A DNA stretch of 64,000 nucleotides from Actinomycetota bacterium (GTDB lineage Bacteria > Actinomycetota > Acidimicrobiia > Acidimicrobiales > Ilumatobacteraceae): positions 186,001 to 250,000 of the forward strand of contig WLIV01000001.1 in assembly GCA_009702045.1 (NCBI GenBank), in the 5' to 3' direction. The notes under the pieces were generated by a model. That model was not told the DNA's origin. It saw only the letters and a list, made by a program, of their open reading frames with translations, and did no database searches. Positions within the stretch are counted from its first letter, which is position 1. Each line of letters begins with the position of its first letter. The translations under genes were made by a program, and so were the position numbers. This document shows, in pieces, positions 1 through 64,000 of the stretch.

Positions 1-1439
1 CGCAGCTCGGGCCGTTCCCGGCGGTTCAGGACGACGGAGATGACGTCACCCTCAACCCCAACCACAACTGGTCGGTCGCGATCAGCGCCAGCTCCATCGC
101 GGCCAAGTACCCCTCCATCGGGTCGCTGTCCTCGATCTCGATCACCGGTCGCAACGGCCAAGGCGACTGGGGCGGCCGGGTTACACAGCTCAAACTGTTG
201 GGCACCGTCGGTTCGGTCACCATCACGGGCGATTCGTTCAAGTCGGCGATGGGGCTCAAGTCGAACTGGTTCAACGTCCGCGGCACCGTGAACGCAGACC
301 CGTGCGTGGGCCGCAACGAGCCGCCCATCGGTGGCAACCTCCCCGCCGCGGCAGGCGCTCAGTTCAACCCGATCACGCCTGTGCGCTTGATCGACACCCG
401 CGACGGCACCGGCACCAACCCGGTCAGGTTGCTCAGCGGTTGCACGCTCGTGGTGCAGACAGGTCTCGCCGGAGTCGCTACTGCGGCCTCGGTGAACGTC
501 ACTGCGATCAATCCGACGGTCGCGGGCTACTTGACCGTGTATCCCTGCGGTGTCACCAGGCCAACGGCCTCGGTGGTGCAAACCGTGCCCAACCGCGTGA
601 TCGCCGGTTCCACCGTGGTGCGCCTCGCTGCCGACGGCACGTTCTGCGTGTTCAGCAACGGCGACCTTGATGTGGTGGTCGACATGTTCGGTTCGTACTC
701 CACCACGTCCGGTGTGAGGTTCGAACCGATCAACCCGGTGCGGTTGTACGACTCGCGCACCACCAAAGCTCCTCCTGCTGCGGGCACGGTCATCCGCGTT
801 CCCGTTGTTCGTGCGGGTCGGGCTCCGTCGGGCGCAACAGCAGCGGCGCTCACAGTGCATGCGATCGGGGCCACCGGGAACGGGTTCCTCACCGTCTACC
901 CATGCAACGCCGCGCGGCCGCTCGTCAGCTCGCTGAACACCGCCGTGGGGACGAGTATCACGAACCATGTCGAGGTGGCGCTGAACGGTGCCGGTGAGGT
1001 CTGTGTGTACCTTCACACCTCGATGCACGTGGTGCTCGACCTCAGCGGCTGGTTCGGCGCGGCCGCCACCACGAAGTACTTCGCAATCACCCCGGTGCGG
1101 GTGCTCGACTCACGGCCGGACGCCAACATCGGCCTGGCCGGGGCGTTCGGCGCCGGTGCCAATCGCGCACTGCCCCTGGCTGGAGTGGGCGGGTTGCCAG
1201 CGGCCGGCACGATGCGCGCGGTCCTCGCCGAAGTGACGGCGGTTGGGCCGAGTTCTGCCGGGTACCTCACGGTGCACGCGTGCCTCACTCCGGTGCCGTC
1301 GCTGTCGATGGTGCGCTACATCGCCGGATTCAACGCCGCCACCACGGTGATCGGCCCCGATGATGTATCCGGCCGGTGGTGTGTGCTCTCGAGCACGACA
1401 CTGCATGTCGTGATCGACGTCAGCGGTTACTTCGCCTGA
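1..1439 (+). CDS. SpoIID/LytB-domain secreted protein with C-terminal surface repeats (5' end outside window)
   Basis: The reading frame is open from the left edge (codons in phase with base 3), so the start lies outside the window. Its first ~90 residues look like the end of a SpoIID/LytB domain: a 'GRVTQLKLLG' strand, then 'VTITGDSFKSAMGLKSNWF', like the family's usual ending around 'F+..LGL.S.WF'. SpoIID-family proteins bind or cleave peptidoglycan; no sporulation genes are visible here, so a cell-wall role is inferred. After a short linker come three ~115-residue repeats, each opening with 'ITPVRLIDTR', 'INPVRLYDSR' or 'ITPVRVLDSR' and ending in a 'VDMFGSY', 'LDLSGWF' or 'IDVSGYF' strand. 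Paired Cys residues lie inside each repeat. The same repeat type occurs in the protein at 14655-16097. The repeats probably act as an exported surface or adhesion module. Confidence 0.75.
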   Translation, partial: QLGPFPAVQDDGDDVTLNPNHNWSVAISASSIAAKYPSIGSLSSISITGRNGQGDWGGRVTQLKLLGTVGSVTITGDSFKSAMGLKSNWFNVRGTVNADPCVGRNEPPIGGNLPAAAGAQFNPITPVRLIDTRDGTGTNPVRLLSGCTLVVQTGLAGVATAASVNVTAINPTVAGYLTVYPCGVTRPTASVVQTVPNRVIAGSTVVRLAADGTFCVFSNGDLDVVVDMFGSYSTTSGVRFEPINPVRLYDSRTTKAPPAAGTVIRVPVVRAGRAPSGATAAALTVHAIGATGNGFLTVYPCNAARPLVSSLNTAVGTSITNHVEVALNGAGEVCVYLHTSMHVVLDLSGWFGAAATTKYFAITPVRVLDSRPDANIGLAGAFGAGANRALPLAGVGGLPAAGTMRAVLAEVTAVGPSSAGYLTVHACLTPVPSLSMVRYIAGFNAATTVIGPDDVSGRWCVLSSTTLHVVIDVSGYFA

Positions 1440-1447
1440 CCCTCGGG

Positions 1448-1663
1448 TCAGTGGCTGGTGAGGCTGCGCACGATGCCGGAGACAACCTTCTCAAGTTCGC
1501 GACGGCGAACCTGGGCCTGTTGAAACGCGAGCACGCCGAATCCGATCGCAACGTAGGCCGCGTCTCGCGTCAGCGCGACGACCTTGTCGTCCACCAGAGG
1601 GAACTCAAGTTGGCGCACATCGAGAGCGGAGAGGTCGAACGACGGGAAAGCGATACACGCCAT
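1448..1663 (-). CDS. Small conserved-looking hypothetical protein
   Basis: A 71-residue protein read from ATG at 1663, chosen because a GGAGG Shine-Dalgarno lies 8-9 nt upstream; a longer frame to 1708 has an Arg-rich N-terminus and no ribosome site. The sequence has an N-terminal 'FDLSALDVRQLEFP' segment, a short hydrophobic stretch ('AAYVAIGFGVLAFQQAQ') and a basic/acidic C-terminal helix. It resembles small helical proteins sometimes seen beside cell-wall genes, but no family is recognised and no function is claimed. It is convergent with the SpoIID-like gene, with stop codons 8 nt apart. Confidence 0.6.
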   Translation of the reverse strand: MACIAFPSFDLSALDVRQLEFPLVDDKVVALTRDAAYVAIGFGVLAFQQAQVRRRELEKVVSGIVRSLTSH

Positions 1664-1778
1664 GGTACGTCCTCCGTGACGTCGCCGGGGCCGGCGAGCA
1701 GTGCTCATTCTAGCGAGCAGCCGCTCGCGCTCCGGCTTCGTTCAGGTGGGTGACCGGTCGTGGGAGGGGTGCCGCAGC

Positions 1779-1784
1779 TAGCCT
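1779..1784 (+). promoter_or_regulatory. Candidate -10 (TAGCCT) for the GT2 gene, leaderless
   Basis: TAGCCT ends 9 nt before the GTG at 1794. There is no Shine-Dalgarno at normal spacing, so transcription probably begins at or next to the start codon. Confidence 0.4.
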
Positions 1785-1793
1785 TGACCGTTC

Positions 1794-4700
1794 GTGGAAC
1801 CCGTTGAGCCGATCGCCCCGCCCGTAGTGGCCGTGATGGTCGTTCACGAGCCCGGTGAATGGTTCGATGAGGTGCTGCGCTCGCTGGCAGCGCAGGACTA
1901 CGGCAGCCTCAAGTGTCTGTTCCTCGTGTGCGGTGATCCGGGTGAACTTCCCGAACTCATCCGCAGCACGGTGCCCGACTGCTTCGTGCGCGCTGTGTCC
2001 AGTAACCCCGGCTTCGGCACGGCGGCCAACGAGGTGCTGCGCCTCGTCGAGGGCGACAACGGTTTCTTCTGCTTCCTGCACGACGACGTCGCACTCGATC
2101 CCGGGGCGATCCGCTTGCTCGTGGAGGAGATGTACCGCTCGAACGCTGGCGTCGTCGGTCCCAAGCTGGTCTCATGGGATCGCAGCTATGTGCTGCAGCA
2201 TGTAGGACTTGGCGTCGATCGCTTCGGTGAAGTCGACCCGATCGTCGAACCGGGCGAGGTCGACCAGGAACAGCACGACGCCGTGCGCGATGTGTTCGCC
2301 GTGTCGTCGGCGTGTTTGCTGGTGCGTGCCGATCTGTTCCGCGCTCTCGGCGGATTCGACCCGAGCATCGAATACCACGGTGACGACATTGATCTGTGCT
2401 GGCGCGCGCACCTCGGCGGTGCGCGTGTGGTGGTGGTGCCCGCCGCCAGAGCCCGACACCGGGAGCAGTTGCTCCAGCGGCGGCCCGACCTGCACCACAC
2501 CACGATGGCAGCGCGTCACCGTATGCGCTCAGTACTCACGCTGACGGGGGCCGGACGGCTGCCGTTTCTGTCCTTGCAGCTCGTGTTGATCACCCTTGCC
2601 GAATCGATCGTGGGCATTCTCACCGGTCGCTTCCGTCATGCCGCCGCTTCGCTGGGGGCGCTGTTGGGCACTGTGCCGCGCACGCCGTCCCATGTGCGGC
2701 GGCGCCGATCGTTGAAGGCGCTGCGCCTGGTGCCCGATGCGGAAGTCGCCGGCTTGCAGCTGCGCGGTAGTGCACGCGTCACGCGGTACCTGCGTTCGCG
2801 CGACAGTCGACAGATCGACCCCGACTCGACCACCGAGCGTCGTTGGCGTCAGACCGCCGGTTCGGCGCCGGTCCTGGCGTGGCTGGCGATCACGGTCCTG
2901 GCCGTCGTTGGCAGCCGGCAGTTGCTGACCGGTGGGATTCCGTCATTCGGAGAGTTCATGAAGTTCCCCATCAGCCCGCGCGGGATGGTCGGCGACTACT
3001 TGTCGAACTGGTCTGGTCACGGGCTGGGCAGTACCTCGGCGGTGCCGACCGGAGTCGGCCTCATCGCCGTGGGCAGCGTCGCCACGCTGTTCCACATGGG
3101 TCTCCTGCAGACGGTGTGCGTCGTCGGCCTGCTCTTCGGTGGGTACCTCGGTATCTGGCGGCTGGCGTCGCTCTACCCGACGGCGCGCGCGCGCATCGCC
3201 GCGCTCGCGGTCTACGCCGCGTTGCCCTTGCCTGCCCAGTTGCTGTCGGGCGGCCATTGGTCGGCGTTGGCCTGCTACGCCGCAGCACCGTGGGGATTGC
3301 ACCTGCTTCGGCGCATCGCCGGCATCGAGACCACCGGCAGTCGTCACGATGCCGAGATCGAGCACTACGTGGAGGTGCCCCAACCCAAGCTGGTCCGTCG
3401 CTTCGCCCAACTCGCGCTGCTCACCGCGGTGGCGGTGGCGTTCGTGCCGTCCTACGCGCTGGTGCTGGTGGGAATGGCCGTGCTTGTGGCTGTCGGCACC
3501 ATCGTGTGCGGTGGCTCGAGCCGATCTGCGGTCACCGTGGTGTTTGCAGCGCTCGGAGCGTCGGCGGTCGGGTTTGCCGTCAACCTGCCGTGGGCGTTCT
3601 CGCTGTTCGGACGCGATGGCTGGACATCGATCGTCGGGGTGCCGGTCACCACCTCGCGGTCACTTGGCTTGCGCACGTTGTCGCGTTTCCTCGATGACTC
3701 GAACGGCCCGTCGGTCATCGTGGTCGCGCTGTTCCTGCCGGTGCTGGTGGCGCCGCTCGTGGCCCGTGCGTGGAGGTTCACGTGGGCTGTGCGTGCCAGC
3801 CTGCTGGTGTTCGGGTTCGGCACGCTGGCGTTCCTCGATGACCGCTCGCTGCTGCCGTTCCGCCTACCTGAGCCCGGTGTGCTGCTGGTTCCCGTCGCCA
3901 TCGGCGTGGCGCTGTCGGCAGCGACGTTGGCGGCAGCGTTCCAGGACGATGTTCTGGGCGGGTCGTTCGGGTGGCGACAGCCGCTCGGTTTGATCAGCGG
4001 TGTGGCCATCGTCATCGGCATCGTGCCGGGTCTGATCACGGTCTCGGACGGTCAGTGGGGGATGCCCGATCGAACGCTGATCTCAGTGCTCGCGCAGCTG
4101 CCCACCAACCCGCAGGAGGGCGATTACCGAGTGTTGTGGATCGGCGATCCGCAGGCGATCCCGGTGGCGGCCTACACGTATCAGCCCGGTATCGGGTACG
4201 CGATCACCGACGACGGACCAATCACGCTCGAGAACCACTGGGCTGGGCGGCCGTCACCCGTCGAGAAGGAAATCGCTGCAGCGCTGCGCTCCATCGCCTC
4301 CGGTTCCACGTTGCGGGGTGGCCGCCTGCTCGCGCAGTACGGCATCCGCTACGTCGTCGTGCCGGTCGCCGACGGGGCCAACGGCACGATCGACCATCCG
4401 CTGCCAGCGCCGTTCGGGCTCGTTGATGTGCTGGAGGACCAGCTCGACCTTGCTGCGCCACTGACGCGTCCACCGAACTACGTGATCTACGAGAACACGG
4501 CCTACACGCCAACGCGCTCGATCCTGTCGCCGACGGGCGCCGAGGCGAGCAGCCAGGCCGGAGGCGAAGTGCTCGCTCAGGCCGACCTGCGCGGCTCCAC
4601 GCCGTTCGCTGTCGGTGCCCCCGATCGCGGTGACGCCACCGGCGACGTGCCCGCCGGCACCTTGCACGTGGCGGTCCCGTTCGACAACAAGTGGAAGCTC

Positions 4701-5183
4701 ACCGTCGGCGGCACTCCCGTCCCGGCCCGTCGCGCGTTCGGCTCCACCATGGCCTTCGATATCCCCACCGCCGGTCGAGCTGTGCTCACCTACGAGACGC
4801 CAGTCGTCCGCGAACTCTGGGTGCTTGCACAGGTCGTCGCGTGGCTCACGCTCGTGCTCGCGGCCAGCCCGGTACGTCCGCTGCAGTGGCGTCGCCGCCG
4901 GCAGCGTGTGACGAGTGGCCGGCTCTCCGATGGGGAGTATCAAGCGCTGCTCGACCTGCGGACGCCGCTGACCGCACCCACCGGCACCGTGTCACCGGCT
5001 GCCGGCGAGGGCAGCGAGGGAACGCTTGGGAATGATTGGCCTGCGCCTGAGCAATGGGTCGACGATCCGATTGCGCCCGACCCGTGGGCCGAGTCGGCTG
5101 AACTCGTGGAAGCACCGGACGAGCCCACGTTCGGCTCCGACGGCACCGACTGGGATGCTGGTCGATGGGAGGCCGAGTCGTGA
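1794..5183 (+). CDS. GT2-family glycosyltransferase fused to a large polytopic membrane region
   Basis: 1129 residues from GTG. The N-terminal ~270 residues form a GT2 nucleotide-sugar transferase domain: 'VVAVMVVHEPGEWF' start strand, 'FLHDDVALDPG' (metal-binding DxD-like site) and 'GGFDPSIEYHGDDIDLCWR' (acceptor/catalytic ED-type motif). After a basic linker come about a dozen hydrophobic segments (roughly residues 350-760), then a soluble domain, one more membrane segment (~1000-1020) and an acidic, Pro-rich tail. Actinobacteria carry long GT2/membrane proteins of this kind next to DUF5719, manB and whiB-type genes, and it overlaps the DUF5719 gene here by 4 nt. It probably transfers a sugar in cell-envelope glycan assembly; donor and acceptor are unknown. 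Confidence 0.75.
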   Translation: MEPVEPIAPPVVAVMVVHEPGEWFDEVLRSLAAQDYGSLKCLFLVCGDPGELPELIRSTVPDCFVRAVSSNPGFGTAANEVLRLVEGDNGFFCFLHDDVALDPGAIRLLVEEMYRSNAGVVGPKLVSWDRSYVLQHVGLGVDRFGEVDPIVEPGEVDQEQHDAVRDVFAVSSACLLVRADLFRALGGFDPSIEYHGDDIDLCWRAHLGGARVVVVPAARARHREQLLQRRPDLHHTTMAARHRMRSVLTLTGAGRLPFLSLQLVLITLAESIVGILTGRFRHAAASLGALLGTVPRTPSHVRRRRSLKALRLVPDAEVAGLQLRGSARVTRYLRSRDSRQIDPDSTTERRWRQTAGSAPVLAWLAITVLAVVGSRQLLTGGIPSFGEFMKFPISPRGMVGDYLSNWSGHGLGSTSAVPTGVGLIAVGSVATLFHMGLLQTVCVVGLLFGGYLGIWRLASLYPTARARIAALAVYAALPLPAQLLSGGHWSALACYAAAPWGLHLLRRIAGIETTGSRHDAEIEHYVEVPQPKLVRRFAQLALLTAVAVAFVPSYALVLVGMAVLVAVGTIVCGGSSRSAVTVVFAALGASAVGFAVNLPWAFSLFGRDGWTSIVGVPVTTSRSLGLRTLSRFLDDSNGPSVIVVALFLPVLVAPLVARAWRFTWAVRASLLVFGFGTLAFLDDRSLLPFRLPEPGVLLVPVAIGVALSAATLAAAFQDDVLGGSFGWRQPLGLISGVAIVIGIVPGLITVSDGQWGMPDRTLISVLAQLPTNPQEGDYRVLWIGDPQAIPVAAYTYQPGIGYAITDDGPITLENHWAGRPSPVEKEIAAALRSIASGSTLRGGRLLAQYGIRYVVVPVADGANGTIDHPLPAPFGLVDVLEDQLDLAAPLTRPPNYVIYENTAYTPTRSILSPTGAEASSQAGGEVLAQADLRGSTPFAVGAPDRGDATGDVPAGTLHVAVPFDNKWKLTVGGTPVPARRAFGSTMAFDIPTAGRAVLTYETPVVRELWVLAQVVAWLTLVLAASPVRPLQWRRRRQRVTSGRLSDGEYQALLDLRTPLTAPTGTVSPAAGEGSEGTLGNDWPAPEQWVDDPIAPDPWAESAELVEAPDEPTFGSDGTDWDAGRWEAES

Positions 5184-6622
5184 ATCGTCGCCTACTCACC
5201 CTCGTACTCGTCGTGCTGCTACCACTGGGCTTGCTGTTCGCCGCAGCGCAGACATCGCCCGAACCAGCCCAAACCCCTACGTATGCCAACCTCGCAGCAC
5301 CCTCAATGCCGTTCGTGCCGCACCTCGAGTTCCTCACTTCCAGTTGGTTCTGTGCGGGGGTGCCACTCACCGACAACGGTCTTGGTGGCACGATTGCAGT
5401 TGCCAACCCCGGCGACACCGCGCTCGCTGGTCACCTCACGTTGTTTACCGACGAATTGGGCGTCGCTCCGGTGGAAACCGACTTCCAAGTACCGCTGCGC
5501 GACACGTACACGGTGGCAATCGGCGACCTGCTGCCGAAGGGCAACTATGTCTCAGCAATGGTCGAGATCGCAGGCGGTGGCGGGTTCGTCGAACAGCGCG
5601 CCGAGCAGGCCAACGGCGATTCTGTGAGCGCGTGCACCAACAGCACCTCGGGCAGCTGGTACTTCGCCGACAACTACACCCAGGGCGGCAGCCAAGAAGA
5701 CATCGTCATCACCAACCCGTTCCCTGACGACGCGATTGTCGACTTCACGTTCGCTGGCACGGATGGCACCCGCCAGCCGGGGGTGCTGCAGGGCGTCCCT
5801 GTTCCGGGTCACTCTGTCCTGGTGGTCGACGAGCAGTTGTTGGCCAAGGATGAGGCGGTGTACTCGCTGGCGGTGATCGCCAGCCGTGGACGCGTGGTCG
5901 CGGCTCGTGCCCAGCGCTACTCGGGTGAGCGGCATGGGTTCTCGATGAGCCTCGGCGCACCGACACCGTCGCCCAACTGGTACTTCGCCGGCGGCATCAA
6001 AGACGGCACGAACTTCGAGCGGTTCAGCATCTACAACCCGGGCACTCAGGACGCACAGGTGCAGCCGGTGTTCTACGGCGTCGTCAGCGACACGTTCACC
6101 AACCCTGGCGAGATCGCCGTTCCGGCCGGTCGGGTTGTTTCGTTCAGTCTCACCGATGTCCCCGATCTCCCGCAGGGTCGGCACGGAATCGCCTTCACCT
6201 CAATGACCGGGGCGCCGATCGTGGTCGAGATGGCGGTCACGCGCAAGGACGAGGGCCCGTCGGTGACATCTGTTGTGCTGGGCGTCGAGCAGTACTTCGC
6301 GGATCCTGGCTTCTTCCAATGGAGTATGGCGTTCGGTCCCGAAGCGGCGGCCGACGAAGTGCTGGTGGTGCTGAACCTGGCCTTCGTCGACGCCACTGTC
6401 ACCGTCAAGGTGCTCGGTCCGGGAGGCCTCGTGGCGGTGCCGGGTTTGGAGAAGATCACGCTGCTCGCCGGCGCTGTGACCACCGTGAACATTCCTGCCG
6501 ATGCATCAGCGGTTGGCCATCCGCTGATTGTCGTGGCCGATCAGCCAATCATCGTGCAACGACTCCTGCCGCGTGGACACGCTCTCAAGGGTCGGTCCGC
6601 ATCGTTGGCGCTACCGGGCTGA
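5180..6622 (+). CDS. DUF5719-family exported protein
   Basis: 480 residues. The GTG at 5180 is preferred over the upstream ATG at 5165: it overlaps the stop of the GT2 gene (GTGA) and has GGGAGG about 7 nt upstream. The N-terminus 'VNRRLLTLVLVVLLPLGLLFAA' is a signal peptide or membrane anchor. The rest is beta-rich with recurring elements: 'SSWFCAGVP', 'SWYFADNYT', 'NWYFAGG' and 'VEQYFADPG' each begin a module, followed by 'NP' turns. This matches the DUF5719 proteins that accompany the GT2 gene in actinobacteria. Function is unknown; translational coupling suggests that it works with the glycosyltransferase at the outer face of the membrane. Confidence 0.75.
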   Translation: MNRRLLTLVLVVLLPLGLLFAAAQTSPEPAQTPTYANLAAPSMPFVPHLEFLTSSWFCAGVPLTDNGLGGTIAVANPGDTALAGHLTLFTDELGVAPVETDFQVPLRDTYTVAIGDLLPKGNYVSAMVEIAGGGGFVEQRAEQANGDSVSACTNSTSGSWYFADNYTQGGSQEDIVITNPFPDDAIVDFTFAGTDGTRQPGVLQGVPVPGHSVLVVDEQLLAKDEAVYSLAVIASRGRVVAARAQRYSGERHGFSMSLGAPTPSPNWYFAGGIKDGTNFERFSIYNPGTQDAQVQPVFYGVVSDTFTNPGEIAVPAGRVVSFSLTDVPDLPQGRHGIAFTSMTGAPIVVEMAVTRKDEGPSVTSVVLGVEQYFADPGFFQWSMAFGPEAAADEVLVVLNLAFVDATVTVKVLGPGGLVAVPGLEKITLLAGAVTTVNIPADASAVGHPLIVVADQPIIVQRLLPRGHALKGRSASLALPG

Positions 6623-6654
6623 CTTCGTGTGGGTCGAGATGAAGGCGGGTTGAC

Positions 6655-7104
6655 ATGGTGCAGGTGATCGTCGCGTTGGTGGTTGTGGTCGTGGCAGTTG
6701 GCGTCGGGCTCGTACTTCGTCGTCGTCAGGTGGTGGAGGCCCCCACCCAACCGCGCTTCGACGTTCCCGCCCAGCTCGACCGCGCCGACTTCGATGCGCC
6801 GACTCCGTGGATCGTCGTGGTGTTCTCGTCGGCGAGCTGTACGGCGTGTGCCGACATGGTCCGCAAGGCCGAGGTGTTGCGCAGTGCGCAGGTGTCCGTG
6901 GTGGACGTGGAGTACACCGCTGCTCGGGCGCTGCACACGAAGTACGGCATCCAGGCCGTACCGATCGTTGCGATCGCCGACGCTGCTGGCATCGTCCGTG
7001 CCGGGTTCACCGGTCCGGTGTCGGCCACTGATTTATGGGCTGCTGTCGCCGAGGCGCGCGACCCTGGCAGCACCCCCGAACCTGAGCTGGGTCGACCCGA
7101 CTGA
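6655..7104 (+). CDS. Membrane-anchored thioredoxin-like protein
   Basis: 149 residues with one N-terminal transmembrane segment (about 3-21) followed by Arg residues, which puts the thioredoxin-fold domain outside by the positive-inside rule. The redox motif is 'SSASCTACADM' (C-T-A-C), after the strand 'PWIVVVFS'. The cis-proline strand is 'IQAVPIVAIADAAG'. It is therefore a likely extracytoplasmic thiol:disulfide oxidoreductase. It lies 32 nt after the DUF5719 gene. Its stop codon directly abuts the stop of convergent ftsH, leaving no room for an intergenic terminator. Partner proteins are unknown. Confidence 0.8.
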   Translation: MVQVIVALVVVVVAVGVGLVLRRRQVVEAPTQPRFDVPAQLDRADFDAPTPWIVVVFSSASCTACADMVRKAEVLRSAQVSVVDVEYTAARALHTKYGIQAVPIVAIADAAGIVRAGFTGPVSATDLWAAVAEARDPGSTPEPELGRPD

Positions 7105-9036
7105 TCAGTCGATGGAAGCGGGCTGCTCGGTGACGATGTCGTCAAGGCTGCCGTGCACCAGGTTGGCGACCTCGGCCCCGTCCATCGTCTCTCGTTCGAG
7201 CAACGCTTCCGAGACGGTGTCGAGTGCTTTGCGGTGCTTGGTGAGCACCGCCAGTGCTCGGCTTTCCTGCTCGTGGAGGATGCGGGCGATTTCGCTGTCG
7301 ATCAGCTTGGCCGTGTCGTCGCTGTATTCGCGTCCCTGGGTCATCAGATCTTCACCCAGGAACACTTGCTGATGGCCGCTCCAGGCCATCGGGCCGACGG
7401 CGTCGCTCATACCCCATTCGCGCACCATACGGCGAGCGATGCTGGTGGCCTGCTCGAGGTCGTTGGCGGCACCAGAGTTGAGCTGCCCGAAGACGATCTT
7501 CTCGGCCACACGGCCGCCCATTGCTCGGCAGATGACGTCTTCGAAGAACTCCTTCGAGTACGTGTGCCGTTCCTCGGGCAGGCTCCAGGTGACGCCGAGT
7601 GCCATTCCGCGGGGGAGGATGGTGACCTTGTGCAACGGGTCGGCGTTGGGCAGCACGACGGTGAGGATTGCGTGTCCGCTCTCGTGCACCGCAGTGGCCC
7701 GCTTTTCTTCAGCGCTGAGCACCAGGCTTTCGCGGCGGGCGCCCATGACCACACGGTCGCGGGCATTCTCGAAGTCGATGCGCTCGATCTGCTTGCTACC
7801 ACGACGAACGGCGAACAACGCCGCTTCGTTGACCACGTTGGCCAGGTCGGCGCCGCTCATCCCGGGTGTGGCCTTGGCCATCGTCTCGAGGTCGACGTCG
7901 CCGCCCATGCGCTTGTCGCGACTGTGTACCTTCAAGATTGCTTCGCGCTCACTGGCTTCGGGCAACGGCACCACGATCTGGCGGTCGAAGCGGCCGGGGC
8001 GCAGCAAGGCAGCATCGAGGATGTCGGGGCGGTTCGTGGCCGCGAGGACGACGATTCCCTCGGTGGTCTCGAAGCCGTCCATCTCGGAGAGCATCTGGTT
8101 GAGCGTCTGCTCGCGCTCATCGTGGCCGCCGCCGAGGCCAGCGCCGCGCTTGCGACCGATCGAGTCGATCTCGTCGACGAAGATGATCGCCCGACCGAGT
8201 TTGCGGGCCTGTGCGAACAGGTCGCGTACGCGGCTGGCGCCGACACCCACGAACATCTCCATGAAGTCGCTGCCCGTGACACTGAGGAAGCCGACGCCGG
8301 CCTCACCGGCGACGGCCCGTGCAAACAGGGTCTTGCCGGTGCCGGGAGGGCCGACCAGCAGGATGCCCTTGGGGACGCGGGCACCGATCTCGCGGAAGCG
8401 TTCGGGCATGCGCAGGAAGTCGACAACCTCAGTGATCTCCTGCTTCACGCCCTCGTAGCCGGCGATGTCCGCAAACGTGGTGGACGGTTTGTCGGCCTGG
8501 TAGGCCTTGGCTCGGCTGCGGCCGATGGACATGACGTTGCCCATCTGCCCCTGCGCACGCTTGTTCATCCACACGAGGAAGCCGATGATCAAGATGAACG
8601 GCAGCAACAGGCTGACCCAGCTGAGCAACCAGTTGCTGGAGGGTTCTTTGTACGAGACCCCCACCTTGTGGGTCTCAAACAGATCCTTCTCGCTCTGTAG
8701 CGGGAAGTTGTCGCGCACCGTGGTGGTGAACTTCGTGCCGTCCTTCAACTCGCCCGCAATCGAGTTCGAGCCGTTGGTGACGGTGAACTTGACCACTTCG
8801 TCCTGCTCCACGGCGGTGACGAACTCGGTGTAGCTGAGCTTCTTGCCGCTCTCGGAGGGCATCAGCTGGTTGACGAGCAGCGTGCCGAGCAGCACCACGA
8901 GCAACACCGGGACGGTCCACCGCGGCCAATTGCCGCGAGCCTTGCCACCGGCGGGCGGGGGTGTCCCGTTCTGGTTGCCGTGCTGCTGGCCGCGCCCAGG
9001 GGGCGGCGGAGGGGGCGGCGGCGGGAGGTTGCTCAT
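7105..9036 (-). CDS. ftsH: ATP-dependent zinc metalloprotease FtsH
   Basis: 643 residues, normal length. It degrades misfolded and regulatory membrane and cytosolic proteins. Order of domains: proline-rich N-terminus (nine Pro in residues 5-13), TM1 (~41-59), extracytoplasmic domain, TM2 (~138-157), AAA+ ATPase with Walker A GPPGTGKT (229-236), Walker B 'IIFVDEID', arginine-finger region 'RPGRFDRQ', then the M41 protease with HESGH (451-455). The ATG at 9036 has no Shine-Dalgarno, but TAGCAT ends 6 nt upstream, suggesting a leaderless message. It diverges from the DUF3499 gene. Confidence 0.97.
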
Positions 9037-9042
9037 GCGCCA

Positions 9043-9048
9043 ATGCTA
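9043..9048 (-). promoter_or_regulatory. Candidate -10 (TAGCAT) for ftsH, leaderless
   Basis: TAGCAT read on the minus strand ends 6 nt before the ftsH ATG. No Shine-Dalgarno lies between them. Confidence 0.45.
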
Positions 9049-9151
9049 GGGGCGAACCGTGATGGTGACTCGTCAGCGGGCCCGGCTCCGGCCGCAACCA
9101 CGCGTCGCGCGAGCCGTGAGGGGTATCCACCACTTTGCGCGCGAGGAGTTT

Positions 9152-9157
9152 TAACGT
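9152..9157 (+). promoter_or_regulatory. Candidate -10 (TAACGT) for the DUF3499 gene, leaderless
   Basis: TAACGT ends 8 nt before the ATG at 9166. A GAGGAG at 9142-9147 is too far upstream to serve as a ribosome site. Confidence 0.45.
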
Positions 9158-9165
9158 TCACGTTC

Positions 9166-9402
9166 ATGAGCAGGCAGTGTTCACGTACGGGTTGTGCCGA
9201 GTTGGCGACGGCCACCCTGTCCTATCAGTACGCGCGATCTCTCGTTTGGCTGGACGACCTGTATGACGAACGCGACCCGCACGCATACGACCTGTGTCAG
9301 CGCCACACGGCCCGCCTGTCGGTGCCGAACGGTTGGCGTTTGGAAGACCGTCGTACGAGCCGTCAGCTCGTGTACGCCGGCGCCGGCCGCCTCGCCGGCT
9401 GA
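9166..9402 (+). CDS. DUF3499 family protein
   Basis: 78 residues. The N-terminus 'MSRQCSRTGCAELATATLSYQYA' and the 'HAYDLCQRHTARLSVPNGW' segment match DUF3499, a small actinobacteria-specific family. Two Cys near residues 5 and 10 plus a Cys-x-x-His pair near 46-49 suggest a zinc knuckle. In mycobacteria the homologous gene sits close to whiB2, manB and sahH, and the neighbourhood here agrees. Function is unknown. The start is the ATG that gives the conserved N-terminus; longer frames overlap the ftsH promoter. Confidence 0.8.
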   Translation: MSRQCSRTGCAELATATLSYQYARSLVWLDDLYDERDPHAYDLCQRHTARLSVPNGWRLEDRRTSRQLVYAGAGRLAG

Positions 9403-9423
9403 TCCGAGATCGCGCCTGGCCAG

Positions 9424-9429
9424 TAGGCT
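9424..9429 (+). promoter_or_regulatory. Candidate -10 (TAGGCT) for the CPBP protease gene, leaderless
   Basis: TAGGCT ends 8 nt before the GTG at 9438 and supports that start over an in-frame start at 9294 that would overlap DUF3499. Confidence 0.4.
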
Positions 9430-9437
9430 CGGCTGCC

Positions 9438-10169
9438 GTGCCCTCACCCCGTTCGTCTGTCGCTCCGACCTTGGGCGTACCGGTAGGAATTTCCATCCGC
9501 GATGCCTCGCTGACCTGGCTCGGCGGTTGGTTCTTGGGCAGCACGTTGTCCAGCATCGTGTTGTCGGGCAGCGGCGCTCACGACATCGCCGAGGCCGGAC
9601 CATGGTGGCTGGCGGCCGCACAACTTGCCGCATGGGTCCCGCTGGTCGGCGCAATCCTGTTCCTGGCCCGCCGTTCTGCCAGCGGCTCACTCGTCCGCGA
9701 CTTTGGCTACACCTTGCGGCCACTCGATCTGCTCGGCGTACCTCTTGGTGTGCTCACCCAGCTGGGATTCGTGAAGCTGGTGTATCTCCCGCTGCAGCAC
9801 CTGTGGCCGCACACATTCTCGATGAGCAAGATCGAACAGCCGGCACGCGATCTGTGGAACAACGCGCATGGGAGCGGGATGTTGATCCTGATCCTGATCG
9901 TTGTCGTCGGCGCCCCGCTCGTCGAGGAGCTCACCTACCGCGGACTGTTACAAGGCGCGTTCACCCGCCGCACCGGCGCAGTCACCGGCGTCTCGTTCGT
10001 GGCGCTGTGGTTCGCCGCTATTCACTTCCAAGCCGTGAACATCCCCGGACTGTTCGTGGTCGGCCTGGTGCTCGGCGTCTGCGCCCAGCGGACGGGCCGC
10101 CTCGGCATGTCGGTGCTCACGCACATGGCCTTCAACGCGACGGGGTTGATCCTCGTTGCTCATCGTTGA
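9438..10169 (+). CDS. CPBP-family intramembrane metalloprotease
   Basis: 243 residues from GTG at 9438. The CPBP (CAAX protease/bacteriocin-processing, Abi) signature is complete: 'VEELTYRGLL' (EExxxR), 'FAAIHF' (FxxxH) and 'HMAFNATG' (HxxxN) lie in consecutive hydrophobic helices. About six to seven membrane segments are visible. These proteins cleave substrates within the membrane; in bacteria they have roles in peptide processing or immunity, but the substrate here cannot be read from sequence. It follows the DUF3499 gene by 35 nt and appears to have its own promoter. Confidence 0.85.
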   Translation: MPSPRSSVAPTLGVPVGISIRDASLTWLGGWFLGSTLSSIVLSGSGAHDIAEAGPWWLAAAQLAAWVPLVGAILFLARRSASGSLVRDFGYTLRPLDLLGVPLGVLTQLGFVKLVYLPLQHLWPHTFSMSKIEQPARDLWNNAHGSGMLILILIVVVGAPLVEELTYRGLLQGAFTRRTGAVTGVSFVALWFAAIHFQAVNIPGLFVVGLVLGVCAQRTGRLGMSVLTHMAFNATGLILVAHR

Positions 10170-10220
10170 GCCTGCAGCGAGATACACCGTGACACCTCAA
10201 CCGTTCCGCTACATGGAAAG

Positions 10221-12935
10221 ATGCCCACCGGCATGACCGAGCACACTGACGCAGCTGGCGACCTCCTTCCCGAACTGGCGCTCGACGTCGACGATCAGCG
10301 ACTCGTCGCGGACGTCGCCGCGCCCGCGTCACCCTCGATCGGCCAGCGCATGCTGCGTCGCATCGTTCGTCGTCCGGTCAACTGGATCAATTCACCCTGG
10401 CCGGCGGCCCGAGTAGTGCAGTACCTCACCGCGCTCGTTCTTGTTGGTGGTTGCACCTTCGCCGTGCTCGAAGTGATGCACCTCGATCTCGTGTTCCGCA
10501 ACAACACGCCCACCGGCGGCGATATGGGAGCCCACGTGATGGCTCCGGCGTACCTGCGCGACCACCTGTTGTCGCACGGGCAGATCAGCGGCTGGAGCAA
10601 CTACTGGTACAACGGTTTCCCGCTGTATCGCTTCTACATGGTCGTCCCAGCGCTGCTCATTGTGTTCTTGAACGTGTTCTTCGCCTACGGCGTCGCGTTC
10701 AAGCTCGTCGTTTGCGTCGGCATCGTCACCCTGCCGTTCTGCTGCTGGGCATTCGGTCGCCTCGCACGCTTTGTCTTCCCAATCCCTGAGCTCATGGCAC
10801 TTGCTGCTGTCGCCTTCCTGTTCGACGAAAGCTTCAGCATCTACGGCGGCAACGTGAAGAGCACGATGGCCGGCGAGTTCTCGTTCTCCATCGCGCTGTC
10901 GTTGGCGGTGTTGGGTCTCGGTCTGTTCGCCCGAGGGCTGGAGACCGGGAAACATCGGAACTGGACGGCGATCGTGCTGGCGCTGGCGATGCTGTCGCAC
11001 GGCATCGTGCTGATCTTCGTGGTGCTTGCGGCGCTACTCATGTGGCTGGTCTGGATGGACAAGACGCGCTTCATCTACGGCCTCACGATGGGTATCACCG
11101 CGTTGATGCTCGCCGGATTCTGGGTGTTCCCGTTCCTGTTCAACCACGCCTACATGACCGACATGAAGTACGGCTACCGGCCGGACGGGCCCGGCGACAG
11201 CTTTTGGGACATGTTCTTCCCGTGGACCCCCGTCCTCGACATCATCGTGTCCGGGTTCGCGCTCATCGGGTTCATCAGCAGCGTCATCAAACGCAACTTG
11301 AACGGGGCGTGGCTGGGTATCACCTGCTTCGCGCTGATGGCAGCGACGTTCCTCGCTCGCGACAGCCTCCCGGTGATCGGTCTGCTGTGGAACCCGCGGC
11401 TGCTCCCGTTCCTCTATCTCATGCGGCTGTTGCTGATGATGGTGGGCATCGTCGACGTGGTGCATTTCGTGGTGCGTGGATGGCAGCAGCGGGAACTCTC
11501 CGCCAAGCAGATGATGGTCACCGGCGCAGCGATCGCCGCGGTGGTTGGGTTGGTGGTGCTGACGTGCGAACTGTTCTTGTTCCGTGAAGTGCCGGGTGGC
11601 CACTACAGCACCAAGAACGGTAAGTCCGTCTACTCGTGGGGTGTCGCGGGCTGGGATCCGATCACGCTGTCCGCTGAATCGAAGGACGCCTACGCCGACG
11701 GCTGGACCCGCTACAACTTCCTCGGCTACGAGGGACGCGGCGCATACGGCGAGTACAAGGCATTGGTCGACACGATGGCCTCGCTGGGCACCGACCCTGC
11801 GCAGGGCTGCGGTATGGCGCTGTGGGAGAACAATGGAGACACCGGGCAGTACGGCACCACCATGGCGCTGATGCTGTTGCCGCACTGGACCGACGGTTGC
11901 ATCGGTAGCTCCGAGGGTCTGTTCTTCGAAGCATCGGGAACCACGCCGTACCACTTCCTCACGGCTGCGGCGATGAGCGCCAACAGCTCGAATCCTGTGC
12001 GCGAGCTGCGCTACACCGACAACAACGCTTCGGTCGGTGTGCCCATGCTGCAAAAGATGGGGATCAAGTACGTGCTGGTGTTCACCGACGCGGCCAAGAA
12101 ACAGGCTGATTCGCGCGGCGATCTCACCCAGGTCGCAACGAGTGGCCCGTGGAAGATCTACCGAGTGGGCGACAGCGACATGGTGGTGCCGTTGAAGGTG
12201 CAGCCCGTAGTGGTGAACCCACGTTCAGGCGATCAGCGTGAACGAAACCTCGAGCTGGGCACGAGTTGGTTCCAGAACGCCGACGAGTGGGCGGCCATCC
12301 CGGCCGACGATGGCCCCGCGTCGTGGCAACGCATCGATGTACAGGTGGATATGACGCGCCGCGTCGGTGAGGCCCCGCTGAAGCCGGGTCGCAAGGTCGA
12401 CATCGTGGTTCCTGCCACGCCGATCAAGACCGTCGCGCTGCCGGACATCACCGTGTCCAACTACCACTTGGGTGATCAGGACGTCAGCTTCGACGTGTCG
12501 CAGGTCGGCGTTCCTGTCCTGGTGAAGGTCAGCTACTTCCCGAACTGGCAGGTCGACGGCGCCGACGGCCCATATCGCATCGCGCCCAACTTCATGGTCG
12601 TGATCCCCACCTCAACACATGTTCGCTTGCATTACGAGGCCTCGACGAAGGACCAGTTGTTCTACCTGGTGTCCCTGCTGGGTGTACTGCTGATGGTGTT
12701 CTGGCGCTTCCGCGGCGACGTGAAGCACCGCAGCCCACATCCGTTCTTGCTCGCGGCCACCGAGCCCTTCGACGAGGACTCCTTCGACTGGACACCCACA
12801 GCGGGTCATCCGGTGCCGTTGGGAGAACTGGAACACGCCGGACATCATGACGCCGAACATCGGGATACCGAAGTAAGTGAACTCGCGGAGTGGAGTGCGC
12901 CCGACGAGGCCTCGCCGCCTCCCGGTACCCTGTGA
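10221..12935 (+). CDS. Large polytopic membrane protein, glycan-type (6-pyruvoyl-tetrahydropterin synthase-related annotation class)
   Basis: 904 residues. After ~60 cytoplasmic residues come about 12 membrane segments (roughly 65-430), then an extracytoplasmic soluble region and a last membrane segment near residue 815, with an acidic tail. The first extracytoplasmic loop has 'NNTPTGGDMGAHV', and the next has 'WSNYWYNGFPLYRFY', an aromatic-rich pattern typical of GT-C-like membrane glycosyltransferases and of the proteins annotated 'PTPS-related'. No pterin-synthase activity is implied. The context, upstream of manB and beyond the GT2/DUF5719 pair, suggests mannose-derived envelope glycan synthesis. 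The start could be ATG 10221 or ATG 10233; GGAAAG at 10215-10220 fits the latter better. Confidence 0.65.
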   Translation: MPTGMTEHTDAAGDLLPELALDVDDQRLVADVAAPASPSIGQRMLRRIVRRPVNWINSPWPAARVVQYLTALVLVGGCTFAVLEVMHLDLVFRNNTPTGGDMGAHVMAPAYLRDHLLSHGQISGWSNYWYNGFPLYRFYMVVPALLIVFLNVFFAYGVAFKLVVCVGIVTLPFCCWAFGRLARFVFPIPELMALAAVAFLFDESFSIYGGNVKSTMAGEFSFSIALSLAVLGLGLFARGLETGKHRNWTAIVLALAMLSHGIVLIFVVLAALLMWLVWMDKTRFIYGLTMGITALMLAGFWVFPFLFNHAYMTDMKYGYRPDGPGDSFWDMFFPWTPVLDIIVSGFALIGFISSVIKRNLNGAWLGITCFALMAATFLARDSLPVIGLLWNPRLLPFLYLMRLLLMMVGIVDVVHFVVRGWQQRELSAKQMMVTGAAIAAVVGLVVLTCELFLFREVPGGHYSTKNGKSVYSWGVAGWDPITLSAESKDAYADGWTRYNFLGYEGRGAYGEYKALVDTMASLGTDPAQGCGMALWENNGDTGQYGTTMALMLLPHWTDGCIGSSEGLFFEASGTTPYHFLTAAAMSANSSNPVRELRYTDNNASVGVPMLQKMGIKYVLVFTDAAKKQADSRGDLTQVATSGPWKIYRVGDSDMVVPLKVQPVVVNPRSGDQRERNLELGTSWFQNADEWAAIPADDGPASWQRIDVQVDMTRRVGEAPLKPGRKVDIVVPATPIKTVALPDITVSNYHLGDQDVSFDVSQVGVPVLVKVSYFPNWQVDGADGPYRIAPNFMVVIPTSTHVRLHYEASTKDQLFYLVSLLGVLLMVFWRFRGDVKHRSPHPFLLAATEPFDEDSFDWTPTAGHPVPLGELEHAGHHDAEHRDTEVSELAEWSAPDEASPPPGTL
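12926..12931 (+). promoter_or_regulatory. Candidate -10 (TACCCT) for manB
   Basis: TACCCT ends 10 nt before the manB ATG and lies at the 3' end of the upstream gene. No Shine-Dalgarno is present. Confidence 0.3.
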
Positions 12936-12941
12936 CCCCGC

Positions 12942-14309
12942 ATGTCCACTGACCCCAGAGTGCTCGACGACATCGTGAAGGCGTACGACGTACGCGGCAC
13001 GGTGCCCGACCAAGTCAACACTGATGTTGCTCACGCTCTTGGCGTCGCCTTCGCCCGTTTCTGCGGTACCGAACGACTGCTCGTTGCTCGCGACATGCGG
13101 CCGTCCGGCCCCGAACTCGTCGATGCCTTCTCGCGTGGTGTGATGGAGCAGGGTGTCGATGTCATCGACCTCGGCCTGGCCAGTACCGACCTGATGTACT
13201 TCGCCGCCGGAACGCTGGATGCTCCCGGCGCGATGTTCACTGCGTCGCACAACCCGGCGCAGTACAACGGTGTGAAGTTCTGCCTCAGCGGAGCCCGTCC
13301 GGTCGGCGTCGACACTGGCCTGGACGAGGTCAAGCGCGCTGCACAGGACGTGCTTGCCGGCCGCGGCCCGGCCTCGGCCGCAACGGCCGGTTCGTTCAGC
13401 ACTCGCGATCTCTTGTCGGCATTCGCCGATCATGTGGTCTCGTTCGTCGATGTTGCTGCGCTGCGTCCGTTGAAGGTCGTTGCCGACACGGCCAACGGTA
13501 TGGGCGGTCTCGTCGTACCGGCGGTGTTCGAGCGTCTGCCGCAACTCACCCTGGAAGTGATGTACGGCGAGCTCGACGGCACGTTTCCGAACCACCCCGC
13601 CGATCCGTTGCAGGCTGCCAACCAGCGCGATCTGCAGGCCCGTGTCCTGTCGGGCGGATTCGACATCGGTCTGGCTTTCGACGGGGATGCGGACCGCGTG
13701 TTCGTGGTCGACGAAACCGGTCGTGGTCTCAGCGGTAGCACGACGACGGCGTTGCTTGCCGCGGGCGTGTTGCGCACCAACCCCGGTGCCACCATCTTGC
13801 ACAACCTGATCTGCTCGCGTGCCGTCCCCGAGGTCATCCGCGAACGTGGCGGCATCCCGGTGCGCACCAAGGTCGGTCATTCCTTCATCAAGCAGCAGAT
13901 GGCCGAGACCGGAGCGGTGTTCGGTGGCGAGCACTCGGCGCACTACTACTTCTTGCGAAACTTCCGTGCCGACAGTGGCCTCATCGCCAGCATGCTCATG
14001 CTCAACGAGATCAGCCGTGCCGGCGTTGCCCTGTCGGAAGTACGTCGGCCATTCGAGCGCTATGCCTCCAGCGGCGAGATCAACACCTCAGTGGCCGATA
14101 CGCAGGTCGTGATCGAGAAGATCGCCGCCGAGTTCGCGCAGTGTGGGCAAGACCATCTCGACGGTCTCACCGTGGACTGTGGGCCGTGGTGGTTCAACCT
14201 GCGCCCGTCGAACACCGAGCCACTGCTGCGGCTCAACCTCGAAGCACCCACCCGTGACGACTGCGATCAGCGGGTCGCCGAGTTGCTCGCACTCATCACT
14301 AGTTCCTGA
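12942..14309 (+). CDS. manB: Phosphomannomutase/phosphoglucomutase
   Basis: 455 residues, full length for the alpha-D-phosphohexomutase family. It interconverts mannose-6-phosphate and mannose-1-phosphate, feeding GDP-mannose for envelope glycans. The catalytic phosphoserine loop is 'TASHNPAQYNG' (Ser102), the Mg-binding loop is DGDADR (247-252), the sugar-binding loop is 'GGEHSAHYYF' and the phosphate-binding loop near the C-terminus is 'RPSNTEPLLRLN'. It lies 6 nt after the membrane-protein gene and is followed by the Trm112-like gene, the same order seen around actinobacterial manB. Whether it also uses glucose cannot be told from sequence. Confidence 0.93.
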   Translation: MSTDPRVLDDIVKAYDVRGTVPDQVNTDVAHALGVAFARFCGTERLLVARDMRPSGPELVDAFSRGVMEQGVDVIDLGLASTDLMYFAAGTLDAPGAMFTASHNPAQYNGVKFCLSGARPVGVDTGLDEVKRAAQDVLAGRGPASAATAGSFSTRDLLSAFADHVVSFVDVAALRPLKVVADTANGMGGLVVPAVFERLPQLTLEVMYGELDGTFPNHPADPLQAANQRDLQARVLSGGFDIGLAFDGDADRVFVVDETGRGLSGSTTTALLAAGVLRTNPGATILHNLICSRAVPEVIRERGGIPVRTKVGHSFIKQQMAETGAVFGGEHSAHYYFLRNFRADSGLIASMLMLNEISRAGVALSEVRRPFERYASSGEINTSVADTQVVIEKIAAEFAQCGQDHLDGLTVDCGPWWFNLRPSNTEPLLRLNLEAPTRDDCDQRVAELLALITSS

Positions 14310-14335
14310 CAATCCCTCTCCGAAAGGCCGGTCGT

Positions 14336-14572
14336 ATGTCGCTCGATCCCCGTCTCCTGGCCGTGTTGGCCTGTCCCGTCGATAAGGGACCGCTCTACTA
14401 CCTCGGTGACGAACAGGGGTTGTACAACCCGCGTCTGCGTCGTCGTTATGTGGTGCGTGAGGGTATTCCGGTGATGTTGCCCGACGAAGCGGTCACGGTC
14501 GAGGCAGCAGATGCCGATGCATTCGATGCCCGTATCGCGTCCGGCGACCTGGCTCCCACGTTCGGTGCCTGA
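14336..14572 (+). CDS. Trm112-like small protein
   Basis: 78 residues. The Trm112/YcaR signature is clear: 'LDPRLLAVLACPVDKGPLYYL' followed by 'YVVREGIPVMLPDEA'. Only one of the family's usual Cys residues (Cys18) is kept, so zinc binding is doubtful. In actinobacteria this gene often follows manB, as it does here (26 nt gap; GAAAGG precedes the ATG). Eukaryotic Trm112 activates methyltransferases; the bacterial role is not established. Confidence 0.8.
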   Translation: MSLDPRLLAVLACPVDKGPLYYLGDEQGLYNPRLRRRYVVREGIPVMLPDEAVTVEAADADAFDARIASGDLAPTFGA

Positions 14573-14654
14573 CCGGAACGGCGAACAGTCGGCTGGTAAG
14601 GTTTTTGCCGGGCGCGACGACCGAGCCGTCACTGGCCTGATCGGGAAGATTGGT

Positions 14655-16097
14655 ATGCGCATGAGGTCTTCATTCTCCATTCGGGCGATGCTCGCGGTCG
14701 GTGCGCTCGCCGCGGCCTTCGTCGTCGTCCCTGCTGGGCAGGCGCACATCGCGGCTGCTGCTGGCCCGTGCACCCTCGGCGGACTCTGTGCCGGTGGCGA
14801 GTACCACCCGCTCACCCCGACCCGCATCTTCGACACCGGAGACAGCTCGGTTCCTCCCATCAACGACGTTGCTCCGCTCGGTGGCAAGCCGCTCAGCTTG
14901 GCCAAGCCCACCTTCAACATCGGCCTGTTGGGTCTCGGTGGTGTCCCGCTGTCCGGTTCCGACGTGCTCGCCGTCGTTGTCAACATCACGATCGCTCAGC
15001 CGGGCGTGTCGGGCTGGCTCGGTGCGTACCCTTCGGGAGTTGCCCCGGCGGACGACACGTCGTTGCTCAACTTCCGCAGTATGCAAACCACATCGAACCT
15101 GGCGGTCGTGCGTGCAGGGGCTGATGGCAAGCTGACGGTGAAGTTGTTCGGCAACGGTGCGGTCGGCGCGGCAAAGGCGCGTGTGGTCGTCGACGTGTTC
15201 GGCTGGATCTCCACCAGCACGTATGGCACCGCCAGCGACTTCACCGGTGAGTACCGCGGAGCGCGGTTGGTGCCGCTTGCCGTGCCCACGCGCATCCTCG
15301 ACACCCGTAACGACGCCGCCCCCGACACGCCGCTCGGGGCTGGCACCGACCTGTCGCTGACGGTGTGGGGCGCGACGCCGATCGACAGCTCCGGCGCTGC
15401 CGCGGTCCCCACTGGCTCCAACGTGGTCGGCGTCGTCGCCAACATCACTGCCGTGGCGCCCACCCGGGCCACGTTCATCACGGCCCAGCCCGACTCGATT
15501 TCGGTCGGCACACCACCTACCACCAGCAACCTCAACCCTGCCGCGGGGCAGGTGAAGGCGAACCTGGTCATCGTGCCGCTCGACGCCAACGGTGTGCTGC
15601 ATCTGTACAACCACGCTGGTTCGGTGAACGTGGTCGTCGACGTGATCGGTGTGCTCGAGACCGGCACCGACGAGGCGACCCGCAAGGGCCGCATCGTGCC
15701 GCTCACCTCCCCGTTCCGAGCCTTCGACACACGCCAGCCAGCGTTCGGCAACGTGCCGCTGGGGCCGGGTCAGGCCGAGAACTGGAGCTTCGCCAACTTC
15801 GCCAGCAGTGTCACCATCAACAGCACGTCGGTCGGCAACCAGTTGGGTCTGCTGGGCAACCTCACCGTCGCCACGATGATGCGCCAGTACCCCACGGTGC
15901 CCGCCTCCAGTTACCTCACGGTGTACCCGGGTGGCGGGTCGCTGCCGCTGGCGTCGAACCTGAACTTCGGTGAGGCAGAGGCCATCCCCAACATGGTGAT
16001 GGCCCGCTACGACGCCAGCCAGGTGCTGCAGGTGTTCAACTTCCGCGGCTATACGCATTACCTGCTCGACGTGAGTGCCGTCATCCTCGACGACTGA
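14655..16097 (+). CDS. Secreted surface protein with three 'PTR-x-x-DTR' repeats
   Basis: 480 residues from ATG 14655, chosen for GGGAAG upstream and for giving a clean signal peptide ('MRMRSSFSIRAMLAVGALAA', then 'AGQAHIAAAA'). An in-frame start at 14511 would read through the Trm112 gene. Three repeats begin 'YHPLTPTRIFDT', 'LVPLAVPTRILDTR' and 'IVPLTSPFRAFDTR', and each ends in a 'VVVDVFGW', 'VVVDVIGV' or 'YLLDVSAV' strand. They are the same class as in the SpoIID-like protein at the left edge but have no Cys pair. A candidate -10 (TAAGGT, 14597-14602) is upstream. The protein is probably an exported cell-surface component; its ligand is unknown. Confidence 0.7.
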   Translation: MRMRSSFSIRAMLAVGALAAAFVVVPAGQAHIAAAAGPCTLGGLCAGGEYHPLTPTRIFDTGDSSVPPINDVAPLGGKPLSLAKPTFNIGLLGLGGVPLSGSDVLAVVVNITIAQPGVSGWLGAYPSGVAPADDTSLLNFRSMQTTSNLAVVRAGADGKLTVKLFGNGAVGAAKARVVVDVFGWISTSTYGTASDFTGEYRGARLVPLAVPTRILDTRNDAAPDTPLGAGTDLSLTVWGATPIDSSGAAAVPTGSNVVGVVANITAVAPTRATFITAQPDSISVGTPPTTSNLNPAAGQVKANLVIVPLDANGVLHLYNHAGSVNVVVDVIGVLETGTDEATRKGRIVPLTSPFRAFDTRQPAFGNVPLGPGQAENWSFANFASSVTINSTSVGNQLGLLGNLTVATMMRQYPTVPASSYLTVYPGGGSLPLASNLNFGEAEAIPNMVMARYDASQVLQVFNFRGYTHYLLDVSAVILDD

Positions 16098-16102
16098 GCC
16101 TC

Positions 16103-16108
16103 TAAGCT
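16103..16108 (+). promoter_or_regulatory. Candidate -10 (TAAGCT) for ahcY
   Basis: TAAGCT lies 82 nt before the ahcY ATG. If used, it gives a leader of roughly 75 nt, unlike the leaderless neighbours. Confidence 0.35.
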
Positions 16109-16113
16109 GAAGG

Positions 16114-16187
16114 TCTCTTCGGGCTGATCAGAGAGCTGCCAGTTGGCACCGGCCCGGTTCCCACCACGTTGCTTCCCCGGAGGAACC
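16114..16187 (+). promoter_or_regulatory. Structured 5' leader of ahcY with Shine-Dalgarno-sequestering helix (candidate cis-regulatory RNA)
   Basis: The leader contains a TCTCT/AGAGA stem (16114-16118 with 16130-16134), a small GCC/GGC hairpin (16138-16147 region), and GGTTCC at 16156-16161, which is exactly complementary to GGAACC at 16182-16187. That last pairing would mask part of the GGAGG ribosome site (16179-16183). It does not match the known SAM or SAH riboswitch consensus sequences as I remember them. Confidence 0.3.
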
Positions 16188-16190
16188 ACT

Positions 16191-17654
<1,464 letters not shown>

Positions 17655-17665
17655 GTCACCGGTTT

Positions 17666-17736
17666 CTGGGAAGCGATCTTCCCAAGTCGGCTTCTGGGAA
17701 GGCCTGGTCCCGCAATGCGGGACCAGGCCTTCCCAG
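17666..17736. repeat. Dispersed intergenic palindrome, family 1, copy 1 (also a likely terminator of ahcY)
   Basis: A perfect 20-bp stem with a 3-nt AAT centre spans 17694-17736. It consists of boxes CTGGGAAG, 6 nt, TCCCG, 5 nt, CGGGA, 6 nt, CTTCCCAG. A smaller hairpin with the same TGGGAAG/CTTCCCA ends lies just upstream (17667-17684). The same box spacing recurs at 62343-62385, and a 16-nt block TCGGCTTCTGGGAAGG (17687-17702) is repeated in inverse orientation at 62405-62420. Confidence 0.75.
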
Positions 17737-17756
17737 TTCCCGGCTGCAACTGGCCG

Positions 17757-17790
17757 TTGCCGACGCGTCCAAATCCCGACTAAAGTAGTC
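17757..17790 (+). promoter_or_regulatory. cysK promoter with IscR/Rrf2-type box
   Basis: TTGCCG (17757-17762) and TAAAGT (17781-17786) are 18 nt apart and could be -35 and -10. Overlapping the -10 is the dyad GACTAAAGTAGTC (17778-17790), which matches the core of the IscR type 1 consensus (GACTR-WWW-YAGTC) at all but one position. An Rrf2-family regulator (IscR, CymR type) is therefore a plausible repressor. No regulator gene of that family lies in the window. Confidence 0.45.
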
Positions 17791-17823
17791 AGCAAATCCG
17801 CGGACCTGCTGAGGAGCACTCTT

Positions 17824-18759
17824 ATGGCCAACATCGCAAACGACGTCACCGCACTCGTGGGCAACACGCCACTGGTGCGCATCAACCGAGTCACCGCCGG
17901 AGCGGTGGCAGAGGTGGTCGCCAAGCTCGAGTTCTACAGCCCGGCCAGCAGCGTGAAGGACCGCATCGGCGTGGCCATGCTCGACGCCGCAGCCGCAGCC
18001 GGAAAGATCGGCCCCGATACGGTCATCGTCGAGCCGACCTCGGGTAACACCGGTATCGCGCTGGCAATGGCCGCTGCCGCACGAGGCATCAAGATCGTGC
18101 TCACGATGCCCGAGACGATGTCGAAGGAGCGCCGCATGCTGCTGCGTGCCTACGGCGCGGATCTGATTCTCACCCCAGGCCCCGAGGGTATGGGCGGCGC
18201 CATTGCGCGGGCCACCGAGCTTGCTGCCAGCGACCCGAAGTACTTCATGCCGCAGCAGTTCGAGAACCCGGCCAACCCGGCGATCCATCGCACCACCACG
18301 GCCGAGGAGATCTGGCGCGACACCGATGGCAACGTCGACTACTTGGTCGCCGGCGTTGGCACCGGTGGCACCATCAGCGGCGCAGGGGCGCGGTTGAAGG
18401 AACTCAACCCGAACCTCAAGGTCATCGCCGTCGAACCGACTGCCTCGCCGGTGCTTTCGGGTGGGTCGAAGGGTCCGCACCCGATCCAGGGCATCGGTGC
18501 CGGGTTCATCCCGAAGAACATGGACATGTCGATCACCGACGAGGTCATCCAGGTCACCAACGACGATGCGTTCGCCACCGCCCGGCGGATGGGCAAGGAA
18601 GAGGGCGTGTTGGTCGGCATTTCCAGCGGTGCTGCCGTGTGGGCCGCAGTGCAGGTGGCCAATCGCCCCGAGAACGCCGGCAAGCGCATCGTCGTCATCA
18701 TCCCCAGCTTCGGCGAGCGCTACCTGTCGACGGCGCTCTATGCCGATTTGGCTGACTGA
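17824..18759 (+). CDS. cysK: Cysteine synthase A (O-acetylserine sulfhydrylase)
   Basis: 311 residues. A PLP enzyme that makes L-cysteine from O-acetylserine and sulfide. The Schiff-base lysine is in 'SSVKDRIG' (Lys45); the substrate-binding loop is '[13 protein letters not shown]'; the phosphate-binding glycine loop is '[12 protein letters not shown]'; and 'QGIGAGFIP' is the segment that docks the CysE C-terminal tail. A GAGGAG ribosome site lies about 7 nt before the ATG. cysE follows after 15 nt, and the two products form the cysteine synthase complex. The upstream dyad suggests control by an Fe-S or cysteine-sensing Rrf2 protein. Confidence 0.96.
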
Positions 18760-18774
18760 GCGGATCTGACCGAG

Positions 18775-19476
18775 ATGAGTTCCTGGCGGCACGATCTCCA
18801 CGCGGCGCGTGATCGCGATCCGGCGGCGCGCTCGTTGTTGGAAGTGGCCTTGTTGTACCCGGGCGTTCACGCCATCTGGGCTCACCGCGTGGCGCATTGG
18901 CTGTGGCTGCGCGACCAACGGTTTGCTGGCCGCGCGGTCTCGCAGATGGCGCGCAAGTTCACGGGGATCGAGATTCACCCCGGCGCGAAGTTGGGGTCGG
19001 GCTTGTTCATCGACCACGGGATGGGCGTCGTCATCGGTGAGACCGCGGTGGTCGGCGACGACGTCACGATCTACCACGGCGTCACCCTGGGTGGCACGAC
19101 GCTCGACCGCGGACACAAGCGGCACCCGACAATCGGCGATCGCGTGGTCATCGGTGCGGGGGCCAAAGTGCTCGGCGCGATCACCGTGGGGGCGGACAGT
19201 CGAATCGGGGCCAACTCGGTGGTCGTACGGCCCGTGCCACCGAAGTCTGTGGTGGTCGGAGTTCCCGGTCAGATCGTGTCGCGCAGTCGTGTCAACATCG
19301 CGGTGTCGGAACCAGATCTCGACGAGGCCGTCCTGCCCGACTTGGTCGGCGCCAGCCTGTCGTCGCTGCTTGATCGCGTCGATGAGCTGGAGACCGCAAT
19401 CAGCGGCTCGCCGTCCGCGTCGGCGGCGCATCGCAGCCCCGACGGCGTGTGGAGTGGCCTCGACTTCTCGATCTGA
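18775..19476 (+). CDS. cysE: Serine O-acetyltransferase
   Basis: 233 residues. It acetylates L-serine with acetyl-CoA, giving the cysK substrate. The left-handed beta-helix is evident from hexapeptide repeats starting '[34 protein letters not shown]'-like (around residues 62-110), with catalytic His in 'FIDHGMG' and 'IYHGVTLGG'. A C-terminal ~60-residue extension after '[11 protein letters not shown]' ends '[10 protein letters not shown]', so the CysK-binding Ile is present at the very C-terminus. It lies 15 nt after cysK and is almost certainly co-transcribed with it. Confidence 0.95.
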
Positions 19477-19490
19477 CCCCACCCCTCATC

Positions 19491-19551
19491 CCGTTCGTGT
19501 CACACACGGGCCACGGAGGCTCGTGGCCGTTGTGTGTCCGGAAGGGAACGG
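19491..19551. repeat. Dispersed palindrome, family 2, copy A
   Basis: Starts with TTCGTGTCACACA (19494-19506), a 13-nt block shared exactly with copies B (inverted) and C. It is followed by arms GGGCCACG and CGTGGCCG around a 6-nt centre, then TGTGTG; the outermost CCGTTC and GAACGG also pair. It is preceded by a C-rich run. The stop codon of the minus-strand gene 19500-20426 lies inside it. Confidence 0.7.
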
Positions 19552-20426
19552 ATGAGCACTTGGAGGACGTGGTCTGGCGTCTCGATGACATCCGCGGTGG
19601 TGAACTCCAAGACGATCTGACCAGCTTGCTGGAGGTGGTTCCGTCGTCGGGCGTCCTTGCGGCGGTCGCTGTCCGATGAATGGCCCAGCCTTCCGCTGAC
19701 TTCGACGATGACGTTGGTGCCTGGGAAGCGGAAGTCGACGCGGGCGACCGTCGTGCCGTTCGCTCGGAACACGACCTGTGTCTGCGGGCGTGGAAGGCCG
19801 ACGCGCCGTACCAGTTGGAGAAAGCGACGCTCGAGGTGCGACTCACCTCCGCTGTCCAACAGGAGTTCCCTGAGCAGCACGACGCCTCCGCGCCCTGAGC
19901 CGCTGAGAACGCCCAGACGGTCGGTGAGCCGCGAGAGCGCCGTTCGGCGGAGCCGAATCGCGCTGTCGATGGCACGCTCGAGATCCCTGGCGCTCGCTCC
20001 TTGTGTGGCCCAGTCGATGATCGCTCTCGCTGCGGTCGTCGTCCGCAGGCCCTTGTGACGGAATACGTCGCGCTCGTCCCATCGTGTGGTGGTATGCAGG
20101 ACCAAGCTCCGGATCGATCGGCGACCTCTGGGCACCAGGAACTCTGCGTGGTGCGGCGTCGGCACCTCCACACTGAGCCACGTCAGCGCCGATGATCCGA
20201 ACAGCGCTCCTCGGTGACCGAGCCAGGCTGCTCCGGCGCGTGCCTGCATGTCGAAGGTCAAGGGCGCCGCGACGTGGCGGTAATGGTGTGGTGCCACCTC
20301 CAACCACAGGCCGCCGTCCTGCCGCCGACGCCACGCCTCGGGCCCCATGAGCGCGAGCGCGTCGCTGTCGGTCACCAGACCGCCATTTCGATTGCCGACC
20401 TCAACGAGGGAAAGCGAGCGTTTCAT
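19500..20426 (-). CDS. AbiEi-like/DUF559-type protein (putative orphan antitoxin-endonuclease fold)
   Basis: 308 residues from ATG 20426; the frame stays open further upstream, but that part is Pro-rich translation of the repeat and G/C tract. The N-terminal ~60 residues resemble the AbiEi winged-helix domain ('GLVTDSDALALMGPEAWRRRQDGG'). The C-terminal ~100 look like DUF559/Vsr-type PD-(D/E)XK: 'ESHLERRFLQLV', 'ARVDFRFPGTNVIVEVSG' (Asp and Glu in place), then 'RRNHLQQAGQIVLEFT'. Such proteins are multicopy and poorly understood in actinobacteria. No toxin partner lies beside it. It sits between inverted copies A and B of the family 2 palindrome, and its last codons are encoded by copy A. Nuclease activity is inferred only. 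Confidence 0.6.
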   Translation of the reverse strand: MKRSLSLVEVGNRNGGLVTDSDALALMGPEAWRRRQDGGLWLEVAPHHYRHVAAPLTFDMQARAGAAWLGHRGALFGSSALTWLSVEVPTPHHAEFLVPRGRRSIRSLVLHTTTRWDERDVFRHKGLRTTTAARAIIDWATQGASARDLERAIDSAIRLRRTALSRLTDRLGVLSGSGRGGVVLLRELLLDSGGESHLERRFLQLVRRVGLPRPQTQVVFRANGTTVARVDFRFPGTNVIVEVSGRLGHSSDSDRRKDARRRNHLQQAGQIVLEFTTADVIETPDHVLQVLIRSLPDTQRPRASVARV

Positions 20427-20464
20427 GCCCCAACTGGGGACAGCGGGCACCTCATTCCGGCAGT

Positions 20465-20526
20465 TCACCCTGCCCTGGCCACACGCCGGCCACGGCGCCC
20501 CGTGGCCGGTGTGTGACACGAACTGG
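20465..20526. repeat. Dispersed palindrome, family 2, copy B (inverted)
   Basis: The minus strand reads TTCGTGTCACACA (20522-20510), then CCGGCCACGG, a short centre and CCGTGGCCGG, then CGTGTGG. This is the same order as copies A and C. Copies A and B face each other across the gene at 19500-20426. Confidence 0.7.
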
Positions 20527-20604
20527 GGGGGAGGGGCTGGGGGGGGAGGGGCTGGGGTGGGGGTGGGGCAGAGGGGGGCTGGAGCGGGGGTGGGGGGGTG
20601 CGGT
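20524..20604. repeat. G-rich low-complexity tract
   Basis: About 80 nt of runs of 4 to 8 G interrupted by single C, A or T units, including two GGGGAGGGGCT-like units. The plus strand could form G-quadruplexes. It directly adjoins repeat copy B and the stop codon of the YczE-type gene. On the minus strand it is the C-rich stretch that precedes each family 2 palindrome, here greatly expanded. Confidence 0.75.
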
Positions 20605-20607
20605 GGG

Positions 20608-21288
20608 TCAGTGGGCGCTGGCGAGCACGGTGACGTCGCCTCTGAGGCGCAACTTGGGCATGAACACATGCACGAGTGGGCCGATGCCGAAGGTAAACGC
20701 CACTGTGCCGATGCCGATCGCCCCGCCAAGCGCGAGGCCGGCGGCGAGCACCACCAGTTCGATACCCGTGCGCGCGACGCGCACGCTGATGCCGCGCTTG
20801 GCCAGCCCGAGCATCAACCCGTCGCGCGGGCCGGAACCAAGGCCGGCGCCGATGTACAGGCCGGTGCCGAGCGCGATGGACAGCAATCCGCCGCCGAGAT
20901 AGGCGAAGCGCACGACGAGCAGGTTGGAGTGGGGGAGGTGATCATCGATCAGGTACACCACCAGGCCGATCTCGATCACGTTCATCAACGTGCCCAGGCC
21001 CATCTTCTCCTTCAACGGGATCCACAGCAGCACGATGACGGCGCCCGTGAGTTCGATGACGATGCCGGTGGGGATGCCGGTCTTGCGGCCGAACCCCTGG
21101 TGGAACACGTCCCATGCGGCGAGACCGAGTTCGGAGGTGATGAACATGCTGATGCCCAGGCCGAACATCGCCAAGCCGACCATGCAGCGCAGGATCCGCT
21201 CAGGGATGCGGTCTGGCGGCAGCGGGAGGAACACGTGGGCGACGCTACCGGAAACCCTGTGAGACCCCCGTGGTACTTGTTGCAGCAT
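20608..21288 (-). CDS. YczE/YitT-type integral membrane protein
   Basis: About 226 residues and five to six membrane segments. The signature 'GLGISMFITSELGLAAWDVFHQGFGRKTGIPTG' region and the later 'GLYIGAGLGSGPRDGLML' match YczE/YyaS/YitT-type membrane proteins, often paired with regulators of unknown substrate. ATG 21288 is taken as the start, but it overlaps the ATG of the divergent comF gene, so a start inside (GTG at 21234) or upstream (TTG 21318) is possible. It ends at a G-rich tract. Function is unknown; transport is a guess. Confidence 0.6.
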   Translation of the reverse strand: MLQQVPRGSHRVSGSVAHVFLPLPPDRIPERILRCMVGLAMFGLGISMFITSELGLAAWDVFHQGFGRKTGIPTGIVIELTGAVIVLLWIPLKEKMGLGTLMNVIEIGLVVYLIDDHLPHSNLLVVRFAYLGGGLLSIALGTGLYIGAGLGSGPRDGLMLGLAKRGISVRVARTGIELVVLAAGLALGGAIGIGTVAFTFGIGPLVHVFMPKLRLRGDVTVLASAH

Positions 21289-21919
21289 GATGTTCACTAC
21301 TTTCTGCGCCGGTTGCAATCAGCCCGGCGATGTACTCTGCCGGCGCTGCCGGTTCTCGCTCGCGAGTGCGAAAGCCCAGGTCGGAGATGGTGGGGTGCTC
21401 GCCCCGCTGCGCTTTGAAGGGGTTGCACGTGAGGTCGTCCATGGCCTCAAGTACCGCAATCGGCGCTCCGTGGCCAAGGTGCTCGCGGCGCTGATGGTGC
21501 GCCGCCTGCATGTCGGCCGGGTCGATGTCGTCACGTGGGCGCCCACGAGTGCCTCGCGGTCACGTACCCGGGGCTACGACCAGGCCGAGTTGCTGGCGCG
21601 AGCAGTTGCCCACGAGTTGGGGGTGCCCTGTCGTCGGCTGTTGTATCGCAGCCACGGCCCGGCGCAGACCGGGCACACTCGGGCCGAGCGGTTGAACGCG
21701 CCACAGTTCCGAGCGCGCCCAGTGTCGCCGCATCTGCGGGTGCTGCTCGTTGACGATGTGGTCACCACCGGGGCCACGCTGTGCGCTGCGCGCGACGCAC
21801 TCCTGGGTGCGGGTATCTCCGAGGTCGTGTGCGTGGCGGCAGCCGCCACCCCGGACCGCGCATCGTCGACGAGTGCGGTCCGCTCGGGCTGGGCGCCCAG
21901 CCTGGCCAGAGCAAGCTGA
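21287..21919 (+). CDS. ComF-family phosphoribosyltransferase-like protein
   Basis: 210 residues. The N-terminus has a zinc-finger-like 'FCAGCNQPGDVLCRRCR' (CxxC...CxxC), then 'HGLKYRNRRSVAKVLA', 'RSRTRGYDQAELLARAVA', and the PRPP-binding motif 'VLLVDDVVTTGATL', in the standard ComF order. In naturally competent bacteria ComF acts in single-stranded DNA uptake or processing; in actinobacteria it is widespread and often located upstream of secA, as here. Competence cannot be concluded. The ATG overlaps the putative start of the divergent YczE-type gene, so one of the two starts may be wrong. Confidence 0.85.
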   Translation: MMFTTFCAGCNQPGDVLCRRCRFSLASAKAQVGDGGVLAPLRFEGVAREVVHGLKYRNRRSVAKVLAALMVRRLHVGRVDVVTWAPTSASRSRTRGYDQAELLARAVAHELGVPCRRLLYRSHGPAQTGHTRAERLNAPQFRARPVSPHLRVLLVDDVVTTGATLCAARDALLGAGISEVVCVAAAATPDRASSTSAVRSGWAPSLARAS

Positions 21920-22045
21920 GGGGTGCCGTGTTCGGCGGCCGCAGACCCGCTTCGGCCTGCGCGAAAGGTGCCGCTGGCGGCCCCGGAGAGGGCGGAAGTC
22001 TTGCGGCTGGGCAGGTCATGCCAAGGCTCGCGCAGGCACCGCAGG

Positions 22046-22051
22046 TAGGAT
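22046..22051 (+). promoter_or_regulatory. Candidate -10 (TAGGAT) for secA, leaderless
   Basis: TAGGAT ends 10 nt before the secA ATG. The 142 nt between comF and secA hold no other gene that I can support. Confidence 0.4.
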
Positions 22052-22061
22052 TCCGTCCCGC

Positions 22062-24851
22062 ATGAGCATCCTCGACCGCATCCTCCGCGCTGGTGAAGGC
22101 AAGAAGATCAAGGCCCTCGAAGGTCTGGTCCCCGACATCAACGCACTTGAGCCCGAGTTCCGGGCGCTGTCCGACGATGCGCTACGCGCCAAGACCGCAG
22201 AATTCAAGGGTCGCATCGAGCGCGGCGAACCGCTCGACGATCTGTTGTGCGAGGCGTTTTCCGCAGTTCGCGAGGCCGCCACGCGAGTCATCGGTCAGCG
22301 TCACTTCGACGTGCAGATGATGGGTGGCGCCGCGCTGCACTTCGGCTGGGTGGCCGAGATGAAGACCGGCGAGGGCAAGACCCTCGTCAGCACCCTGCCG
22401 GCCTACCTCAACGGTCTGTCGGGCAAGGGTGTGCACCTGGTGACGGTGAACGACTACCTGGCTCGCTTCCACGCCGAGTGGATGGGCCGTATCCACAACT
22501 GGATGGGCCTGGAAGTCGGTCTGATCATTCCCGGCTTCAAGGAGCGCCCTGCTGAGAAGCGGGTCAACTACAGCGCCGACATCACCTACGGCACGAACAA
22601 CGAGTTCGGCTTCGATTACCTGCGCGACAACATGGCCGGCACATTGAACGACAAGGTGCAGCGCGGCCACAACTTCGCGATCGTCGACGAAGTGGACAGC
22701 ATCCTCATCGACGAGGCCCGCACCCCGCTGATCATCAGCGGCCGCGTGGCCGATGCCGCCAAGCTCTATTACCGCTTTGCCAGCATCGTCCGGTCGCTCA
22801 AGCGCGACATCGATTACGAGGTGGAAGAGGACAAGCGCGTCGTCGTTCCGCTCGAAGCCGGCATCGACAAGGTCGAGCAGGCGCTCGGCATCGACAACAT
22901 GTACGACGAGGTACAGCAGAACCTCGTGCACCAGTTGTCGGTGGCCCTCAAAGCCAAGGAACTGTACAAACGCGACAAGGACTACATCATCGCCAACGGC
23001 GAGGTGAAGATCGTCGACGAGTTCACCGGTCGTGTGCTCGAAGGCCGCCGCTGGAGCGAGGGCATCCACCAGGCCGTCGAGGCCAAGGAGGGTGTGAAGA
23101 TCAAGGAAGAGAACCAGACACTCGCCACGATCACCCTGCAGAACTACTTCCGCATGTACGACAAGTTGTCGGGTATGACCGGTACGGCCCAGACCGAGGC
23201 CGCTGAACTTGCCACTACGTACGAGTTGCAGGTGGTGCCGATCCCCACCAACAAGACGATCATCCGCCTCGACCAGGCCGACCTGATCTTCAAGACCGAA
23301 GAGTCGAAGTTCCGCTCTGTGGTGGAAGACCTCGCTGAGAAGTACGAGAAGGGCCAACCCGTCCTGGTGGGCACCATCAGCGTCGAGAAGAGCGAGTATC
23401 TCTCGCGGCACCTGCAGCAGCGCGGCATCCCGCACGAGGTGCTCAACGCCAAGCAGCACACACGTGAGGCGCAGATCGTCGCCCAGGCCGGTCGGCTGCA
23501 CGCGATCACGGTGGCCACCAACATGGCCGGTCGCGGCGTCGACATTCTGCTCGGTGGTAACCCGGAGGGCCTGGCACATCATCAGGTGTTGAAGGAAGGG
23601 CACGACCCGTCGCTGCTCACCGACGACTTCGACCTGCCGATGCCGATCGATCAGATGCCCGAAGAGTTCCAGGCCGCACGCAAGGCTGCGCAGGGCCGCT
23701 ACCAGGAAGTACTCGGGGAGCTGAAGGTATCGTGCCGCGCTGAGGGCGATCAGGTGCGCGAGCTGGGCGGCCTGTACGTGCTGGGTACCGAACGTCACGA
23801 CAGCCGTCGTATCGACAATCAGCTGCGTGGTCGCAGCGGTCGTCAGGGCGACCCCGGCGAGAGCCGTTTCTACCTCAGCCTCGACGACGAGCTGATGCGC
23901 CTGTTCGCCACCGGCGCGCTGAGCTGGGTGATGGGTCGTGCTCTGCCCGACGACGAAGCCATCGAGGCGAAGATGGTCACCAAGGCCATCGAGCGTGCCC
24001 AGACCACCGTCGAGCAGCGCAACGCCGAGATCCGCAAGAACGTGTTGAAGTACGACGAGGTGATGAACGAGCAGCGCAAGGTGATCTATGCGCGTCGTGA
24101 TCAGATCCTCGAGGGTCTCGACCTCAAGGCTGCAGCGATGGAGTATCTGTCCGATGCAGTCGACACGCTGATCGACACCCACTGCGTCAGCGAGGCCGCC
24201 GACGAATGGGACCTCGACGGTCTGGTCAAGGAACTCAAGACGTACTGGCCGAACGAGATCAGCGAGGACGAGCTGCTGAAGTTCGACGACGCCGACGACA
24301 TCTACGACCTGGTGACCGCGAACGCAAAGGTGTTCTACGAGCAGCGTGAGGAAGAACTGACCCCTGTGGTCATGCGCGATGTCGAGCGTCAGGTGATGCT
24401 GCGCATCATCGACCAGCGCTGGCGCGAGCACCTCGAGGAGATGGACTATCTGCAGGAAGGTATCAACCTTCGTGCGATGGGCCAGAAAGACCCGCTGACC
24501 GAATGGCAGCGTGAGGGCTACGAGATGTTCGGCCAGATGATGAAGGGCATCGCGCAGGACTTCGTCAAGTACGTCATGCACGTGCAGGTCATCCGCAACG
24601 ACGCCCCGCAGCAGACCGTGCAGAACGTGCAGCAGATCTCCAGCGAGAACCGACCCACCGACGGCATCGCTGCTGCGGCTCGTGCCGCGGCTGCGGACGG
24701 CGAGATCCCGCCGGATTCCGTACCTGCTGCACCGGCGACGCAGAAGCAGCAGACGGTCGTGAAGGACGAATGGTCGAAGACACCGCGCAACGCACCGTGC
24801 CCGTGCGGCAGTGGCAAGAAGTTCAAGACGTGCCACGGCGCGACCCTCTGA
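22062..24851 (+). CDS. secA: Preprotein translocase subunit SecA
   Basis: 929 residues. The ATPase motor of the Sec pathway, acting at the inner face of the membrane with SecYEG. ATG 22062 gives the conserved N-terminus 'MSILDRILRAGEGKKIKALE'; longer in-frame starts overlap comF. Walker A 'MKTGEGKTLVS' lies near residue 105; DEVD ('IVDEVDSILIDEARTP') and 'VDEFTGRVLEGRRWSEG' follow; motor domain 2 has 'TNMAGRGVDILLGG' and 'QLRGRSGRQGDPG'. The C-terminal SEC-C zinc motif 'APCPCGSGKKFKTCHG' is intact. prfB follows after 13 nt. Confidence 0.98.
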   Translation: MSILDRILRAGEGKKIKALEGLVPDINALEPEFRALSDDALRAKTAEFKGRIERGEPLDDLLCEAFSAVREAATRVIGQRHFDVQMMGGAALHFGWVAEMKTGEGKTLVSTLPAYLNGLSGKGVHLVTVNDYLARFHAEWMGRIHNWMGLEVGLIIPGFKERPAEKRVNYSADITYGTNNEFGFDYLRDNMAGTLNDKVQRGHNFAIVDEVDSILIDEARTPLIISGRVADAAKLYYRFASIVRSLKRDIDYEVEEDKRVVVPLEAGIDKVEQALGIDNMYDEVQQNLVHQLSVALKAKELYKRDKDYIIANGEVKIVDEFTGRVLEGRRWSEGIHQAVEAKEGVKIKEENQTLATITLQNYFRMYDKLSGMTGTAQTEAAELATTYELQVVPIPTNKTIIRLDQADLIFKTEESKFRSVVEDLAEKYEKGQPVLVGTISVEKSEYLSRHLQQRGIPHEVLNAKQHTREAQIVAQAGRLHAITVATNMAGRGVDILLGGNPEGLAHHQVLKEGHDPSLLTDDFDLPMPIDQMPEEFQAARKAAQGRYQEVLGELKVSCRAEGDQVRELGGLYVLGTERHDSRRIDNQLRGRSGRQGDPGESRFYLSLDDELMRLFATGALSWVMGRALPDDEAIEAKMVTKAIERAQTTVEQRNAEIRKNVLKYDEVMNEQRKVIYARRDQILEGLDLKAAAMEYLSDAVDTLIDTHCVSEAADEWDLDGLVKELKTYWPNEISEDELLKFDDADDIYDLVTANAKVFYEQREEELTPVVMRDVERQVMLRIIDQRWREHLEEMDYLQEGINLRAMGQKDPLTEWQREGYEMFGQMMKGIAQDFVKYVMHVQVIRNDAPQQTVQNVQQISSENRPTDGIAAAARAAAADGEIPPDSVPAAPATQKQQTVVKDEWSKTPRNAPCPCGSGKKFKTCHGATL

Positions 24852-24864
24852 AGGGCGACCGTCC

Positions 24865-25965
24865 ATGCGTGATTTCTCCGACGACCTGAAAGACCTGCGA
24901 CGCCGTCTCGGCGAGGCCGAGGGCTATCTGAAGGTCTCCTACAGCCGTACCCGCCTCTCCGAGCTGGAGATGGAGGTGTCGCGCCCCGATCTGTGGGACG
25001 ACCAGGATCTGGCCAAGAAGGTCAACGCCGAGTACTCCAACGTGAAAGGCGACCTCGACACCTTCGACACGCTCAGCGGTGCGCTCGAGGATGTCGAGTT
25101 GCTGCACGAGATGGCTCGCGAAGTCGACGACGAAAGCCAAGAGGGCGATATCGATTCGGCGGTGAAGGCCATCGGCGAGCAGTTGCGGCTGCTCGACATG
25201 CGCAGTCTGTTCACTGGCGAACACGACGAGGCCGACTGCATCGTGCAGATCAACGCCAAGGACGGCGGCGTCGACGCCCAGGACTGGGCCGAGATCCTGC
25301 TGCGCATGTACTCGCGCTGGGCCGAACGCCGTGGCTACGAGCTGGAGGTTGACGAGATCAGCCCTGCCACCGAGGCGGGCATCATGTCGGCCGAGTTCAC
25401 CATCACCGGTCGCTATGCGTACGGGATGATGACCAGCGAGCGCGGCACGCACCGTCTTGTGCGGATCAGCCCGTTCGACAACCAGGGTCGTCGCCAAACC
25501 AGCTTCGCGGCCGTGCAGGTGTGGCCGGTGATGGACGCACCCGATATCGAGATCAACGAATCCGATATCGAGATGCAGGTGTACCGAGCCAGCGGTGCCG
25601 GCGGCCAGCACATCAACAAGACGTCGTCGGCAGTTCGCCTGATCCACCGGCCTACGGGCATGGTGGCCAACAGTCAGGAAGAGCGCAGTCAGCTGCAGAA
25701 CCGCGAGAAAGCGTTGAACCGGCTGAAGGCAATGGTCGCAGCCAAGATCGAAGAAGAGCACGAGGCCGAGCTCGCTCGGATCGCTGGTCGTCAGGCCCAG
25801 GTCGGGTGGGGTAGCCAGATCCGCTCGTACGTGGTGCAGCCGTATCAGATGGTGAAAGACCTCCGTACTGAGGTCGAGACCAGCCAGATCGACGGTGTGC
25901 TCGACGGCGATCTCGACGACTTCATGGAGGGGTACCTCCGCTGGCGACGCCGCGAGGCGGAGTGA
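24865..25965 (+). CDS. prfB: Peptide chain release factor 2
   Basis: 366 residues. RF2 recognises UGA and UAA; the recognition tripeptide SPF is at 202-204 ('VRISPFDNQ') and the GGQ hydrolysis motif is at 246-248 ('[13 protein letters not shown]'). The gene is one uninterrupted frame, so the programmed frameshift that controls prfB in many bacteria is absent, as in other actinobacteria. ATG 24865 is chosen because upstream in-frame codons overlap the end of secA. It sits between secA and ftsE, a common actinobacterial order. Confidence 0.97.
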
Positions 25966-26029
25966 GTGGAGTACCGTTGGCCAGCTTGCGGACGGAACGA
26001 AACCCGATGACCTACGTGGAGATGCGTCC

Positions 26030-26707
26030 ATGATCCGACTCGAAAACGTCACCAAGTCCTACTCCACGGAAGTGACCGCGCTCCGCGACGCGAACTTCGA
26101 TATCGCCAAGGGCGAGTTCGTGTTCCTCGTCGGCCCGTCTGGCTCGGGGAAGAGCACGATGCTGCGGTTGATGAACCGTCAGGAGCGTCCCGAGAAGGGC
26201 GCGGTCTGGGTGGCCGGTCGCAACATCAACGACATGCCCGACAGCAAGGTGCCGCACCTGCGGCGCAACATCGGCAACATCTTCCAGGACTACAAGCTGC
26301 TCGCTGGCAAGACCGTGTTCGAGAACATTGCTTTTGCGTTGGAAGTCATCGGCAAGCCGCGGCACGTCATCCGCCAGCAGGTACCGGCGGTGCTGGAGCT
26401 GGTGGGTTTGGGCGGCAAACAGGAGCGTTTCCCGCACCAGTTGTCCGGCGGTGAGCAACAGCGTGTCTCCATCGCTCGCGCGTTCGTGAACCGGCCGCTG
26501 ATCCTTCTCGCCGACGAGCCCACCGGCAACCTCGATCCGGCCACCGGCGAGGGCATCATGCGCCTGCTCGACCGGATCAACAAGACGGGTACCACCGTGG
26601 TGATGGCCACCCACGACCAACGAATCGTGAACATGATGCGCAAGCGAGTGATCCAGTTCGACCGCGGCGTCATCGTGCGCGACCAGGCCCGAGGGGTGTA
26701 CGAATGA
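26030..26707 (+). CDS. ftsE: Cell division ATP-binding protein FtsE
   Basis: 225 residues. The ABC ATPase of FtsEX, which activates peptidoglycan hydrolases at the septum. Walker A is GPSGSGKST (35-43); the Q-loop lies in 'NIFQDYKLL'; the signature is LSGGEQQR; Walker B is '[14 protein letters not shown]'; the switch His is in 'VMATHDQ'. The start at 26030 gives the family's usual '[11 protein letters not shown]' opening; GGAG lies about 9 nt upstream. Its stop overlaps the ftsX start (ATGA). Confidence 0.96.
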
Positions 26708-27603
26708 TCTCTCGTATCCGCTACACGTTCCGCGAGATGTGGGCCAGCCTGTCGCGCAACCTCACGCTGACTGCCGCCGCCGTCATCACCTCCACGGTGT
26801 CGCTGTTCCTGTTCGGTGGAACCCTGCTGATCCAACGCGCATTCGACAATCAGTTGAAGAAGTGGACCGGCGGCGTCGAGATGATCGTCTACGTCAACCA
26901 CGGTGCCACACCGGACAAGGTGGAGCTCATCCGCAAGGCACTGCTCGCTGAGTCGAGCACTGTGGAGACGGTGGACTACTGCGACGAGACCTGCTCGGCC
27001 GGTATCGCCGCCACCTTGTTTGCCACCGACCCCGCAGCGCTCGAGCAGCTGCTGCCGAATATCCCGTCGCTGTTCAAGGTGAAGCCTGTCGACAAGTCCA
27101 GCAGCGCGTTGTTGCGATCGTTGAAAACCCAGTTTGAGGGTCTCCCGAATGTGCACAGCGTGGAGACACCAGATGAGGCTGTTGATCTGCTGAGTCAGCT
27201 CAAGGACTTTTTCGGGGTGAGAACACTTGTCTTATCGGTAGTGCTGTTGGGGGCCTCTGCGCTCCTCATCTGGAACACCATACGAACCGCGATGTTCGCC
27301 CGACGGCGAGAGATCGAGGTGATGAAACTCGTGGGCGCCACCAACTGGTTCATTCGTCTGCCGTTCATGCTCGAAGGTCTGCTGCAGGGCATCGTCGGTG
27401 CCGCCATGGGCAGCGCCGCGTTGTTGTTCGTCAACGACAACTGGACGTCCGGAGTCAGGGGTTTCCCCGACAACTCGGGGCTCAAGTCGTTCGTTGTCAC
27501 GGACGGATTCCCGCTGTGGGTCTGCTTCTGGATGGTGATCCTCGGCGCCTTCGTCGGTGCAGTGGGTTCCGCCACCGCGGCCTCCCGCTTCCTCGACGTC
27601 TGA
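26704..27603 (+). CDS. ftsX: Cell division protein FtsX
   Basis: 299 residues. The membrane partner of FtsE. TM1 (~22-45) is followed by an extracytoplasmic domain of ~130 residues containing two Cys close together ('[10 protein letters not shown]'), then three further membrane segments with the FtsX-type '[29 protein letters not shown]' cytoplasmic/TM transition (given here as a location, residues ~200-230). The start overlaps the ftsE stop by 4 nt, so translation is coupled. smpB, which often follows ftsX in actinobacteria, is not next here; a crotonase gene is. Confidence 0.95.
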
Positions 27604-27614
27604 GGTCGGCCCTG

Positions 27615-27620
27615 TAGGGT
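27615..27620 (+). promoter_or_regulatory. Candidate -10 (TAGGGT) for the crotonase gene, leaderless
   Basis: TAGGGT ends 8 nt before the ATG at 27629, and there is no Shine-Dalgarno. Confidence 0.45.
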
Positions 27621-27628
27621 CGGCCCGC

Positions 27629-28489
27629 ATGGACTACACCCAGATCATCTACGACGTTGCCGACCACATCGCCACGATCACGCTGAACCGTCCCGATCAG
27701 CTCAACGCGTTCACCAACACGATGATGCGCGAGTTGCTCGACGCGTTCGATCGCGTCGACGCTGATGACGACGTACGCGTCGTGATCGTCACCGGAGCTG
27801 GGCGTGGGTTCTGCGCGGGTGCCGACCTGTCGGCTGGCGGTTCGACATTCGCGAAGGGTGGTAGCGACATCATCACCGACGCAGGCGTGCCGCGCGATGG
27901 CGGCGGCATGGTGTCGCTGCGCATCTTCGAGTGCCTCAAGCCGGTGATCGGGGCGATCAACGGGCCGGCAGTGGGTGTGGGCGTCACGATGACGCTAGGT
28001 ATGGACATCCGCCTGGCCAGCGAGACGGCGCGAATCGGCTTCGTGTTCGCCCGACGCGGCATCGTGCCCGAGGCCTGCTCGTCATGGTTTCTGCCGCGGC
28101 TGGTCGGCATCAGCCAGGCGCTCGAGTGGTGCTATTCGGGTCGAGTGTTTCCGGCCTCGGAGGCACTCGAGGGCGGCCTGGTGCGCAGCGTGCACGCTCC
28201 CGGGGATCTGCTGGTCGCGGCGCGTGTGCTGGCCACAGAGATAGCGGAGAACACCGCGCCTGTGAGCATCGCCCTGACCCGGCAGATGCTGTACCGCATG
28301 TTGGGTGAATCGCACCCGATGGCGGCACACCGTGCCGACTCTCGTGGCATTGTCGAGCGCGGCCGCAGCGCCGATGCTGCAGAGGGCGTCACCAGCTTCC
28401 TCGAGAAGCGAGCACCGCAGTTCTCGGTGAAGGTCAGCGATGGCCTGCCGGATCTGTTCCCCGGGTGGGAGCCTCCGAGCTTCTCCTAA
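27629..28489 (+). CDS. Enoyl-CoA hydratase/isomerase (crotonase) family protein
   Basis: 286 residues. The crotonase fold shows the oxyanion-hole segments 'RGFCAGADLSAGG' and 'NGPAVGVGVTMTLGMDIRLAS', and the Glu-containing 'RRGIVPEACSSWFLPRLVG', where Glu is the likely catalytic acid/base. An insertion of ~15 residues after 'GADLSAGG' and a long C-terminal helix region ('VTSFLEKRAPQFS') are typical of actinobacterial enoyl-CoA hydratases. A role in fatty-acid or related acyl-CoA degradation is inferred; the substrate is unknown. A strong hairpin follows the gene. Confidence 0.85.
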   Translation: MDYTQIIYDVADHIATITLNRPDQLNAFTNTMMRELLDAFDRVDADDDVRVVIVTGAGRGFCAGADLSAGGSTFAKGGSDIITDAGVPRDGGGMVSLRIFECLKPVIGAINGPAVGVGVTMTLGMDIRLASETARIGFVFARRGIVPEACSSWFLPRLVGISQALEWCYSGRVFPASEALEGGLVRSVHAPGDLLVAARVLATEIAENTAPVSIALTRQMLYRMLGESHPMAAHRADSRGIVERGRSADAAEGVTSFLEKRAPQFSVKVSDGLPDLFPGWEPPSFS

Positions 28490-28523
28490 TCTCGCCGCGC
28501 TCGCGTGTCGACACCATGTGTGA

Positions 28524-28550
28524 ACAGCCGGCGCCCTGGGCGCCGGCTGT
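28524..28550 (+). terminator. GC-rich hairpin downstream of the crotonase gene
   Basis: A perfect 12-bp stem, ACAGCCGGCGCC with GGCGCCGGCTGT, and a 3-nt CTG loop. There is no long T run, so it may be an intrinsic terminator of the actinobacterial type or an mRNA 3'-end stabiliser. Confidence 0.6.
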
Positions 28551-28580
28551 GAAGGTTCTCGTCTGAGCTCAGCAGGGTCA

Positions 28581-28586
28581 TAGGCT
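28581..28586 (+). promoter_or_regulatory. Candidate -10 (TAGGCT) for glbO, leaderless
   Basis: TAGGCT ends 6 nt before the GTG at 28593. Confidence 0.4.
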
Positions 28587-28592
28587 GCACAC

Positions 28593-29000
28593 GTGTCCGA
28601 CAACGACGATGTGACGGTGTACGACGCAGTGGGCGGGATGCCCTTCTTCGAACGACTGGCGGAGCTGTTCTACGTCGGGGTGAAGGGCGATCCGGTGTTG
28701 CGCCCGATGTACCCGGACGACGATATGGAGGGCGCGCAGCGTCGCCTGGCATTGTTCCTCGCCCAGTTCTGGGGCGGCCCGACGACGTACATGGAAGAGC
28801 GCGGGCACCCGATGCTGCGGGCACGGCACATGCCGTTCCCGATCGGCGAGGCCGAGCGCGATCGGTGGCTGGTGTGCATCGCTGCCGCTGTCGAGGAGCT
28901 CACCGAACCGGGCGAGATCCGCGAGCTGCTGATGGGCTACTTCGTACCCGCCGCCGATGCGATGCGCAACGAGGGGTTGCACCAGATTCGTCCCAGCTGA
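28593..29000 (+). CDS. glbO: Group II truncated haemoglobin
   Basis: 135 residues from GTG. It matches mycobacterial GlbO (trHbO): 'YDAVGGMPFFERLAELFYVGV' helix A-B region, 'LALFLAQFWGGPTTYMEERGHP' containing helix E, and 'RARHMPFPIGEAERDRWLVC' with the proximal His and the group II-specific Trp. The Tyr of 'TTYMEERGHP' is the characteristic CD1/E-helix ligand-stabilising region. trHbO binds O2 and has been linked to oxygen or NO/peroxide handling; the role here is unknown. It is a single gene, convergent with menB. Confidence 0.9.
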   Translation: MSDNDDVTVYDAVGGMPFFERLAELFYVGVKGDPVLRPMYPDDDMEGAQRRLALFLAQFWGGPTTYMEERGHPMLRARHMPFPIGEAERDRWLVCIAAAVEELTEPGEIRELLMGYFVPAADAMRNEGLHQIRPS

Positions 29001-29013
29001 GCGGGTCTCGCGA

Positions 29014-29913
29014 TCAGTACTGCCAGTAGAACTGGCTCCAGTCGGCGTCGCGCTTCTCCAGGAACGAGTCGCGACCTTCCTGTGCTTCGTCGCTGGCGTA
29101 CGCCAGCCGGGTGGCCTCTCCGGCGAAAATCTGCTGGCCGACGAGGCCGTCGTCGATCAGGTTGAACGAGTACTTCAACATCCGCTGCGCCGTGGGGCTC
29201 TTGCCGTTGATCTCCTTGGCCCACTGCAGTGCGGTGGCTTCGAGATCGGCGTGGGGCACCACTTCGTTGACCGCTCCCATGTGCCACATCTGCTCGGCGG
29301 AGTACTCGCGACCGAGGAAGAAGATTTCACGTGCGAACTTCTGGCCCACCTGCCGGGCGAGATACGCGCTGCCGTAACCACCGTCGAAGCTGGCCACGTC
29401 GGCATCGGTCTGCTTGAACTTGGCGTGTTCCTTGCTGGCGAGTGTGAGGTCGCACACGGCGTGCAGGCTGTGCCCGCCACCCGCGGCCCAACCGTTCACG
29501 ACGCAGATTACGACCTTGGGCATGAAGCGGATGAGGCGCTGCACTTCGAGGATGTGCAGGCGGCCTGCGCGCCCCGGCTCGATGGTGGCCGACGTGTCGC
29601 CCTCGGCGTACTTGTAGCCGTCTTTGCCGCGAATGCGCTGGTCGCCGCCGCTGCAGAAGGCCCACCCGCCGTCCTTCGGCGACGGGCCGTTGCCCGTGAG
29701 CAGCACGCAGCCGACATCGGTGGACATCCGGGCGTGGTCGAGCGCGGTGTACAACTGGTCGACCGTCTTGGGGCGGAATGCGTTGCGCACCTCTGGTCGG
29801 TTGAACGCGATCCGCACCGTGCCGTGCTCGAGTGAGCGGTGGTAGGTGATGTCGTCGAAGTCGAAGCCCGGCATTTCCTGCCAGCGGGTGGGGTCGAAAA
29901 TCTCGGAAATCAT
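29014..29913 (-). CDS. menB: 1,4-dihydroxy-2-naphthoyl-CoA synthase
   Basis: 299 residues. MenB closes the naphthoquinone ring in menaquinone biosynthesis. The identifying segments are 'IFDPTRWQEMPGFDFDDITYHR' at the N-terminus (residues ~4-25), 'FCSGGDQRIRGKDGYKYAEG', 'VNGWAAGGGHSLHAVCDLT' and 'FDGGYGSAYLARQVGQKFA', in the order expected. ATG 29913 is chosen over GTG 29922 because TAGAGT ends 7 nt upstream of it and because family members begin 'M-x-S-x-IFDP'. Menaquinone would be the quinone pool used by the cytochrome b operon at 34-39 kb. Confidence 0.95.
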   Translation of the reverse strand: MISEIFDPTRWQEMPGFDFDDITYHRSLEHGTVRIAFNRPEVRNAFRPKTVDQLYTALDHARMSTDVGCVLLTGNGPSPKDGGWAFCSGGDQRIRGKDGYKYAEGDTSATIEPGRAGRLHILEVQRLIRFMPKVVICVVNGWAAGGGHSLHAVCDLTLASKEHAKFKQTDADVASFDGGYGSAYLARQVGQKFAREIFFLGREYSAEQMWHMGAVNEVVPHADLEATALQWAKEINGKSPTAQRMLKYSFNLIDDGLVGQQIFAGEATRLAYASDEAQEGRDSFLEKRDADWSQFYWQY

Positions 29914-29920
29914 GCGCGTC

Positions 29921-29926
29921 ACTCTA
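29921..29926 (-). promoter_or_regulatory. Candidate -10 (TAGAGT) for menB, leaderless
   Basis: Read on the minus strand, TAGAGT ends 7 nt before the menB ATG. Confidence 0.4.
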
Positions 29927-29950
29927 GGGAGCCGCCCTCCCTGCCGGTGG

Positions 29951-29956
29951 TACGGT
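29951..29956 (+). promoter_or_regulatory. Candidate -10 (TACGGT) for the hydrolase-cofE operon, leaderless
   Basis: TACGGT ends 7 nt before ATG 29964 and lies back to back with the menB promoter. Confidence 0.4.
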
Positions 29957-29963
29957 GCGCTCC

Positions 29964-30749
29964 ATGTCGTATGCAGCGATCAACGGCCAAGAGATCTACT
30001 TCGAGGACACGGGTGGCACCGGTCCGGTGGTGATCCTGGGGCACGGGTTCTTGATGGATCACGAGATGTTTGCCCCTCAGGTGGCCGCCTTGCGCGATCA
30101 GTACCGCGTCATCACCTGGGACGAGCGCGGCTTCGGTGAGACCCACTACGACGGGAAGGCGTTCTCGTACTGGGACTCGGCGAAGGATTGCATCGCGTTG
30201 CTCCACCACCTCGGTATCGACCGTGCGGTCGTCGGTGGGATGAGCCAGGGTGGTTTCCTGTCGCTGCGCGCTGCGTTGTTGGCACCGGCGATGGTGCGTG
30301 GCCTGATCCTGCTCGACACGCAGGCAGGCGCCGAGCACGCCGAGAAGATCCCGCTCTATCAGGGCATGATCGACATGTGGCTGGCAGTGGGTGCCGTCCC
30401 AGATCTGGCCAACACCGTCGCGTCGATCATCATCGATGACCCGGCGGAGAGCCCGAAGTGGGTGGCCAAGTGGGCTGCCAAGCCCAAGGAGTACATCGTC
30501 GAGCCGGGTCGCTGTCTGCTCACGCGTGACGACATCTCGCACCGCCTCGCTGAGATCACCTGCCCCGCGCTCGTCGTGCACGGCACTGAGGACACCGCGA
30601 TCGAGATGCACCTCGCCGAGGCACTCTCCGCCGGTCTGGTGGGCAGTCGTGGGGTGGTGCAGGTGGGTGGCGCTCATGCGGCCAGCCTCACCAATCCGGT
30701 TCCGGTGAACGCGGCGATCCTCGAGTTCCTCGCCGGGCTGGGCGCGTGA
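29964..30749 (+). CDS. Alpha/beta-hydrolase fold protein
   Basis: 261 residues from ATG 29964 (preferred to GTG 29955 because of the -10 spacing). The oxyanion region is 'ILGHGFLMDHEMF', the nucleophile elbow is 'GGMSQGGFLSL' (G-x-S-x-G), the Asp is in 'VVHGTEDTAIE' and the His in 'QVGGAHAASL', so the triad is complete. The substrate is unknown. Its stop overlaps the GTG of cofE by 4 nt, but no link to F420 synthesis is known for this family. Confidence 0.8.
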   Translation: MSYAAINGQEIYFEDTGGTGPVVILGHGFLMDHEMFAPQVAALRDQYRVITWDERGFGETHYDGKAFSYWDSAKDCIALLHHLGIDRAVVGGMSQGGFLSLRAALLAPAMVRGLILLDTQAGAEHAEKIPLYQGMIDMWLAVGAVPDLANTVASIIIDDPAESPKWVAKWAAKPKEYIVEPGRCLLTRDDISHRLAEITCPALVVHGTEDTAIEMHLAEALSAGLVGSRGVVQVGGAHAASLTNPVPVNAAILEFLAGLGA

Positions 30750-31498
30750 CTGCACTCAGTCTCTTCGGTATCGCCGGTTTGCCCGAGATCGCGCCTGGCA
30801 CCGATCTGGGTCGAGCCATTCTCGAAGCAGCCTCGGCCGCGAGTACTCCGCTTGCAGATGGTGATGTCGTAGTGGTGACCTCGAAGATCGTGTCGAAGGC
30901 CGAGGGTCGTACGGTCGAACTCGCCGACATCGAGCCTTCGGAGTTCGCCCGTCAGTGGAGCGAGCAGTGGGGCAAGGACGCGGCGGTCACCGAGCTGGTG
31001 CTGCGCGAGTCGAAGCGCATCGTGCGTCAGATCGGGCCGATCCTGATCACCGAGACGCACCACGGGTTCGTGTGTGCCAACAGCGGTATTGATCAATCGT
31101 CATCTGGTGCGCACGGTCGAGCCGTGCTGCTGCCGTTGGACAGCGACGCCAGTGCCCGCGGTATTCGCGCCACGTTCCGGGCTGCAGGTGTGAATGCCGC
31201 AGTGATCATCTCCGACACGTTCGGGCGTGCGTGGCGTGAGGGCCAGACCGATATCGCGATCGGCATTGCCGGGATGCAACCGATCCTCAGCTACATCGGG
31301 CAGGTCGATCCGCACGGCCACGAGTTCCAGGTGCAGGCGCTGTGCACGGCGGACGAGATCGCCGGAGCAGCGGAACTGGTGAAGGGCAACCTCTCGCGGG
31401 TGCCCGTCGCTGTGGTGCGCGGCTACGCGTGGGAGGCCGACGACACGGCCACCATCGCGCCCGTGCTGCGCGATCAGTCGCGCGACCTCTTCCGCTGA
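30746..31498 (+). CDS. cofE: Coenzyme F420-0:L-glutamate ligase
   Basis: 250 residues from GTG 30746, overlapping the hydrolase stop (GTGA). CofE adds glutamate residues to F420-0 with GTP. Family segments present: 'PLADGDVVVVTSKIVSKAEGR', 'LRESKRIVRQIGPILITETHHGFVCANSGID' (residues ~92-122, with metal-binding residues), 'ISDTFGRAWREGQTDIAIG' and 'DEIAGAAELVKGN'. It is the stand-alone form, without the C-terminal nitroreductase-like domain found in mycobacterial FbiB. It implies F420-dependent enzymes; the luciferase-like protein at 43806-44966 is one candidate user. Confidence 0.93.
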   Translation: MTALSLFGIAGLPEIAPGTDLGRAILEAASAASTPLADGDVVVVTSKIVSKAEGRTVELADIEPSEFARQWSEQWGKDAAVTELVLRESKRIVRQIGPILITETHHGFVCANSGIDQSSSGAHGRAVLLPLDSDASARGIRATFRAAGVNAAVIISDTFGRAWREGQTDIAIGIAGMQPILSYIGQVDPHGHEFQVQALCTADEIAGAAELVKGNLSRVPVAVVRGYAWEADDTATIAPVLRDQSRDLFR

Positions 31499-31534
31499 CG
31501 CGCCGCGCACCCGCGAAGTGCTGGACTACAGGGC

Positions 31535-31984
31535 ATGGAACATGTGGAAGTCAGCCGCACCATTGCTGCCACCCCGGAGCGCCTCTACGCGTTGATCAGC
31601 GATCTGCCGCGCATGGGCGAGTGGTCGCTGGAGAACAACGGTGGGAAGTGGCTCAAAGGCGCCACCGGCCCGACGGTCGGTGCGAAGTTCAAGGGCAAGA
31701 ACTCCAAGGGCTTCCGCCGTTGGAGCACGATCGCCACCGTGGTGACGGCCGACGCTGGTAGGGAGTTCACGTTCGACGTCACCGTCGCGGGCCTGAAGGT
31801 GGCTCGCTGGGGCTACCGCTTGGAGAGCGTGGATGGCGGGACGAAGGTGACACAGTACTGGGACGACCACCGCGTGAAGGTGATGAAGGTGCTGACGGGT
31901 TTGGCGTTGAACGTGCCCGACCGGGCATCGCACAACACCGCTGGCATGGAGCACACTCTGGAGCAACTGGCCGCAGCGGTGTGA
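31535..31984 (+). CDS. SRPBCC (START-like) family protein
   Basis: 149 residues. The N-terminal 'VEVSRTIAATPERLYALISDLPRMGEWS' pattern and the alternating beta strands ending in a long C-terminal helix ('NTAGMEHTLEQLAAAV') are typical of the polyketide cyclase/SRPBCC fold, which binds hydrophobic ligands in a central cavity. No catalytic residues can be assigned. It lies 36 nt after cofE, has a weak -10-like TACAGG just before the start, and is convergent with the phosphodiesterase/esterase gene. Confidence 0.75.
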   Translation: MEHVEVSRTIAATPERLYALISDLPRMGEWSLENNGGKWLKGATGPTVGAKFKGKNSKGFRRWSTIATVVTADAGREFTFDVTVAGLKVARWGYRLESVDGGTKVTQYWDDHRVKVMKVLTGLALNVPDRASHNTAGMEHTLEQLAAAV

Positions 31985-32000
31985 ACCGCGATCGGGTCCG

Positions 32001-33929
32001 TCACCCGTGAAGCGGGTGCCGCCGGAAGAACTCCCACATCAACTCGTTCGCGCTGATGCTCATCGTCGTGCGGCCGATGAGGTCCTCCACCTTCGCCGCC
32101 ACGGCGCTGCCTGGCCATGTGTGGCCGCCTCCCGTGATCGTGTAGAGGACGGTCTCGCCGTCGGCAGGGCACGTCCAGGTCCTGCGGACGACGTCGTCGG
32201 CGACGTCGGTGTCGACAGGATCACCGGTGCAACCGTTCGCGTTCGCCCACGCCGCGACCACGTCCGGTACCGCTACGGGCGCCTCGTCACCGGCGATCAC
32301 GGCGGTGCCGATCGGGCCCGAACCATCCGGCCGCGGCAGTGCGGCGACCTTCGGACCGTAGCCACCGGTGTACGCGAGGTAGGCGTCGTCTGTGCCGTGG
32401 AACGCGATCATCGGCACGGTGCGGCCGGGGGCGCAGTCGGACTCGTGGCGCACTCCGGCCACTGGCGCGGCGGCAGCGACGCGGTCCGGGATCCAACACG
32501 CGACTCGTGAGGTCATCATCGCCCCGTTGGACATGCCGGCGAAGAAGACGCGGTTGGTGTCGATGCAGGTGCTCGCCTCAGCATCGTCCAACATGCCCTC
32601 CAGCCAGGTGAGGTCGGCGCTGCCGGAAGAGGTGTTCCACAGGTCGACCGGACGCTCGATCGCTGGCGTGATCGTGATGAACCCGTGCTTGTCTCCCGTG
32701 GCGCCGAGGCCGGAGAACTGCACGTGGATCGCGGCCGACTCGGACCACCCGTGCAGATCGATCACCAGTGGCAGCGCGCGGGTGCCGTCGTACACCGGCG
32801 GAAGGTGGCGGATGTAGCTGCCGTCCAGCCCGGCGGCCGTGAACGGTTGCGTGGTCTCGCCCGGCGGGATCGCTGCGCCGCAGCCCGTGGAGGCCGCAGT
32901 GGCGACAGCGGCGTTCGCGACGAAGTCCTTCACGGCCTGCACACCCTGCGCCGGGTAGTTGATGTTCAGCCCGGTCACCCCCATCTCGAGGAATGACGCG
33001 TACGAGGCAAGGTTCTCCAGAGTGCGATCGTTGGGCCACACCCAGACGACGTAACCGGCGGCTGCGGAGTCGGCTACCAGTTGCGGCGTGATCACCGTGA
33101 TGCCGCTGGCAGTCGGTGGCAACTGCAGGATGCGCATGCCCGCCGGAACGGGCTTGCGCGACAACACCCAATCGGTGAGGGCGCCTTGCCCAGGCGAAAG
33201 TTCGGCGGCGGGGAGCAGCGAGTGGAAGTACGTCAGCACTTCGTCGTCGAACGAGCTGATGACGGTGGAGTCCACCCGGTCGAGTGCCACGAGCAACCGG
33301 GCGAGTTCATCGGCTGCCGCGTGCGCCGGCGCCCCTGTTCCCTTGATCTCGATGCCCATCGACAGCGAGGGGAATCGAGCTGCGAGCTGCTCGAACGTGG
33401 GAACCGCGAAGTCGTCGGCCGAGTATCCGTTGGGTGGAGGGGCGTCGCCGGTGCGCATACCGCGATACAGGTACTCGCTCTCGGGTCGGTCGTGGCACAC
33501 GCCGCACGCCTGGGTGAACCAGTACGCGTCGTCGAGTGCAGAGATCTGGGCGTAAGTGAGGTCTCCGACCGCGCCAGTGCCGTTCGTGCTGCCGTCGACG
33601 GTGTCGTCGTGCTGCACGACGAGCACGCCGTCCTTGGACAGCATCACGTTCAGGTCGAGCATGTCGACCCCGGCCTTGGCGCTCTCGCCGAATGCATACA
33701 TGGTGCTCGCCGGGAACTCGTCTTCACCGGCGGTGTGGGCGAGCACGAGCGGGCGACCGAGTGTCAGCAGTTCGTCGATCGTCTTCGGTGCCGGTGCCAC
33801 CGTCGTGGTGGTAGCGAGGGCGGTGGTCGAGGCCGCGGCAGCAGCCGGTGTGGTCGTGGTGGCCGATGGGTTGTCGGCGCATGCGCCGACAAGGAGTGCG
33901 AGGGGGAGCAGGAGGCGGGGACGCAACAT
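32001..33929 (-). CDS. Secreted lipoprotein: GDPD-like domain fused to PHB-depolymerase/feruloyl-esterase-like domain
   Basis: 642 residues. The N-terminal signal ends in a lipobox (LLVGAC, Cys16), followed by a Thr/Ala-rich linker. Residues ~55-320 resemble a glycerophosphodiester phosphodiesterase TIM barrel ('LVLAHTAGEDEFPASTMYAF', 'DMLDLNVMLSKDGVLVVQHDD', 'GIEIKG', 'VWVWPND'), but the usual H-R-G and E-x-D positions read H-T-A-G and D-x-N. Residues ~345-640 form an alpha/beta-hydrolase of the LpqC/PHB-depolymerase type with nucleophile 'FFAGMSNGAMM', 'FHGTDDAYL' and 'GGGHTWPGS'. A secreted two-enzyme protein is unusual; it may attack an ester/phosphodiester polymer or lipid. Activity of the first domain is uncertain. 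Confidence 0.75.
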   Translation of the reverse strand: MLRPRLLLPLALLVGACADNPSATTTTPAAAAASTTALATTTTVAPAPKTIDELLTLGRPLVLAHTAGEDEFPASTMYAFGESAKAGVDMLDLNVMLSKDGVLVVQHDDTVDGSTNGTGAVGDLTYAQISALDDAYWFTQACGVCHDRPESEYLYRGMRTGDAPPPNGYSADDFAVPTFEQLAARFPSLSMGIEIKGTGAPAHAAADELARLLVALDRVDSTVISSFDDEVLTYFHSLLPAAELSPGQGALTDWVLSRKPVPAGMRILQLPPTASGITVITPQLVADSAAAGYVVWVWPNDRTLENLASYASFLEMGVTGLNINYPAQGVQAVKDFVANAAVATAASTGCGAAIPPGETTQPFTAAGLDGSYIRHLPPVYDGTRALPLVIDLHGWSESAAIHVQFSGLGATGDKHGFITITPAIERPVDLWNTSSGSADLTWLEGMLDDAEASTCIDTNRVFFAGMSNGAMMTSRVACWIPDRVAAAAPVAGVRHESDCAPGRTVPMIAFHGTDDAYLAYTGGYGPKVAALPRPDGSGPIGTAVIAGDEAPVAVPDVVAAWANANGCTGDPVDTDVADDVVRRTWTCPADGETVLYTITGGGHTWPGSAVAAKVEDLIGRTTMSISANELMWEFFRRHPLHG

Positions 33930-34070
33930 GCGTGCAGTCTTGTCGGACTATGGGTCCTTTGTGCATTTGTAAAGCGGACCTTTGCCCCTAGTGGCGGCAT
34001 TCAGCTGCGGTGAGGATGACGCCAACGTTACGTAGTTCGACGCAACGTCCTTACTTGGGGGTTCTCACAC

Positions 34071-34553
34071 ATGCGACGTTCATTCGTACTCGGTGCACTT
34101 GGTCTGATTGCCATGGCGGGCGTTGCGGTTGGCTGCAGCGACAGCAAGACGGCGTCCACCACCACAGCCGGCGGAGGCGACGTCACGGTGCCGAGCGGCG
34201 CTGAGGGAACCCCTGTCGCGGTCGTTGCGGCCGACACCTCGGCCACCACTCAGACCCTCACGGCCGACCCGATCAGCGTCGCTGCCGGCCAGGTGACCTT
34301 CACGTTCCAGAACACGGGCACCAAGCAGCACGAGATGATCATCCTCAAGACCGACGACGCGATCGACGCACTCGTGGTCGGCGCGGACGACAAGGTCAGT
34401 GAAGCTGCCTCCGTCGGCGAGATCAGCGAGACCGATGCCGGCAAGACCGTCACCAAGACGTTCCCCCTTGCTGCCGGCAAGTACATCTTGGTGTGCAACA
34501 TCGCCAAGCACTACGCCCAGGGTATGCGGGTCGCCTTCACCGTGACAGGGTGA
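34071..34553 (+). CDS. Cupredoxin-like lipoprotein (predicted blue copper protein)
   Basis: 160 residues. The signal peptide ends in lipobox AVGC (Cys22), then a Thr/Gly linker, then a ~100-residue cupredoxin fold. All four type I copper ligands can be seen: His in 'TKQHEMI', Cys in 'YILVCNIAKHYAQGM', and His and Met in the same motif. It is thus a probable membrane-tethered electron carrier facing outward. It opens a compact six-gene cluster ending with cytochrome c, in which it is a natural electron acceptor for the Rieske/cytochrome complex. A GGGGG run lies ~10 nt before the ATG. Confidence 0.85.
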   Translation: MRRSFVLGALGLIAMAGVAVGCSDSKTASTTTAGGGDVTVPSGAEGTPVAVVAADTSATTQTLTADPISVAAGQVTFTFQNTGTKQHEMIILKTDDAIDALVVGADDKVSEAASVGEISETDAGKTVTKTFPLAAGKYILVCNIAKHYAQGMRVAFTVTG

Positions 34554-34557
34554 CGCC

Positions 34558-34782
34558 ATGAGCGATCGCTCGCTGGGGTGGCCCAAGGCCACCCTTTACG
34601 GAACGCTCGTCGTTGCCGTCGCCTTCCTTGCACTCATTGAGGTTCCCGACCTGCTGGTGTCGAACCTCAGCGGAATGTCCCGCAACACACGGGTTTACCT
34701 GGCCAGCGGGTGGTTCTTCATCGCGCTGGTCGCGCTGCTCTGGGCACTCCGCAAGCTGCAGGCCAGGGCGCTGCGCAGATGA
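34558..34782 (+). CDS. Small two-helix membrane protein in the electron-transfer operon
   Basis: 74 residues with two predicted membrane helices (~12-33 and ~48-66) and a basic C-terminus ('RKLQARALRR'). The loop between them carries 'VPDLLVSNLSGMSRNTR'. No known family is recognised. It is 4 nt after the cupredoxin gene and overlaps the flavoprotein gene by 4 nt (ATGA), so it is made together with both. It may anchor or connect the flavoprotein to the membrane complex; that is inference from context only. Confidence 0.7.
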   Translation: MSDRSLGWPKATLYGTLVVAVAFLALIEVPDLLVSNLSGMSRNTRVYLASGWFFIALVALLWALRKLQARALRR

Positions 34783-36596
34783 GCACACCCGTCTCACCAG
34801 ACGCCAAGTGGCTGTGGGACAACGAACCGTGTCGTGCCGCCTGCCCCGTTCACACGGACGCAGGCGCCTACGTCACGGCCATCGCTGATGGCCGCTTCCG
34901 TGATGCCTACGCGATCGCCCGCAGGCCCAACCCCTTCCCGTCGATCTGTGGCCGTGTCTGTGCCGCTCCATGTGAGTCGGCCTGCAGGCGCGGCAAGATC
35001 GACGCCCCGATCGCGATCCGTGCGCTGAAGCGTTTCGTCGACGAGCGTTTCGGAGTGGAGAGTGCCGGTGGTTCGGAGATGTGGCACGCGGCGCACGGCA
35101 CGGTGCCCGAGGCCACGCTCGGTTCGGTCGGCATCATCGGCGGTGGAGTCGGTGGTCTCTCGGCGGCGCACGAGTTGCGCCTCGCCGGACACGCGGTCAC
35201 GGTCTATGAGGCCGACGAACGTCTCGGCGGCATGGTCCTGCTCGGCATCCCCGAGTATCGCTTGCCGCGTGAGATCATCGCTGCGGAGATCGCCGCCATC
35301 GTCAGCCTCGGTGTCGAAGTTCGTCTCGGCTGCCGTGTCGGACGCGACATCACGTTCGAAGAGATTCTCGGCGAGCACGATGCGGTGTTCGTGGCTGCAG
35401 GCGCCTGGCAGGCGCGTGGTCTCGACATCCCCGGTAACGAGCAGGACGGCGTGCTGAAGGCCGTCGAGTTTCTACTCAACGTCAACCAGGGTTACACGGT
35501 CGACCTCGGCGAACGAGTAGTGGTGGTGGGTGGCGGCAACGTCGCCTTCGATGCCGCTCGAACCGCGCTGCGCGCTGCGGCACGTGACGAACCGACTCCG
35601 GGGCCGGTGGCCCTCGGTGATCGGGCTGAGCAGGATGCCCAGCGCGACATCACCACCACCATGGACGTGGCCCGTGCTGCGCGCCGAGCTGGCGTACGCG
35701 ACGTCACCGTGATCTCGCTCGAGTCGGCCGCCGAGTTGCCTGCAGCGCTCGAAGAGGTAGAAGAAGCGGAGTTGGAAGGCATCACGCTGATCCATCGCCG
35801 TGGTCCGCACCGCGTCATCGGCGAGGGTGGTCGGGTCACTGGTTTGGAGACCATCGACGTGCTCTCGGTGTTCGACGAGTTGCACCGGTTCGCGCCGGTG
35901 TTCGCTCCCGATACACAGAGGATCATCCCGGCCGACACCGTCATCCTCGCGGTGGGCCAGTCGTCCGACACAACGTTCATCTCAGCCGATCTCGGCCTCG
36001 ACCGCACCCGCTTCGGCGGTCTCGTAGTCGATGCCTCCCTGCGCACCACGCATCCCAAGGTGTGGGCCGGTGGCGACGTCGCGTTCGGTCCGCGCAACCT
36101 CATCGACGCGATCGGCGACGGCCAGCGTGCCGCCGCCTCCATCCACGCCGCGCTCACCGGGGGCACCGCCCCGTCGCGTACGGATGTGAAAGTCGAGTTG
36201 ATCCCCAAGCCCGCGTTCCGGCGAGTCGACAGCGAGTACGACAGCCTTGCTCGCGGCGTCGTGCCCAGCCTCGCCGCCGAGCGGCGTATCGGCTTCACCG
36301 AGGTCGAGCACGGCTTCACCGAGGACGGCGCGGTCCGCGAGGGCTTCCGCTGTCTGCGCTGTTTCGAGAACATCATGTTGAAAGCCGACCTGTGCATCTT
36401 GTGCGGGCTGTGCGTCGACGTGTGCCCCGAGAACTGCATCACCATCGTGCGCGCCGACCACATCGGCGCCGGTACTGCAGCGCAATCCGCGCTCGTACTC
36501 GACGAGGAGGTCTGCATTCGCTGCGGCCTCTGTATCAACCGCTGCCCACCTGCGGCACTGGTCATGGTCTACGCCAAGGAGATCCAACATGACTGA
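34779..36596 (+). CDS. GltD-like NAD(P)H/FAD oxidoreductase with N- and C-terminal Fe-S domains
   Basis: 605 residues. The N-terminus has the Cys set of the GltD [4Fe-4S] domain (Cys18, 22, 57, 61, 65, 69). The FAD site is 'GIIGGGVGGLSAAHEL' (~118-133) and the NAD(P)H site 'VVVVGGGNVAFDAARTA' (~248-264). The C-terminus adds a 2[4Fe-4S] ferredoxin domain with 'CILCGLCVDVCP' and 'CIRCGLCINRCP', plus an extra C-x-x-C before it. It is related to glutamate synthase small subunit, but no large subunit gene is present. It overlaps the cytochrome b gene by 8 nt. It probably passes electrons between a nicotinamide or ferredoxin pool and the membrane complex; direction is unknown. Confidence 0.85.
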   Translation: MSTPVSPDAKWLWDNEPCRAACPVHTDAGAYVTAIADGRFRDAYAIARRPNPFPSICGRVCAAPCESACRRGKIDAPIAIRALKRFVDERFGVESAGGSEMWHAAHGTVPEATLGSVGIIGGGVGGLSAAHELRLAGHAVTVYEADERLGGMVLLGIPEYRLPREIIAAEIAAIVSLGVEVRLGCRVGRDITFEEILGEHDAVFVAAGAWQARGLDIPGNEQDGVLKAVEFLLNVNQGYTVDLGERVVVVGGGNVAFDAARTALRAAARDEPTPGPVALGDRAEQDAQRDITTTMDVARAARRAGVRDVTVISLESAAELPAALEEVEEAELEGITLIHRRGPHRVIGEGGRVTGLETIDVLSVFDELHRFAPVFAPDTQRIIPADTVILAVGQSSDTTFISADLGLDRTRFGGLVVDASLRTTHPKVWAGGDVAFGPRNLIDAIGDGQRAAASIHAALTGGTAPSRTDVKVELIPKPAFRRVDSEYDSLARGVVPSLAAERRIGFTEVEHGFTEDGAVREGFRCLRCFENIMLKADLCILCGLCVDVCPENCITIVRADHIGAGTAAQSALVLDEEVCIRCGLCINRCPPAALVMVYAKEIQHD

Positions 36597-37950
36597 GTTG
36601 CTCCCCTCCGAACCCGACGCCGAGGAACGCGACGCGCTGCAACCAGCAGCGACGCCGGGTCCTCGTTCGCGCCGTGATCGCATCCGCCAGGGGGAGGCGT
36701 GGAGGTCGGTGTTCCGGCACCCGAACCTCGACACCCCTCGCGGCCGCGCACTGCAGTCGTTCTCCAACGTGTTCCTGCACGTGTACCCGGTGAAGGTTCC
36801 TGCCCGCGTCCTGCGGATGCGGTACTCCTTCCGACTTGGGTTCATCGCCACGGTCTTGTTCAGCATCCTGGTCAGCACCGGCGTGTACCTGATGTTCTTC
36901 TACACACCGTCGGTGACGTCGGCGTATGGCGACATGCAGAAGTTGCGCACCGGTGTCGGCTTCGGCCAGCTGATGCGGAACGTGCACCGGTGGTCGGCAC
37001 ACCTGATGGTGTTGGTAGTGGTGCTGCACCTCATCCGCGTGTTCTACGCCGGTGCGTACAAGCGCCCACGGCAGTTCAACTGGGTGTTGGGCATGGGCCT
37101 GTTCGCGATCACGCTCGGCTTCTCGTTCACCGGCTACCTGCTGCCGTGGGATCAGCTGAGCTACTGGGCGGTCACGGTCGGCACCAACCTCGTGAACTAC
37201 GTGCCCTTCATCGGCACACTGCTGCGCGACCTGTTGATCGGAGGCGAGCAGATCGGCCAGATCACGTTGCTGCGGTTCTATGCACTGCACGTCGCGGTGC
37301 TGCCGGTGGCGTTGTGTGTGCTGCTGATGGTGCACATCTGGCGTGTCCGTAAGGATGGGTTCGCAGTGCACCGCGGCGGCGTCGGTGCCTTTGCCGCTAC
37401 TGATGCCCCTGCCAACGCAACGTCGTCACCGGAACCGGTGATGGCGCTCACCAAGGACCACACGCGTTCGCGTCTGTTGGGCGTCGTCGACCGTGAAGTC
37501 GAGACGGCTGAGGAACGGCCGGTCGACGACACCGTCTTCACCTGGCCGCACATGCTGGTTCGTCACGTCGTGGTGGCGCTGGGCACTGCGGCCGTCGTGA
37601 TCGCTCTCGGGGTGGCCTTCGCGGCGCCGTTGCGTGGAGTCGCCAACCCCGACTCGACGCCGGAGCCAGCAAAGGCGCCGTGGTACTTCGTCGGTCTGCA
37701 AGAAATGTTGTCGCACTTCGATCCGCTGGTGGCGGGCATCTTGCTGCCGGCCGGCGTTTTGCTGGTGTTGACGTTCTTGCCCTACATCGACCGCAACCCG
37801 GCCACAGAGGCTCGTAACCGCAAGGTTGCGATCGTGGCATTCAGCATCATCTTGATCATTGCCGTGGTCGCCACGGTCGTTGGTCTGGCCTTCCGTGGAC
37901 CTGGGTGGAAGTTCATCACCCCCTGGAACCACTCGTACATCGAGATGTGA
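36589..37950 (+). CDS. Cytochrome b subunit of a bc-type quinol oxidoreductase (fused b6/subunit IV form)
   Basis: 453 residues, about eight membrane segments after a ~75-residue cytoplasmic N-terminus. The haem-b ligands appear as two His pairs: 'VHRWSAHLM' with 'VVLHLIRVF', and 'ALHVAVLP' with 'LMVHIWRVRKDGF'. 'GYLLPWDQLSYWA' is the Qo-site cd1 region. The C-terminal part contains 'APWYFVGLQEMLSHFDP', the subunit IV-type loop in which the usual PEWY reads APWY. N-terminal b6-type and C-terminal subunit IV-type parts are in one chain, joined by a ~60-residue linker. It is the quinol-oxidising core of the operon, most likely menaquinol. Confidence 0.9.
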   Translation: MTELLPSEPDAEERDALQPAATPGPRSRRDRIRQGEAWRSVFRHPNLDTPRGRALQSFSNVFLHVYPVKVPARVLRMRYSFRLGFIATVLFSILVSTGVYLMFFYTPSVTSAYGDMQKLRTGVGFGQLMRNVHRWSAHLMVLVVVLHLIRVFYAGAYKRPRQFNWVLGMGLFAITLGFSFTGYLLPWDQLSYWAVTVGTNLVNYVPFIGTLLRDLLIGGEQIGQITLLRFYALHVAVLPVALCVLLMVHIWRVRKDGFAVHRGGVGAFAATDAPANATSSPEPVMALTKDHTRSRLLGVVDREVETAEERPVDDTVFTWPHMLVRHVVVALGTAAVVIALGVAFAAPLRGVANPDSTPEPAKAPWYFVGLQEMLSHFDPLVAGILLPAGVLLVLTFLPYIDRNPATEARNRKVAIVAFSIILIIAVVATVVGLAFRGPGWKFITPWNHSYIEM

Positions 37951-37964
37951 GGAGCGACACAACC

Positions 37965-38456
37965 ATGGTCATCAACCGACGCTACTTTCTCCGCAGGGCG
38001 TGGAAGGCGTGCACGGCGTTCCTCGGCGGTGCCGCTGTGTGGACCTCGTGGGAGATGCTGAAGGCGCGCGACGTTGCCGCCGGCGGCAAGATCACACTCG
38101 GCAACCCCGTCGACTACAAGGACGGCACCGCGACCTACGTCCGCGAGGGCCGGCTCTGGGTGGTCAATGCAGGTGGGCATCTGCGGGCGTTGTCGCAGAA
38201 GTGCCCACACCTGGGCTGCCGTGTGCCGTTCTGCGACAGCTCCGGGCGTTTCGAGTGCCCGTGCCACGGCTCGGTGTTCAACATCGGCGGTGAGTACATC
38301 CAGGGCCCGACGCCGCGAGGAATGGACGGGTACGCGCTGTCAGTCGAGGGTGATGCGCTGGTCGTCGACACCGGGTCTGTGATCACAGGTCCCGAGAACA
38401 GCGTGCAGAACTTTGATTCGACGGCCAAGGGCCCGTCCTGTGCGGCGGGAGGCTGA
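37965..38456 (+). CDS. Rieske [2Fe-2S] protein
   Basis: 163 residues from ATG 37965, with GAGGAG upstream. The N-terminus 'INRRYFLRRAWKACTAFLGG' is a Tat-like signal anchor. The cluster motifs are 'CPHLGC' (Cys80, His82, Cys85) and 'CPCHGS' (Cys98, Cys100, His101), giving two Cys and two His ligands plus the disulfide pair. A further Cys90 and a Cys near the C-terminus ('PSCAAGG') are extra. It is short, as in b6f-type Rieske proteins. It takes electrons from quinol at the cytochrome b Qo site and passes them to the cytochrome c or cupredoxin encoded nearby. Confidence 0.93.
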   Translation: MVINRRYFLRRAWKACTAFLGGAAVWTSWEMLKARDVAAGGKITLGNPVDYKDGTATYVREGRLWVVNAGGHLRALSQKCPHLGCRVPFCDSSGRFECPCHGSVFNIGGEYIQGPTPRGMDGYALSVEGDALVVDTGSVITGPENSVQNFDSTAKGPSCAAGG

Positions 38457-38459
38457 CTG

Positions 38460-38945
38460 ATGGCGAAGGATCCGAAACCCGCGCTGAAGCCGTTCGAGCC
38501 GGAGTGGCTGGAGCGCAGCCTCGACCGTTATTACACGGTCGGACTGCTGTTCATGCTCGTGCTGATTGTCGCCTTCCCGCTGTACAAGCTGTCCGAGCCG
38601 AATCTGCGCAAGGACGCCAAGGCCGAGCAACAGGCCAACTATGTCGTCTATGGCGCCGAGCTCTACAAGAACACCTGCGCTCAGTGTCACGGTGAGAAGG
38701 CGGCCGGGGGTGGCTCGGCACCCACCTTGAACTCGAAGGAGTTTCTCGGGGCGACCAGCGATGGTCAGATGCAGTCGATCATCGGTGTCGGCGTGCCGGG
38801 CAGCGATATGTCGGCATGGAACATGGACTTCGGTGGTGCGCTGACCAGTGAGCAGATTCGCGAACTGGTCACCTACATCCGTTCGTTCGAGCCGACTGCT
38901 CCGAGCATCCCCGACTGGCGCAAGGGAGCCACGGCGGGAGGCTGA
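38460..38945 (+). CDS. Membrane-anchored c-type cytochrome
   Basis: 161 residues. A short cytoplasmic N-terminus, one membrane helix (~26-43), then a mono-haem class I cytochrome c domain with CAQCH (Cys73, Cys76, His77) and Met117 in 'GSDMSAW' as the likely sixth ligand. GGGAGG lies about 8 nt upstream of the ATG, inside the end of the Rieske gene. It ends the operon. It probably accepts electrons from Rieske and could pass them to a terminal oxidase or to the cupredoxin. It is convergent with psuG, with the two stop codons in one small palindrome. Confidence 0.93.
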   Translation: MAKDPKPALKPFEPEWLERSLDRYYTVGLLFMLVLIVAFPLYKLSEPNLRKDAKAEQQANYVVYGAELYKNTCAQCHGEKAAGGGSAPTLNSKEFLGATSDGQMQSIIGVGVPGSDMSAWNMDFGGALTSEQIRELVTYIRSFEPTAPSIPDWRKGATAGG

Positions 38946-38955
38946 GCGGCTCAGC
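38941..38955. terminator. Small palindrome spanning two convergent stop codons
   Basis: GCTGAG and CTCAGC with a 3-nt centre; the TGA of the cytochrome c gene and the TGA of psuG lie in opposite arms. A 6-bp stem is weak as a terminator. Confidence 0.25.
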
Positions 38956-39886
38956 GCAGCCCAACTCGGCGCAGAATGGCGTACTCCACTGCCACCTGGG
39001 CAGCGGTGGCCGCGTTGTTGCGCACAAGGGCCAGGTTGGCCACCAGGCTGCGGCCGCCGGAGCCTTCGACAACTCGTTTCAACAAGAACGGGGTGACGTC
39101 CTGACCGGTGATGCCCTTGGCATCGAGATCGGCCAGCGCCTCGTCGATGAACGTCGCGATCTCTGCTGCAGGAATCTCGTGTTCGACCGGGATCGGGTTG
39201 GCGATGCTGATACCGCACGACAGGCCGAGGTCGGTCCAGGCCGACCACATCATCCGTGCCAATGCTGCGGGGCCATCGAGGCGCCGAGGTGCAGGCAGAC
39301 CGCTGGTGCGGCTGTAGAAGCTGGGGAAGTCGTCGCTGCCGTTCACGACCACCGGTACGCCGAGCGTCTCGAGACGTTCCAGCGTGAGGCGGATATCGAG
39401 GATGCTCTTCACACCTGCCGAGACCACGGCCACTGGCGTGACGGCCATCTCGGTGAGGTCGGCCGAAATGTCGAACGAGGTGGCTGCGCCGCGGTGTACG
39501 CCGCCGATACCGCCGGTGGCGAACACCTTGATGCCCATCATCGACGCGAGCTTCATTGTGGAGGCCACCGTCGTGGCGCCGGTGCGTTTGCTGGCCAACA
39601 GCCACGGCAGGTCGCGAGTGGTCGCCTTCACCACACCCTGTTCACTGGCGAGGCGTTCGAGTTGCTGAGGGGAGAGGCCGACGAGGCACTGACCATCGAT
39701 GACTGCGATGGTGGCGGGAGTGGCACCGTTGGCGCGCACGATCGCTTCCACTTCGGTGGCCAACTCCACGTTCTGTGGATACGGCAGGCCGTGGCTGATG
39801 ATGGTGCTCTCCAGCGCCACGACCGGCGTTCCGGCAGCGAGTGCCTCGGCGACGGCGGGTAGGAGGGTGATCAGGTTCGGGTTCAT
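38951..39886 (-). CDS. psuG: Pseudouridine-5'-phosphate glycosidase
   Basis: 311 residues from ATG 39886 (GGGGAG upstream; the ATG overlaps the stop of the Lrp gene). PsuG breaks the C-C bond of pseudouridine 5'-phosphate to give uracil and ribose 5-phosphate. The family pattern is intact: 'VVALESTIISHGLPYPQN', 'TPATIAVIDGQCLVGL', 'TTVASTMKLASMMGIKVFATGGIGGVHRGA' region (~105-135), 'SAGVKSILDIRLTLERLETLGVPVV', and 'NPIPVEHEIPA'. No pseudouridine kinase gene (psuK) accompanies it. It is third in an operon with a class III aminotransferase and an Lrp-type regulator. Confidence 0.93.
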   Translation of the reverse strand: MNPNLITLLPAVAEALAAGTPVVALESTIISHGLPYPQNVELATEVEAIVRANGATPATIAVIDGQCLVGLSPQQLERLASEQGVVKATTRDLPWLLASKRTGATTVASTMKLASMMGIKVFATGGIGGVHRGAATSFDISADLTEMAVTPVAVVSAGVKSILDIRLTLERLETLGVPVVVNGSDDFPSFYSRTSGLPAPRRLDGPAALARMMWSAWTDLGLSCGISIANPIPVEHEIPAAEIATFIDEALADLDAKGITGQDVTPFLLKRVVEGSGGRSLVANLALVRNNAATAAQVAVEYAILRRVGLR

Positions 39887-40347
39887 CGGGCTCCCCAGGA
39901 GAAGGTCTGCTTGAACAGTCTGAGGCACGAGAACGCTTCTGCCTCCACGATGTCGGTACGACTGCGCAACTGTGAAAGGAGTCGCAGCAGGTGGGCATCG
40001 TCGTCGGCGACCACTTCGAACATCAGGTCGTAGCGGCCGGTGGTGGCCACCAGGTACTCCACCTCGTGCATCTCCGCGAGGGCGAGCGCCGTGGTTTCGG
40101 CATCACCGGCGACTCGGGCCCCGATCATCGCCACCCGCCGAACCCCCAGCGAGAGCGGGTCGGTGACTGCGACGATCTGCATCACGCCGGTATCGGTGAG
40201 TCGTTGCACTCGTTGGCGGATGGCGCCCTCGGTGAGCCCGACCTCGGCAGCCACCTTCGTGAACGGCATGCGGCCATCGGCCTGCAGCAGTTCGATGATC
40301 ATGCGGTCCTTGTCATCAAGTGTCGTGACGGTGCGTTCGTTGCTCAT
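39883..40347 (-). CDS. Lrp/AsnC family transcriptional regulator
   Basis: 154 residues. The N-terminal helix-turn-helix ('LDDKDRMIIELLQADGRMPFTKVAAEVGLTEGAIRQRVQRL', positions ~10-50) is followed by the RAM/AsnC ligand-binding domain ('VEYLVATTGRYDLMFEVVADDDAHLLRLL'). It is the middle gene of an operon, coupled by 4-nt ATGA overlaps on both sides. Such regulators sense amino acids or related small molecules. The perfect 12-bp inverted repeat just before the operon (41723-41753) is its most likely binding site, so autoregulation is expected. Confidence 0.92.
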   Translation of the reverse strand: MSNERTVTTLDDKDRMIIELLQADGRMPFTKVAAEVGLTEGAIRQRVQRLTDTGVMQIVAVTDPLSLGVRRVAMIGARVAGDAETTALALAEMHEVEYLVATTGRYDLMFEVVADDDAHLLRLLSQLRSRTDIVEAEAFSCLRLFKQTFSWGAR

Positions 40348-41714
40348 GCGTTGCTCCGCGCAGCGAACTCGCGGCTGGCGTCGGTGAGTGCTCGTCGCAG
40401 CACTTGTTCGATGAACACGAACTCCTCCTCGCCGGCGATCAGCGGCGGCGACAACGTGATCACGGGTTCGCCTCGGTCGTCGGCGCGGCAGATCAGGCCA
40501 GCCGCGTAGAGCCGCGGCGAGAGGTAGCCGCGCAGCAACCACTCGGCCTGCTCGGCGGTGAACACACCGCGCGTTGCCTTGTCGGGTACGAGTTCGATGG
40601 CGAGGAAGTAGCCGTCGCCGCGCACGTCGCCGACGAGAGGGATGTCGAGCAAACCCTTGATCAGTTCCTTGAAGCGACCTTCGTTGGCGAGCACATGACC
40701 GCACAGGTCTTCACGTTCGAACAGATCGAGGTTGGCGTTGGCGACGGCGCACGACACCGGATGAGCGCCGAAGGTCTGGCCTTGCAGGAACGTATTCGTG
40801 TCCTGCAAGAACGGTTGGGCGATGCGGTCGCTGATCATCACTCCACCGAGCGGGGAGTACCCGGACGTGACGCCCTTGGCGAAGGTGATCATGTCGGGCT
40901 GATAGTCGTAGCGCAGGCTGCCGAACATGTGCCCGAAGCGACCGAACGCAGAGATGACCTCGTCGCTGACCAGCAGTACGTCGTACTCGTCGCAGATCTC
41001 GCGTATCCGCTTCCAGTAGCCCTCGGGTGGTGTGAATGCGCCGCCGGTGTTCTGCACGGGTTCCATGAACACTGCGGCCACTGAGTCGGGCCCCTCCATC
41101 TCAATGCGCAAGGCGAGGTCTTCGGCGCAACGCAGCGAGCAACCGTCGAGGTGTTTGCAGTCGATGCAGCGATAGCAGTACGGCGTTTGCACTTTGATCG
41201 CGCCGGGCATCAACGGCTCGAACGGAGTCTTGATCGAGGGCACGCCGGTGAGGCTGAGGGCTCCCAGGGAGGTGCCGTGGTAGGCGAGGTAGCGGGAGAT
41301 CACCTTGGTGCGGCTGTGTTGTCCGCGGAGCTTCCAGTACTGACGCGACAGCTTGATCGCGGTCTCCACTGCGTCGCCGCCGGTGGGTGTGAGGAACACC
41401 CGGTTCAGATCGCCGGGTGCGTACTCGGCGAGGCGTCGCGCCAGTGTGATCGCCGGTTCGTGGGCAAAACTCCACACCGGGAAGTAGGCGAGTGTTGCTG
41501 CCTGTTCGCGCGCCGCGTCGGCCAACTCCGTGCGGCCGTGACCGGCCTGCACCGTGAACAGCCCGGACAGGCCGTCGAGGTAGCGGTTGCCGCGGTCGTC
41601 CCAGACGTAGCAGCCCTCGCCACGGGTGATGATCGGTACCCCGTCCGGGAACGCGCCGAGGCGGGTGAAATGCATCCACAGATGGCGCTGCGCGTCATCG
41701 GAGAGAGAACTCAT
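40344..41714 (-). CDS. Class III (omega-type) aminotransferase
   Basis: 456 residues from the second of two ATGs (41714), which stands 5 nt after GGAG; the first ATG (41717) is too close. A PLP enzyme moving amino groups from omega-amino acids or amines to an oxo acid. Visible features: 'GCYVWDDRGNRYLDGLSGLF', 'TPTGGDAVETAIKLSRQYW', 'SRYLAYHGTSLGAL', 'LLVSDEVISAFGR' (Asp binding the pyridine nitrogen) and the Schiff-base Lys in 'ITFAKGVTSGYSPLGG'. An unusual 'CYRCIDCKHLDGCSLRC' Cys cluster lies near residue 170. The substrate is unknown; the partner psuG suggests beta-amino acids from uracil degradation as one possibility. Confidence 0.88.
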   Translation of the reverse strand: MSSLSDDAQRHLWMHFTRLGAFPDGVPIITRGEGCYVWDDRGNRYLDGLSGLFTVQAGHGRTELADAAREQAATLAYFPVWSFAHEPAITLARRLAEYAPGDLNRVFLTPTGGDAVETAIKLSRQYWKLRGQHSRTKVISRYLAYHGTSLGALSLTGVPSIKTPFEPLMPGAIKVQTPYCYRCIDCKHLDGCSLRCAEDLALRIEMEGPDSVAAVFMEPVQNTGGAFTPPEGYWKRIREICDEYDVLLVSDEVISAFGRFGHMFGSLRYDYQPDMITFAKGVTSGYSPLGGVMISDRIAQPFLQDTNTFLQGQTFGAHPVSCAVANANLDLFEREDLCGHVLANEGRFKELIKGLLDIPLVGDVRGDGYFLAIELVPDKATRGVFTAEQAEWLLRGYLSPRLYAAGLICRADDRGEPVITLSPPLIAGEEEFVFIEQVLRRALTDASREFAARSNA

Positions 41715-41722
41715 CATGGCTC

Positions 41723-41753
41723 CGATTGTCGTAGGTATGAACTACGACAATCG
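41723..41753 (-). promoter_or_regulatory. Perfect inverted repeat before the aminotransferase-Lrp-psuG operon (candidate Lrp operator)
   Basis: Arms CGATTGTCGTAG (41723-41734) and CTACGACAATCG (41742-41753) with a 7-nt centre. The nearest base is 6-9 nt upstream of the operon's start codons, so a bound regulator would block transcription or initiation. Confidence 0.6.
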
Positions 41754-41769
41754 TAGCCAGTGAGCGAGT

Positions 41770-41783
41770 GGGGTCAGGACCCC
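41770..41783 (-). terminator. Short GC palindrome at the end of the lipoprotein gene
   Basis: GGGGTC and GACCCC with a 2-nt centre, overlapping the stop codon of the gene at 41774-42238. The stem is weak as a terminator. Confidence 0.25.
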
Positions 41784-42238
41784 GTGGTGTCGTCGGGGAT
41801 ACCGCAGACGTCCTTGGAGTACGCCTTGAGGTTGCTCTGGGCAGTCGTGTAGTCGGCGCTGTCGATCAAGGTGTTCAGCTCGGTCGCTTCCGGGGCGGCC
41901 GCCAGCTTGGTGAAGTCGTAGTCGTACTTGACGAAGATCGCGATCATCCTGTCGACCGTGTCGGTCATCAAGTGCACATCCTTGGCGATCGATGCCGGTG
42001 GGTTCGCATCGAGCGCATGTACTTCGCCCTGCATCGTGGTGAACGCCGCCTTGATAGCGGCCGCGTCGGTGCCACTCATTACCGAGTCGAGTTCGTTGGC
42101 CTTGGCCTTGTAGCTGGTGATCAGCCCGCAGTACACCGTGTCGGTGCTACCGCTGGACTTCTTGTCGTCGCTGCATGCGCCGAGCAGTGCCGTGATGGCG
42201 AACGCGCCGATCAGCAGAGTCGTGGAACGCTTTTTCAT
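41774..42238 (-). CDS. Small secreted lipoprotein of unknown function
   Basis: 154 residues. The signal peptide 'MKKRSTTLLIGAFAITALLGAC' (positions 1-22) ends with a lipobox LLGAC. The mature part is a predicted four-helix, mostly polar domain with two Cys ('VYCGLI' and 'DVCGIP') that could form a disulfide linking the two ends. GGAG lies about 5 nt before the ATG. No family is recognised. The similar helical-lipoprotein design occurs in many actinobacterial surface proteins. It is transcribed alone, toward the Lrp operon. Confidence 0.7.
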   Translation of the reverse strand: MKKRSTTLLIGAFAITALLGACSDDKKSSGSTDTVYCGLITSYKAKANELDSVMSGTDAAAIKAAFTTMQGEVHALDANPPASIAKDVHLMTDTVDRMIAIFVKYDYDFTKLAAAPEATELNTLIDSADYTTAQSNLKAYSKDVCGIPDDTTGS

Positions 42239-42328
42239 GGGATCTCCTGGTGGGCTAAGGGGGTGCTCCCAGCGTAGATGAGGTCCTCAGCGCAGGGCGT
42301 GATTCCGATCGCAAGCAGTGGGCGCGCC

Positions 42329-42334
42329 TAGCGT
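42329..42334 (+). promoter_or_regulatory. Candidate -10 (TAGCGT) for the second crotonase gene, leaderless
   Basis: TAGCGT ends 6 nt before ATG 42341. Confidence 0.45.
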
Positions 42335-42340
42335 GACGGC

Positions 42341-43126
42341 ATGCATGCCGCACTCGTCACCGCATCTTCCGGCCCGATCGGCACGATCACGCTCGACCGT
42401 CCGGCCAAGCGGAATGCGGTCACCTACGACATGTGGATTGCTCTCGGCGCGGCGTGCCACACGCACGCTGGAGACCCGTCCGTGCGTGTGGTCGTGCTGC
42501 GAGGCGCTGGTGACCACTTCTGCGCCGGTGCCGACATCGGTGAGTTGCTCACCGAACGACCGGCCCATGTTCCATCGTTCATGGATGTGAACATGATCGC
42601 CGAGCACGCGCTGGCGAACCTTCCGAAGCCCACGGTGGCGTTTGTGCAGGGCGACTGCATCGGTGGTGGCTGTGCGCTCGCGATCGACTGCGACATCCGC
42701 ATCGCCGTCGAAGGTTCGCGCTTCGGGATCACCCCCTCGAAGCTGGGCATCGTCTACCCGCCGGCCTCGCTGGAGCGGGTGGTGCGTCTCATCGGCCCGG
42801 CCGCCCGACGCTTGCTCTATACGGGCGATCTCATCGACGCGCATGAAGCGCTGCACCTTGGCCTCGTTGATGAGGTGCTGTCAGCGGGTCGGGCCGAGGT
42901 ACGGCTCGCCGAGTTGTGTGCGACGCTGGCGCAGCGTTCGCTGTTGACCCAGGCTGCCACCAAGCAGATGATTGCAGCGGTGTTGAGCCATGGTGCCGTG
43001 CCAGCCGATCTGGCCGACGCGTGGGCGCGTGAGGTGGCAGTTGCCGCGGACCCGGCCGAAGGTGTCGCCGCCTTTGCCGAGCGCCGCGCCCCGAAGTTCA
43101 GCTGGAACGGCCCCAACCCCACCTAG
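42341..43126 (+). CDS. Enoyl-CoA hydratase/isomerase family protein
   Basis: 261 residues. Crotonase-fold segments: 'TITLDRPAKRNAVTYDMW', the oxyanion segment 'DHFCAGADIGEL', 'QGDCIGGGCALAIDCDIRIA', and 'FGITPSKLGIVYPPASLERVV'. The catalytic Glu position of classical hydratases is not obvious in 'GIVYPPAS', so an isomerase or other crotonase reaction is possible. It lies alone, divergent from the lipoprotein gene. It differs clearly from the crotonase at 27629-28489. Confidence 0.8.
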   Translation: MHAALVTASSGPIGTITLDRPAKRNAVTYDMWIALGAACHTHAGDPSVRVVVLRGAGDHFCAGADIGELLTERPAHVPSFMDVNMIAEHALANLPKPTVAFVQGDCIGGGCALAIDCDIRIAVEGSRFGITPSKLGIVYPPASLERVVRLIGPAARRLLYTGDLIDAHEALHLGLVDEVLSAGRAEVRLAELCATLAQRSLLTQAATKQMIAAVLSHGAVPADLADAWAREVAVAADPAEGVAAFAERRAPKFSWNGPNPT

Positions 43127-43215
43127 CCCTTCTCGTCACACTGCACGCTCGGACCCCCGTGAACGCCGTAGGACAAGAACGTGGGTTCGCAGGGGTGAGG
43201 GGGTGAGTGAGGTGG

Positions 43216-43809
43216 TCAGCCGGAGTGAGCGCCGTGTCCGCTGCCGGACATCTGCGTCTCGATGAGCAGTACCCGCGCGTTGGCCCCTGCGCTGGAGCGG
43301 TAGCGGTGGGGAAGTCGTGAGGGGTACGAGAGGAAGTCGCCGGTCTCGAGGCGGCTGATGGTGCCGTCGACGTCGACCTCCACCGGCCCGGCCACTACGT
43401 ACAAGGCTTCGAAGCCCTCGTGTGACCAGGGTTCGAGGAACTCGCGGGACAGGCCGATGAGCTCGATCACGTGGAATGGAGCATCGCCGGGAAGCAGGAG
43501 TCGGCGTAGCGATTCGCCGTCAGTGTCGATCGTGGGAACGTCGGCGCCGGCCGCACGCGCGAGCGTGGGTTCGGCAGCGACCGACGGGCCACCGAACAGC
43601 GCTTGTGGTGTGGTGGAGAGCGCAGTGGCGATGCGGTACAGCGACTCCATCGATGGACGGGCGCGGCTGTTCTCGATCTGTGAGAGGAACGGCTGCGAGA
43701 GGCCGGCCCGCTCGGCGAGTTCGGTGAGGGTGAACTCGCCGGCAAGCCGGCGTTCGCGAACTGCCGTGCCCAGTGACGCCCAGCGATCGGCGTCGGGGGC
43801 GAGGGTCAC
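43216..43809 (-). CDS. XRE-family regulator with C-terminal cupin domain
   Basis: 197 residues from GTG 43809, whose codon overlaps the stop of the luciferase-like gene (GTGA). The N-terminal ~70 residues form an XRE helix-turn-helix ('LTELAERAGLSQPFLSQIENSRARPSMESLYRIA'). The C-terminal cupin_2 domain contains 'EPWSHEGFEALYVVAGPVEVDVDG' and 'LPHRYRS', with His residues that may bind metal or ligand. XRE-cupins usually control a neighbouring catabolic or transport gene and themselves. The palindrome at 45008-45028, overlapping a -35 element, is the likely operator. Confidence 0.88.
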   Translation of the reverse strand: MTLAPDADRWASLGTAVRERRLAGEFTLTELAERAGLSQPFLSQIENSRARPSMESLYRIATALSTTPQALFGGPSVAAEPTLARAAGADVPTIDTDGESLRRLLLPGDAPFHVIELIGLSREFLEPWSHEGFEALYVVAGPVEVDVDGTISRLETGDFLSYPSRLPHRYRSSAGANARVLLIETQMSGSGHGAHSG

Positions 43810-44966
43810 TTGACCAGCGGCATCACTTCGGTGATGAAGCGTTCCATTTGCTCCACCGCTTTGCTGTACGGGTCGCCCACGAGGTGCGGAAAGAGCGTGA
43901 GGTACTCGACGCCCATGAGGTCGCGCAAGTACTGCACATGCTCGGCCACCTCTTCTGGGGTGCCGACCAGAATGGTGCGCTGGGCCATCGACTCCTCCAG
44001 CGTAGGAATCAGACCGGGCTTCGCCGGCTTGCCGTCCTCGCCCATGTAGCCGCGGCTCCAGCCGTACGGCCCCAGGAACTTCCAGAACTCGTCGTGGCCG
44101 TTGCGGGCTGTACGCATGGCCTCTTCGTGGGTGTCTTCAATCCGCACGCTGACGACGAGCATCCGCTTGTCGCCTCGGCCGAGTCCGCTTCCATGGTGCT
44201 GCTCGTGCAGTTCGCCATAGCGGTCCCACATCCGCTTGATGAACGACGGGTGTTGGTTCCAGAACACGGCCCCGTGGTCGACGATCGGCACATACTCCAC
44301 CGTGGGCGGGCTGGTGACGGCCTGCCAGATCTCGTACGGGTAGATCGGGCGCGGAACGAGGGTGAGTTCCTTCACGGTCGTCCCGCGATCCGGGATACCG
44401 GGGACTGGGATCTGGAAGTACTTGCCGTCGAAGGAGAATTTCTCTTGCGTGAGCGATCGGCGGATGATCTCCATCGACTCCTCGAAGTACTCACGGTTCT
44501 TCAGGTCGTCAGCGGCCTGGTCGGGGTTGTCGAGCGAGCCGATGGAGACGTGCTGATCGTTGAGGTGCAGGATCTCGCGCGGGACTGTGCCGCGCCCCAC
44601 TCCGAGGATGCCGCGTCCGCCGGAGAGGTTGTGCATGGTGGCGAAGTCTTCGGCCAGACGCAACGGGTTCCATTGGGGCACGACGTTGAACATCGCTCCG
44701 AGACGGATGTTCTTGGTGCGGGCAGCAATCCAGGCCGAAATCAGAATGCCGTTGGGGATGACTTCGTAACCCTCGTACTGGAAGTGGTGCTCGGTGGTCC
44801 AGAAGCTGTCGAAGCCAAGCCGGTCGGCCTCCACGGCGGCATCGATGTACTGCAGCGTCGCGTCCCAGCAGGCGGCGTTGTCGAAGTTGCGGTCCATTGG
44901 GTTGGGCAGACCTGCTCCCGCATCGGGCATCTCGACGCCACCAAAGAAGAACGCTCCCAGTTTCAT
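43806..44966 (-). CDS. LLM-class (luciferase-like) flavin-dependent oxidoreductase
   Basis: 386 residues from ATG 44966 (GGGAG about 5 nt upstream). The bacterial luciferase-like TIM barrel is recognisable from 'GFDSFWTTEHHFQYEGY', 'TKNIRLGAMFNVVPQWNPLRLAEDFATMHNLSGGRGILGVGRG' (positions ~85-128) and the C-terminal 'ILVGTPEEVAEHVQYLRDLMGVEYLTLFP'. Such enzymes use FMN or F420 and often act as monooxygenases. F420 is possible because cofE is present, but no motif visible here decides it. It is co-transcribed with the XRE-cupin regulator. Confidence 0.88.
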   Translation of the reverse strand: MKLGAFFFGGVEMPDAGAGLPNPMDRNFDNAACWDATLQYIDAAVEADRLGFDSFWTTEHHFQYEGYEVIPNGILISAWIAARTKNIRLGAMFNVVPQWNPLRLAEDFATMHNLSGGRGILGVGRGTVPREILHLNDQHVSIGSLDNPDQAADDLKNREYFEESMEIIRRSLTQEKFSFDGKYFQIPVPGIPDRGTTVKELTLVPRPIYPYEIWQAVTSPPTVEYVPIVDHGAVFWNQHPSFIKRMWDRYGELHEQHHGSGLGRGDKRMLVVSVRIEDTHEEAMRTARNGHDEFWKFLGPYGWSRGYMGEDGKPAKPGLIPTLEESMAQRTILVGTPEEVAEHVQYLRDLMGVEYLTLFPHLVGDPYSKAVEQMERFITEVMPLVK

Positions 44967-44997
44967 GTGCACTCCCTGCTTGTCCTGTGTGTCAGCG

Positions 44998-45028
44998 AAC
45001 GTAGCAGGATATTGATGCTGTCAATATC
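44998..45028 (-). promoter_or_regulatory. Promoter and palindromic operator of the luciferase-like/XRE-cupin operon
   Basis: A perfect 8-bp inverted repeat, GATATTGA and TCAATATC with 5 nt between (45008-45028). On the minus strand the palindrome contains TTGACA (45024-45019), and TACGTT (45003-44998) follows 15 nt later, so the operator covers a -35 element. The palindrome overlaps the stop codon of the upstream MFS gene. Confidence 0.55.
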
Positions 45029-46202
45029 AACGATGTGTGAACGCTCGGCGCGGCCACTGCGACAGGGTGCCCAAGAACGCCAGCGCGGAAATGACAAGGA
45101 TCGCCCAGCGCAGGTGCACCGTGTCGGCCAGGACCCCCAGCACGAGTGGCCCGATGGTGACGGCGACGCCGTTGCCCATGGCGGCATAGGCGCCCAGCGA
45201 GACGGAGTCCATCGTGTGCTGTGCCCGTTGGTAGAAGCGGTCGACAGCCATCGGATACAGCAGGCCGCCGAACGTTCCGACGACTGCCAACCCGGCGACC
45301 TTGAGGCCCAGCGATGGTGCGAAACACATCACCGCGGCGCCGAGTCCGGCCATCGCAAATGCCACTGAGGTGGTGGCGGCACCGAGGCGGCGAATGATGC
45401 TGGTGGCTCTGAGACGTGAGGCGAACATGCAGATCGGAAACACCGCCGAGAGCACCGGAGCGCTGCCAGCAGACGCGCCACCGACATCGCGGAGGTAGGT
45501 CACTGACCACACGCCGATGGTGAACTCGGTCATCACGGCATGCACGATGTGCAGCCACGGCACCAGCACCGCCCGATCGCGGAAGTGGCGCAGCGAGAAC
45601 GTTCCCTGGCGAACGCCAGTGGGGGCTTGCACGCGGCGGGCGACGGTGAAGAACAGCACCCCGAGCGCGGCGGTGAGCATCAGGTATGCGGGGCGCCATG
45701 ACCACCCGGCGCCCAGCACGGTGCCGATGACAAGGCTGAACACGACTCCGGCGACTGCGGGTGCCGCGTTGACTGCGGCAAAGGCCTGGGCGCGGTGTTC
45801 GCCGTGATGGTCGCTGACCACACCGGGCAGCGTCATCACCAGCAGGGCTGAACCTGTTCCGGAGACGGCCGTGCCCGCCAGCGTGATCGGCCAGGCCGGG
45901 CCGAGCACGAAACAGGTAACGCCGGTCAGGATCATCGTGGCCGCCAGAGCAACCGTGAGGCGGCGGCCGATCCAATCGATCAGGCGGACACCGAACACAC
46001 CGCACGCCAGCAGACCAACGCCGAACGTGCTGCCGTGCAATGCGGCGATGACACTGCTGATGTGGAACTGGTCGATCAGCTCGGCGAGGACGACACCGAC
46101 GCTGAGCGCGGGCACCAACAAGCAGAAGGCGAGCGCGGTCGAGACCGTCAGCCGGTCCCACTGAAAGGTCGTGGGCTCGTCGATTCCGGTCGTCACTGTC
46201 AC
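45027..46202 (-). CDS. Major facilitator superfamily transporter
   Basis: About 391 residues and 12 predicted membrane helices. The MFS motif between TM2 and TM3 is degenerate: 'GVRLIDWIGRRLTVALAA' (G-x-x-x-D-x-x-G-R-R). There is a central cytoplasmic loop with 'RRVQAPTGVRQGTFSLRHF'. GTG 46202 is preferred because it leaves 76 bp for promoters shared with the divergent sigma-factor gene and fits the usual length before TM1; ATG 46256 is an alternative. It is probably an exporter of small molecules; the substrate is unknown. It overlaps the operator of the downstream operon. Confidence 0.85.
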   Translation of the reverse strand: MTVTTGIDEPTTFQWDRLTVSTALAFCLLVPALSVGVVLAELIDQFHISSVIAALHGSTFGVGLLACGVFGVRLIDWIGRRLTVALAATMILTGVTCFVLGPAWPITLAGTAVSGTGSALLVMTLPGVVSDHHGEHRAQAFAAVNAAPAVAGVVFSLVIGTVLGAGWSWRPAYLMLTAALGVLFFTVARRVQAPTGVRQGTFSLRHFRDRAVLVPWLHIVHAVMTEFTIGVWSVTYLRDVGGASAGSAPVLSAVFPICMFASRLRATSIIRRLGAATTSVAFAMAGLGAAVMCFAPSLGLKVAGLAVVGTFGGLLYPMAVDRFYQRAQHTMDSVSLGAYAAMGNGVAVTIGPLVLGVLADTVHLRWAILVISALAFLGTLSQWPRRAFTHR

Positions 46203-46278
46203 AGTTGTAGCAAAACAGCGCGCCGACTCGATGATTGGATAGTGAAAGGATTCCATCGATGCCGGACATGGACCGTTC

Positions 46279-46836
46279 ATGAACCGTCCGCCTCACGTCC
46301 CGGATGCGATTCGTCGCGACCGCTACGAGCGGATCTTTCGCGAGGTGTACGAGCCGCTACAGCACTATGTGCTGCGCCGGGCGGCGCCGTCGGTGGTCGA
46401 TGATGTCGTGGCCGAAGCGCTGTCCGTGTTGTGGCGTCGGCTCGACGAGGTGCCCGACGACGCCGCCTTGCCGTGGTGCTACGGGGTCACTCGTCGATGT
46501 CTCGCCAATCACCGTCGCGGCGACACGCGCCGCCAGCAGTTGGCACAGCGGTTGGCCAACGAGCCGGTGAGCGTCGCAGTGTCGTTGGGCAATGAGTCGG
46601 AGCTGACCGCGGCGCTTGAGCAACTGTCCACCGATGAACGCGAGCTAGTGCGGCTGTGGGCGTGGGAGCAACTGCAGCCTCGGGAGATCGCCGTCGTGCT
46701 GGCCATCAGCGCCAACGCAGTGTCCATCCGGCTGCATCGCGCCCAGCGGCGTCTGGCCGATGCGCTCGCTGCAGGGCGAAAGGATCCGGGTCATGCCGGA
46801 CACGAAGCGGTCGGACACGCCAAGGAGGCACGGTGA
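46279..46836 (+). CDS. ECF-type RNA polymerase sigma factor
   Basis: 185 residues. Region 2 is seen as 'YEPLQHYVLRRAAPSVVDDVVAEALSVLWRR', containing the DDVVxE core, and region 4 as 'LSTDERELVRLWAWEQLQPREIAVVLAISANAVSIRLHRAQRRL'. There is a 30-residue C-terminal tail rich in His and Gly. It is divergent from the MFS gene and overlaps the next gene by 4 nt (GTGA). The partner is a membrane protein expected to act as its anti-sigma factor or output. Its target promoters are unknown. Confidence 0.88.
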   Translation: MNRPPHVPDAIRRDRYERIFREVYEPLQHYVLRRAAPSVVDDVVAEALSVLWRRLDEVPDDAALPWCYGVTRRCLANHRRGDTRRQQLAQRLANEPVSVAVSLGNESELTAALEQLSTDERELVRLWAWEQLQPREIAVVLAISANAVSIRLHRAQRRLADALAAGRKDPGHAGHEAVGHAKEAR

Positions 46837-47471
46837 ACGACGACGAGCTGATGTCACGGCTCCAGCGGATCGATCCGTCCTCGGGTGTGCCCGTCCACCC
46901 CGTCGACGGCCCCGATGCCGCAGCACTCCTGGAGCAGATCATGAACGAACCGATCACGCCGGCCGCGCCGGCCAAGAACCCCTATACCCCCAGCCGCAAG
47001 GCATGGTGGGGCTTCGGCGTCGCCGCCGCAGCACTGGTTGCGGTCGGAGCGACGGTCGTTGTGCTCGACAACAACAGCAGCACACAGGATTCCCAGTCGG
47101 TACAAGCCACGTCCACCACGGTGGCACTGTCGGATGTGCCCGTTGGCCCGATCGGCTCATCGTGCATTCGTCTTGAGGGTTTCCAGCCGCCCGCGGGCAC
47201 GGTGGCGTTCCAAGGCACGGTCGAGTCGGTCGATGCAGGCACGGTGACGCTCACGGTCAGCCACTGGTACACGGCCGGTACCGACACCCAGGTGGTGTTG
47301 AACGTTCCCGACGCATCGCAGCCCAGCCCAGCGATGGAGGGAGCGGTCAACTTCACGGTGGGCGACGAGTTCCTTGTTGCCACCACTGATGGTCAGGTGT
47401 TCGGCTGCGGTGTCAGCGGGCCGGTCAGCCCCGAACTGACGGCCTTGTACCAGCAGTGGTTCCCTGCGTGA
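46833..47471 (+). CDS. Membrane protein co-transcribed with the sigma factor (possible anti-sigma factor)
   Basis: 212 residues from GTG 46833, which overlaps the sigma-factor stop and has AAGGAGG 5 nt upstream. The cytoplasmic N-terminus (~60 residues, opening 'VNDDELMSRLQRIDPSSGVP') is followed by one membrane helix (~63-83, after 'RKAWWGFG'), a Ser/Thr linker and a ~120-residue extracytoplasmic beta domain with two Cys ('SSCIRLEG' and 'VFGCGVSG'). The topology suits an anti-sigma factor, but no zinc-binding H-x3-C-x2-C motif is present. The external domain resembles no family I recognise. Confidence 0.65.
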   Translation: MNDDELMSRLQRIDPSSGVPVHPVDGPDAAALLEQIMNEPITPAAPAKNPYTPSRKAWWGFGVAAAALVAVGATVVVLDNNSSTQDSQSVQATSTTVALSDVPVGPIGSSCIRLEGFQPPAGTVAFQGTVESVDAGTVTLTVSHWYTAGTDTQVVLNVPDASQPSPAMEGAVNFTVGDEFLVATTDGQVFGCGVSGPVSPELTALYQQWFPA

Positions 47472-47514
47472 TGGCTCGGGCCTGACCCACCCTTGGGCGG
47501 CCGTGCCACCTCTG

Positions 47515-47520
47515 TAGCGT
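47515..47520 (+). promoter_or_regulatory. Candidate -10 (TAGCGT) for the hyuA-like gene, leaderless
   Basis: TAGCGT ends 6 nt before ATG 47527, supporting that start over the GTG at 47521. Confidence 0.4.
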
Positions 47521-47526
47521 GTGCGG

Positions 47527-49530
47527 ATGCTCCTCGGTATCGACACCGGCGGTACCTACACCGATGCCGTCGTGTTCGACGAACACGACGGCACGGTCGT
47601 TGCCACGGCCAAATCGCCAACGACGCATCACGATCTGTCCATCGGCATTTGCGGGGCGATCGATGCGGTGCTGGAGGCGGCGGGTGTACTCGCCGAGCGG
47701 ATTGAGTTGGTCTCGCTGTCCACCACGCTGGCGACGAACGCGCTGGTGGAGGGGAAAGGCCGCTCGGTCGGTGCGGTGATCATCGGCTTCGACGGTGAAG
47801 TGCTCGAACGTGCAGGCCTCGGCGAGGCGCTCGGCGACGATCCGGCGGTCATTCTGGTGGGTGGCCACGATCCGCACGGGGCCGAGGTCGCGCCGCTCGA
47901 CCTGCAACGTCTGGCCGACGAGGTTGCCGCGATCGCCGGTGCGGTCGAAGCGTTTGCCGTGACGGCGCAGTTCAGTGTGCGCAACCCGGCGCATGAGCTG
48001 GCTGCGGCAGACGTGATTCGCCGGGTCACGGGCAAGCCGGTCACGCTCAGCCATCACCTGTCGGCTCGCTTGAACGGGCCGAAGCGCGCCGTGACGGCGG
48101 TGCTGAATGCGCGCCTGATCTCGATCATCGATGGTCTCGTGCGCACTACCGAAGCTGCGTTGCTCGATCGTGGAATCCATGCACCGGTGATGGTGGTGCG
48201 TGGCGATGGCTCATTGGTCTCAGCGGGGTTCGTGCGCGACCGCCCGATCGAAACGATCCTGTCTGGGCCGGCTGCCAGCCTCGTGGGGGCGGCGTACCTC
48301 ACGGGTTTGGCCGATGCCGTGATCTCCGATATCGGTGGCACCACCACCGACATCGCGGTGCTGCGTGGGGGTGTGCCGATCGTGAGTGCCGAGGGGGCGA
48401 CGGTCGGCGGTCACCGCACGATGGTGTCGGCGGTGGCGATGCACACCCACGGTCTGGGCGGCGACAGTCATGTGCGTCACGACGAACGTGCTCTGGGGGC
48501 ATCGTTGCGGCTCGGCCCGCGCAAGGTGGTGCCGGTGTGCCAGCTGGCGGTCGACGAGCCGCAGTTGGTGCACGCGATGTTCGACCGCCAACTGCAGTCC
48601 ACGATGCCGGGTGAGATGGATGGAATCCTGCTGATCGCCGAACGTTACGACGACAAGCTCGCGTCGTCGGACGGCAACGAGAGAGCGGTGCTCGTGGCGA
48701 TGGGCGGGCGCGTGGCGGTGGCTGCCGACGCACTGTCGACGATGCACATGCGGCGTGTGATGGAGCGCCTGGTGCAACGCGGCCTGCTGCAGCTGGCGGC
48801 GTTCACCCCCACTGACGCCGCCCACGTGCTCGGGTTGCAGCACACGTACGACGTTGGTGCCGCCAAGAAGGCAGCAACGTTGTTCGCCCGCTTTCGCGAT
48901 CGCATGGGCAAGGCGCTGGCGGTAGATGGTGAAACGATCTCCCGGCTGACGATCGACACGCTCGTGCGCCGCAGCGCTGAAGCGGTGTTGGCGGCGTCGT
49001 TCGAACACGACGGCCTTCCGGGCGAGACGGTGGCGCAGACGGTGGTGCAGACGGCGCTGAACCGTGGATCCGGTGTCAGCGACACCGCAGTGCGGCTGGG
49101 GGTCACACTCGGTCTGCCGCTGATCGGCCTCGGCGCGTCGGCACCTGCCTACTACCCGCGTGTTGCGGCGCTGCTCGGTGCCGAGTCGCTGGTACCGGAA
49201 CATGCTGGTGTGGCCAACGCCGTCGGCGCGGTGGTGGGCAGGGTGCGTATCAGTCGCGAGTGTGTGGTCTCGTCACCCGCACCGGGCGAGTTCGTGGTGC
49301 ATGCGGGTGAGACACCGGCGAAGTTCACCGATCTCACCAAGGCGCGAGCGTTCGCCCACGAGCACCTTGCCGTTGCGATTGGTCTCGACATGGTGGCTGC
49401 GGGCGCCCCGCTGTTCGAGGTCCACGAGCGCTGGCTCGAACAGACCGTCGACATCGACGGCCTCGCGCTGTTCGTGGAAGGCACGCTGACGCTCACCGCC
49501 AGCGGCCGTCCGGAACTCTCCAGCGGCTGA
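47527..49530 (+). CDS. Hydantoinase/5-oxoprolinase family protein, HyuA-type subunit
   Basis: 667 residues. The actin-like ATPase fold opens with 'LLGIDTGGTYTDAVVFDE', has a second phosphate loop 'VISDIGGTTTDIAVLRGG' and a C-terminal 'GASAPAYYPRVAALLGA' region. In characterised systems this A subunit hydrolyses ATP to open a hydantoin, oxoproline or acetophenone ring system together with a HyuB-type subunit. No HyuB gene is adjacent: a convergent helicase gene follows. The product may act with a distant partner or alone. A self-complementary GC hexamer pair ends the gene. Confidence 0.85.
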   Translation: MLLGIDTGGTYTDAVVFDEHDGTVVATAKSPTTHHDLSIGICGAIDAVLEAAGVLAERIELVSLSTTLATNALVEGKGRSVGAVIIGFDGEVLERAGLGEALGDDPAVILVGGHDPHGAEVAPLDLQRLADEVAAIAGAVEAFAVTAQFSVRNPAHELAAADVIRRVTGKPVTLSHHLSARLNGPKRAVTAVLNARLISIIDGLVRTTEAALLDRGIHAPVMVVRGDGSLVSAGFVRDRPIETILSGPAASLVGAAYLTGLADAVISDIGGTTTDIAVLRGGVPIVSAEGATVGGHRTMVSAVAMHTHGLGGDSHVRHDERALGASLRLGPRKVVPVCQLAVDEPQLVHAMFDRQLQSTMPGEMDGILLIAERYDDKLASSDGNERAVLVAMGGRVAVAADALSTMHMRRVMERLVQRGLLQLAAFTPTDAAHVLGLQHTYDVGAAKKAATLFARFRDRMGKALAVDGETISRLTIDTLVRRSAEAVLAASFEHDGLPGETVAQTVVQTALNRGSGVSDTAVRLGVTLGLPLIGLGASAPAYYPRVAALLGAESLVPEHAGVANAVGAVVGRVRISRECVVSSPAPGEFVVHAGETPAKFTDLTKARAFAHEHLAVAIGLDMVAAGAPLFEVHERWLEQTVDIDGLALFVEGTLTLTASGRPELSSG

Positions 49531-49531
49531 T

Positions 49532-49543
49532 CCCCCGCGGGGG
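49532..49543. terminator. Self-complementary GC block between convergent genes
   Basis: CCCCCGCGGGGG lies in the 21-nt gap between the hyuA-like stop and the helicase stop. The hairpin potential is limited by the lack of a loop. Confidence 0.25.
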
Positions 49544-49551
49544 CGACAGCG

Positions 49552-51396
49552 TCAGTCGGTGTAGCGACGAACGGTGGGCTTCTGGCCCTTGATGGTCGTG
49601 CTCTTCAGCGCGGCGATGACCTTGTCGACGGCCTTGTCGGGCACACCGACCACGGAGAACTTCTCGGTGATCTTGATCGGACCGATCTCGCGGCCGACGA
49701 GGTCGGTCTCGTTGGCGATCGCGCCGACGAGATCGCCGGGGCGGATGCCCATGCCACGGCCGAGCGAGATGTACACGAAGCCGGTGGTGCCGCCCTTGGC
49801 ACGCGGGTCTCGCGGGCCGCTGTCGCCACGGTCGCCACGGTCGAACTTGCCCTTGGCACCCTTGTCGAACTTGTCGCCCTCGGAACGCGAACGCTCCATG
49901 CGGTGCGTCATGTCGGGGATCTCGGTCTCGTCGACAACGTTGCCGGCGAGTTCGTGGAACAAGCGGATGGCGGCGAGTGCGATGCGCTTCTCGTTGGCCT
50001 CACCCTGCAGTGCGTTGAGCACGGGGTAGTAGGCCTCGAGATCTTCGGCGGCGAGCGACTCGCGAATGGAGGCGACGGTCTGCTCAAGTTGCGCAGCGCG
50101 CAGATCGGCGATCGAGGGCACCTTCACGATCAGGATCGGCTGCTTGGTGAGGCGCTCGATGTTGGCCAGCAGACGCTGTTCGCGCGGCTCGGCCAACGTG
50201 ATGGCGACGCCCTCGCGACCAGCGCGGCCCACGCGTCCGATGCGGTGCACGTAGCTCTCGGGGGCCGACGGCACGTCGTAGTTCACCACGTGGGTGAGCG
50301 TGTCCACGTCGAGGCCGCGGGCGGCGACGTCGGTGGCCACCAGCAGTTCGGCGGTGCCGTCACGCAGGCGGCTCATCACGCGGTCGCGCTGGGCCTGATC
50401 CATGCCGCCGTGCAGTGCCTCGGCGCGGTAGCCGCGGGCGTTCATCGTCTCGGTGAGCTGATCCACCTCGGTGCGGGTGCGGCAGAACACCAGCGCGCCA
50501 CCGGGCGACTCGATGTCGAGGATGCGGCCGAGGGCGGCGGGCTTGTGGTTGCGCTGCACGATGTAGGCGCACTGACGAACCTTGCCGGCGCTGGCCTTGG
50601 TGTCGCCGCGGACGACGTTGATCTTCACCGGGTCGGTCTGGTAGCGCTTGGCGATGCTGTTGATGCGTGGGGGCATCGTGGCCGAGAACAGCACGGTCTG
50701 GTGCGGCTGGGGGATGCCCTCGAGGATGCTCTCGATGTCGTCGGCGAAGCCCATGTCGAGCATCTCGTCGGCCTCGTCGAGCACGACCATCTTGATCCCG
50801 TCGAGGTTCAGCGAGCCGCGGCCGATGTGGTCGATGACGCGACCCGGGGTGCCGACGACGATGTGCACACCGCGGTCGAGTGCCTGCAGTTGGCGGAAGA
50901 TCGGCTGGCCGCCATACACCGGTACACACTTGGCGCCGAGGGTGTTGCCGTAACGGAAGAACGCTTCGCTGACCTGCATTGCCAGTTCGCGGGTGGGCAC
51001 CAGCACGAGAGCGACCGGCTTGGATGCGGCACGGCCGTTGATCAACTGCAGTGCCGGGAGGGCGAAGGCGGCGGTCTTGCCGGTGCCAGTGGCGGCCTGA
51101 CCGAGGAGGTCTTTGCCGGCCATCAGGTAGGGGATGGTCTCGCGCTGAATCGGGGTGGGCTCTTCGTAGCCCAGTGCATCGAGTGCCTTCAGCAGTTCCG
51201 GGCGCAGGCCGAGGGCAGCGAAGCCGTTCTCCTGCGGTGCGGCGTGCTGTGCTGCGGGCTCGTGCTCGGCAGGCGCTTGCTCGGCCGACTCCTGGGGTGC
51301 GGGTTCCTGCGGGGTGGGTTCCTGCACTGCAGGTTCCTGCGGGGTGACGTCAGACGTGACGTCGTCGCTCTGGTGTTCGGTGGTCTCGTCGGACAC
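49552..51396 (-). CDS. deaD: DEAD-box RNA helicase (DeaD/CsdA type)
   Basis: 614 residues if GTG 51396 is used; an in-frame GTG at 51420 adds 8 residues. The ~70-residue N-terminus is low-complexity Gln/Glu/Pro/Ala. Helicase motifs follow: Q-motif 'YEEPTPIQRETIPYLM', Walker A 'AATGTGKTAAF', 'PTRELAMQV', 'GTPGRVIDHI', DEAD ('VVLDEADEMLD'), SAT ('FSATMP') and 'YVHRIGRVGRAG'. The C-terminus carries a DbpA-type RNA-binding domain ('FVYISLGRGMGIRPGDLVGAI'), preceded by a basic, Asp/Gly-rich linker. It probably acts in ribosome assembly or mRNA turnover, often in the cold. 'KPTVRRYTD' ends the protein. Confidence 0.95.
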   Translation of the reverse strand: MSDETTEHQSDDVTSDVTPQEPAVQEPTPQEPAPQESAEQAPAEHEPAAQHAAPQENGFAALGLRPELLKALDALGYEEPTPIQRETIPYLMAGKDLLGQAATGTGKTAAFALPALQLINGRAASKPVALVLVPTRELAMQVSEAFFRYGNTLGAKCVPVYGGQPIFRQLQALDRGVHIVVGTPGRVIDHIGRGSLNLDGIKMVVLDEADEMLDMGFADDIESILEGIPQPHQTVLFSATMPPRINSIAKRYQTDPVKINVVRGDTKASAGKVRQCAYIVQRNHKPAALGRILDIESPGGALVFCRTRTEVDQLTETMNARGYRAEALHGGMDQAQRDRVMSRLRDGTAELLVATDVAARGLDVDTLTHVVNYDVPSAPESYVHRIGRVGRAGREGVAITLAEPREQRLLANIERLTKQPILIVKVPSIADLRAAQLEQTVASIRESLAAEDLEAYYPVLNALQGEANEKRIALAAIRLFHELAGNVVDETEIPDMTHRMERSRSEGDKFDKGAKGKFDRGDRGDSGPRDPRAKGGTTGFVYISLGRGMGIRPGDLVGAIANETDLVGREIGPIKITEKFSVVGVPDKAVDKVIAALKSTTIKGQKPTVRRYTD

Positions 51397-51507
51397 GGTG
51401 TCTCTCGTTTCGTGAATCACTCAACGATAGGGCCACCAGCAGTACAACGTCTGTGACGCTCGCCTGCGAACGCACGACGGCCGTGCGCCGAAGGGTGATC
51501 GCAGCGT

Positions 51508-51534
51508 GTCTAGAAGATTGGTAATGTTCTAGAC
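51508..51534 (+). promoter_or_regulatory. vapBC promoter-operator
   Basis: Inverted repeat GTCTAGAA and TTCTAGAC with 11 nt between, ending directly at the vapB ATG. TAATGT (51522-51527) overlaps it and ends 7 nt before the ATG, so repression by VapB/VapBC at a leaderless promoter is likely. Confidence 0.6.
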
Positions 51535-51783
51535 ATGGCCTTCAGCATCAAGAACGACGAGGCGGATGAACTGCTGCGCGAACTTGTCGGTATCACCGGC
51601 GAAAGCCTCACCGCCGCCGTCATCAACAGCCTGAGTGAGCGGCTCGAGCGAGAGCGGATGGGGCGCGAGAGCAAGCTCGGTCGGATCCAGCGAGCGGCAG
51701 AGCGGTTCAGGGCGCTACCCGTGCTGAACGACGTCGGAGTGGACGATGTGCTGCAGTGGGACGAGAACGGGCTGCCGATATGA
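51535..51783 (+). CDS. vapB: VapB-type antitoxin
   Basis: 82 residues. It matches the short antitoxins of the Rv0623/PSK-type family: 'MAFSIKNDEADELLRELVGITGESLTAAVINSLSERLERE' region (1-40) forms the DNA-binding ribbon-helix-helix, and 'RIQRAAERFRALPVLN' with 'VLQWDENGLPI' forms the toxin-binding tail. It would neutralise VapC and repress the operon. Its stop overlaps the vapC start by 4 nt. Confidence 0.88.
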   Translation: MAFSIKNDEADELLRELVGITGESLTAAVINSLSERLERERMGRESKLGRIQRAAERFRALPVLNDVGVDDVLQWDENGLPI

Positions 51784-52205
51784 GTTCGCTCGCTCGCCCG
51801 GCGCCGGTCGACCTTGCGGTGGACTCGTCGGCGTTGCTCGCGATCCTGCTCGACGAGCCCGGTAGGTCGGCAATCGAAGGCGCACTCGCCAGCGCAGGTG
51901 GGGCAGTGATGACCGCGTCCAACCTGTTGGAGGCGTCGATGGTCGCGCTCGGCCGTGTTGGCACCGATGCCATCGACGCGCTCGACGATGTCGTCATCGC
52001 CAGCGGGATCGTGTGCATGCCGGTTGATCAGCCACTCATCCGTTTGGCGCGTACCGCATTCGAGCGCTTCGGCAAGGGTCGTCACCCGGCTGCACTCAAC
52101 TTCGGCGACTGCTTCTCGTACGCGCTCGCGCAGCACTTCGATGTGCCGCTGCTGTGTACGGGCGACGACTTCGCCCGCACCGACCTCGTGGTGTTGCCGG
52201 GCTGA
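51780..52205 (+). CDS. vapC: VapC-type PIN-domain ribonuclease toxin
   Basis: 141 residues. The PIN domain has the four acidic metal-binding residues in order: Asp in 'LAVDSSALLAIL', Glu in 'NLLEASMV', Asp in 'LNFGDCFSYALAQ', and Asp in 'LLCTGDDFARTDL'. Nothing is missing, so the toxin is probably active. VapC toxins cut specific RNAs, often tRNA or rRNA; the target cannot be told from sequence. ATG 51780 overlaps the vapB stop (ATGA). Confidence 0.9.
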   Translation: MSSLARPAPVDLAVDSSALLAILLDEPGRSAIEGALASAGGAVMTASNLLEASMVALGRVGTDAIDALDDVVIASGIVCMPVDQPLIRLARTAFERFGKGRHPAALNFGDCFSYALAQHFDVPLLCTGDDFARTDLVVLPG

Positions 52206-52234
52206 GCCACCCGTCGGTCCGGGCAGTACACCAG

Positions 52235-52240
52235 TAGCGT
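52235..52240 (+). promoter_or_regulatory. Candidate -10 (TAGCGT) for the FabH-like gene, leaderless
   Basis: TAGCGT ends 8 nt before GTG 52249. Confidence 0.4.
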
Positions 52241-52248
52241 CAGCAACC

Positions 52249-53376
52249 GTGCCATCTGCAGACGTCGTCATCACCGGGACCGGGTTGTTCACCCCTCCCT
52301 ACTCCATCAGCAATGCGGAGTTGGTGGCGTCGCTGACGGTGTCGGTGAACGAGTGGAACGCAGCGCATGCGTCCGAGATCGCGGTCGGGGCACGTGAGGC
52401 CCGGCAGGTTCCCGATGCCGAGTTCATCGAGAAGGCGTCCGGTATCAAGAGCCGGTTCGTGATGAACAAGGACGGTGTGCTCGACCCGCATCGACTGCGG
52501 CCGCACCTGCCGCTGCGTGGTGAGGACGAGTTGGGGTTGCAGGCCGAGATGGCGTTGCCCGCAATCTACGAGGCGCTCGCGCAGGCCGGTCGTCGGCCCG
52601 ATGAGGTGGATTGTGTGATCGTCGGCTGCTCGAACTTGCAGCGCGCCTACCCGGCGGTGGCGATCGAGATCCAGGCCGCGCTCGGCGCAGGCGGCTGGGC
52701 GTACGACATGAACGTGGCGTGTTCCTCGGCCACGTTCAGCATTCAGTCCGGTGTCGATGCGTTGTGCAACGGCTCGGCGAATCTGGTCGTGGTGGTCAAC
52801 CCCGAAATCACCTCGGGTCACAACAACTTCGCGATGCGCGACCACCACTTCATCTTCGGCGACGCATGCACGGCGATCGTGCTCGAGCGCACTGCCGACG
52901 CAATCGCGAGCGAACAGTGGGAAGTGCTGCGCGGTCGCCTGCAGACGAAGTTCTCCAATGCCATCCGCAACGATTTCGGGTTCCTCAACCCCAGCGAGGA
53001 CGGTGAGCGCGACTCGATGGAGTTGGTGTTCCGCCAACGCGGGCAGCAGGTGTTCAAGGAGGTCTGCCCAATGGTGGTGGGCCACATCCGCGAACAACTG
53101 GATGCGCTGACACTGGAACCCGCCGGGGTCCGCCGCTTCTGGTTGCACCAGGCGAACCTGAAGATGAACCAACTCATCGCCAAGGGTGTGCTCGGCAGGG
53201 TGCCCAACGAGGACGAGGCGCCGGTGATTCTGGATCGCTACGCGAACACTTCGTCGGCCGGTTCGGTCATCGCCTTCCACCTGCATCGCGGCGATCTCGT
53301 CAGCGGCGACCTCGGTGTCATCTGCAGCTTCGGCGCCGGCTACAGCATCGGCAGCCAGGTCGTGCGCAAGCGCTGA
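52249..53376 (+). CDS. Beta-ketoacyl-ACP synthase III family protein (FabH2/PA3286-like)
   Basis: 375 residues from GTG. The Cys-His-Asn triad is visible: 'MNVACSSATFSIQSG', 'FWLHQANLKMNQL' and 'RYANTSSAGSV'. The N-terminus ('GTGLFTPPYSISNAELVASL' and 'EFIEKASGIKSRFVM') resembles, from memory, the Pseudomonas aeruginosa PA3286-type enzymes, which condense medium-chain acyl-CoA with malonyl-ACP and feed beta-oxidation products into fatty-acid synthesis. The neighbours do not include other fatty-acid synthesis genes, so its acyl substrate is open. In-frame codons upstream overlap vapC and are not used. Confidence 0.85.
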   Translation: MPSADVVITGTGLFTPPYSISNAELVASLTVSVNEWNAAHASEIAVGAREARQVPDAEFIEKASGIKSRFVMNKDGVLDPHRLRPHLPLRGEDELGLQAEMALPAIYEALAQAGRRPDEVDCVIVGCSNLQRAYPAVAIEIQAALGAGGWAYDMNVACSSATFSIQSGVDALCNGSANLVVVVNPEITSGHNNFAMRDHHFIFGDACTAIVLERTADAIASEQWEVLRGRLQTKFSNAIRNDFGFLNPSEDGERDSMELVFRQRGQQVFKEVCPMVVGHIREQLDALTLEPAGVRRFWLHQANLKMNQLIAKGVLGRVPNEDEAPVILDRYANTSSAGSVIAFHLHRGDLVSGDLGVICSFGAGYSIGSQVVRKR

Positions 53377-53401
53377 ACGTTCAGCCCTCGATGCGCAAGC
53401 A

Positions 53402-53950
53402 TCAGCCGAGGTTGGTGGCGATGGTGCGCATCAGCGCGTCCAGTTCGGTCGCGCACGTGTGGTGTTGCTCGAGCGACAGGCCGTAGGGGTCGGCGACGTC
53501 GTCGGCGGGGCTGTCGCCCAGCAGGTCGCGGGCGTTGCGTCCTTCCCCGACGAGGGCAAGCTTCACGGCGAGGATGTCGCCCTGCACCACATCTGCACTC
53601 ACAAGGCGCCGAGCAAACTCCTTGACGGTGAACGTGCGCCGAAACGAACCGGGCGCCGTGGTGGCCACGACGCGGAGGTGCTCGCGGCACATCGTCAGCA
53701 CCAGATCAGCGCCATCATCATCGATGATCTGACGACTCAGAGCGCGTGGAATATGACGAGAAATATCGAGGCCGAGGGAACTCATTGTCGAAACTGCGAG
53801 CGGATCGACCGCCATCGTGTCGGCATGTGTTCCCGCCGAGCGCACCTGTAACTCAACGCCGATGTTGGTGCCATGCTGCGACAGCAGCGCAGCAGCCATC
53901 GGTGAACGGCACACGTTTGCTGTGCAGACGATCAGCACCCGAAGCGGCAT
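53402..53950 (-). CDS. Low-molecular-weight protein tyrosine phosphatase
   Basis: 182 residues from ATG 53950. The P-loop is 'VLIVCTANVCRSPMA' (C-x5-R-S; Cys9, Arg15), and the general acid lies in 'DDVADPYGLSLEQH' (Asp in D-P-Y). The protein is ~25 residues longer than the minimal family because of a linker around 'PGSFRRTFTVKEFARRL'. Bacterial homologues often regulate envelope polysaccharide synthesis or other tyrosine phosphorylation. It has its own leaderless-type promoter and converges with the FabH-like gene. Confidence 0.88.
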   Translation of the reverse strand: MPLRVLIVCTANVCRSPMAAALLSQHGTNIGVELQVRSAGTHADTMAVDPLAVSTMSSLGLDISRHIPRALSRQIIDDDGADLVLTMCREHLRVVATTAPGSFRRTFTVKEFARRLVSADVVQGDILAVKLALVGEGRNARDLLGDSPADDVADPYGLSLEQHHTCATELDALMRTIATNLG

Positions 53951-53957
53951 TGCCACG

Positions 53958-53963
53958 AAACTA
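53958..53963 (-). promoter_or_regulatory. Candidate -10 (TAGTTT) for the tyrosine phosphatase gene, leaderless
   Basis: Read on the minus strand, TAGTTT ends 7 nt before ATG 53950. Confidence 0.35.
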
Positions 53964-53980
53964 CTTGCTGTCAACGTGCG

Positions 53981-56416
53981 TCAGCCCTTGATGCGCGCGT
54001 TGTCCGGGTCGTAGAGCGGTTTGAGCGAGATGCTTGCGCGGTACTGGCGACCGGCGATCTCCACGGTCCATTCACCATCGCTGTGCCAGTCGTTCACCAT
54101 CGCCAGGCCCACAGCGCCGCCGAGAGTGTGGCCGTACGAGGCGGCACGTACGTAGCCGACGGCGGTGCCATCGCGGCGCACGACCTCGGCGTGGAACATC
54201 AGCGGTTCGGGGTCGTGCACGAACACCTGCACCAAGCGCTGCGTCAGCGGACCGGCGGCCTTGCGCGCCAGCACTGCATCGCGGCCGACGAAGCCGCCCG
54301 GCTTGTCGAGCGCGAGCGCGAAACCGAAGCCGGCGGACAACGGATCGTCGGTGTTGTCGATGTCGTGGCCGTAGTCGCGGTAGCCCTTCTCCATGCGCAG
54401 GCTGGCCAGCGCCTTGAGGCCAGCCAGGCGCACGCCGAACGGTTCACCCGCGACGAGCAGCAGGTCGTACACGTGCACCGCCTGCTCGGTGGGCACGTAC
54501 AGCTCGTAGCCCAGCTCGCCCAGGTAGGTGATGCGGATGCACAGCACGCGGGCGAAACCAAGGTCGATCTCGCGGGCGGTGCGGAACGGGAACGCTTCGT
54601 TCGACAGGTCGGCGGTGGTGAGCGACGCGAGCAGTTCGCGCGAACGCGGCCCCTGCACATTGATCTGCGCGTAGGCGCCGGTGACGTCGGTGACGAAGGC
54701 GTGTGCGCCGCCGATGTGTCGTCGCAGGTGCGTCTCGACATGACGATGCGCTGTGTCAGTGGCGACCACGAAGAACTCCTCGTCGGCCAACCTCGTGACG
54801 GTGAGGTCGGCCTCCAGCAACCCGCGCTCGTTCAGCCATTGGGTGTAAACGATCTGACCGGAGTCGCCGTTCACTGCGTTGGCCGACACGTGGTCGAGCA
54901 CCCGTCCGGCGTCGCGGCCCTGCACGCGGAACTTGGACATGAAGCTCATGTCCATCACGATCACGCCCTCGCGACAGGCGCGATGTTCGGCTTCCCAGTT
55001 CGCCCACCATGTCGGTCGCGTCCAGGTGAGGGGCCCGGGCTCGGGGGTCGCGCCGGGGCCGGCGAACCAGTCGGCGCTCTCCCAGCCACTGACGTCGCGG
55101 AAGTACGCGCCATGCTCGACCAACCTTGAGTGGAGCGGCGAGAGCTTCGCGTTGCGCGCCGTGTGCAACGCCTTGTTCGGGTAATGGCACTGGTACACCA
55201 TGCCCAGCGACTCGACCGTACGAGTGCGCCGGTACTCGGGGTTGGCCTGGTAGCGCTGCAGTCGGTCGGGGTGCATGCCGGTGACGTCGGCACCGGGATC
55301 GCCGTCGACGATCCAGTGCGCCACCAGACGCCCGAGCCCACCGCCGGTGAGGATGCCGATCGAGTTCAGCCCGGCGGCGACCCAGTAGTTCTGAACCTCG
55401 GGTGCCGGCCCGATGATCGGCCGCAGGTCGGGGGTGAAGCTCTCCGGCCCACAGAAGAACGTGCGGATACCAGTGTCCAGCGACTTCGGCACACGGCTCA
55501 TGGCCGCCTCGACGTACGGACCCATGCGATCCCAGTCGGGCTGGATCGAGGTGAACGACGAGTCGTGCGGGATGGCCTTCACGTTCCACGGGGCGCACTG
55601 GGTCTCGAACAGGCCGATCATCAGACCGCCTACTTCCTCGCGGTAGTAGCCGAAGTTGCCCGGGTCTTCGATCACGGGCGATGACGGATCGAGGCCTTCC
55701 ATCTGTTCGGTGATCAGGTAGTAGTGCTCGGCCGCCTGCAGCGGGATCGAGACCCCGGACTTCTCGCCGAGTTGGCGCGCCCACATACCCGCCGCGTTGA
55801 CGACATGTTCGCACTCGATGGTGCCGTGGTCGGTGACGACACCGCACACGCGCCCGTCCTTCACGATCACGTCGAGCACGCTGACGCCTTGCGCGATGGT
55901 GACGCCCGTCTGGCGGGCGCCCTTGGCCAACGACATGGTGGCGTCCACTGGGTTCACCCGGCCGTCGCCCGGCACGTAGAACCCGGCCAGCAGGTCGTCG
56001 GTGCGTGCCAACGGGAACAGGTCGGCGACTTCTTTCGGTGACAGCTCCTGCACGTCGACACCGCAGTGACGGTTGAAGGTGGAGACCCGACGGAACTCTT
56101 CGAGGCGGCCTTCGTCGGCTGCCAGTTCGACGAAACCGACCGGCTTGAACCCGGTCGCCAGGCCGGTCTCGGCCTCCAGGTTGGTGTACAGGTCGCGGGT
56201 GTACTTGCGCAGCTCGGTGCTGGTCTCGCTGGTCGATCCGAATGTCACCATCAGTCCGGCGGCGTGCCACGTGGTGCCCGAGGTCAACTGGTCGCGCTCG
56301 ACCAGCACGGTGTCGGTCCAGCCGAGATGGCCGAGGTGGTAGGCGATGGAGGTGCCGATGATGCCGCCGCCGATCACGACGACACGAGCGCGTGATGGCA
56401 GCGGCGCAGGGCTCAT
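53981..56416 (-). CDS. FAD-dependent dehydrogenase with aminomethyltransferase (GcvT) domain, dimethylglycine/sarcosine dehydrogenase-like
   Basis: 811 residues from ATG 56416; the frame stays open much further upstream but that part is antisense to two clear plus-strand genes. The N-terminal ~380 residues are a DAO-type FAD domain ('VVVIGGGIIGTSIAYHLGHLGW', 'TSGTTWHAAGLM', with the His often carrying covalent FAD near there). A short linker follows, and the C-terminal ~420 residues are a GcvT/folate-binding domain ('VMDMSFMSKFRVQGRDAGRVLDHVS' region and 'GFVGRDAVLARKAAG'). Such fusions demethylate dimethylglycine or sarcosine, transferring one-carbon units to tetrahydrofolate. The exact substrate is unknown. 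Confidence 0.88.
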   Translation of the reverse strand: MSPAPLPSRARVVVIGGGIIGTSIAYHLGHLGWTDTVLVERDQLTSGTTWHAAGLMVTFGSTSETSTELRKYTRDLYTNLEAETGLATGFKPVGFVELAADEGRLEEFRRVSTFNRHCGVDVQELSPKEVADLFPLARTDDLLAGFYVPGDGRVNPVDATMSLAKGARQTGVTIAQGVSVLDVIVKDGRVCGVVTDHGTIECEHVVNAAGMWARQLGEKSGVSIPLQAAEHYYLITEQMEGLDPSSPVIEDPGNFGYYREEVGGLMIGLFETQCAPWNVKAIPHDSSFTSIQPDWDRMGPYVEAAMSRVPKSLDTGIRTFFCGPESFTPDLRPIIGPAPEVQNYWVAAGLNSIGILTGGGLGRLVAHWIVDGDPGADVTGMHPDRLQRYQANPEYRRTRTVESLGMVYQCHYPNKALHTARNAKLSPLHSRLVEHGAYFRDVSGWESADWFAGPGATPEPGPLTWTRPTWWANWEAEHRACREGVIVMDMSFMSKFRVQGRDAGRVLDHVSANAVNGDSGQIVYTQWLNERGLLEADLTVTRLADEEFFVVATDTAHRHVETHLRRHIGGAHAFVTDVTGAYAQINVQGPRSRELLASLTTADLSNEAFPFRTAREIDLGFARVLCIRITYLGELGYELYVPTEQAVHVYDLLLVAGEPFGVRLAGLKALASLRMEKGYRDYGHDIDNTDDPLSAGFGFALALDKPGGFVGRDAVLARKAAGPLTQRLVQVFVHDPEPLMFHAEVVRRDGTAVGYVRAASYGHTLGGAVGLAMVNDWHSDGEWTVEIAGRQYRASISLKPLYDPDNARIKG

Positions 56417-56454
56417 GCAGCCATTGAACTCGCTCTGCACCCCCCACCACCGCC

Positions 56455-56515
56455 TTCGTGTCACACAGGGGCCACGAAGCCCCGTGGATCTGGTGCGACC
56501 TGAACGGGACTTGGG
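56455..56515. repeat. Dispersed palindrome, family 2, copy C (degenerate)
   Basis: Contains the 13-nt TTCGTGTCACACA (56455-56467) in the same orientation as copy A, then GGGGCCACGAAGCCCCGTGG (56468-56487), but the distal arm has diverged. It is preceded by a C-rich run, as in the other copies. Confidence 0.6.
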
Positions 56516-56530
56516 AGGGGGTGAATTGGC

Positions 56531-56536
56531 TACGTT
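56531..56536 (+). promoter_or_regulatory. Candidate -10 (TACGTT) for the SCO6745-type gene, leaderless
   Basis: TACGTT ends 6 nt before ATG 56543. Confidence 0.45.
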
Positions 56537-56542
56537 TCCTCC

Positions 56543-57277
56543 ATGGACGACCAGCAACTCATCGACACTGCGTGCCCGATCATCGGCGAGATCGGCGCGG
56601 CGTTCTACTTTGTTCCGGCAACGATGGCGCGCGGCTCCGAGTTGGGCCTCGATGCGCTTGGCTTCTACATCATGGGTCGCGGTGGTGTGCTCGGCGACGT
56701 CGAGCCACCCGTCGTGCTGGCCGCGTTCGGCTATTTCAAGCAGCGCCTGCTGGAGCGTGCTTGGACGAGTGGGCGCGCGATCATCGCTCCGCGTGCTGCA
56801 GGGCAGGCCTACATGGAGTGTTGTGCGGAACACGGACGTACCCACCTGGCCGGTGTGCCGGATCTCGCCGCCTTTGTCGTTGCGGCAGAGAAGGTGCTGG
56901 CGGCGTGCGATGGCGACTCGTTGCCACTCTTCGCCGGGATCGCTGCCGAACCCGCTGCGGCCGATGTACCCGGCCGCGCGATGCAACTGCTGGCGATCCT
57001 GCGCGAGTACCGCGGCAGCGCACACCTGCTCGCGTTGCGAGCGGTCGGGCTCGACTCCAAGACCGCTCACCATGTGAAGCGTCCGAACGACACAGCGATG
57101 TTCGGGTGGAAGCCCGAGGACGCTCCGGTGATCGACGATGCCGTGCACGCAAAGATGGCCGAGGCGGAGGCACTCACCGACCGCCTCGTCCGCCCGGCCT
57201 ACTCGGTGTTGTCCATCGCCGAGCGGGTGCCCTTCGTCGAGACGCTGCACGCCTGCAAACACGCGCTCACCACCTGA
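56543..57277 (+). CDS. SCO6745-family protein
   Basis: 244 residues, all-helical. 'PIIGEIGAAFYFVPATMARGSELGLDALGFYIMGRGGVLGDVEPPVV' (positions ~12-58) and 'RPAYSVLSIAERVPFVETL' match the family annotated as SCO6745 in actinobacteria. No catalytic motif is recognisable. Members are often beside acyl-CoA or aldehyde metabolism genes; here the acyl-CoA synthetase follows on the same strand, separated by a strong palindrome. The function is unknown. Confidence 0.75.
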   Translation: MDDQQLIDTACPIIGEIGAAFYFVPATMARGSELGLDALGFYIMGRGGVLGDVEPPVVLAAFGYFKQRLLERAWTSGRAIIAPRAAGQAYMECCAEHGRTHLAGVPDLAAFVVAAEKVLAACDGDSLPLFAGIAAEPAAADVPGRAMQLLAILREYRGSAHLLALRAVGLDSKTAHHVKRPNDTAMFGWKPEDAPVIDDAVHAKMAEAEALTDRLVRPAYSVLSIAERVPFVETLHACKHALTT

Positions 57278-57294
57278 GCCCGGAGCCCCACTCC

Positions 57295-57351
57295 CCACTC
57301 CGTTTGAAGGCGTAACCGCACCCGGTGCGGTTACGCCTTCAAACGGAGTGG
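57295..57351. repeat. Perfect 28-bp intergenic palindrome
   Basis: Arms 57295-57322 and 57324-57351 are perfectly complementary around one central C. The arms begin CCACTCCGTTTGAAGG and end GGTTACGCC-type sequence. A C-rich run precedes it. It may terminate the SCO6745-type transcript, but no T run follows. Confidence 0.8.
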
Positions 57352-57385
57352 AGGGGGCGAGCATCAGGGCCGCCGCGGTGGGTTC

Positions 57386-57391
57386 TAAGGT
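57386..57391 (+). promoter_or_regulatory. Candidate -10 (TAAGGT) for the acyl-CoA synthetase gene, leaderless
   Basis: TAAGGT ends 6 nt before ATG 57398. Confidence 0.45.
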
Positions 57392-57397
57392 GGCGGC

Positions 57398-58954
57398 ATG
57401 AAGGAACTCATCTATCACCGCCTGTTGCTGCCGGCCGTCGAGCGCAACGCCGATCGGCCGTGCGCGACGAATACCTCCACGGGTGCCACCGACACGTACG
57501 CCCAGCACCTCGACAAGGTCGGTCGCCTGATCTCCGGTCTGCGTGGCCTCGGGGTCGGCCGCGGCGATCGCTTCGCGGTGATGACGCTGAACTCGCCCGA
57601 ATACCTGCAGATGTACCACGCAGCGTTCCTCGGCGGCGGCGTGATCAACCCGCTCAACCTGCGCTTCGCCCCCAAGGAGCTGGCCTATGTGCTGCGTGAC
57701 TCGGGTACGAAGGTGTGCTTCGTGGACGGCATCTTCGCGCCACTGATCGACGCGGTGAAGGAGGAGGCCGGCCTCGAACACGTCGTGCTTGTCGGCCCCG
57801 GCGACGTGCCGCACACGATCACCTACGACGAGTTGATCGGCGGTCAGACGTGCGTCATCCCCGATGAGGGCGAGGAGACCGACCCGGTGGTGTTGATGTA
57901 CACCGGCGGTACCACCGGCCTGCCCAAGGGTGTGCTGCTCGATCAGCGCGCTGAGATCCTCAACGCCTACCACGTGATGATGACCCTGCAGTTCGGCCGC
58001 GACTCGGTGAACATGATGCAGACCCCGATGTTCCACGCGGCGTCGATGTTCAGCGTGCTCGGTGGTCCGGCGAAAGGCGCGCACAGCGTGATCGTCCCGA
58101 TGTTCGAGCCGAAGGCCGTGATGACGGCCGTGCGGCAGTACCGCCCCACGCTCACGGTGATGGTGCCGACGATGATCGGCATGGTGCTCGCGCATCCCGA
58201 GTTCACACCTGACGGTCTGCGCTTCGACGACCTCGTGTACGGAGCGTCGCCGATGCCGCAGGCACTGCTGGAGAAACTGCTGCCGATCTACCCCGACACG
58301 AACGTGTGGCAGGGCTACGGAATGACCGAGAGCTCCAGTGTGCTGTGTCTGCTGGGCCCCGATGAGCATCGTGCGGGTACGAAGTACCTGCGCGCGGCCG
58401 GTATGCCGATGCCAGGTGTGGTGCTGTCGATCCAGGATGAGGAGGGCAACTTCTTGCCGACGGGTCAGGCCGGTGAGGTGTGCGCCCGCTCGGGCAACTT
58501 CATGATCGAGTACTGGAAGAAGCCTGAGGCCACGGCCGAGGCGTTCCGTGACGGCTGGTACCACACCGGCGACGCCGGGTACCTCGACAGCGATGGCTAC
58601 CTGTTCCTCGTCGATCGCGTGAAGGACATGATCGTCACCGGTGGCGAGAACGTCTACTCGACCGAGGTCGAGAACGCGATCGCCAGTCATCCGGCCGTGC
58701 TGCAAGTGGCCGTCATCGGCATCCCCAGCGAGCAGTGGGGCGAGGCAGTGCACGCCATCGTCGTGCTCCGCGACGGTGCCACCGCCACGGCCGAAGAACT
58801 CATCGCGCACTCGCGCGACGCGATCGCCGGGTACAAGTTGCCCAAGAGTGTCTCGTTCCGCACCGAACCGCTGCCGCTCTCGGGCGCGATGAAGGTGCTG
58901 AAGAAAGATCTGCGCGCTCCCTTCTGGGAAGGCCACACACGCAGGGTCAACTGA
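57398..58954 (+). CDS. AMP-dependent acyl-CoA synthetase
   Basis: 518 residues. It activates a carboxylic acid with ATP to the acyl adenylate and then to the CoA thioester. The ANL family motifs are complete: 'VLMYTGGTTGLPKGV' (P-loop), 'WQGYGMTESSSVLC' (A5), 'GWYHTGDAGYLDSDGYLFLVDR' (A7 region, split by position), 'MIVTGGENVYSTEVE' (A8) and the catalytic Lys in 'SGAMKVLKKDLR' (A10). The closest functional class is medium- or long-chain fatty-acid CoA ligase; the substrate is inferred only. Two crotonases and a FabH-like synthase elsewhere in the window fit lipid metabolism. Confidence 0.9.
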   Translation: MKELIYHRLLLPAVERNADRPCATNTSTGATDTYAQHLDKVGRLISGLRGLGVGRGDRFAVMTLNSPEYLQMYHAAFLGGGVINPLNLRFAPKELAYVLRDSGTKVCFVDGIFAPLIDAVKEEAGLEHVVLVGPGDVPHTITYDELIGGQTCVIPDEGEETDPVVLMYTGGTTGLPKGVLLDQRAEILNAYHVMMTLQFGRDSVNMMQTPMFHAASMFSVLGGPAKGAHSVIVPMFEPKAVMTAVRQYRPTLTVMVPTMIGMVLAHPEFTPDGLRFDDLVYGASPMPQALLEKLLPIYPDTNVWQGYGMTESSSVLCLLGPDEHRAGTKYLRAAGMPMPGVVLSIQDEEGNFLPTGQAGEVCARSGNFMIEYWKKPEATAEAFRDGWYHTGDAGYLDSDGYLFLVDRVKDMIVTGGENVYSTEVENAIASHPAVLQVAVIGIPSEQWGEAVHAIVVLRDGATATAEELIAHSRDAIAGYKLPKSVSFRTEPLPLSGAMKVLKKDLRAPFWEGHTRRVN

Positions 58955-58968
58955 GCCAGACTGTCCGG

Positions 58969-59475
58969 ATGTTGACGACACACCTCTTCCGCGGCATCCG
59001 CCGCCCCATCACCCTCGCCATTGGCCTCACCCTGGGTGGCCTGTTCCTGTCCGCATGCGGCGATGCGCCCGTTGCCTCCACTGATTCCGCGCCGGCAAGC
59101 GCTGAGGTCACCCGCGTCCTCTTCGGCCAGACCGACCCGTCGAATGCGCCGGGCCAGACGTTGTACCTCCAGCAGATCGCGATTCCTGGCGGCGTGGCAT
59201 TGCCGACCCACTTCCACGAGGGCACACAGATCGCCACGATCCAGGCTGGCGTCCTCACGTACCACGTCGTCAAGAACACCGTCACGGTGAATCACGCCGA
59301 TGGTACGAGCGAGCAGGTGTCGGCCCCGTCAGTCGTTGAACTCAAGGTCGGCGACGGTGTGGTGGAGACCAGCGACATGGTGCACTGGGCAGAGAACAAG
59401 GGCACCCAGCCCGTCCAGATCCTGCTCGCCACGCTGTTGACGAAGGGTGCGCCGCTCTCCACCAAGGTGGGCTGA
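58969..59475 (+). CDS. Secreted lipoprotein with cupin domain
   Basis: 168 residues. The signal peptide ends in lipobox FLSAC (Cys about 29), followed by a Ser/Ala linker and a cupin barrel with 'GGVALPTHFHEGTQIATIQAGVLTYHV' (H-x-H...E-type metal site; positions ~75-101) and 'DMVHWAENKG' supplying a last His. It may be metal-dependent but its function is unknown. It lies 14 nt after the acyl-CoA synthetase and 5 nt before the GNAT gene, so it probably belongs to one transcription unit with them. Confidence 0.75.
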   Translation: MLTTHLFRGIRRPITLAIGLTLGGLFLSACGDAPVASTDSAPASAEVTRVLFGQTDPSNAPGQTLYLQQIAIPGGVALPTHFHEGTQIATIQAGVLTYHVVKNTVTVNHADGTSEQVSAPSVVELKVGDGVVETSDMVHWAENKGTQPVQILLATLLTKGAPLSTKVG

Positions 59476-59480
59476 GGCAC

Positions 59481-60371
59481 ATGAGTACCAACCTCGCCGG
59501 ACCGGATGGGGGAGCAGCCGCGGACCTCGTCATCGAGCCGATGCGGCGCGACCAGATCGCCGTGCTGGGACAGTGGGCTGCTGCCGAGGGGTGGAACCCG
59601 GGGCACCACGACATCGAGATCGCCTGGGCCGTCGACCCGGATGCCTTCATCGCGCTTCGTCAGGGCGACCGACTCATCGGCGGCGGCACGATCATCTCCT
59701 ACGCGGGGCTGCACGGATTCATGGGGTTGTTCATCGTCCACACCGACTTCCGCGGTGAAGGCCTCGGCACGCAGTTGTGGCACCGTCGCCGCGACCTGCT
59801 GCTGAAACGGCTGCAACCTGGCGCCTCGATCGGGATGGACGGCGTGTTCGCGATGGTGCCGTTCTACGAACGTGGCGGGTTCACGCTTGCGTACCGCGAC
59901 CTGCGGTACGAGGGCGTCGCTCATGGTGTGGCCGATCCGGACGTGGTGCCGTTGAGCGAGGTGCCGTTCGCGCAACTGGACAGCTTCGACCGTCGGCACG
60001 TGGCGGCGCCCCGGTCGGCGTTTCTGCAACGGTGGGTCGAGCAGCAGGGTGTCCATACGGTGGCGCTGACCGGCGCCGATGGCGCGCTGGTCGGTTACGG
60101 CGTCGCCCGACCGTGTGTGCGCGGCTACAAGATCGGGCCGCTGTTCGCCGACACCGAGCAGGTGGCCGAACGACTGCTGGACTCGTTGTGCGCGAAGATC
60201 GCCGGAGAGTTTGTACAGATCGATGTGCCCGAGGTGAACCACGCCGGTGTGGCGATGGCGCAACGGCGAGGGTTCACGGAATCCTTCGGCTGTGCCCGCA
60301 TGTATCTCGGCTCAGATCCGGGACTGCCCACCGATCGCATCTTCGGCGTGACATCGTTTGAGTTCGGATGA
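59481..60371 (+). CDS. GNAT-family N-acetyltransferase with C-terminal second domain
   Basis: 296 residues. The first ~140 residues are a GNAT fold, with the acetyl-CoA pyrophosphate loop 'HTDFRGEGLGTQLWHRR' (R-G-x-G-x-G/A type) and 'GVFAMVPFYERGGFTLAYRDLRYEG'. The C-terminal ~130 residues resemble the second domain of YitH-type GNATs ('GYGVARPCVRGYKIGPLFADTEQVAERLL'). The acetyl acceptor is unknown. Its stop overlaps the start of the DUF1537 kinase gene by 4 nt (ATGA), suggesting a link to the sugar-acid pathway that follows. Confidence 0.82.
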   Translation: MSTNLAGPDGGAAADLVIEPMRRDQIAVLGQWAAAEGWNPGHHDIEIAWAVDPDAFIALRQGDRLIGGGTIISYAGLHGFMGLFIVHTDFRGEGLGTQLWHRRRDLLLKRLQPGASIGMDGVFAMVPFYERGGFTLAYRDLRYEGVAHGVADPDVVPLSEVPFAQLDSFDRRHVAAPRSAFLQRWVEQQGVHTVALTGADGALVGYGVARPCVRGYKIGPLFADTEQVAERLLDSLCAKIAGEFVQIDVPEVNHAGVAMAQRRGFTESFGCARMYLGSDPGLPTDRIFGVTSFEFG

Positions 60372-61384
60372 GTGCGTCTCGGTGGTCGGTGGCGGCGGAC
60401 GACCGCACGGGAGCGTTCGAGGTCGCGGCCTTGATCGCGCAGGCACTCGGTGAAGGCCCGGTGTTGGTGACGGTCGGCGCGCCGGCTGCGGAGAGTGGTG
60501 TGGTCGACTTGGCCACACGTGGGCTCGGGGCCGCCGACGCCCGAACGATCGCCGCGGGTATTGAATCGCGCGACGGCTGGGCCGGCCACAAGATGGACTC
60601 CACGCTGCGCGGCAACTGGGCTGTGGAGGCACGGGCGCGCCGACAGGTGGGCGGTCGTCGCGTGGTGGTGCTACCCGGCTGGCCCGATCTGGGTCGCACC
60701 TGCGTGCGCGGTGTGGTGCGCTTGTTCGACGAGCAGGTGGGCGATATGCGTCAGCACATGCCCGAGGCCACCTTTGTGCCGCACGCTGCCGGCCTGGCTG
60801 CATGGGTGCGTACCGGTGGCGGCCTCGCAGTGTGCGATGTACCCGACACCGAGACGATGTACGCGATGGCCGCGACCCTTGCCGATGTCGACCCTGCAGA
60901 ATTGTTGGTGGTCGGACCAGCCGGGCCGTTGGCGGCGGCGTTCGCCGCGCACGTCGGGCGACCGCTGATGCCGTCGGCATCGCGTCCTGAGGTCGGTGAG
61001 CGGGTGCTGGTGGTCTGTGGCAGCGCGAACAGCACCTCGCGCCGTCAGATCGAACGACTGCGGATGAGCCGTCCGGATGTGGAGGTGCTCGCCGTCCCGG
61101 TACTGACGGACGATGCCGATCTCAACCCATGGCCCGCTCGCGAACTGGCTGAGCGTGCCCGCGTCCGCATTGGCGAACTGCAGCCGTCGGCACTCGTGAT
61201 CATCGGCGGCGACACAGCCGCGGCGGTACTGGGTGACGCACCCCGAAGGGTGGGCGGGATGATCGGGCCAGGGATGCCATGGGGCCTGGACGAGCATGGC
61301 GTCGGCCCGTTGGTGATCACCAAGGCCGGCGGTTTCGGCGGGCTGAATGCGCTCATCGACCTGTTCGGCGCGCAGACTGTCTGA
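60368..61384 (+). CDS. DUF1537 four-carbon-acid sugar kinase family protein (OtnK/DtnK-like)
   Basis: 338 residues, shorter than the usual ~420. DUF1537 kinases phosphorylate four-carbon acids such as D-threonate, L-threonate or D-erythronate. 'AADDRTGAFEVAAL' replaces the common ADDLTGA; 'GHKMDSTLRGNWAVEARA' is the substrate-binding K-x-D-S-T-L-R-G motif; 'LVIIGGDTAAAVL' and 'VITKAGGFGGLNAL' are the ATP-site motifs near the C-terminus. The reduced length comes from a shorter middle region. It is coupled to pdxA2 one nucleotide later, which strongly supports sugar-acid kinase function. Confidence 0.85.
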   Translation: MSASRWSVAADDRTGAFEVAALIAQALGEGPVLVTVGAPAAESGVVDLATRGLGAADARTIAAGIESRDGWAGHKMDSTLRGNWAVEARARRQVGGRRVVVLPGWPDLGRTCVRGVVRLFDEQVGDMRQHMPEATFVPHAAGLAAWVRTGGGLAVCDVPDTETMYAMAATLADVDPAELLVVGPAGPLAAAFAAHVGRPLMPSASRPEVGERVLVVCGSANSTSRRQIERLRMSRPDVEVLAVPVLTDDADLNPWPARELAERARVRIGELQPSALVIIGGDTAAAVLGDAPRRVGGMIGPGMPWGLDEHGVGPLVITKAGGFGGLNALIDLFGAQTV

Positions 61385-61385
61385 C

Positions 61386-62330
61386 ATGACTGCACCTCTG
61401 GCCATCACGATGGGTGACGCCTCGGGCGTCGGCCCGGAGATCCTGCTGCGCACGTTCTGTGAAGGTGGCCTCGGCGACGACGTGATCGTCTACGGCGACG
61501 CAGCCATCCTGCGCCACGGCGCGCGCATGCTCGGCCTGACGGTCGACTGGGATCAGCTCCCAATCGTCGACCTCGGCCTACTGGCATCGACCGATCATCG
61601 GCCGGGGCGGATCGACGAAGCAACCGGCGCTGCTGCGCGTGCGTACGTGGAGCGAGCGACACTTGATGCACTGGCGGGCAAAGTGGCCGGGTTGGTCACC
61701 ATGCCGATGAACAAGGAGGCAACGCAGCTCAGCGACCCGACGTTCGTCGGGCACACCGAGTTCGTCGCCCAGATCTGCGGTGTCGAGAAGGTGACGATGA
61801 TGCTCACCAACGGGCCACTCGCCGTCACTCACGTCAGCACCCACGTCTCGCTCGCCGAGGCGATCAACAGGGTACGCGCTGATCGGGTCCTCGATGTGGT
61901 GCACCTCACGGTCGACACGCTGCGCCGATTCATCCCCCGACCGCGTATCGCCGTGTGTGGGCTGAACCCGCACGCTGGCGAGAACGGCATGTTCGGCACC
62001 GAGGAGGCCGAGCACATCGTGCCCGCGATCGAGGCTGCCGTCGCCGAGGGCATCGACTGCACCGGCCCGCATCCGGCCGACACCGTGTTCTACCAAGCGT
62101 TACATCGCGGTCGGTTCGACGCCATCGTGTGCATGTACCACGACCAGGGTCACGGGCCGATGAAGCTGATCGCGTTCGACACTGGCGTGAACGTCACACT
62201 CGGTCTGCCGATCGTGCGCACGTCTGTCGACCACGGCACGGCGTACGACATCGCCTGGACCGGTCGGGCGTTCACCGACTCGCTGCACCACGCACTGGCC
62301 TACGCCCGCAAACTCGTCGCCAAGGGCTGA
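61386..62330 (+). CDS. pdxA2: 4-phospho-D-threonate/4-phospho-D-erythronate 3-dehydrogenase (PdxA2-like)
   Basis: 314 residues. It oxidises and decarboxylates the phosphorylated four-carbon acid made by the upstream kinase to give dihydroxyacetone phosphate. PdxA-family motifs: 'LAITMGDASGVGPEI', 'TMPMNKEATQ', 'FVGHTEFVAQICG', 'GLNPHAGENGMFGTEE' and the metal ligand segment 'CMYHDQGHGPMKLIAFD', then 'RTSVDHGTAYDIA'. By sequence alone PdxA (vitamin B6) and PdxA2 cannot be separated with certainty; the DUF1537 partner decides for PdxA2. It ends before a family 1 palindrome. Confidence 0.85.
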   Translation: MTAPLAITMGDASGVGPEILLRTFCEGGLGDDVIVYGDAAILRHGARMLGLTVDWDQLPIVDLGLLASTDHRPGRIDEATGAAARAYVERATLDALAGKVAGLVTMPMNKEATQLSDPTFVGHTEFVAQICGVEKVTMMLTNGPLAVTHVSTHVSLAEAINRVRADRVLDVVHLTVDTLRRFIPRPRIAVCGLNPHAGENGMFGTEEAEHIVPAIEAAVAEGIDCTGPHPADTVFYQALHRGRFDAIVCMYHDQGHGPMKLIAFDTGVNVTLGLPIVRTSVDHGTAYDIAWTGRAFTDSLHHALAYARKLVAKG

Positions 62331-62342
62331 TTCGGGCGGCTG

Positions 62343-62420
62343 CTGGGAAGCCCCGTTCCCGGTTTGCGGGACTCATCCTTCCCAGAACGGCGGGTGGGAC
62401 GGATCCTTCCCAGAAGCCGA
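62343..62420. repeat. Dispersed intergenic palindrome, family 1, copy 2
   Basis: Between convergent pdxA2 and the DinB-like gene. CTGGGAAG, 6 nt, TCCCG, 5 nt, CGGGA, 6 nt, CTTCCCAG spans 62343-62385, matching the spacing of copy 1 although the 6-nt spacers are different and not complementary here. A direct repeat ATCCTTCCCAGAA follows, and CCTTCCCAGAAGCCGA (62405-62420) is the exact inverse of a block in copy 1. Confidence 0.7.
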
Positions 62421-62427
62421 AGCCCGA

Positions 62428-63006
62428 CTAGGAGGTCATGCCGTTCAGGCCAACGAGGCCGCGGGCCAGTTCGATTTCGCCCATGTGGCGCAGGCCGTGC
62501 TGGTAGATCCAGCACTCGGTGGCATCGAGCAGGGTGATGCCCTGCGGCCCGGCGACGCGGGCGCTGTACGTGCTGGCGATCTGCGGCGGGAACGGGCGAG
62601 TGATGACCACCCGGTCGAGTTCGGCGGCATCGAGTTGTGCCAGCCACTCCTCGGTGCGGGTGAACACGGCGCGCATGTACTCCTGGAACGCCTCGTAATC
62701 GCCGATGCGTTGGTGGATCATCTCGTCGACCGTGCGGTGTTTGCCATGGTCGTCGATGGTCATGCCGACGCGGGCCTGCCACTCGGCATTCCAGATCGGC
62801 AGCGTGCCGGTCATCAACATGAACGATGCATCGATCATGTTCGTGATGTGGAACAGGCAGAACGCAATCGGCAGCACACCCTCGCGTTCAAAGTGGTTGA
62901 CGTGTTCGATGTCCATGGTGGACACCGCCTGGTGATAGAGCGAGTGCATCGCTTTCATGCGGCGCTGTAGCGAATCCAGCACGAGGACATTGGTTGCGTC
63001 GGCCAT
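62428..63006 (-). CDS. DinB-like (DinB_2) family protein
   Basis: 192 residues. A four-helix bundle pattern with potential metal-binding His residues: 'AMHSLYHQAV', 'LPIAFCLFHITNMID' and 'CWIYQHGLRHMGEIELARGLVG'. The last motif, H-x3-H-x-G-E, is typical of DinB/YfiT-type proteins. Members include thiol-dependent transferases (mycothiol or bacillithiol), but many have no known activity. AAAGAG lies upstream of ATG 63006. It is 14 nt downstream of the sulfatase gene and probably co-transcribed with it. Confidence 0.75.
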   Translation of the reverse strand: MADATNVLVLDSLQRRMKAMHSLYHQAVSTMDIEHVNHFEREGVLPIAFCLFHITNMIDASFMLMTGTLPIWNAEWQARVGMTIDDHGKHRTVDEMIHQRIGDYEAFQEYMRAVFTRTEEWLAQLDAAELDRVVITRPFPPQIASTYSARVAGPQGITLLDATECWIYQHGLRHMGEIELARGLVGLNGMTS

Positions 63007-63020
63007 GGTGAGTGCTCTTT

Positions 63021-64000
63021 CTATTCTCGTGCCATCTCGGCCGCAGCGGTGGCTGCGATGTCGGCCTTCGAGGCCCGCGTGTGGATGTCGAATCTGGCGA
63101 GGTGCACCGTGCCGGTGAATGCAAACGGCGCCGTGTAATCACCGACCGAGGGGGCGACACCATCGCGCCCGATGTCGAGGCCGGTGGACCCGAGCATGCG
63201 CACGATGCGCACGATGCCAGTGGAGGCCAGGTCGGCACCGTCGACGGCGATGTACAACGTGCCCTCGGTGCCGGGAGCGGCATCACCGCGTTCGAAGCGA
63301 GCGACGAATGTGTGGTCGCCCGGCGCGAGCGTCAGCGGGGCCGATGCGCGGTAGTGGTCGCCGAGCGCGTTGTAGTCGAAGTGCAGCACATCGTCCTTGA
63401 TGAAGAACGAGTGGCCGACGCTGTGGTTGCCGCGGGCATACAGCACACCCTCCAATCGGGGTCCACCTGGCACTGGCACCGTCGTATCGATCGTCAGTGT
63501 CCAGTTGCGGCCGCCGAGCGGCGGGCACACATCGGAGGGGATGTGCGAGATCGGTGCCAGGTACTCATAGGACAGCCGCGCATGCGGTGTGCCGGGGCGG
63601 GGTTCGCCGGAGAACAGTTCGATCGTGCGATCATCGAGCGGCAGCACACCCATCTCGCCGGCCTGCGACCACCACAGGTCGATCATCTCGCGCAGCTTCT
63701 CCGGCCGGTCGCCCGCGAGGTTGTGGCACTCGCTGAAGTCGGCGTCGAGGTCGAACAGTTCCCATTCGTCATCGTCATAGGCGTGTCCGGGCACGTGGTA
63801 GGTGGTGGCTTTCCAGGCCTTGCCCTCGGTGTCGAGTGCCCAGATGCCGCGGTGTCCCATCTGCTCGAAGTACTGCACTCGCCGTTGCGGTGGCGCGGCG
63901 GCGTCGGCGAACGTGGGGGCGATGGACGTGCCGTGCATCGGAATCTGCTCGAAACCGTTGGCGTGGGTGGGCGCCGAGGTGCCGGCGATGTCGAGCACGG
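63021..64000 (-). CDS. Sulfatase (arylsulfatase) family protein, C-terminal part; 5' end outside window
   Basis: The frame is open to the right edge; 326 residues of the C-terminal half are visible. 'HGTSIAPTFADAAAPPQRRVQYFEQMGHRGIWALDTEGKAWKATTYH' (positions ~20-68 of this part) and 'WELFDLDADFSECHNLAGDRPEKL' match the distal half of alkaline-phosphatase-fold sulfatases (the 'LYDLxxDPxExxNL' motif). The remaining ~230 residues form the C-terminal beta-rich domain ('GDHTFVARFERGD' and 'LDIGRDGVAPSVGDYTAPFAFTG'). The active-site C/S-x-P-x-R is beyond the edge, so activity is not proven here. The natural substrate is unknown. Confidence 0.85.
   Translation of the reverse strand, partial: VLDIAGTSAPTHANGFEQIPMHGTSIAPTFADAAAPPQRRVQYFEQMGHRGIWALDTEGKAWKATTYHVPGHAYDDDEWELFDLDADFSECHNLAGDRPEKLREMIDLWWSQAGEMGVLPLDDRTIELFSGEPRPGTPHARLSYEYLAPISHIPSDVCPPLGGRNWTLTIDTTVPVPGGPRLEGVLYARGNHSVGHSFFIKDDVLHFDYNALGDHYRASAPLTLAPGDHTFVARFERGDAAPGTEGTLYIAVDGADLASTGIVRIVRMLGSTGLDIGRDGVAPSVGDYTAPFAFTGTVHLARFDIHTRASKADIAATAAAEMARE

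Follow-up and report, generated by a model that had tools for sequence, protein, structure and literature searches.

GDPD-superfamily enzymes are the closest described counterparts of one half of the protein considered here. Excerpts of PMC4926365 word the GDPD signature as HR..EN..ExD..HD, and report that Ala at any one of the three metal ligands of ttGDPD is inactivating. The most similar enzyme of known structure is LyPls-PLD from Thermocrispum sp. RD004668 (PDB 7ym0, 7ymp and 7ymq), which passages of PMC5095149 describe as active and Ca-dependent, with H46 and H88 proposed as acid and base, E73, D75 and E175 proposed as Ca ligands, and A55, N56 and F211 proposed to govern substrate choice. 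According to the same passages, the E175A variant is inactive, mutants of E73 and D75 could not be expressed, and the N56D change lowers activity on the choline substrate to 8.38%. An excerpt of PMC8016129 places K177 near the sn-2 hydroxyl.

The other half of the protein resembles the group of PHB depolymerases and feruloyl and acetyl xylan esterases (PF10503 and NF050058; PDB 9j07, 8daj and 8jh8), with which it shares the fold, the G-x-S-x-G elbow, and the triad Asp and His. Our literature search for a GDPD/Esterase_PHB fusion (PF03009 plus PF10503) found no description in the portions of the sources that it returned, among which fungal secretome work matched both terms. Each half resembles a known kind of enzyme, and it is the combination and the apparently rebuilt barrel site that are new.

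The window (the whole stretch of DNA analysed, 64,000 nucleotides from a member of the Ilumatobacteraceae) carries the fusion gene on its minus strand as one open frame that runs from 33929 to 32001, begins with ATG, ends with a stop codon at 32003-32001, and encodes 642 amino acids. The original prediction gave the correct coordinates, 32001-33929, and left the minus coding strand unstated; the plus strand over these positions is interrupted by stops in the frame of its first base. The lipoprotein-type fusion of a divergent GDPD barrel to an esterase with an intact G-M-S-N-G, as then proposed, can be read in the 642-residue translation, and the reported substitutions of H-T-A-G for H-R-G and of D-x-N for E-x-D are confirmed at H65-G68 and D92-N94. 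The features of the gene are listed below.

32001-33929, minus strand: the whole fusion gene, as given by the 642-residue translation and by orthologues in the genus
33879-33929, minus strand: signal peptide with lipobox (residues 1-17, LVGAC), with Cys17 presumed to be lipidated; read by eye
33783-33878, minus strand: Thr/Ala-rich low-complexity linker (residues 18-49), from the translation; pLDDT is below 50 for residues 1-42
32925-33782, minus strand: GDPD-superfamily TIM barrel (residues 50-335), from Pfam, alignment and model
33726-33737, minus strand: H65-T66-A67-G68, with the first catalytic His, and Thr at the position of the GDPD Arg and the LyPls-PLD Ala
33648-33656, minus strand: D92-L93-N94, the metal-ligand motif, which is E-x-D in GDPDs and LyPls-PLD
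33609-33611, minus strand: H107, the second catalytic His, equivalent to LyPls-PLD H88
33348-33350, minus strand: E194, the third metal ligand, equivalent to LyPls-PLD E175
32874-32924, minus strand: junction (residues 336-352, VANAAVATAASTGCGAA), with the pattern V..(A/S)AS.GC in all seven fused proteins
32004-32873, minus strand: Esterase_PHB/CE1-like alpha/beta hydrolase (residues 353-642), from Pfam, NCBIfam and model
32523-32537, minus strand: nucleophile elbow G465-M-S467-N-G469, the Ser being conserved across all seven fused and all 32 separate esterases
32385-32387, minus strand: D515 (HGTDD), presumed triad acid, an Asp in every one of the same 7 fused and 32 separate sequences
32121-32123, minus strand: H603 (GGGHTWPG), presumed triad His, again without exception among the 7 fused and 32 separate sequences

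The presumed lipidated Cys was assigned by the lipobox rule; the lipobox was spotted by eye, and its A16 and C17 are invariant in all 15 proteins of the genus. An AlphaFold2 model built with 16 sequences contains two folded domains (mean pLDDT 77.4). We consider the two-domain architecture to be real with near certainty. The folds of both domains are assigned by prediction, and the protein is presumably anchored in the membrane.

The barrel scores 79.4 bits against Pfam GDPD (PF03009, residues 65-326), well beyond the gathering cut-off of 23.6. Its model has pLDDT values mostly of 79-97 per ten residues, with dips to 54-68 at residues 111-120 and 131-160, and is predicted to adopt a TIM-barrel fold that matches LyPls-PLD 7ym0 with Z 34.6 (rmsd 2.1 over 280 residues), Bacillus subtilis GlpQ 5t9c with Z 27.1, and Thermoanaerobacter tengcongensis GDPD 2pz0 with Z 26.3. 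With classical bacterial GDPDs such as the last of these, the window protein has in common the TIM barrel, the two catalytic His residues and the Glu ligand. LyPls-PLD is the nearest solved relative of the barrel, both by sequence (E 1.2e-50) and in Foldseek, where the two are 37% identical.

The alignment with LyPls-PLD is free of gaps over residues 54-145, and an offset of 26, derived in this analysis, converts the PDB chain index to the published numbering. It pairs window residues with those of LyPls-PLD as follows: H65 with H46, T66 with A47, E69 with E50, A74 with A55, S75 with N56, D92 with E73, N94 with D75, H107 with H88, E194 with E175, K196 with K177, F227 with F211, and W298 with W282. 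Both barrels lack Arg after the first His and both carry the insertion RGxRTG..PP.GY..DFA.P, and the equivalents of H46, E50, H88, E175, K177, F211 and W282 are all kept in the window protein. The differences are that E73-x-D75 has become D92-x-N94, that A47 is replaced by Thr66 and N56 by Ser75 (so that one of the two head-group residues, A55, is the same and the other, N56, is not), and that LyPls-PLD is a single-domain protein of 334 amino acids, whereas the window protein is of the lipoprotein type and fused to an esterase. Given that it reads HT..AS..DxN..HD in place of HR..EN..ExD..HD, we class the barrel by sequence as a member of the GDPD superfamily and not as a canonical GDPD. Nor do we class it as a LyPls-PLD, given that the presumed Ca ligands E73, D75 and E175 of that enzyme would correspond to D92, N94 and E194. 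Two canonical GDPD paralogues encoded elsewhere in the genome of the window (L003/L004 and L005) have retained both H-R-G and E-x-D, and are without the RGxRTG insertion.

Cys residues 142 and 145 of the barrel (CGVC in the window; 33495-33506, minus strand) are invariant in the 15 genus proteins, whereas the aligned stretch of LyPls-PLD lacks this pair. They may form a disulfide or a metal site.

Homologous barrels were retained if they covered at least 230 of the 287 residues at more than 40% identity, which left 70, or 54 after removal of identical ones; these were taken best matches first from the fetched loci and are an uneven sample, with the canonical GDPD paralogues outside the set. 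Residue 66 is Ala in 34 of these barrels, Thr in 18, Ser in one, Gly in one and Arg in none, and the loss of the Arg that follows the first His is wider and older than the D-x-N change. Because LyPls-PLD is active with Ala at this position, a loss of function cannot be read from the replacement of H-R-G by H-T-A-G. N94 is present in 18 of the 54 barrels (15 from the genus and three from elsewhere in the family) and D94 in the other 36, and the tree places this difference as a single change. Whether the altered motif is a clade feature, as the original prediction asked, is thus answered positively for D-x-N, while the missing Arg extends to the entire set.

Thr66 and either Ala or Gly at position 74 accompany N94 in all 18 of these barrels and in none of the remaining 36. 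Besides column 94, only three of the other 286 columns (66, 74 and 309) have no state shared between the two sets. Positions 66 and 74, the equivalents of LyPls-PLD A47 and A55, lie next to or near the first catalytic His, and with two of the three columns being active-site positions, a concerted change of the site looks likely. H65, H107, E194, F227 and W298 are invariant in all 54 barrels. Within the 18 D-x-N barrels, six of seven active-site positions are invariant (65, 92, 107, 194, 227 and 298, but not 196) compared with 73 of 287 columns overall, an enrichment with a hypergeometric P of 0.0013 when N94 is omitted as the residue that defines the clade. Position 196 is Lys in all 36 D-x-D barrels and Glu in three of the 18 D-x-N barrels (L045, L065 and L071); at this residue the site appears to be less constrained in the D-x-N clade. 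Overall, the D-x-N barrel looks like a site that has been rebuilt rather than one in decay. Eleven unfused barrels, eight within the genus and three outside it, have N94 without exception as well; its presence with or without an esterase tail indicates that the D-x-N change predates the fusion and is independent of the esterase.

Classification of the second domain is less clear-cut at the level of curated families. It scores 22.7 bits against Pfam Esterase_PHB (PF10503, residues 371-493), just below the cut-off of 23, and 133.7 bits against NCBIfam NF050058 (scl-PHA depolymerase, type 1; residues 371-635), for which the cut-off is 150 and the esterase half alone reaches 137.4. These values, and a GDPD barrel as N-terminal partner, distinguish it from the PHB depolymerase and feruloyl/acetyl xylan esterase group. 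Its model is matched best by the acetyl xylan esterase 9j07 (Z 27.5) and also by the PHB depolymerase 8daj (Z 25.7). With this fold match and with the triad S467-D515-H603 intact in all seven fused proteins, the domain can be placed among the alpha/beta-hydrolase esterases. The sequences compared were at least 200 residues long, 47 being kept and 39 remaining after identical ones were removed (7 fused and 32 separate). Asn is found in the nucleophile elbow of 38 of these 39 esterases, and one fused protein (L040/L090) has GMSIG there.

Separate esterases with 52-55% identity occur in two other genomes of the family. The separate homologue L093 (~52% identity) passes PF10503 with 26.8 bits and is itself of the lipoprotein type with a Thr-rich linker, the same layout as in the fusion. 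Where barrel and esterase lipoproteins of the family are separate (e.g. L041/L080 and L093), they are two proteins and not one, and the barrel is orthologous and occupies the same gene slot.

The reading that we favour, with slightly more doubt than conviction, is that a single anchor carries two secreted hydrolases, both of them active and the barrel with a re-tuned site, and that they jointly dismantle one external substrate. In its favour are the likeness of the barrel to the active LyPls-PLD, the invariant barrel residues, the intact esterase triad and the purifying selection seen in L078/L079; counting against it are the changed metal ligand, the variation at position 196, the GMSIG elbow of one fused protein, the higher dN/dS of the esterase in the window/L076 pair, the uninformative neighbouring genes and the frequent absence of the tail. 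The protein would be a membrane-anchored lipoprotein that faces outward and carries the two hydrolases in series. The barrel would act like LyPls-PLD, with H65 and H107 providing acid-base catalysis on a phosphodiester, either in a lysophospholipid or in some other glycerophosphodiester. A divalent metal would be coordinated by D92 and E194 and perhaps also by N94 through its amide oxygen. Asn is a Ca ligand in eukaryotic phosphoinositide-specific PLC, which makes an amide metal ligand chemically reasonable. The linked changes at positions 66, 74 and 94 would re-tune metal affinity and head-group choice, with catalysis kept. The serine esterase (S467-D515-H603) would cleave short acyl or hydroxy-acyl esters, and with phosphodiester and carboxyl-ester cleavage joined on one anchor, an external lipid or an ester-decorated phosphate polymer could be dismantled by both. 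The activity of either domain, the use of a metal and the action of both on one substrate are inferences, as is the two-step degradation put forward in the original prediction.

The substitution of Asn for D94 also invites a different interpretation, which we judge unlikely, namely that the barrel is catalytically dead and binds or anchors, presenting the esterase to a lipid, polymer or phosphorylated surface. This substitution removes a charged metal ligand, and since Ala mutants of the ttGDPD ligands are inactive in the excerpted report, N94 could weaken or abolish metal binding; the GDPD Arg is absent as well. Variation at K196 is confined to the D-x-N clade (3 of its 18 barrels have Glu, versus 0 of 36 others), which weakens the case for an active barrel and strengthens that for a binding module. 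There is also a parallel with classical extracellular PHA depolymerases, in which a catalytic domain is paired with a binding domain. However, both catalytic His residues and the Glu ligand are invariant in 54 of 54 barrels, N94 is fixed in 11 unfused barrels that have no esterase to serve, and LyPls-PLD is active without the Arg in the passages that describe it. The suggestion in the original prediction that the barrel serves as a binding module has consequently lost ground, the pocket Phe and Trp being invariant throughout the 54 barrels as well.

Our preferred reading, two active hydrolases with one shared substrate, must also be weighed against the distribution of the fusion. The barrel is present in all 15 genus genomes and the full fusion in seven of them; in the other eight, the barrel frame stops without an esterase tail. 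The six other fused proteins are 55-93% identical to the window protein over nearly their full length, and the same six fusion sequences occur in six MAG records (four labelled Acidimicrobiaceae and two Actinomycetota). Conservation of the domain pair in relatives is thereby established for 7 of 15 genus genomes. Among the matches listed from 397 genomes of the order, 200 of the family and 346 of the phylum (overlapping samples), no fusion was found outside the genus, where only separate proteins appear, in agreement with the earlier statement that these domains normally occur alone. These searches scored at most three candidates per genome for the order and phylum and at most six for the family, with the phylum searched at E 1e-45, and given these limits a rare fusion may exist beyond the genus. 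None of loci L006-L034, which derive from other genomes, has both halves.

In the window, the neighbours of the fusion gene are a cupredoxin gene in divergent and an SRPBCC gene in convergent orientation. All 11 genus loci with longer flanks (six fused and five unfused) have an Indigoidine_A-type (PsuG-like) gene upstream, and in 10 of these 11 the downstream genes are those for SRPBCC, F420 ligase, alpha/beta hydrolase and enoyl-CoA hydratase, of which L082 and L084 miss one or two. In L077/L116, ~7.8 kb of other DNA (5858-13611) lies between the fusion gene and its usual downstream neighbours. The barrel gene in relatives mostly follows the PsuG-type gene directly, and in the window and L076 the two are separated by a respiratory block. 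This block (34071-38945, plus strand) encodes a cupredoxin/sulfocyanin-like lipoprotein, a GltD-like Fe-S oxidoreductase, cytochrome b, a Rieske protein and cytochrome c; the five genes were found in the window and L076, and not in the stretches fetched from other genus members.

In 8 of the 10 loci compared (L077:3894, L078:4795, L079:5821, L080:5914, L081:4450, L082:4986, L090:5899 and L091:5791), the long upstream PsuG-like frame terminates with a TGA that overlaps the start codon of the barrel as ATGA or GTGA. L083 and L084 have the same ATGA, though the test picked another frame. These overlaps suggest a translational coupling of the PsuG-like gene and the barrel that was lost in the lineage of the window. 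As a clue to the substrate, none of the neighbouring genes points to a lipid or polymer, and the Indigoidine_A gene suggests no common substrate. The neighbours of two separate esterases (aldo/keto reductase, GGDEF, short-chain dehydrogenase, another esterase and two proteins that matched nothing) are similarly uninformative.

All seven esterase halves from the fusions fall into a single clade (98/95), which indicates a common source. For the fused barrels a single clade is rejected (AU p 6.7e-5), and the flanking genes split the fused genomes into two groups that are parted by unfused ones (one clade: AU p 1.1e-10), as judged from a tree with weak deep branches and gappy rows, in which 18 genomes fill 19 rows with contig L077 = L116 entered twice. 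The fused group was defined ahead of inspecting the trees. The best fit is a single ancient fusion from which several lineages then lost the esterase part; a single fusion combined with ancient transfer of the tail, or two acquisitions that drew on the same source, would also be compatible with these trees. For the eight unfused genus loci, the matches listed over the 900 bases that follow the barrel stop codon include none better than E 0.16, and tail loss is thus unsupported by relics. The mature start of L093, VAAAPSSACG, resembles the fusion junction at the same place, and this likeness suggests how the halves were joined.

Purifying selection acts on both halves in the pair L078/L079, with dN 0.013 and dS 0.25 for the barrel (dN/dS ~0.05) and dN 0.029 and dS 0.27 for the esterase (~0.11). 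For the window and L076, the esterase values are dN 0.017 and dS 0.052, a ratio of ~0.33 that is based on few changes. Between the window and this closest relative (L035 = L076), dS is 0.05 in the esterase and 0.48 in the barrel. Identity to L076 falls to 74-94% per 100-base bin at ~33583-32757 (minus strand), from mid-barrel across the junction into the esterase, and stays at 94-100% in the immediate flanks (31500-32699 and 33600-34599); other patches below 90% occur further out, e.g. 31100-31199 at 80%. Recombination with another allele inside the fusion gene is probable from this pattern, and may help to explain the split histories of barrels and esterases.

The scattered occurrence of the tail is most relevant to the idea, decidedly unlikely in our view, that both domains are active on unrelated substrates and that fusion only co-anchors two hydrolases whose ancestors were Thr-linker lipoproteins. 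Absence of the tail from eight of 15 genus members argues against a functional need for the pairing, which appears to be dispensable, and the fact that L006-L034 include no locus with both halves is in keeping with simple co-anchoring, as is the lipoprotein-type layout of L093 with its own Thr-rich linker. Less easily accommodated is the retention of both active sites in fusions whose esterase halves have diverged to 48-56% identity (window versus the five more distant fusions).

GlpQ cleaves teichoic acid stepwise, and its match to the barrel, together with an acetyl xylan esterase as the best structural match of the second domain, brings to mind an ester-substituted polymer of the glycerol-phosphate type that is deacylated by the esterase and then cut stepwise by the barrel at the exposed phosphodiesters. 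We regard this as very improbable, because LyPls-PLD is far closer to the barrel than is GlpQ (Z 34.6 versus 27.1) and nothing found here points to such a polymer being produced or encountered by these bacteria. An assembly or annotation artefact that joins two genes, one of the two outcomes that would have undone the original prediction, is scarcely credible and was rejected: the window's genome is a draft of 56 contigs and the relatives in named records are MAGs, but the same join recurs in 7 of 15 genomes (six in MAG records) with a homologous junction and largely shared flanking genes.

A broader version of the two-hydrolase reading can be put forward, which we consider somewhat unlikely. 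On this view, the D-x-N clade would add a new catalytic type to the GDPD superfamily, in which a coupled change at positions 66, 74 and 94 took the metal site from three carboxylates to two plus an amide (or left it able to work nearly or wholly metal-free) and altered the substrate; in one genus it would then have been fused to an esterase to give a bifunctional surface hydrolase of lipids or polymers.

The value of the finding lies in the testable question of whether a GDPD barrel works with D-x-N. Linked active-site substitutions have been fixed on one branch, with and without an esterase tail and in the same gene slot, which provides a natural test of the limits of the GDPD metal site. The fusion itself, which comes from uncultured actinobacteria, is a ready candidate for a bifunctional phosphodiesterase-esterase. 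Should the barrel prove active, the E-x-D requirement for GDPD-type catalysis must be loosened, and barrels that have been set aside as divergent would need to be re-examined.
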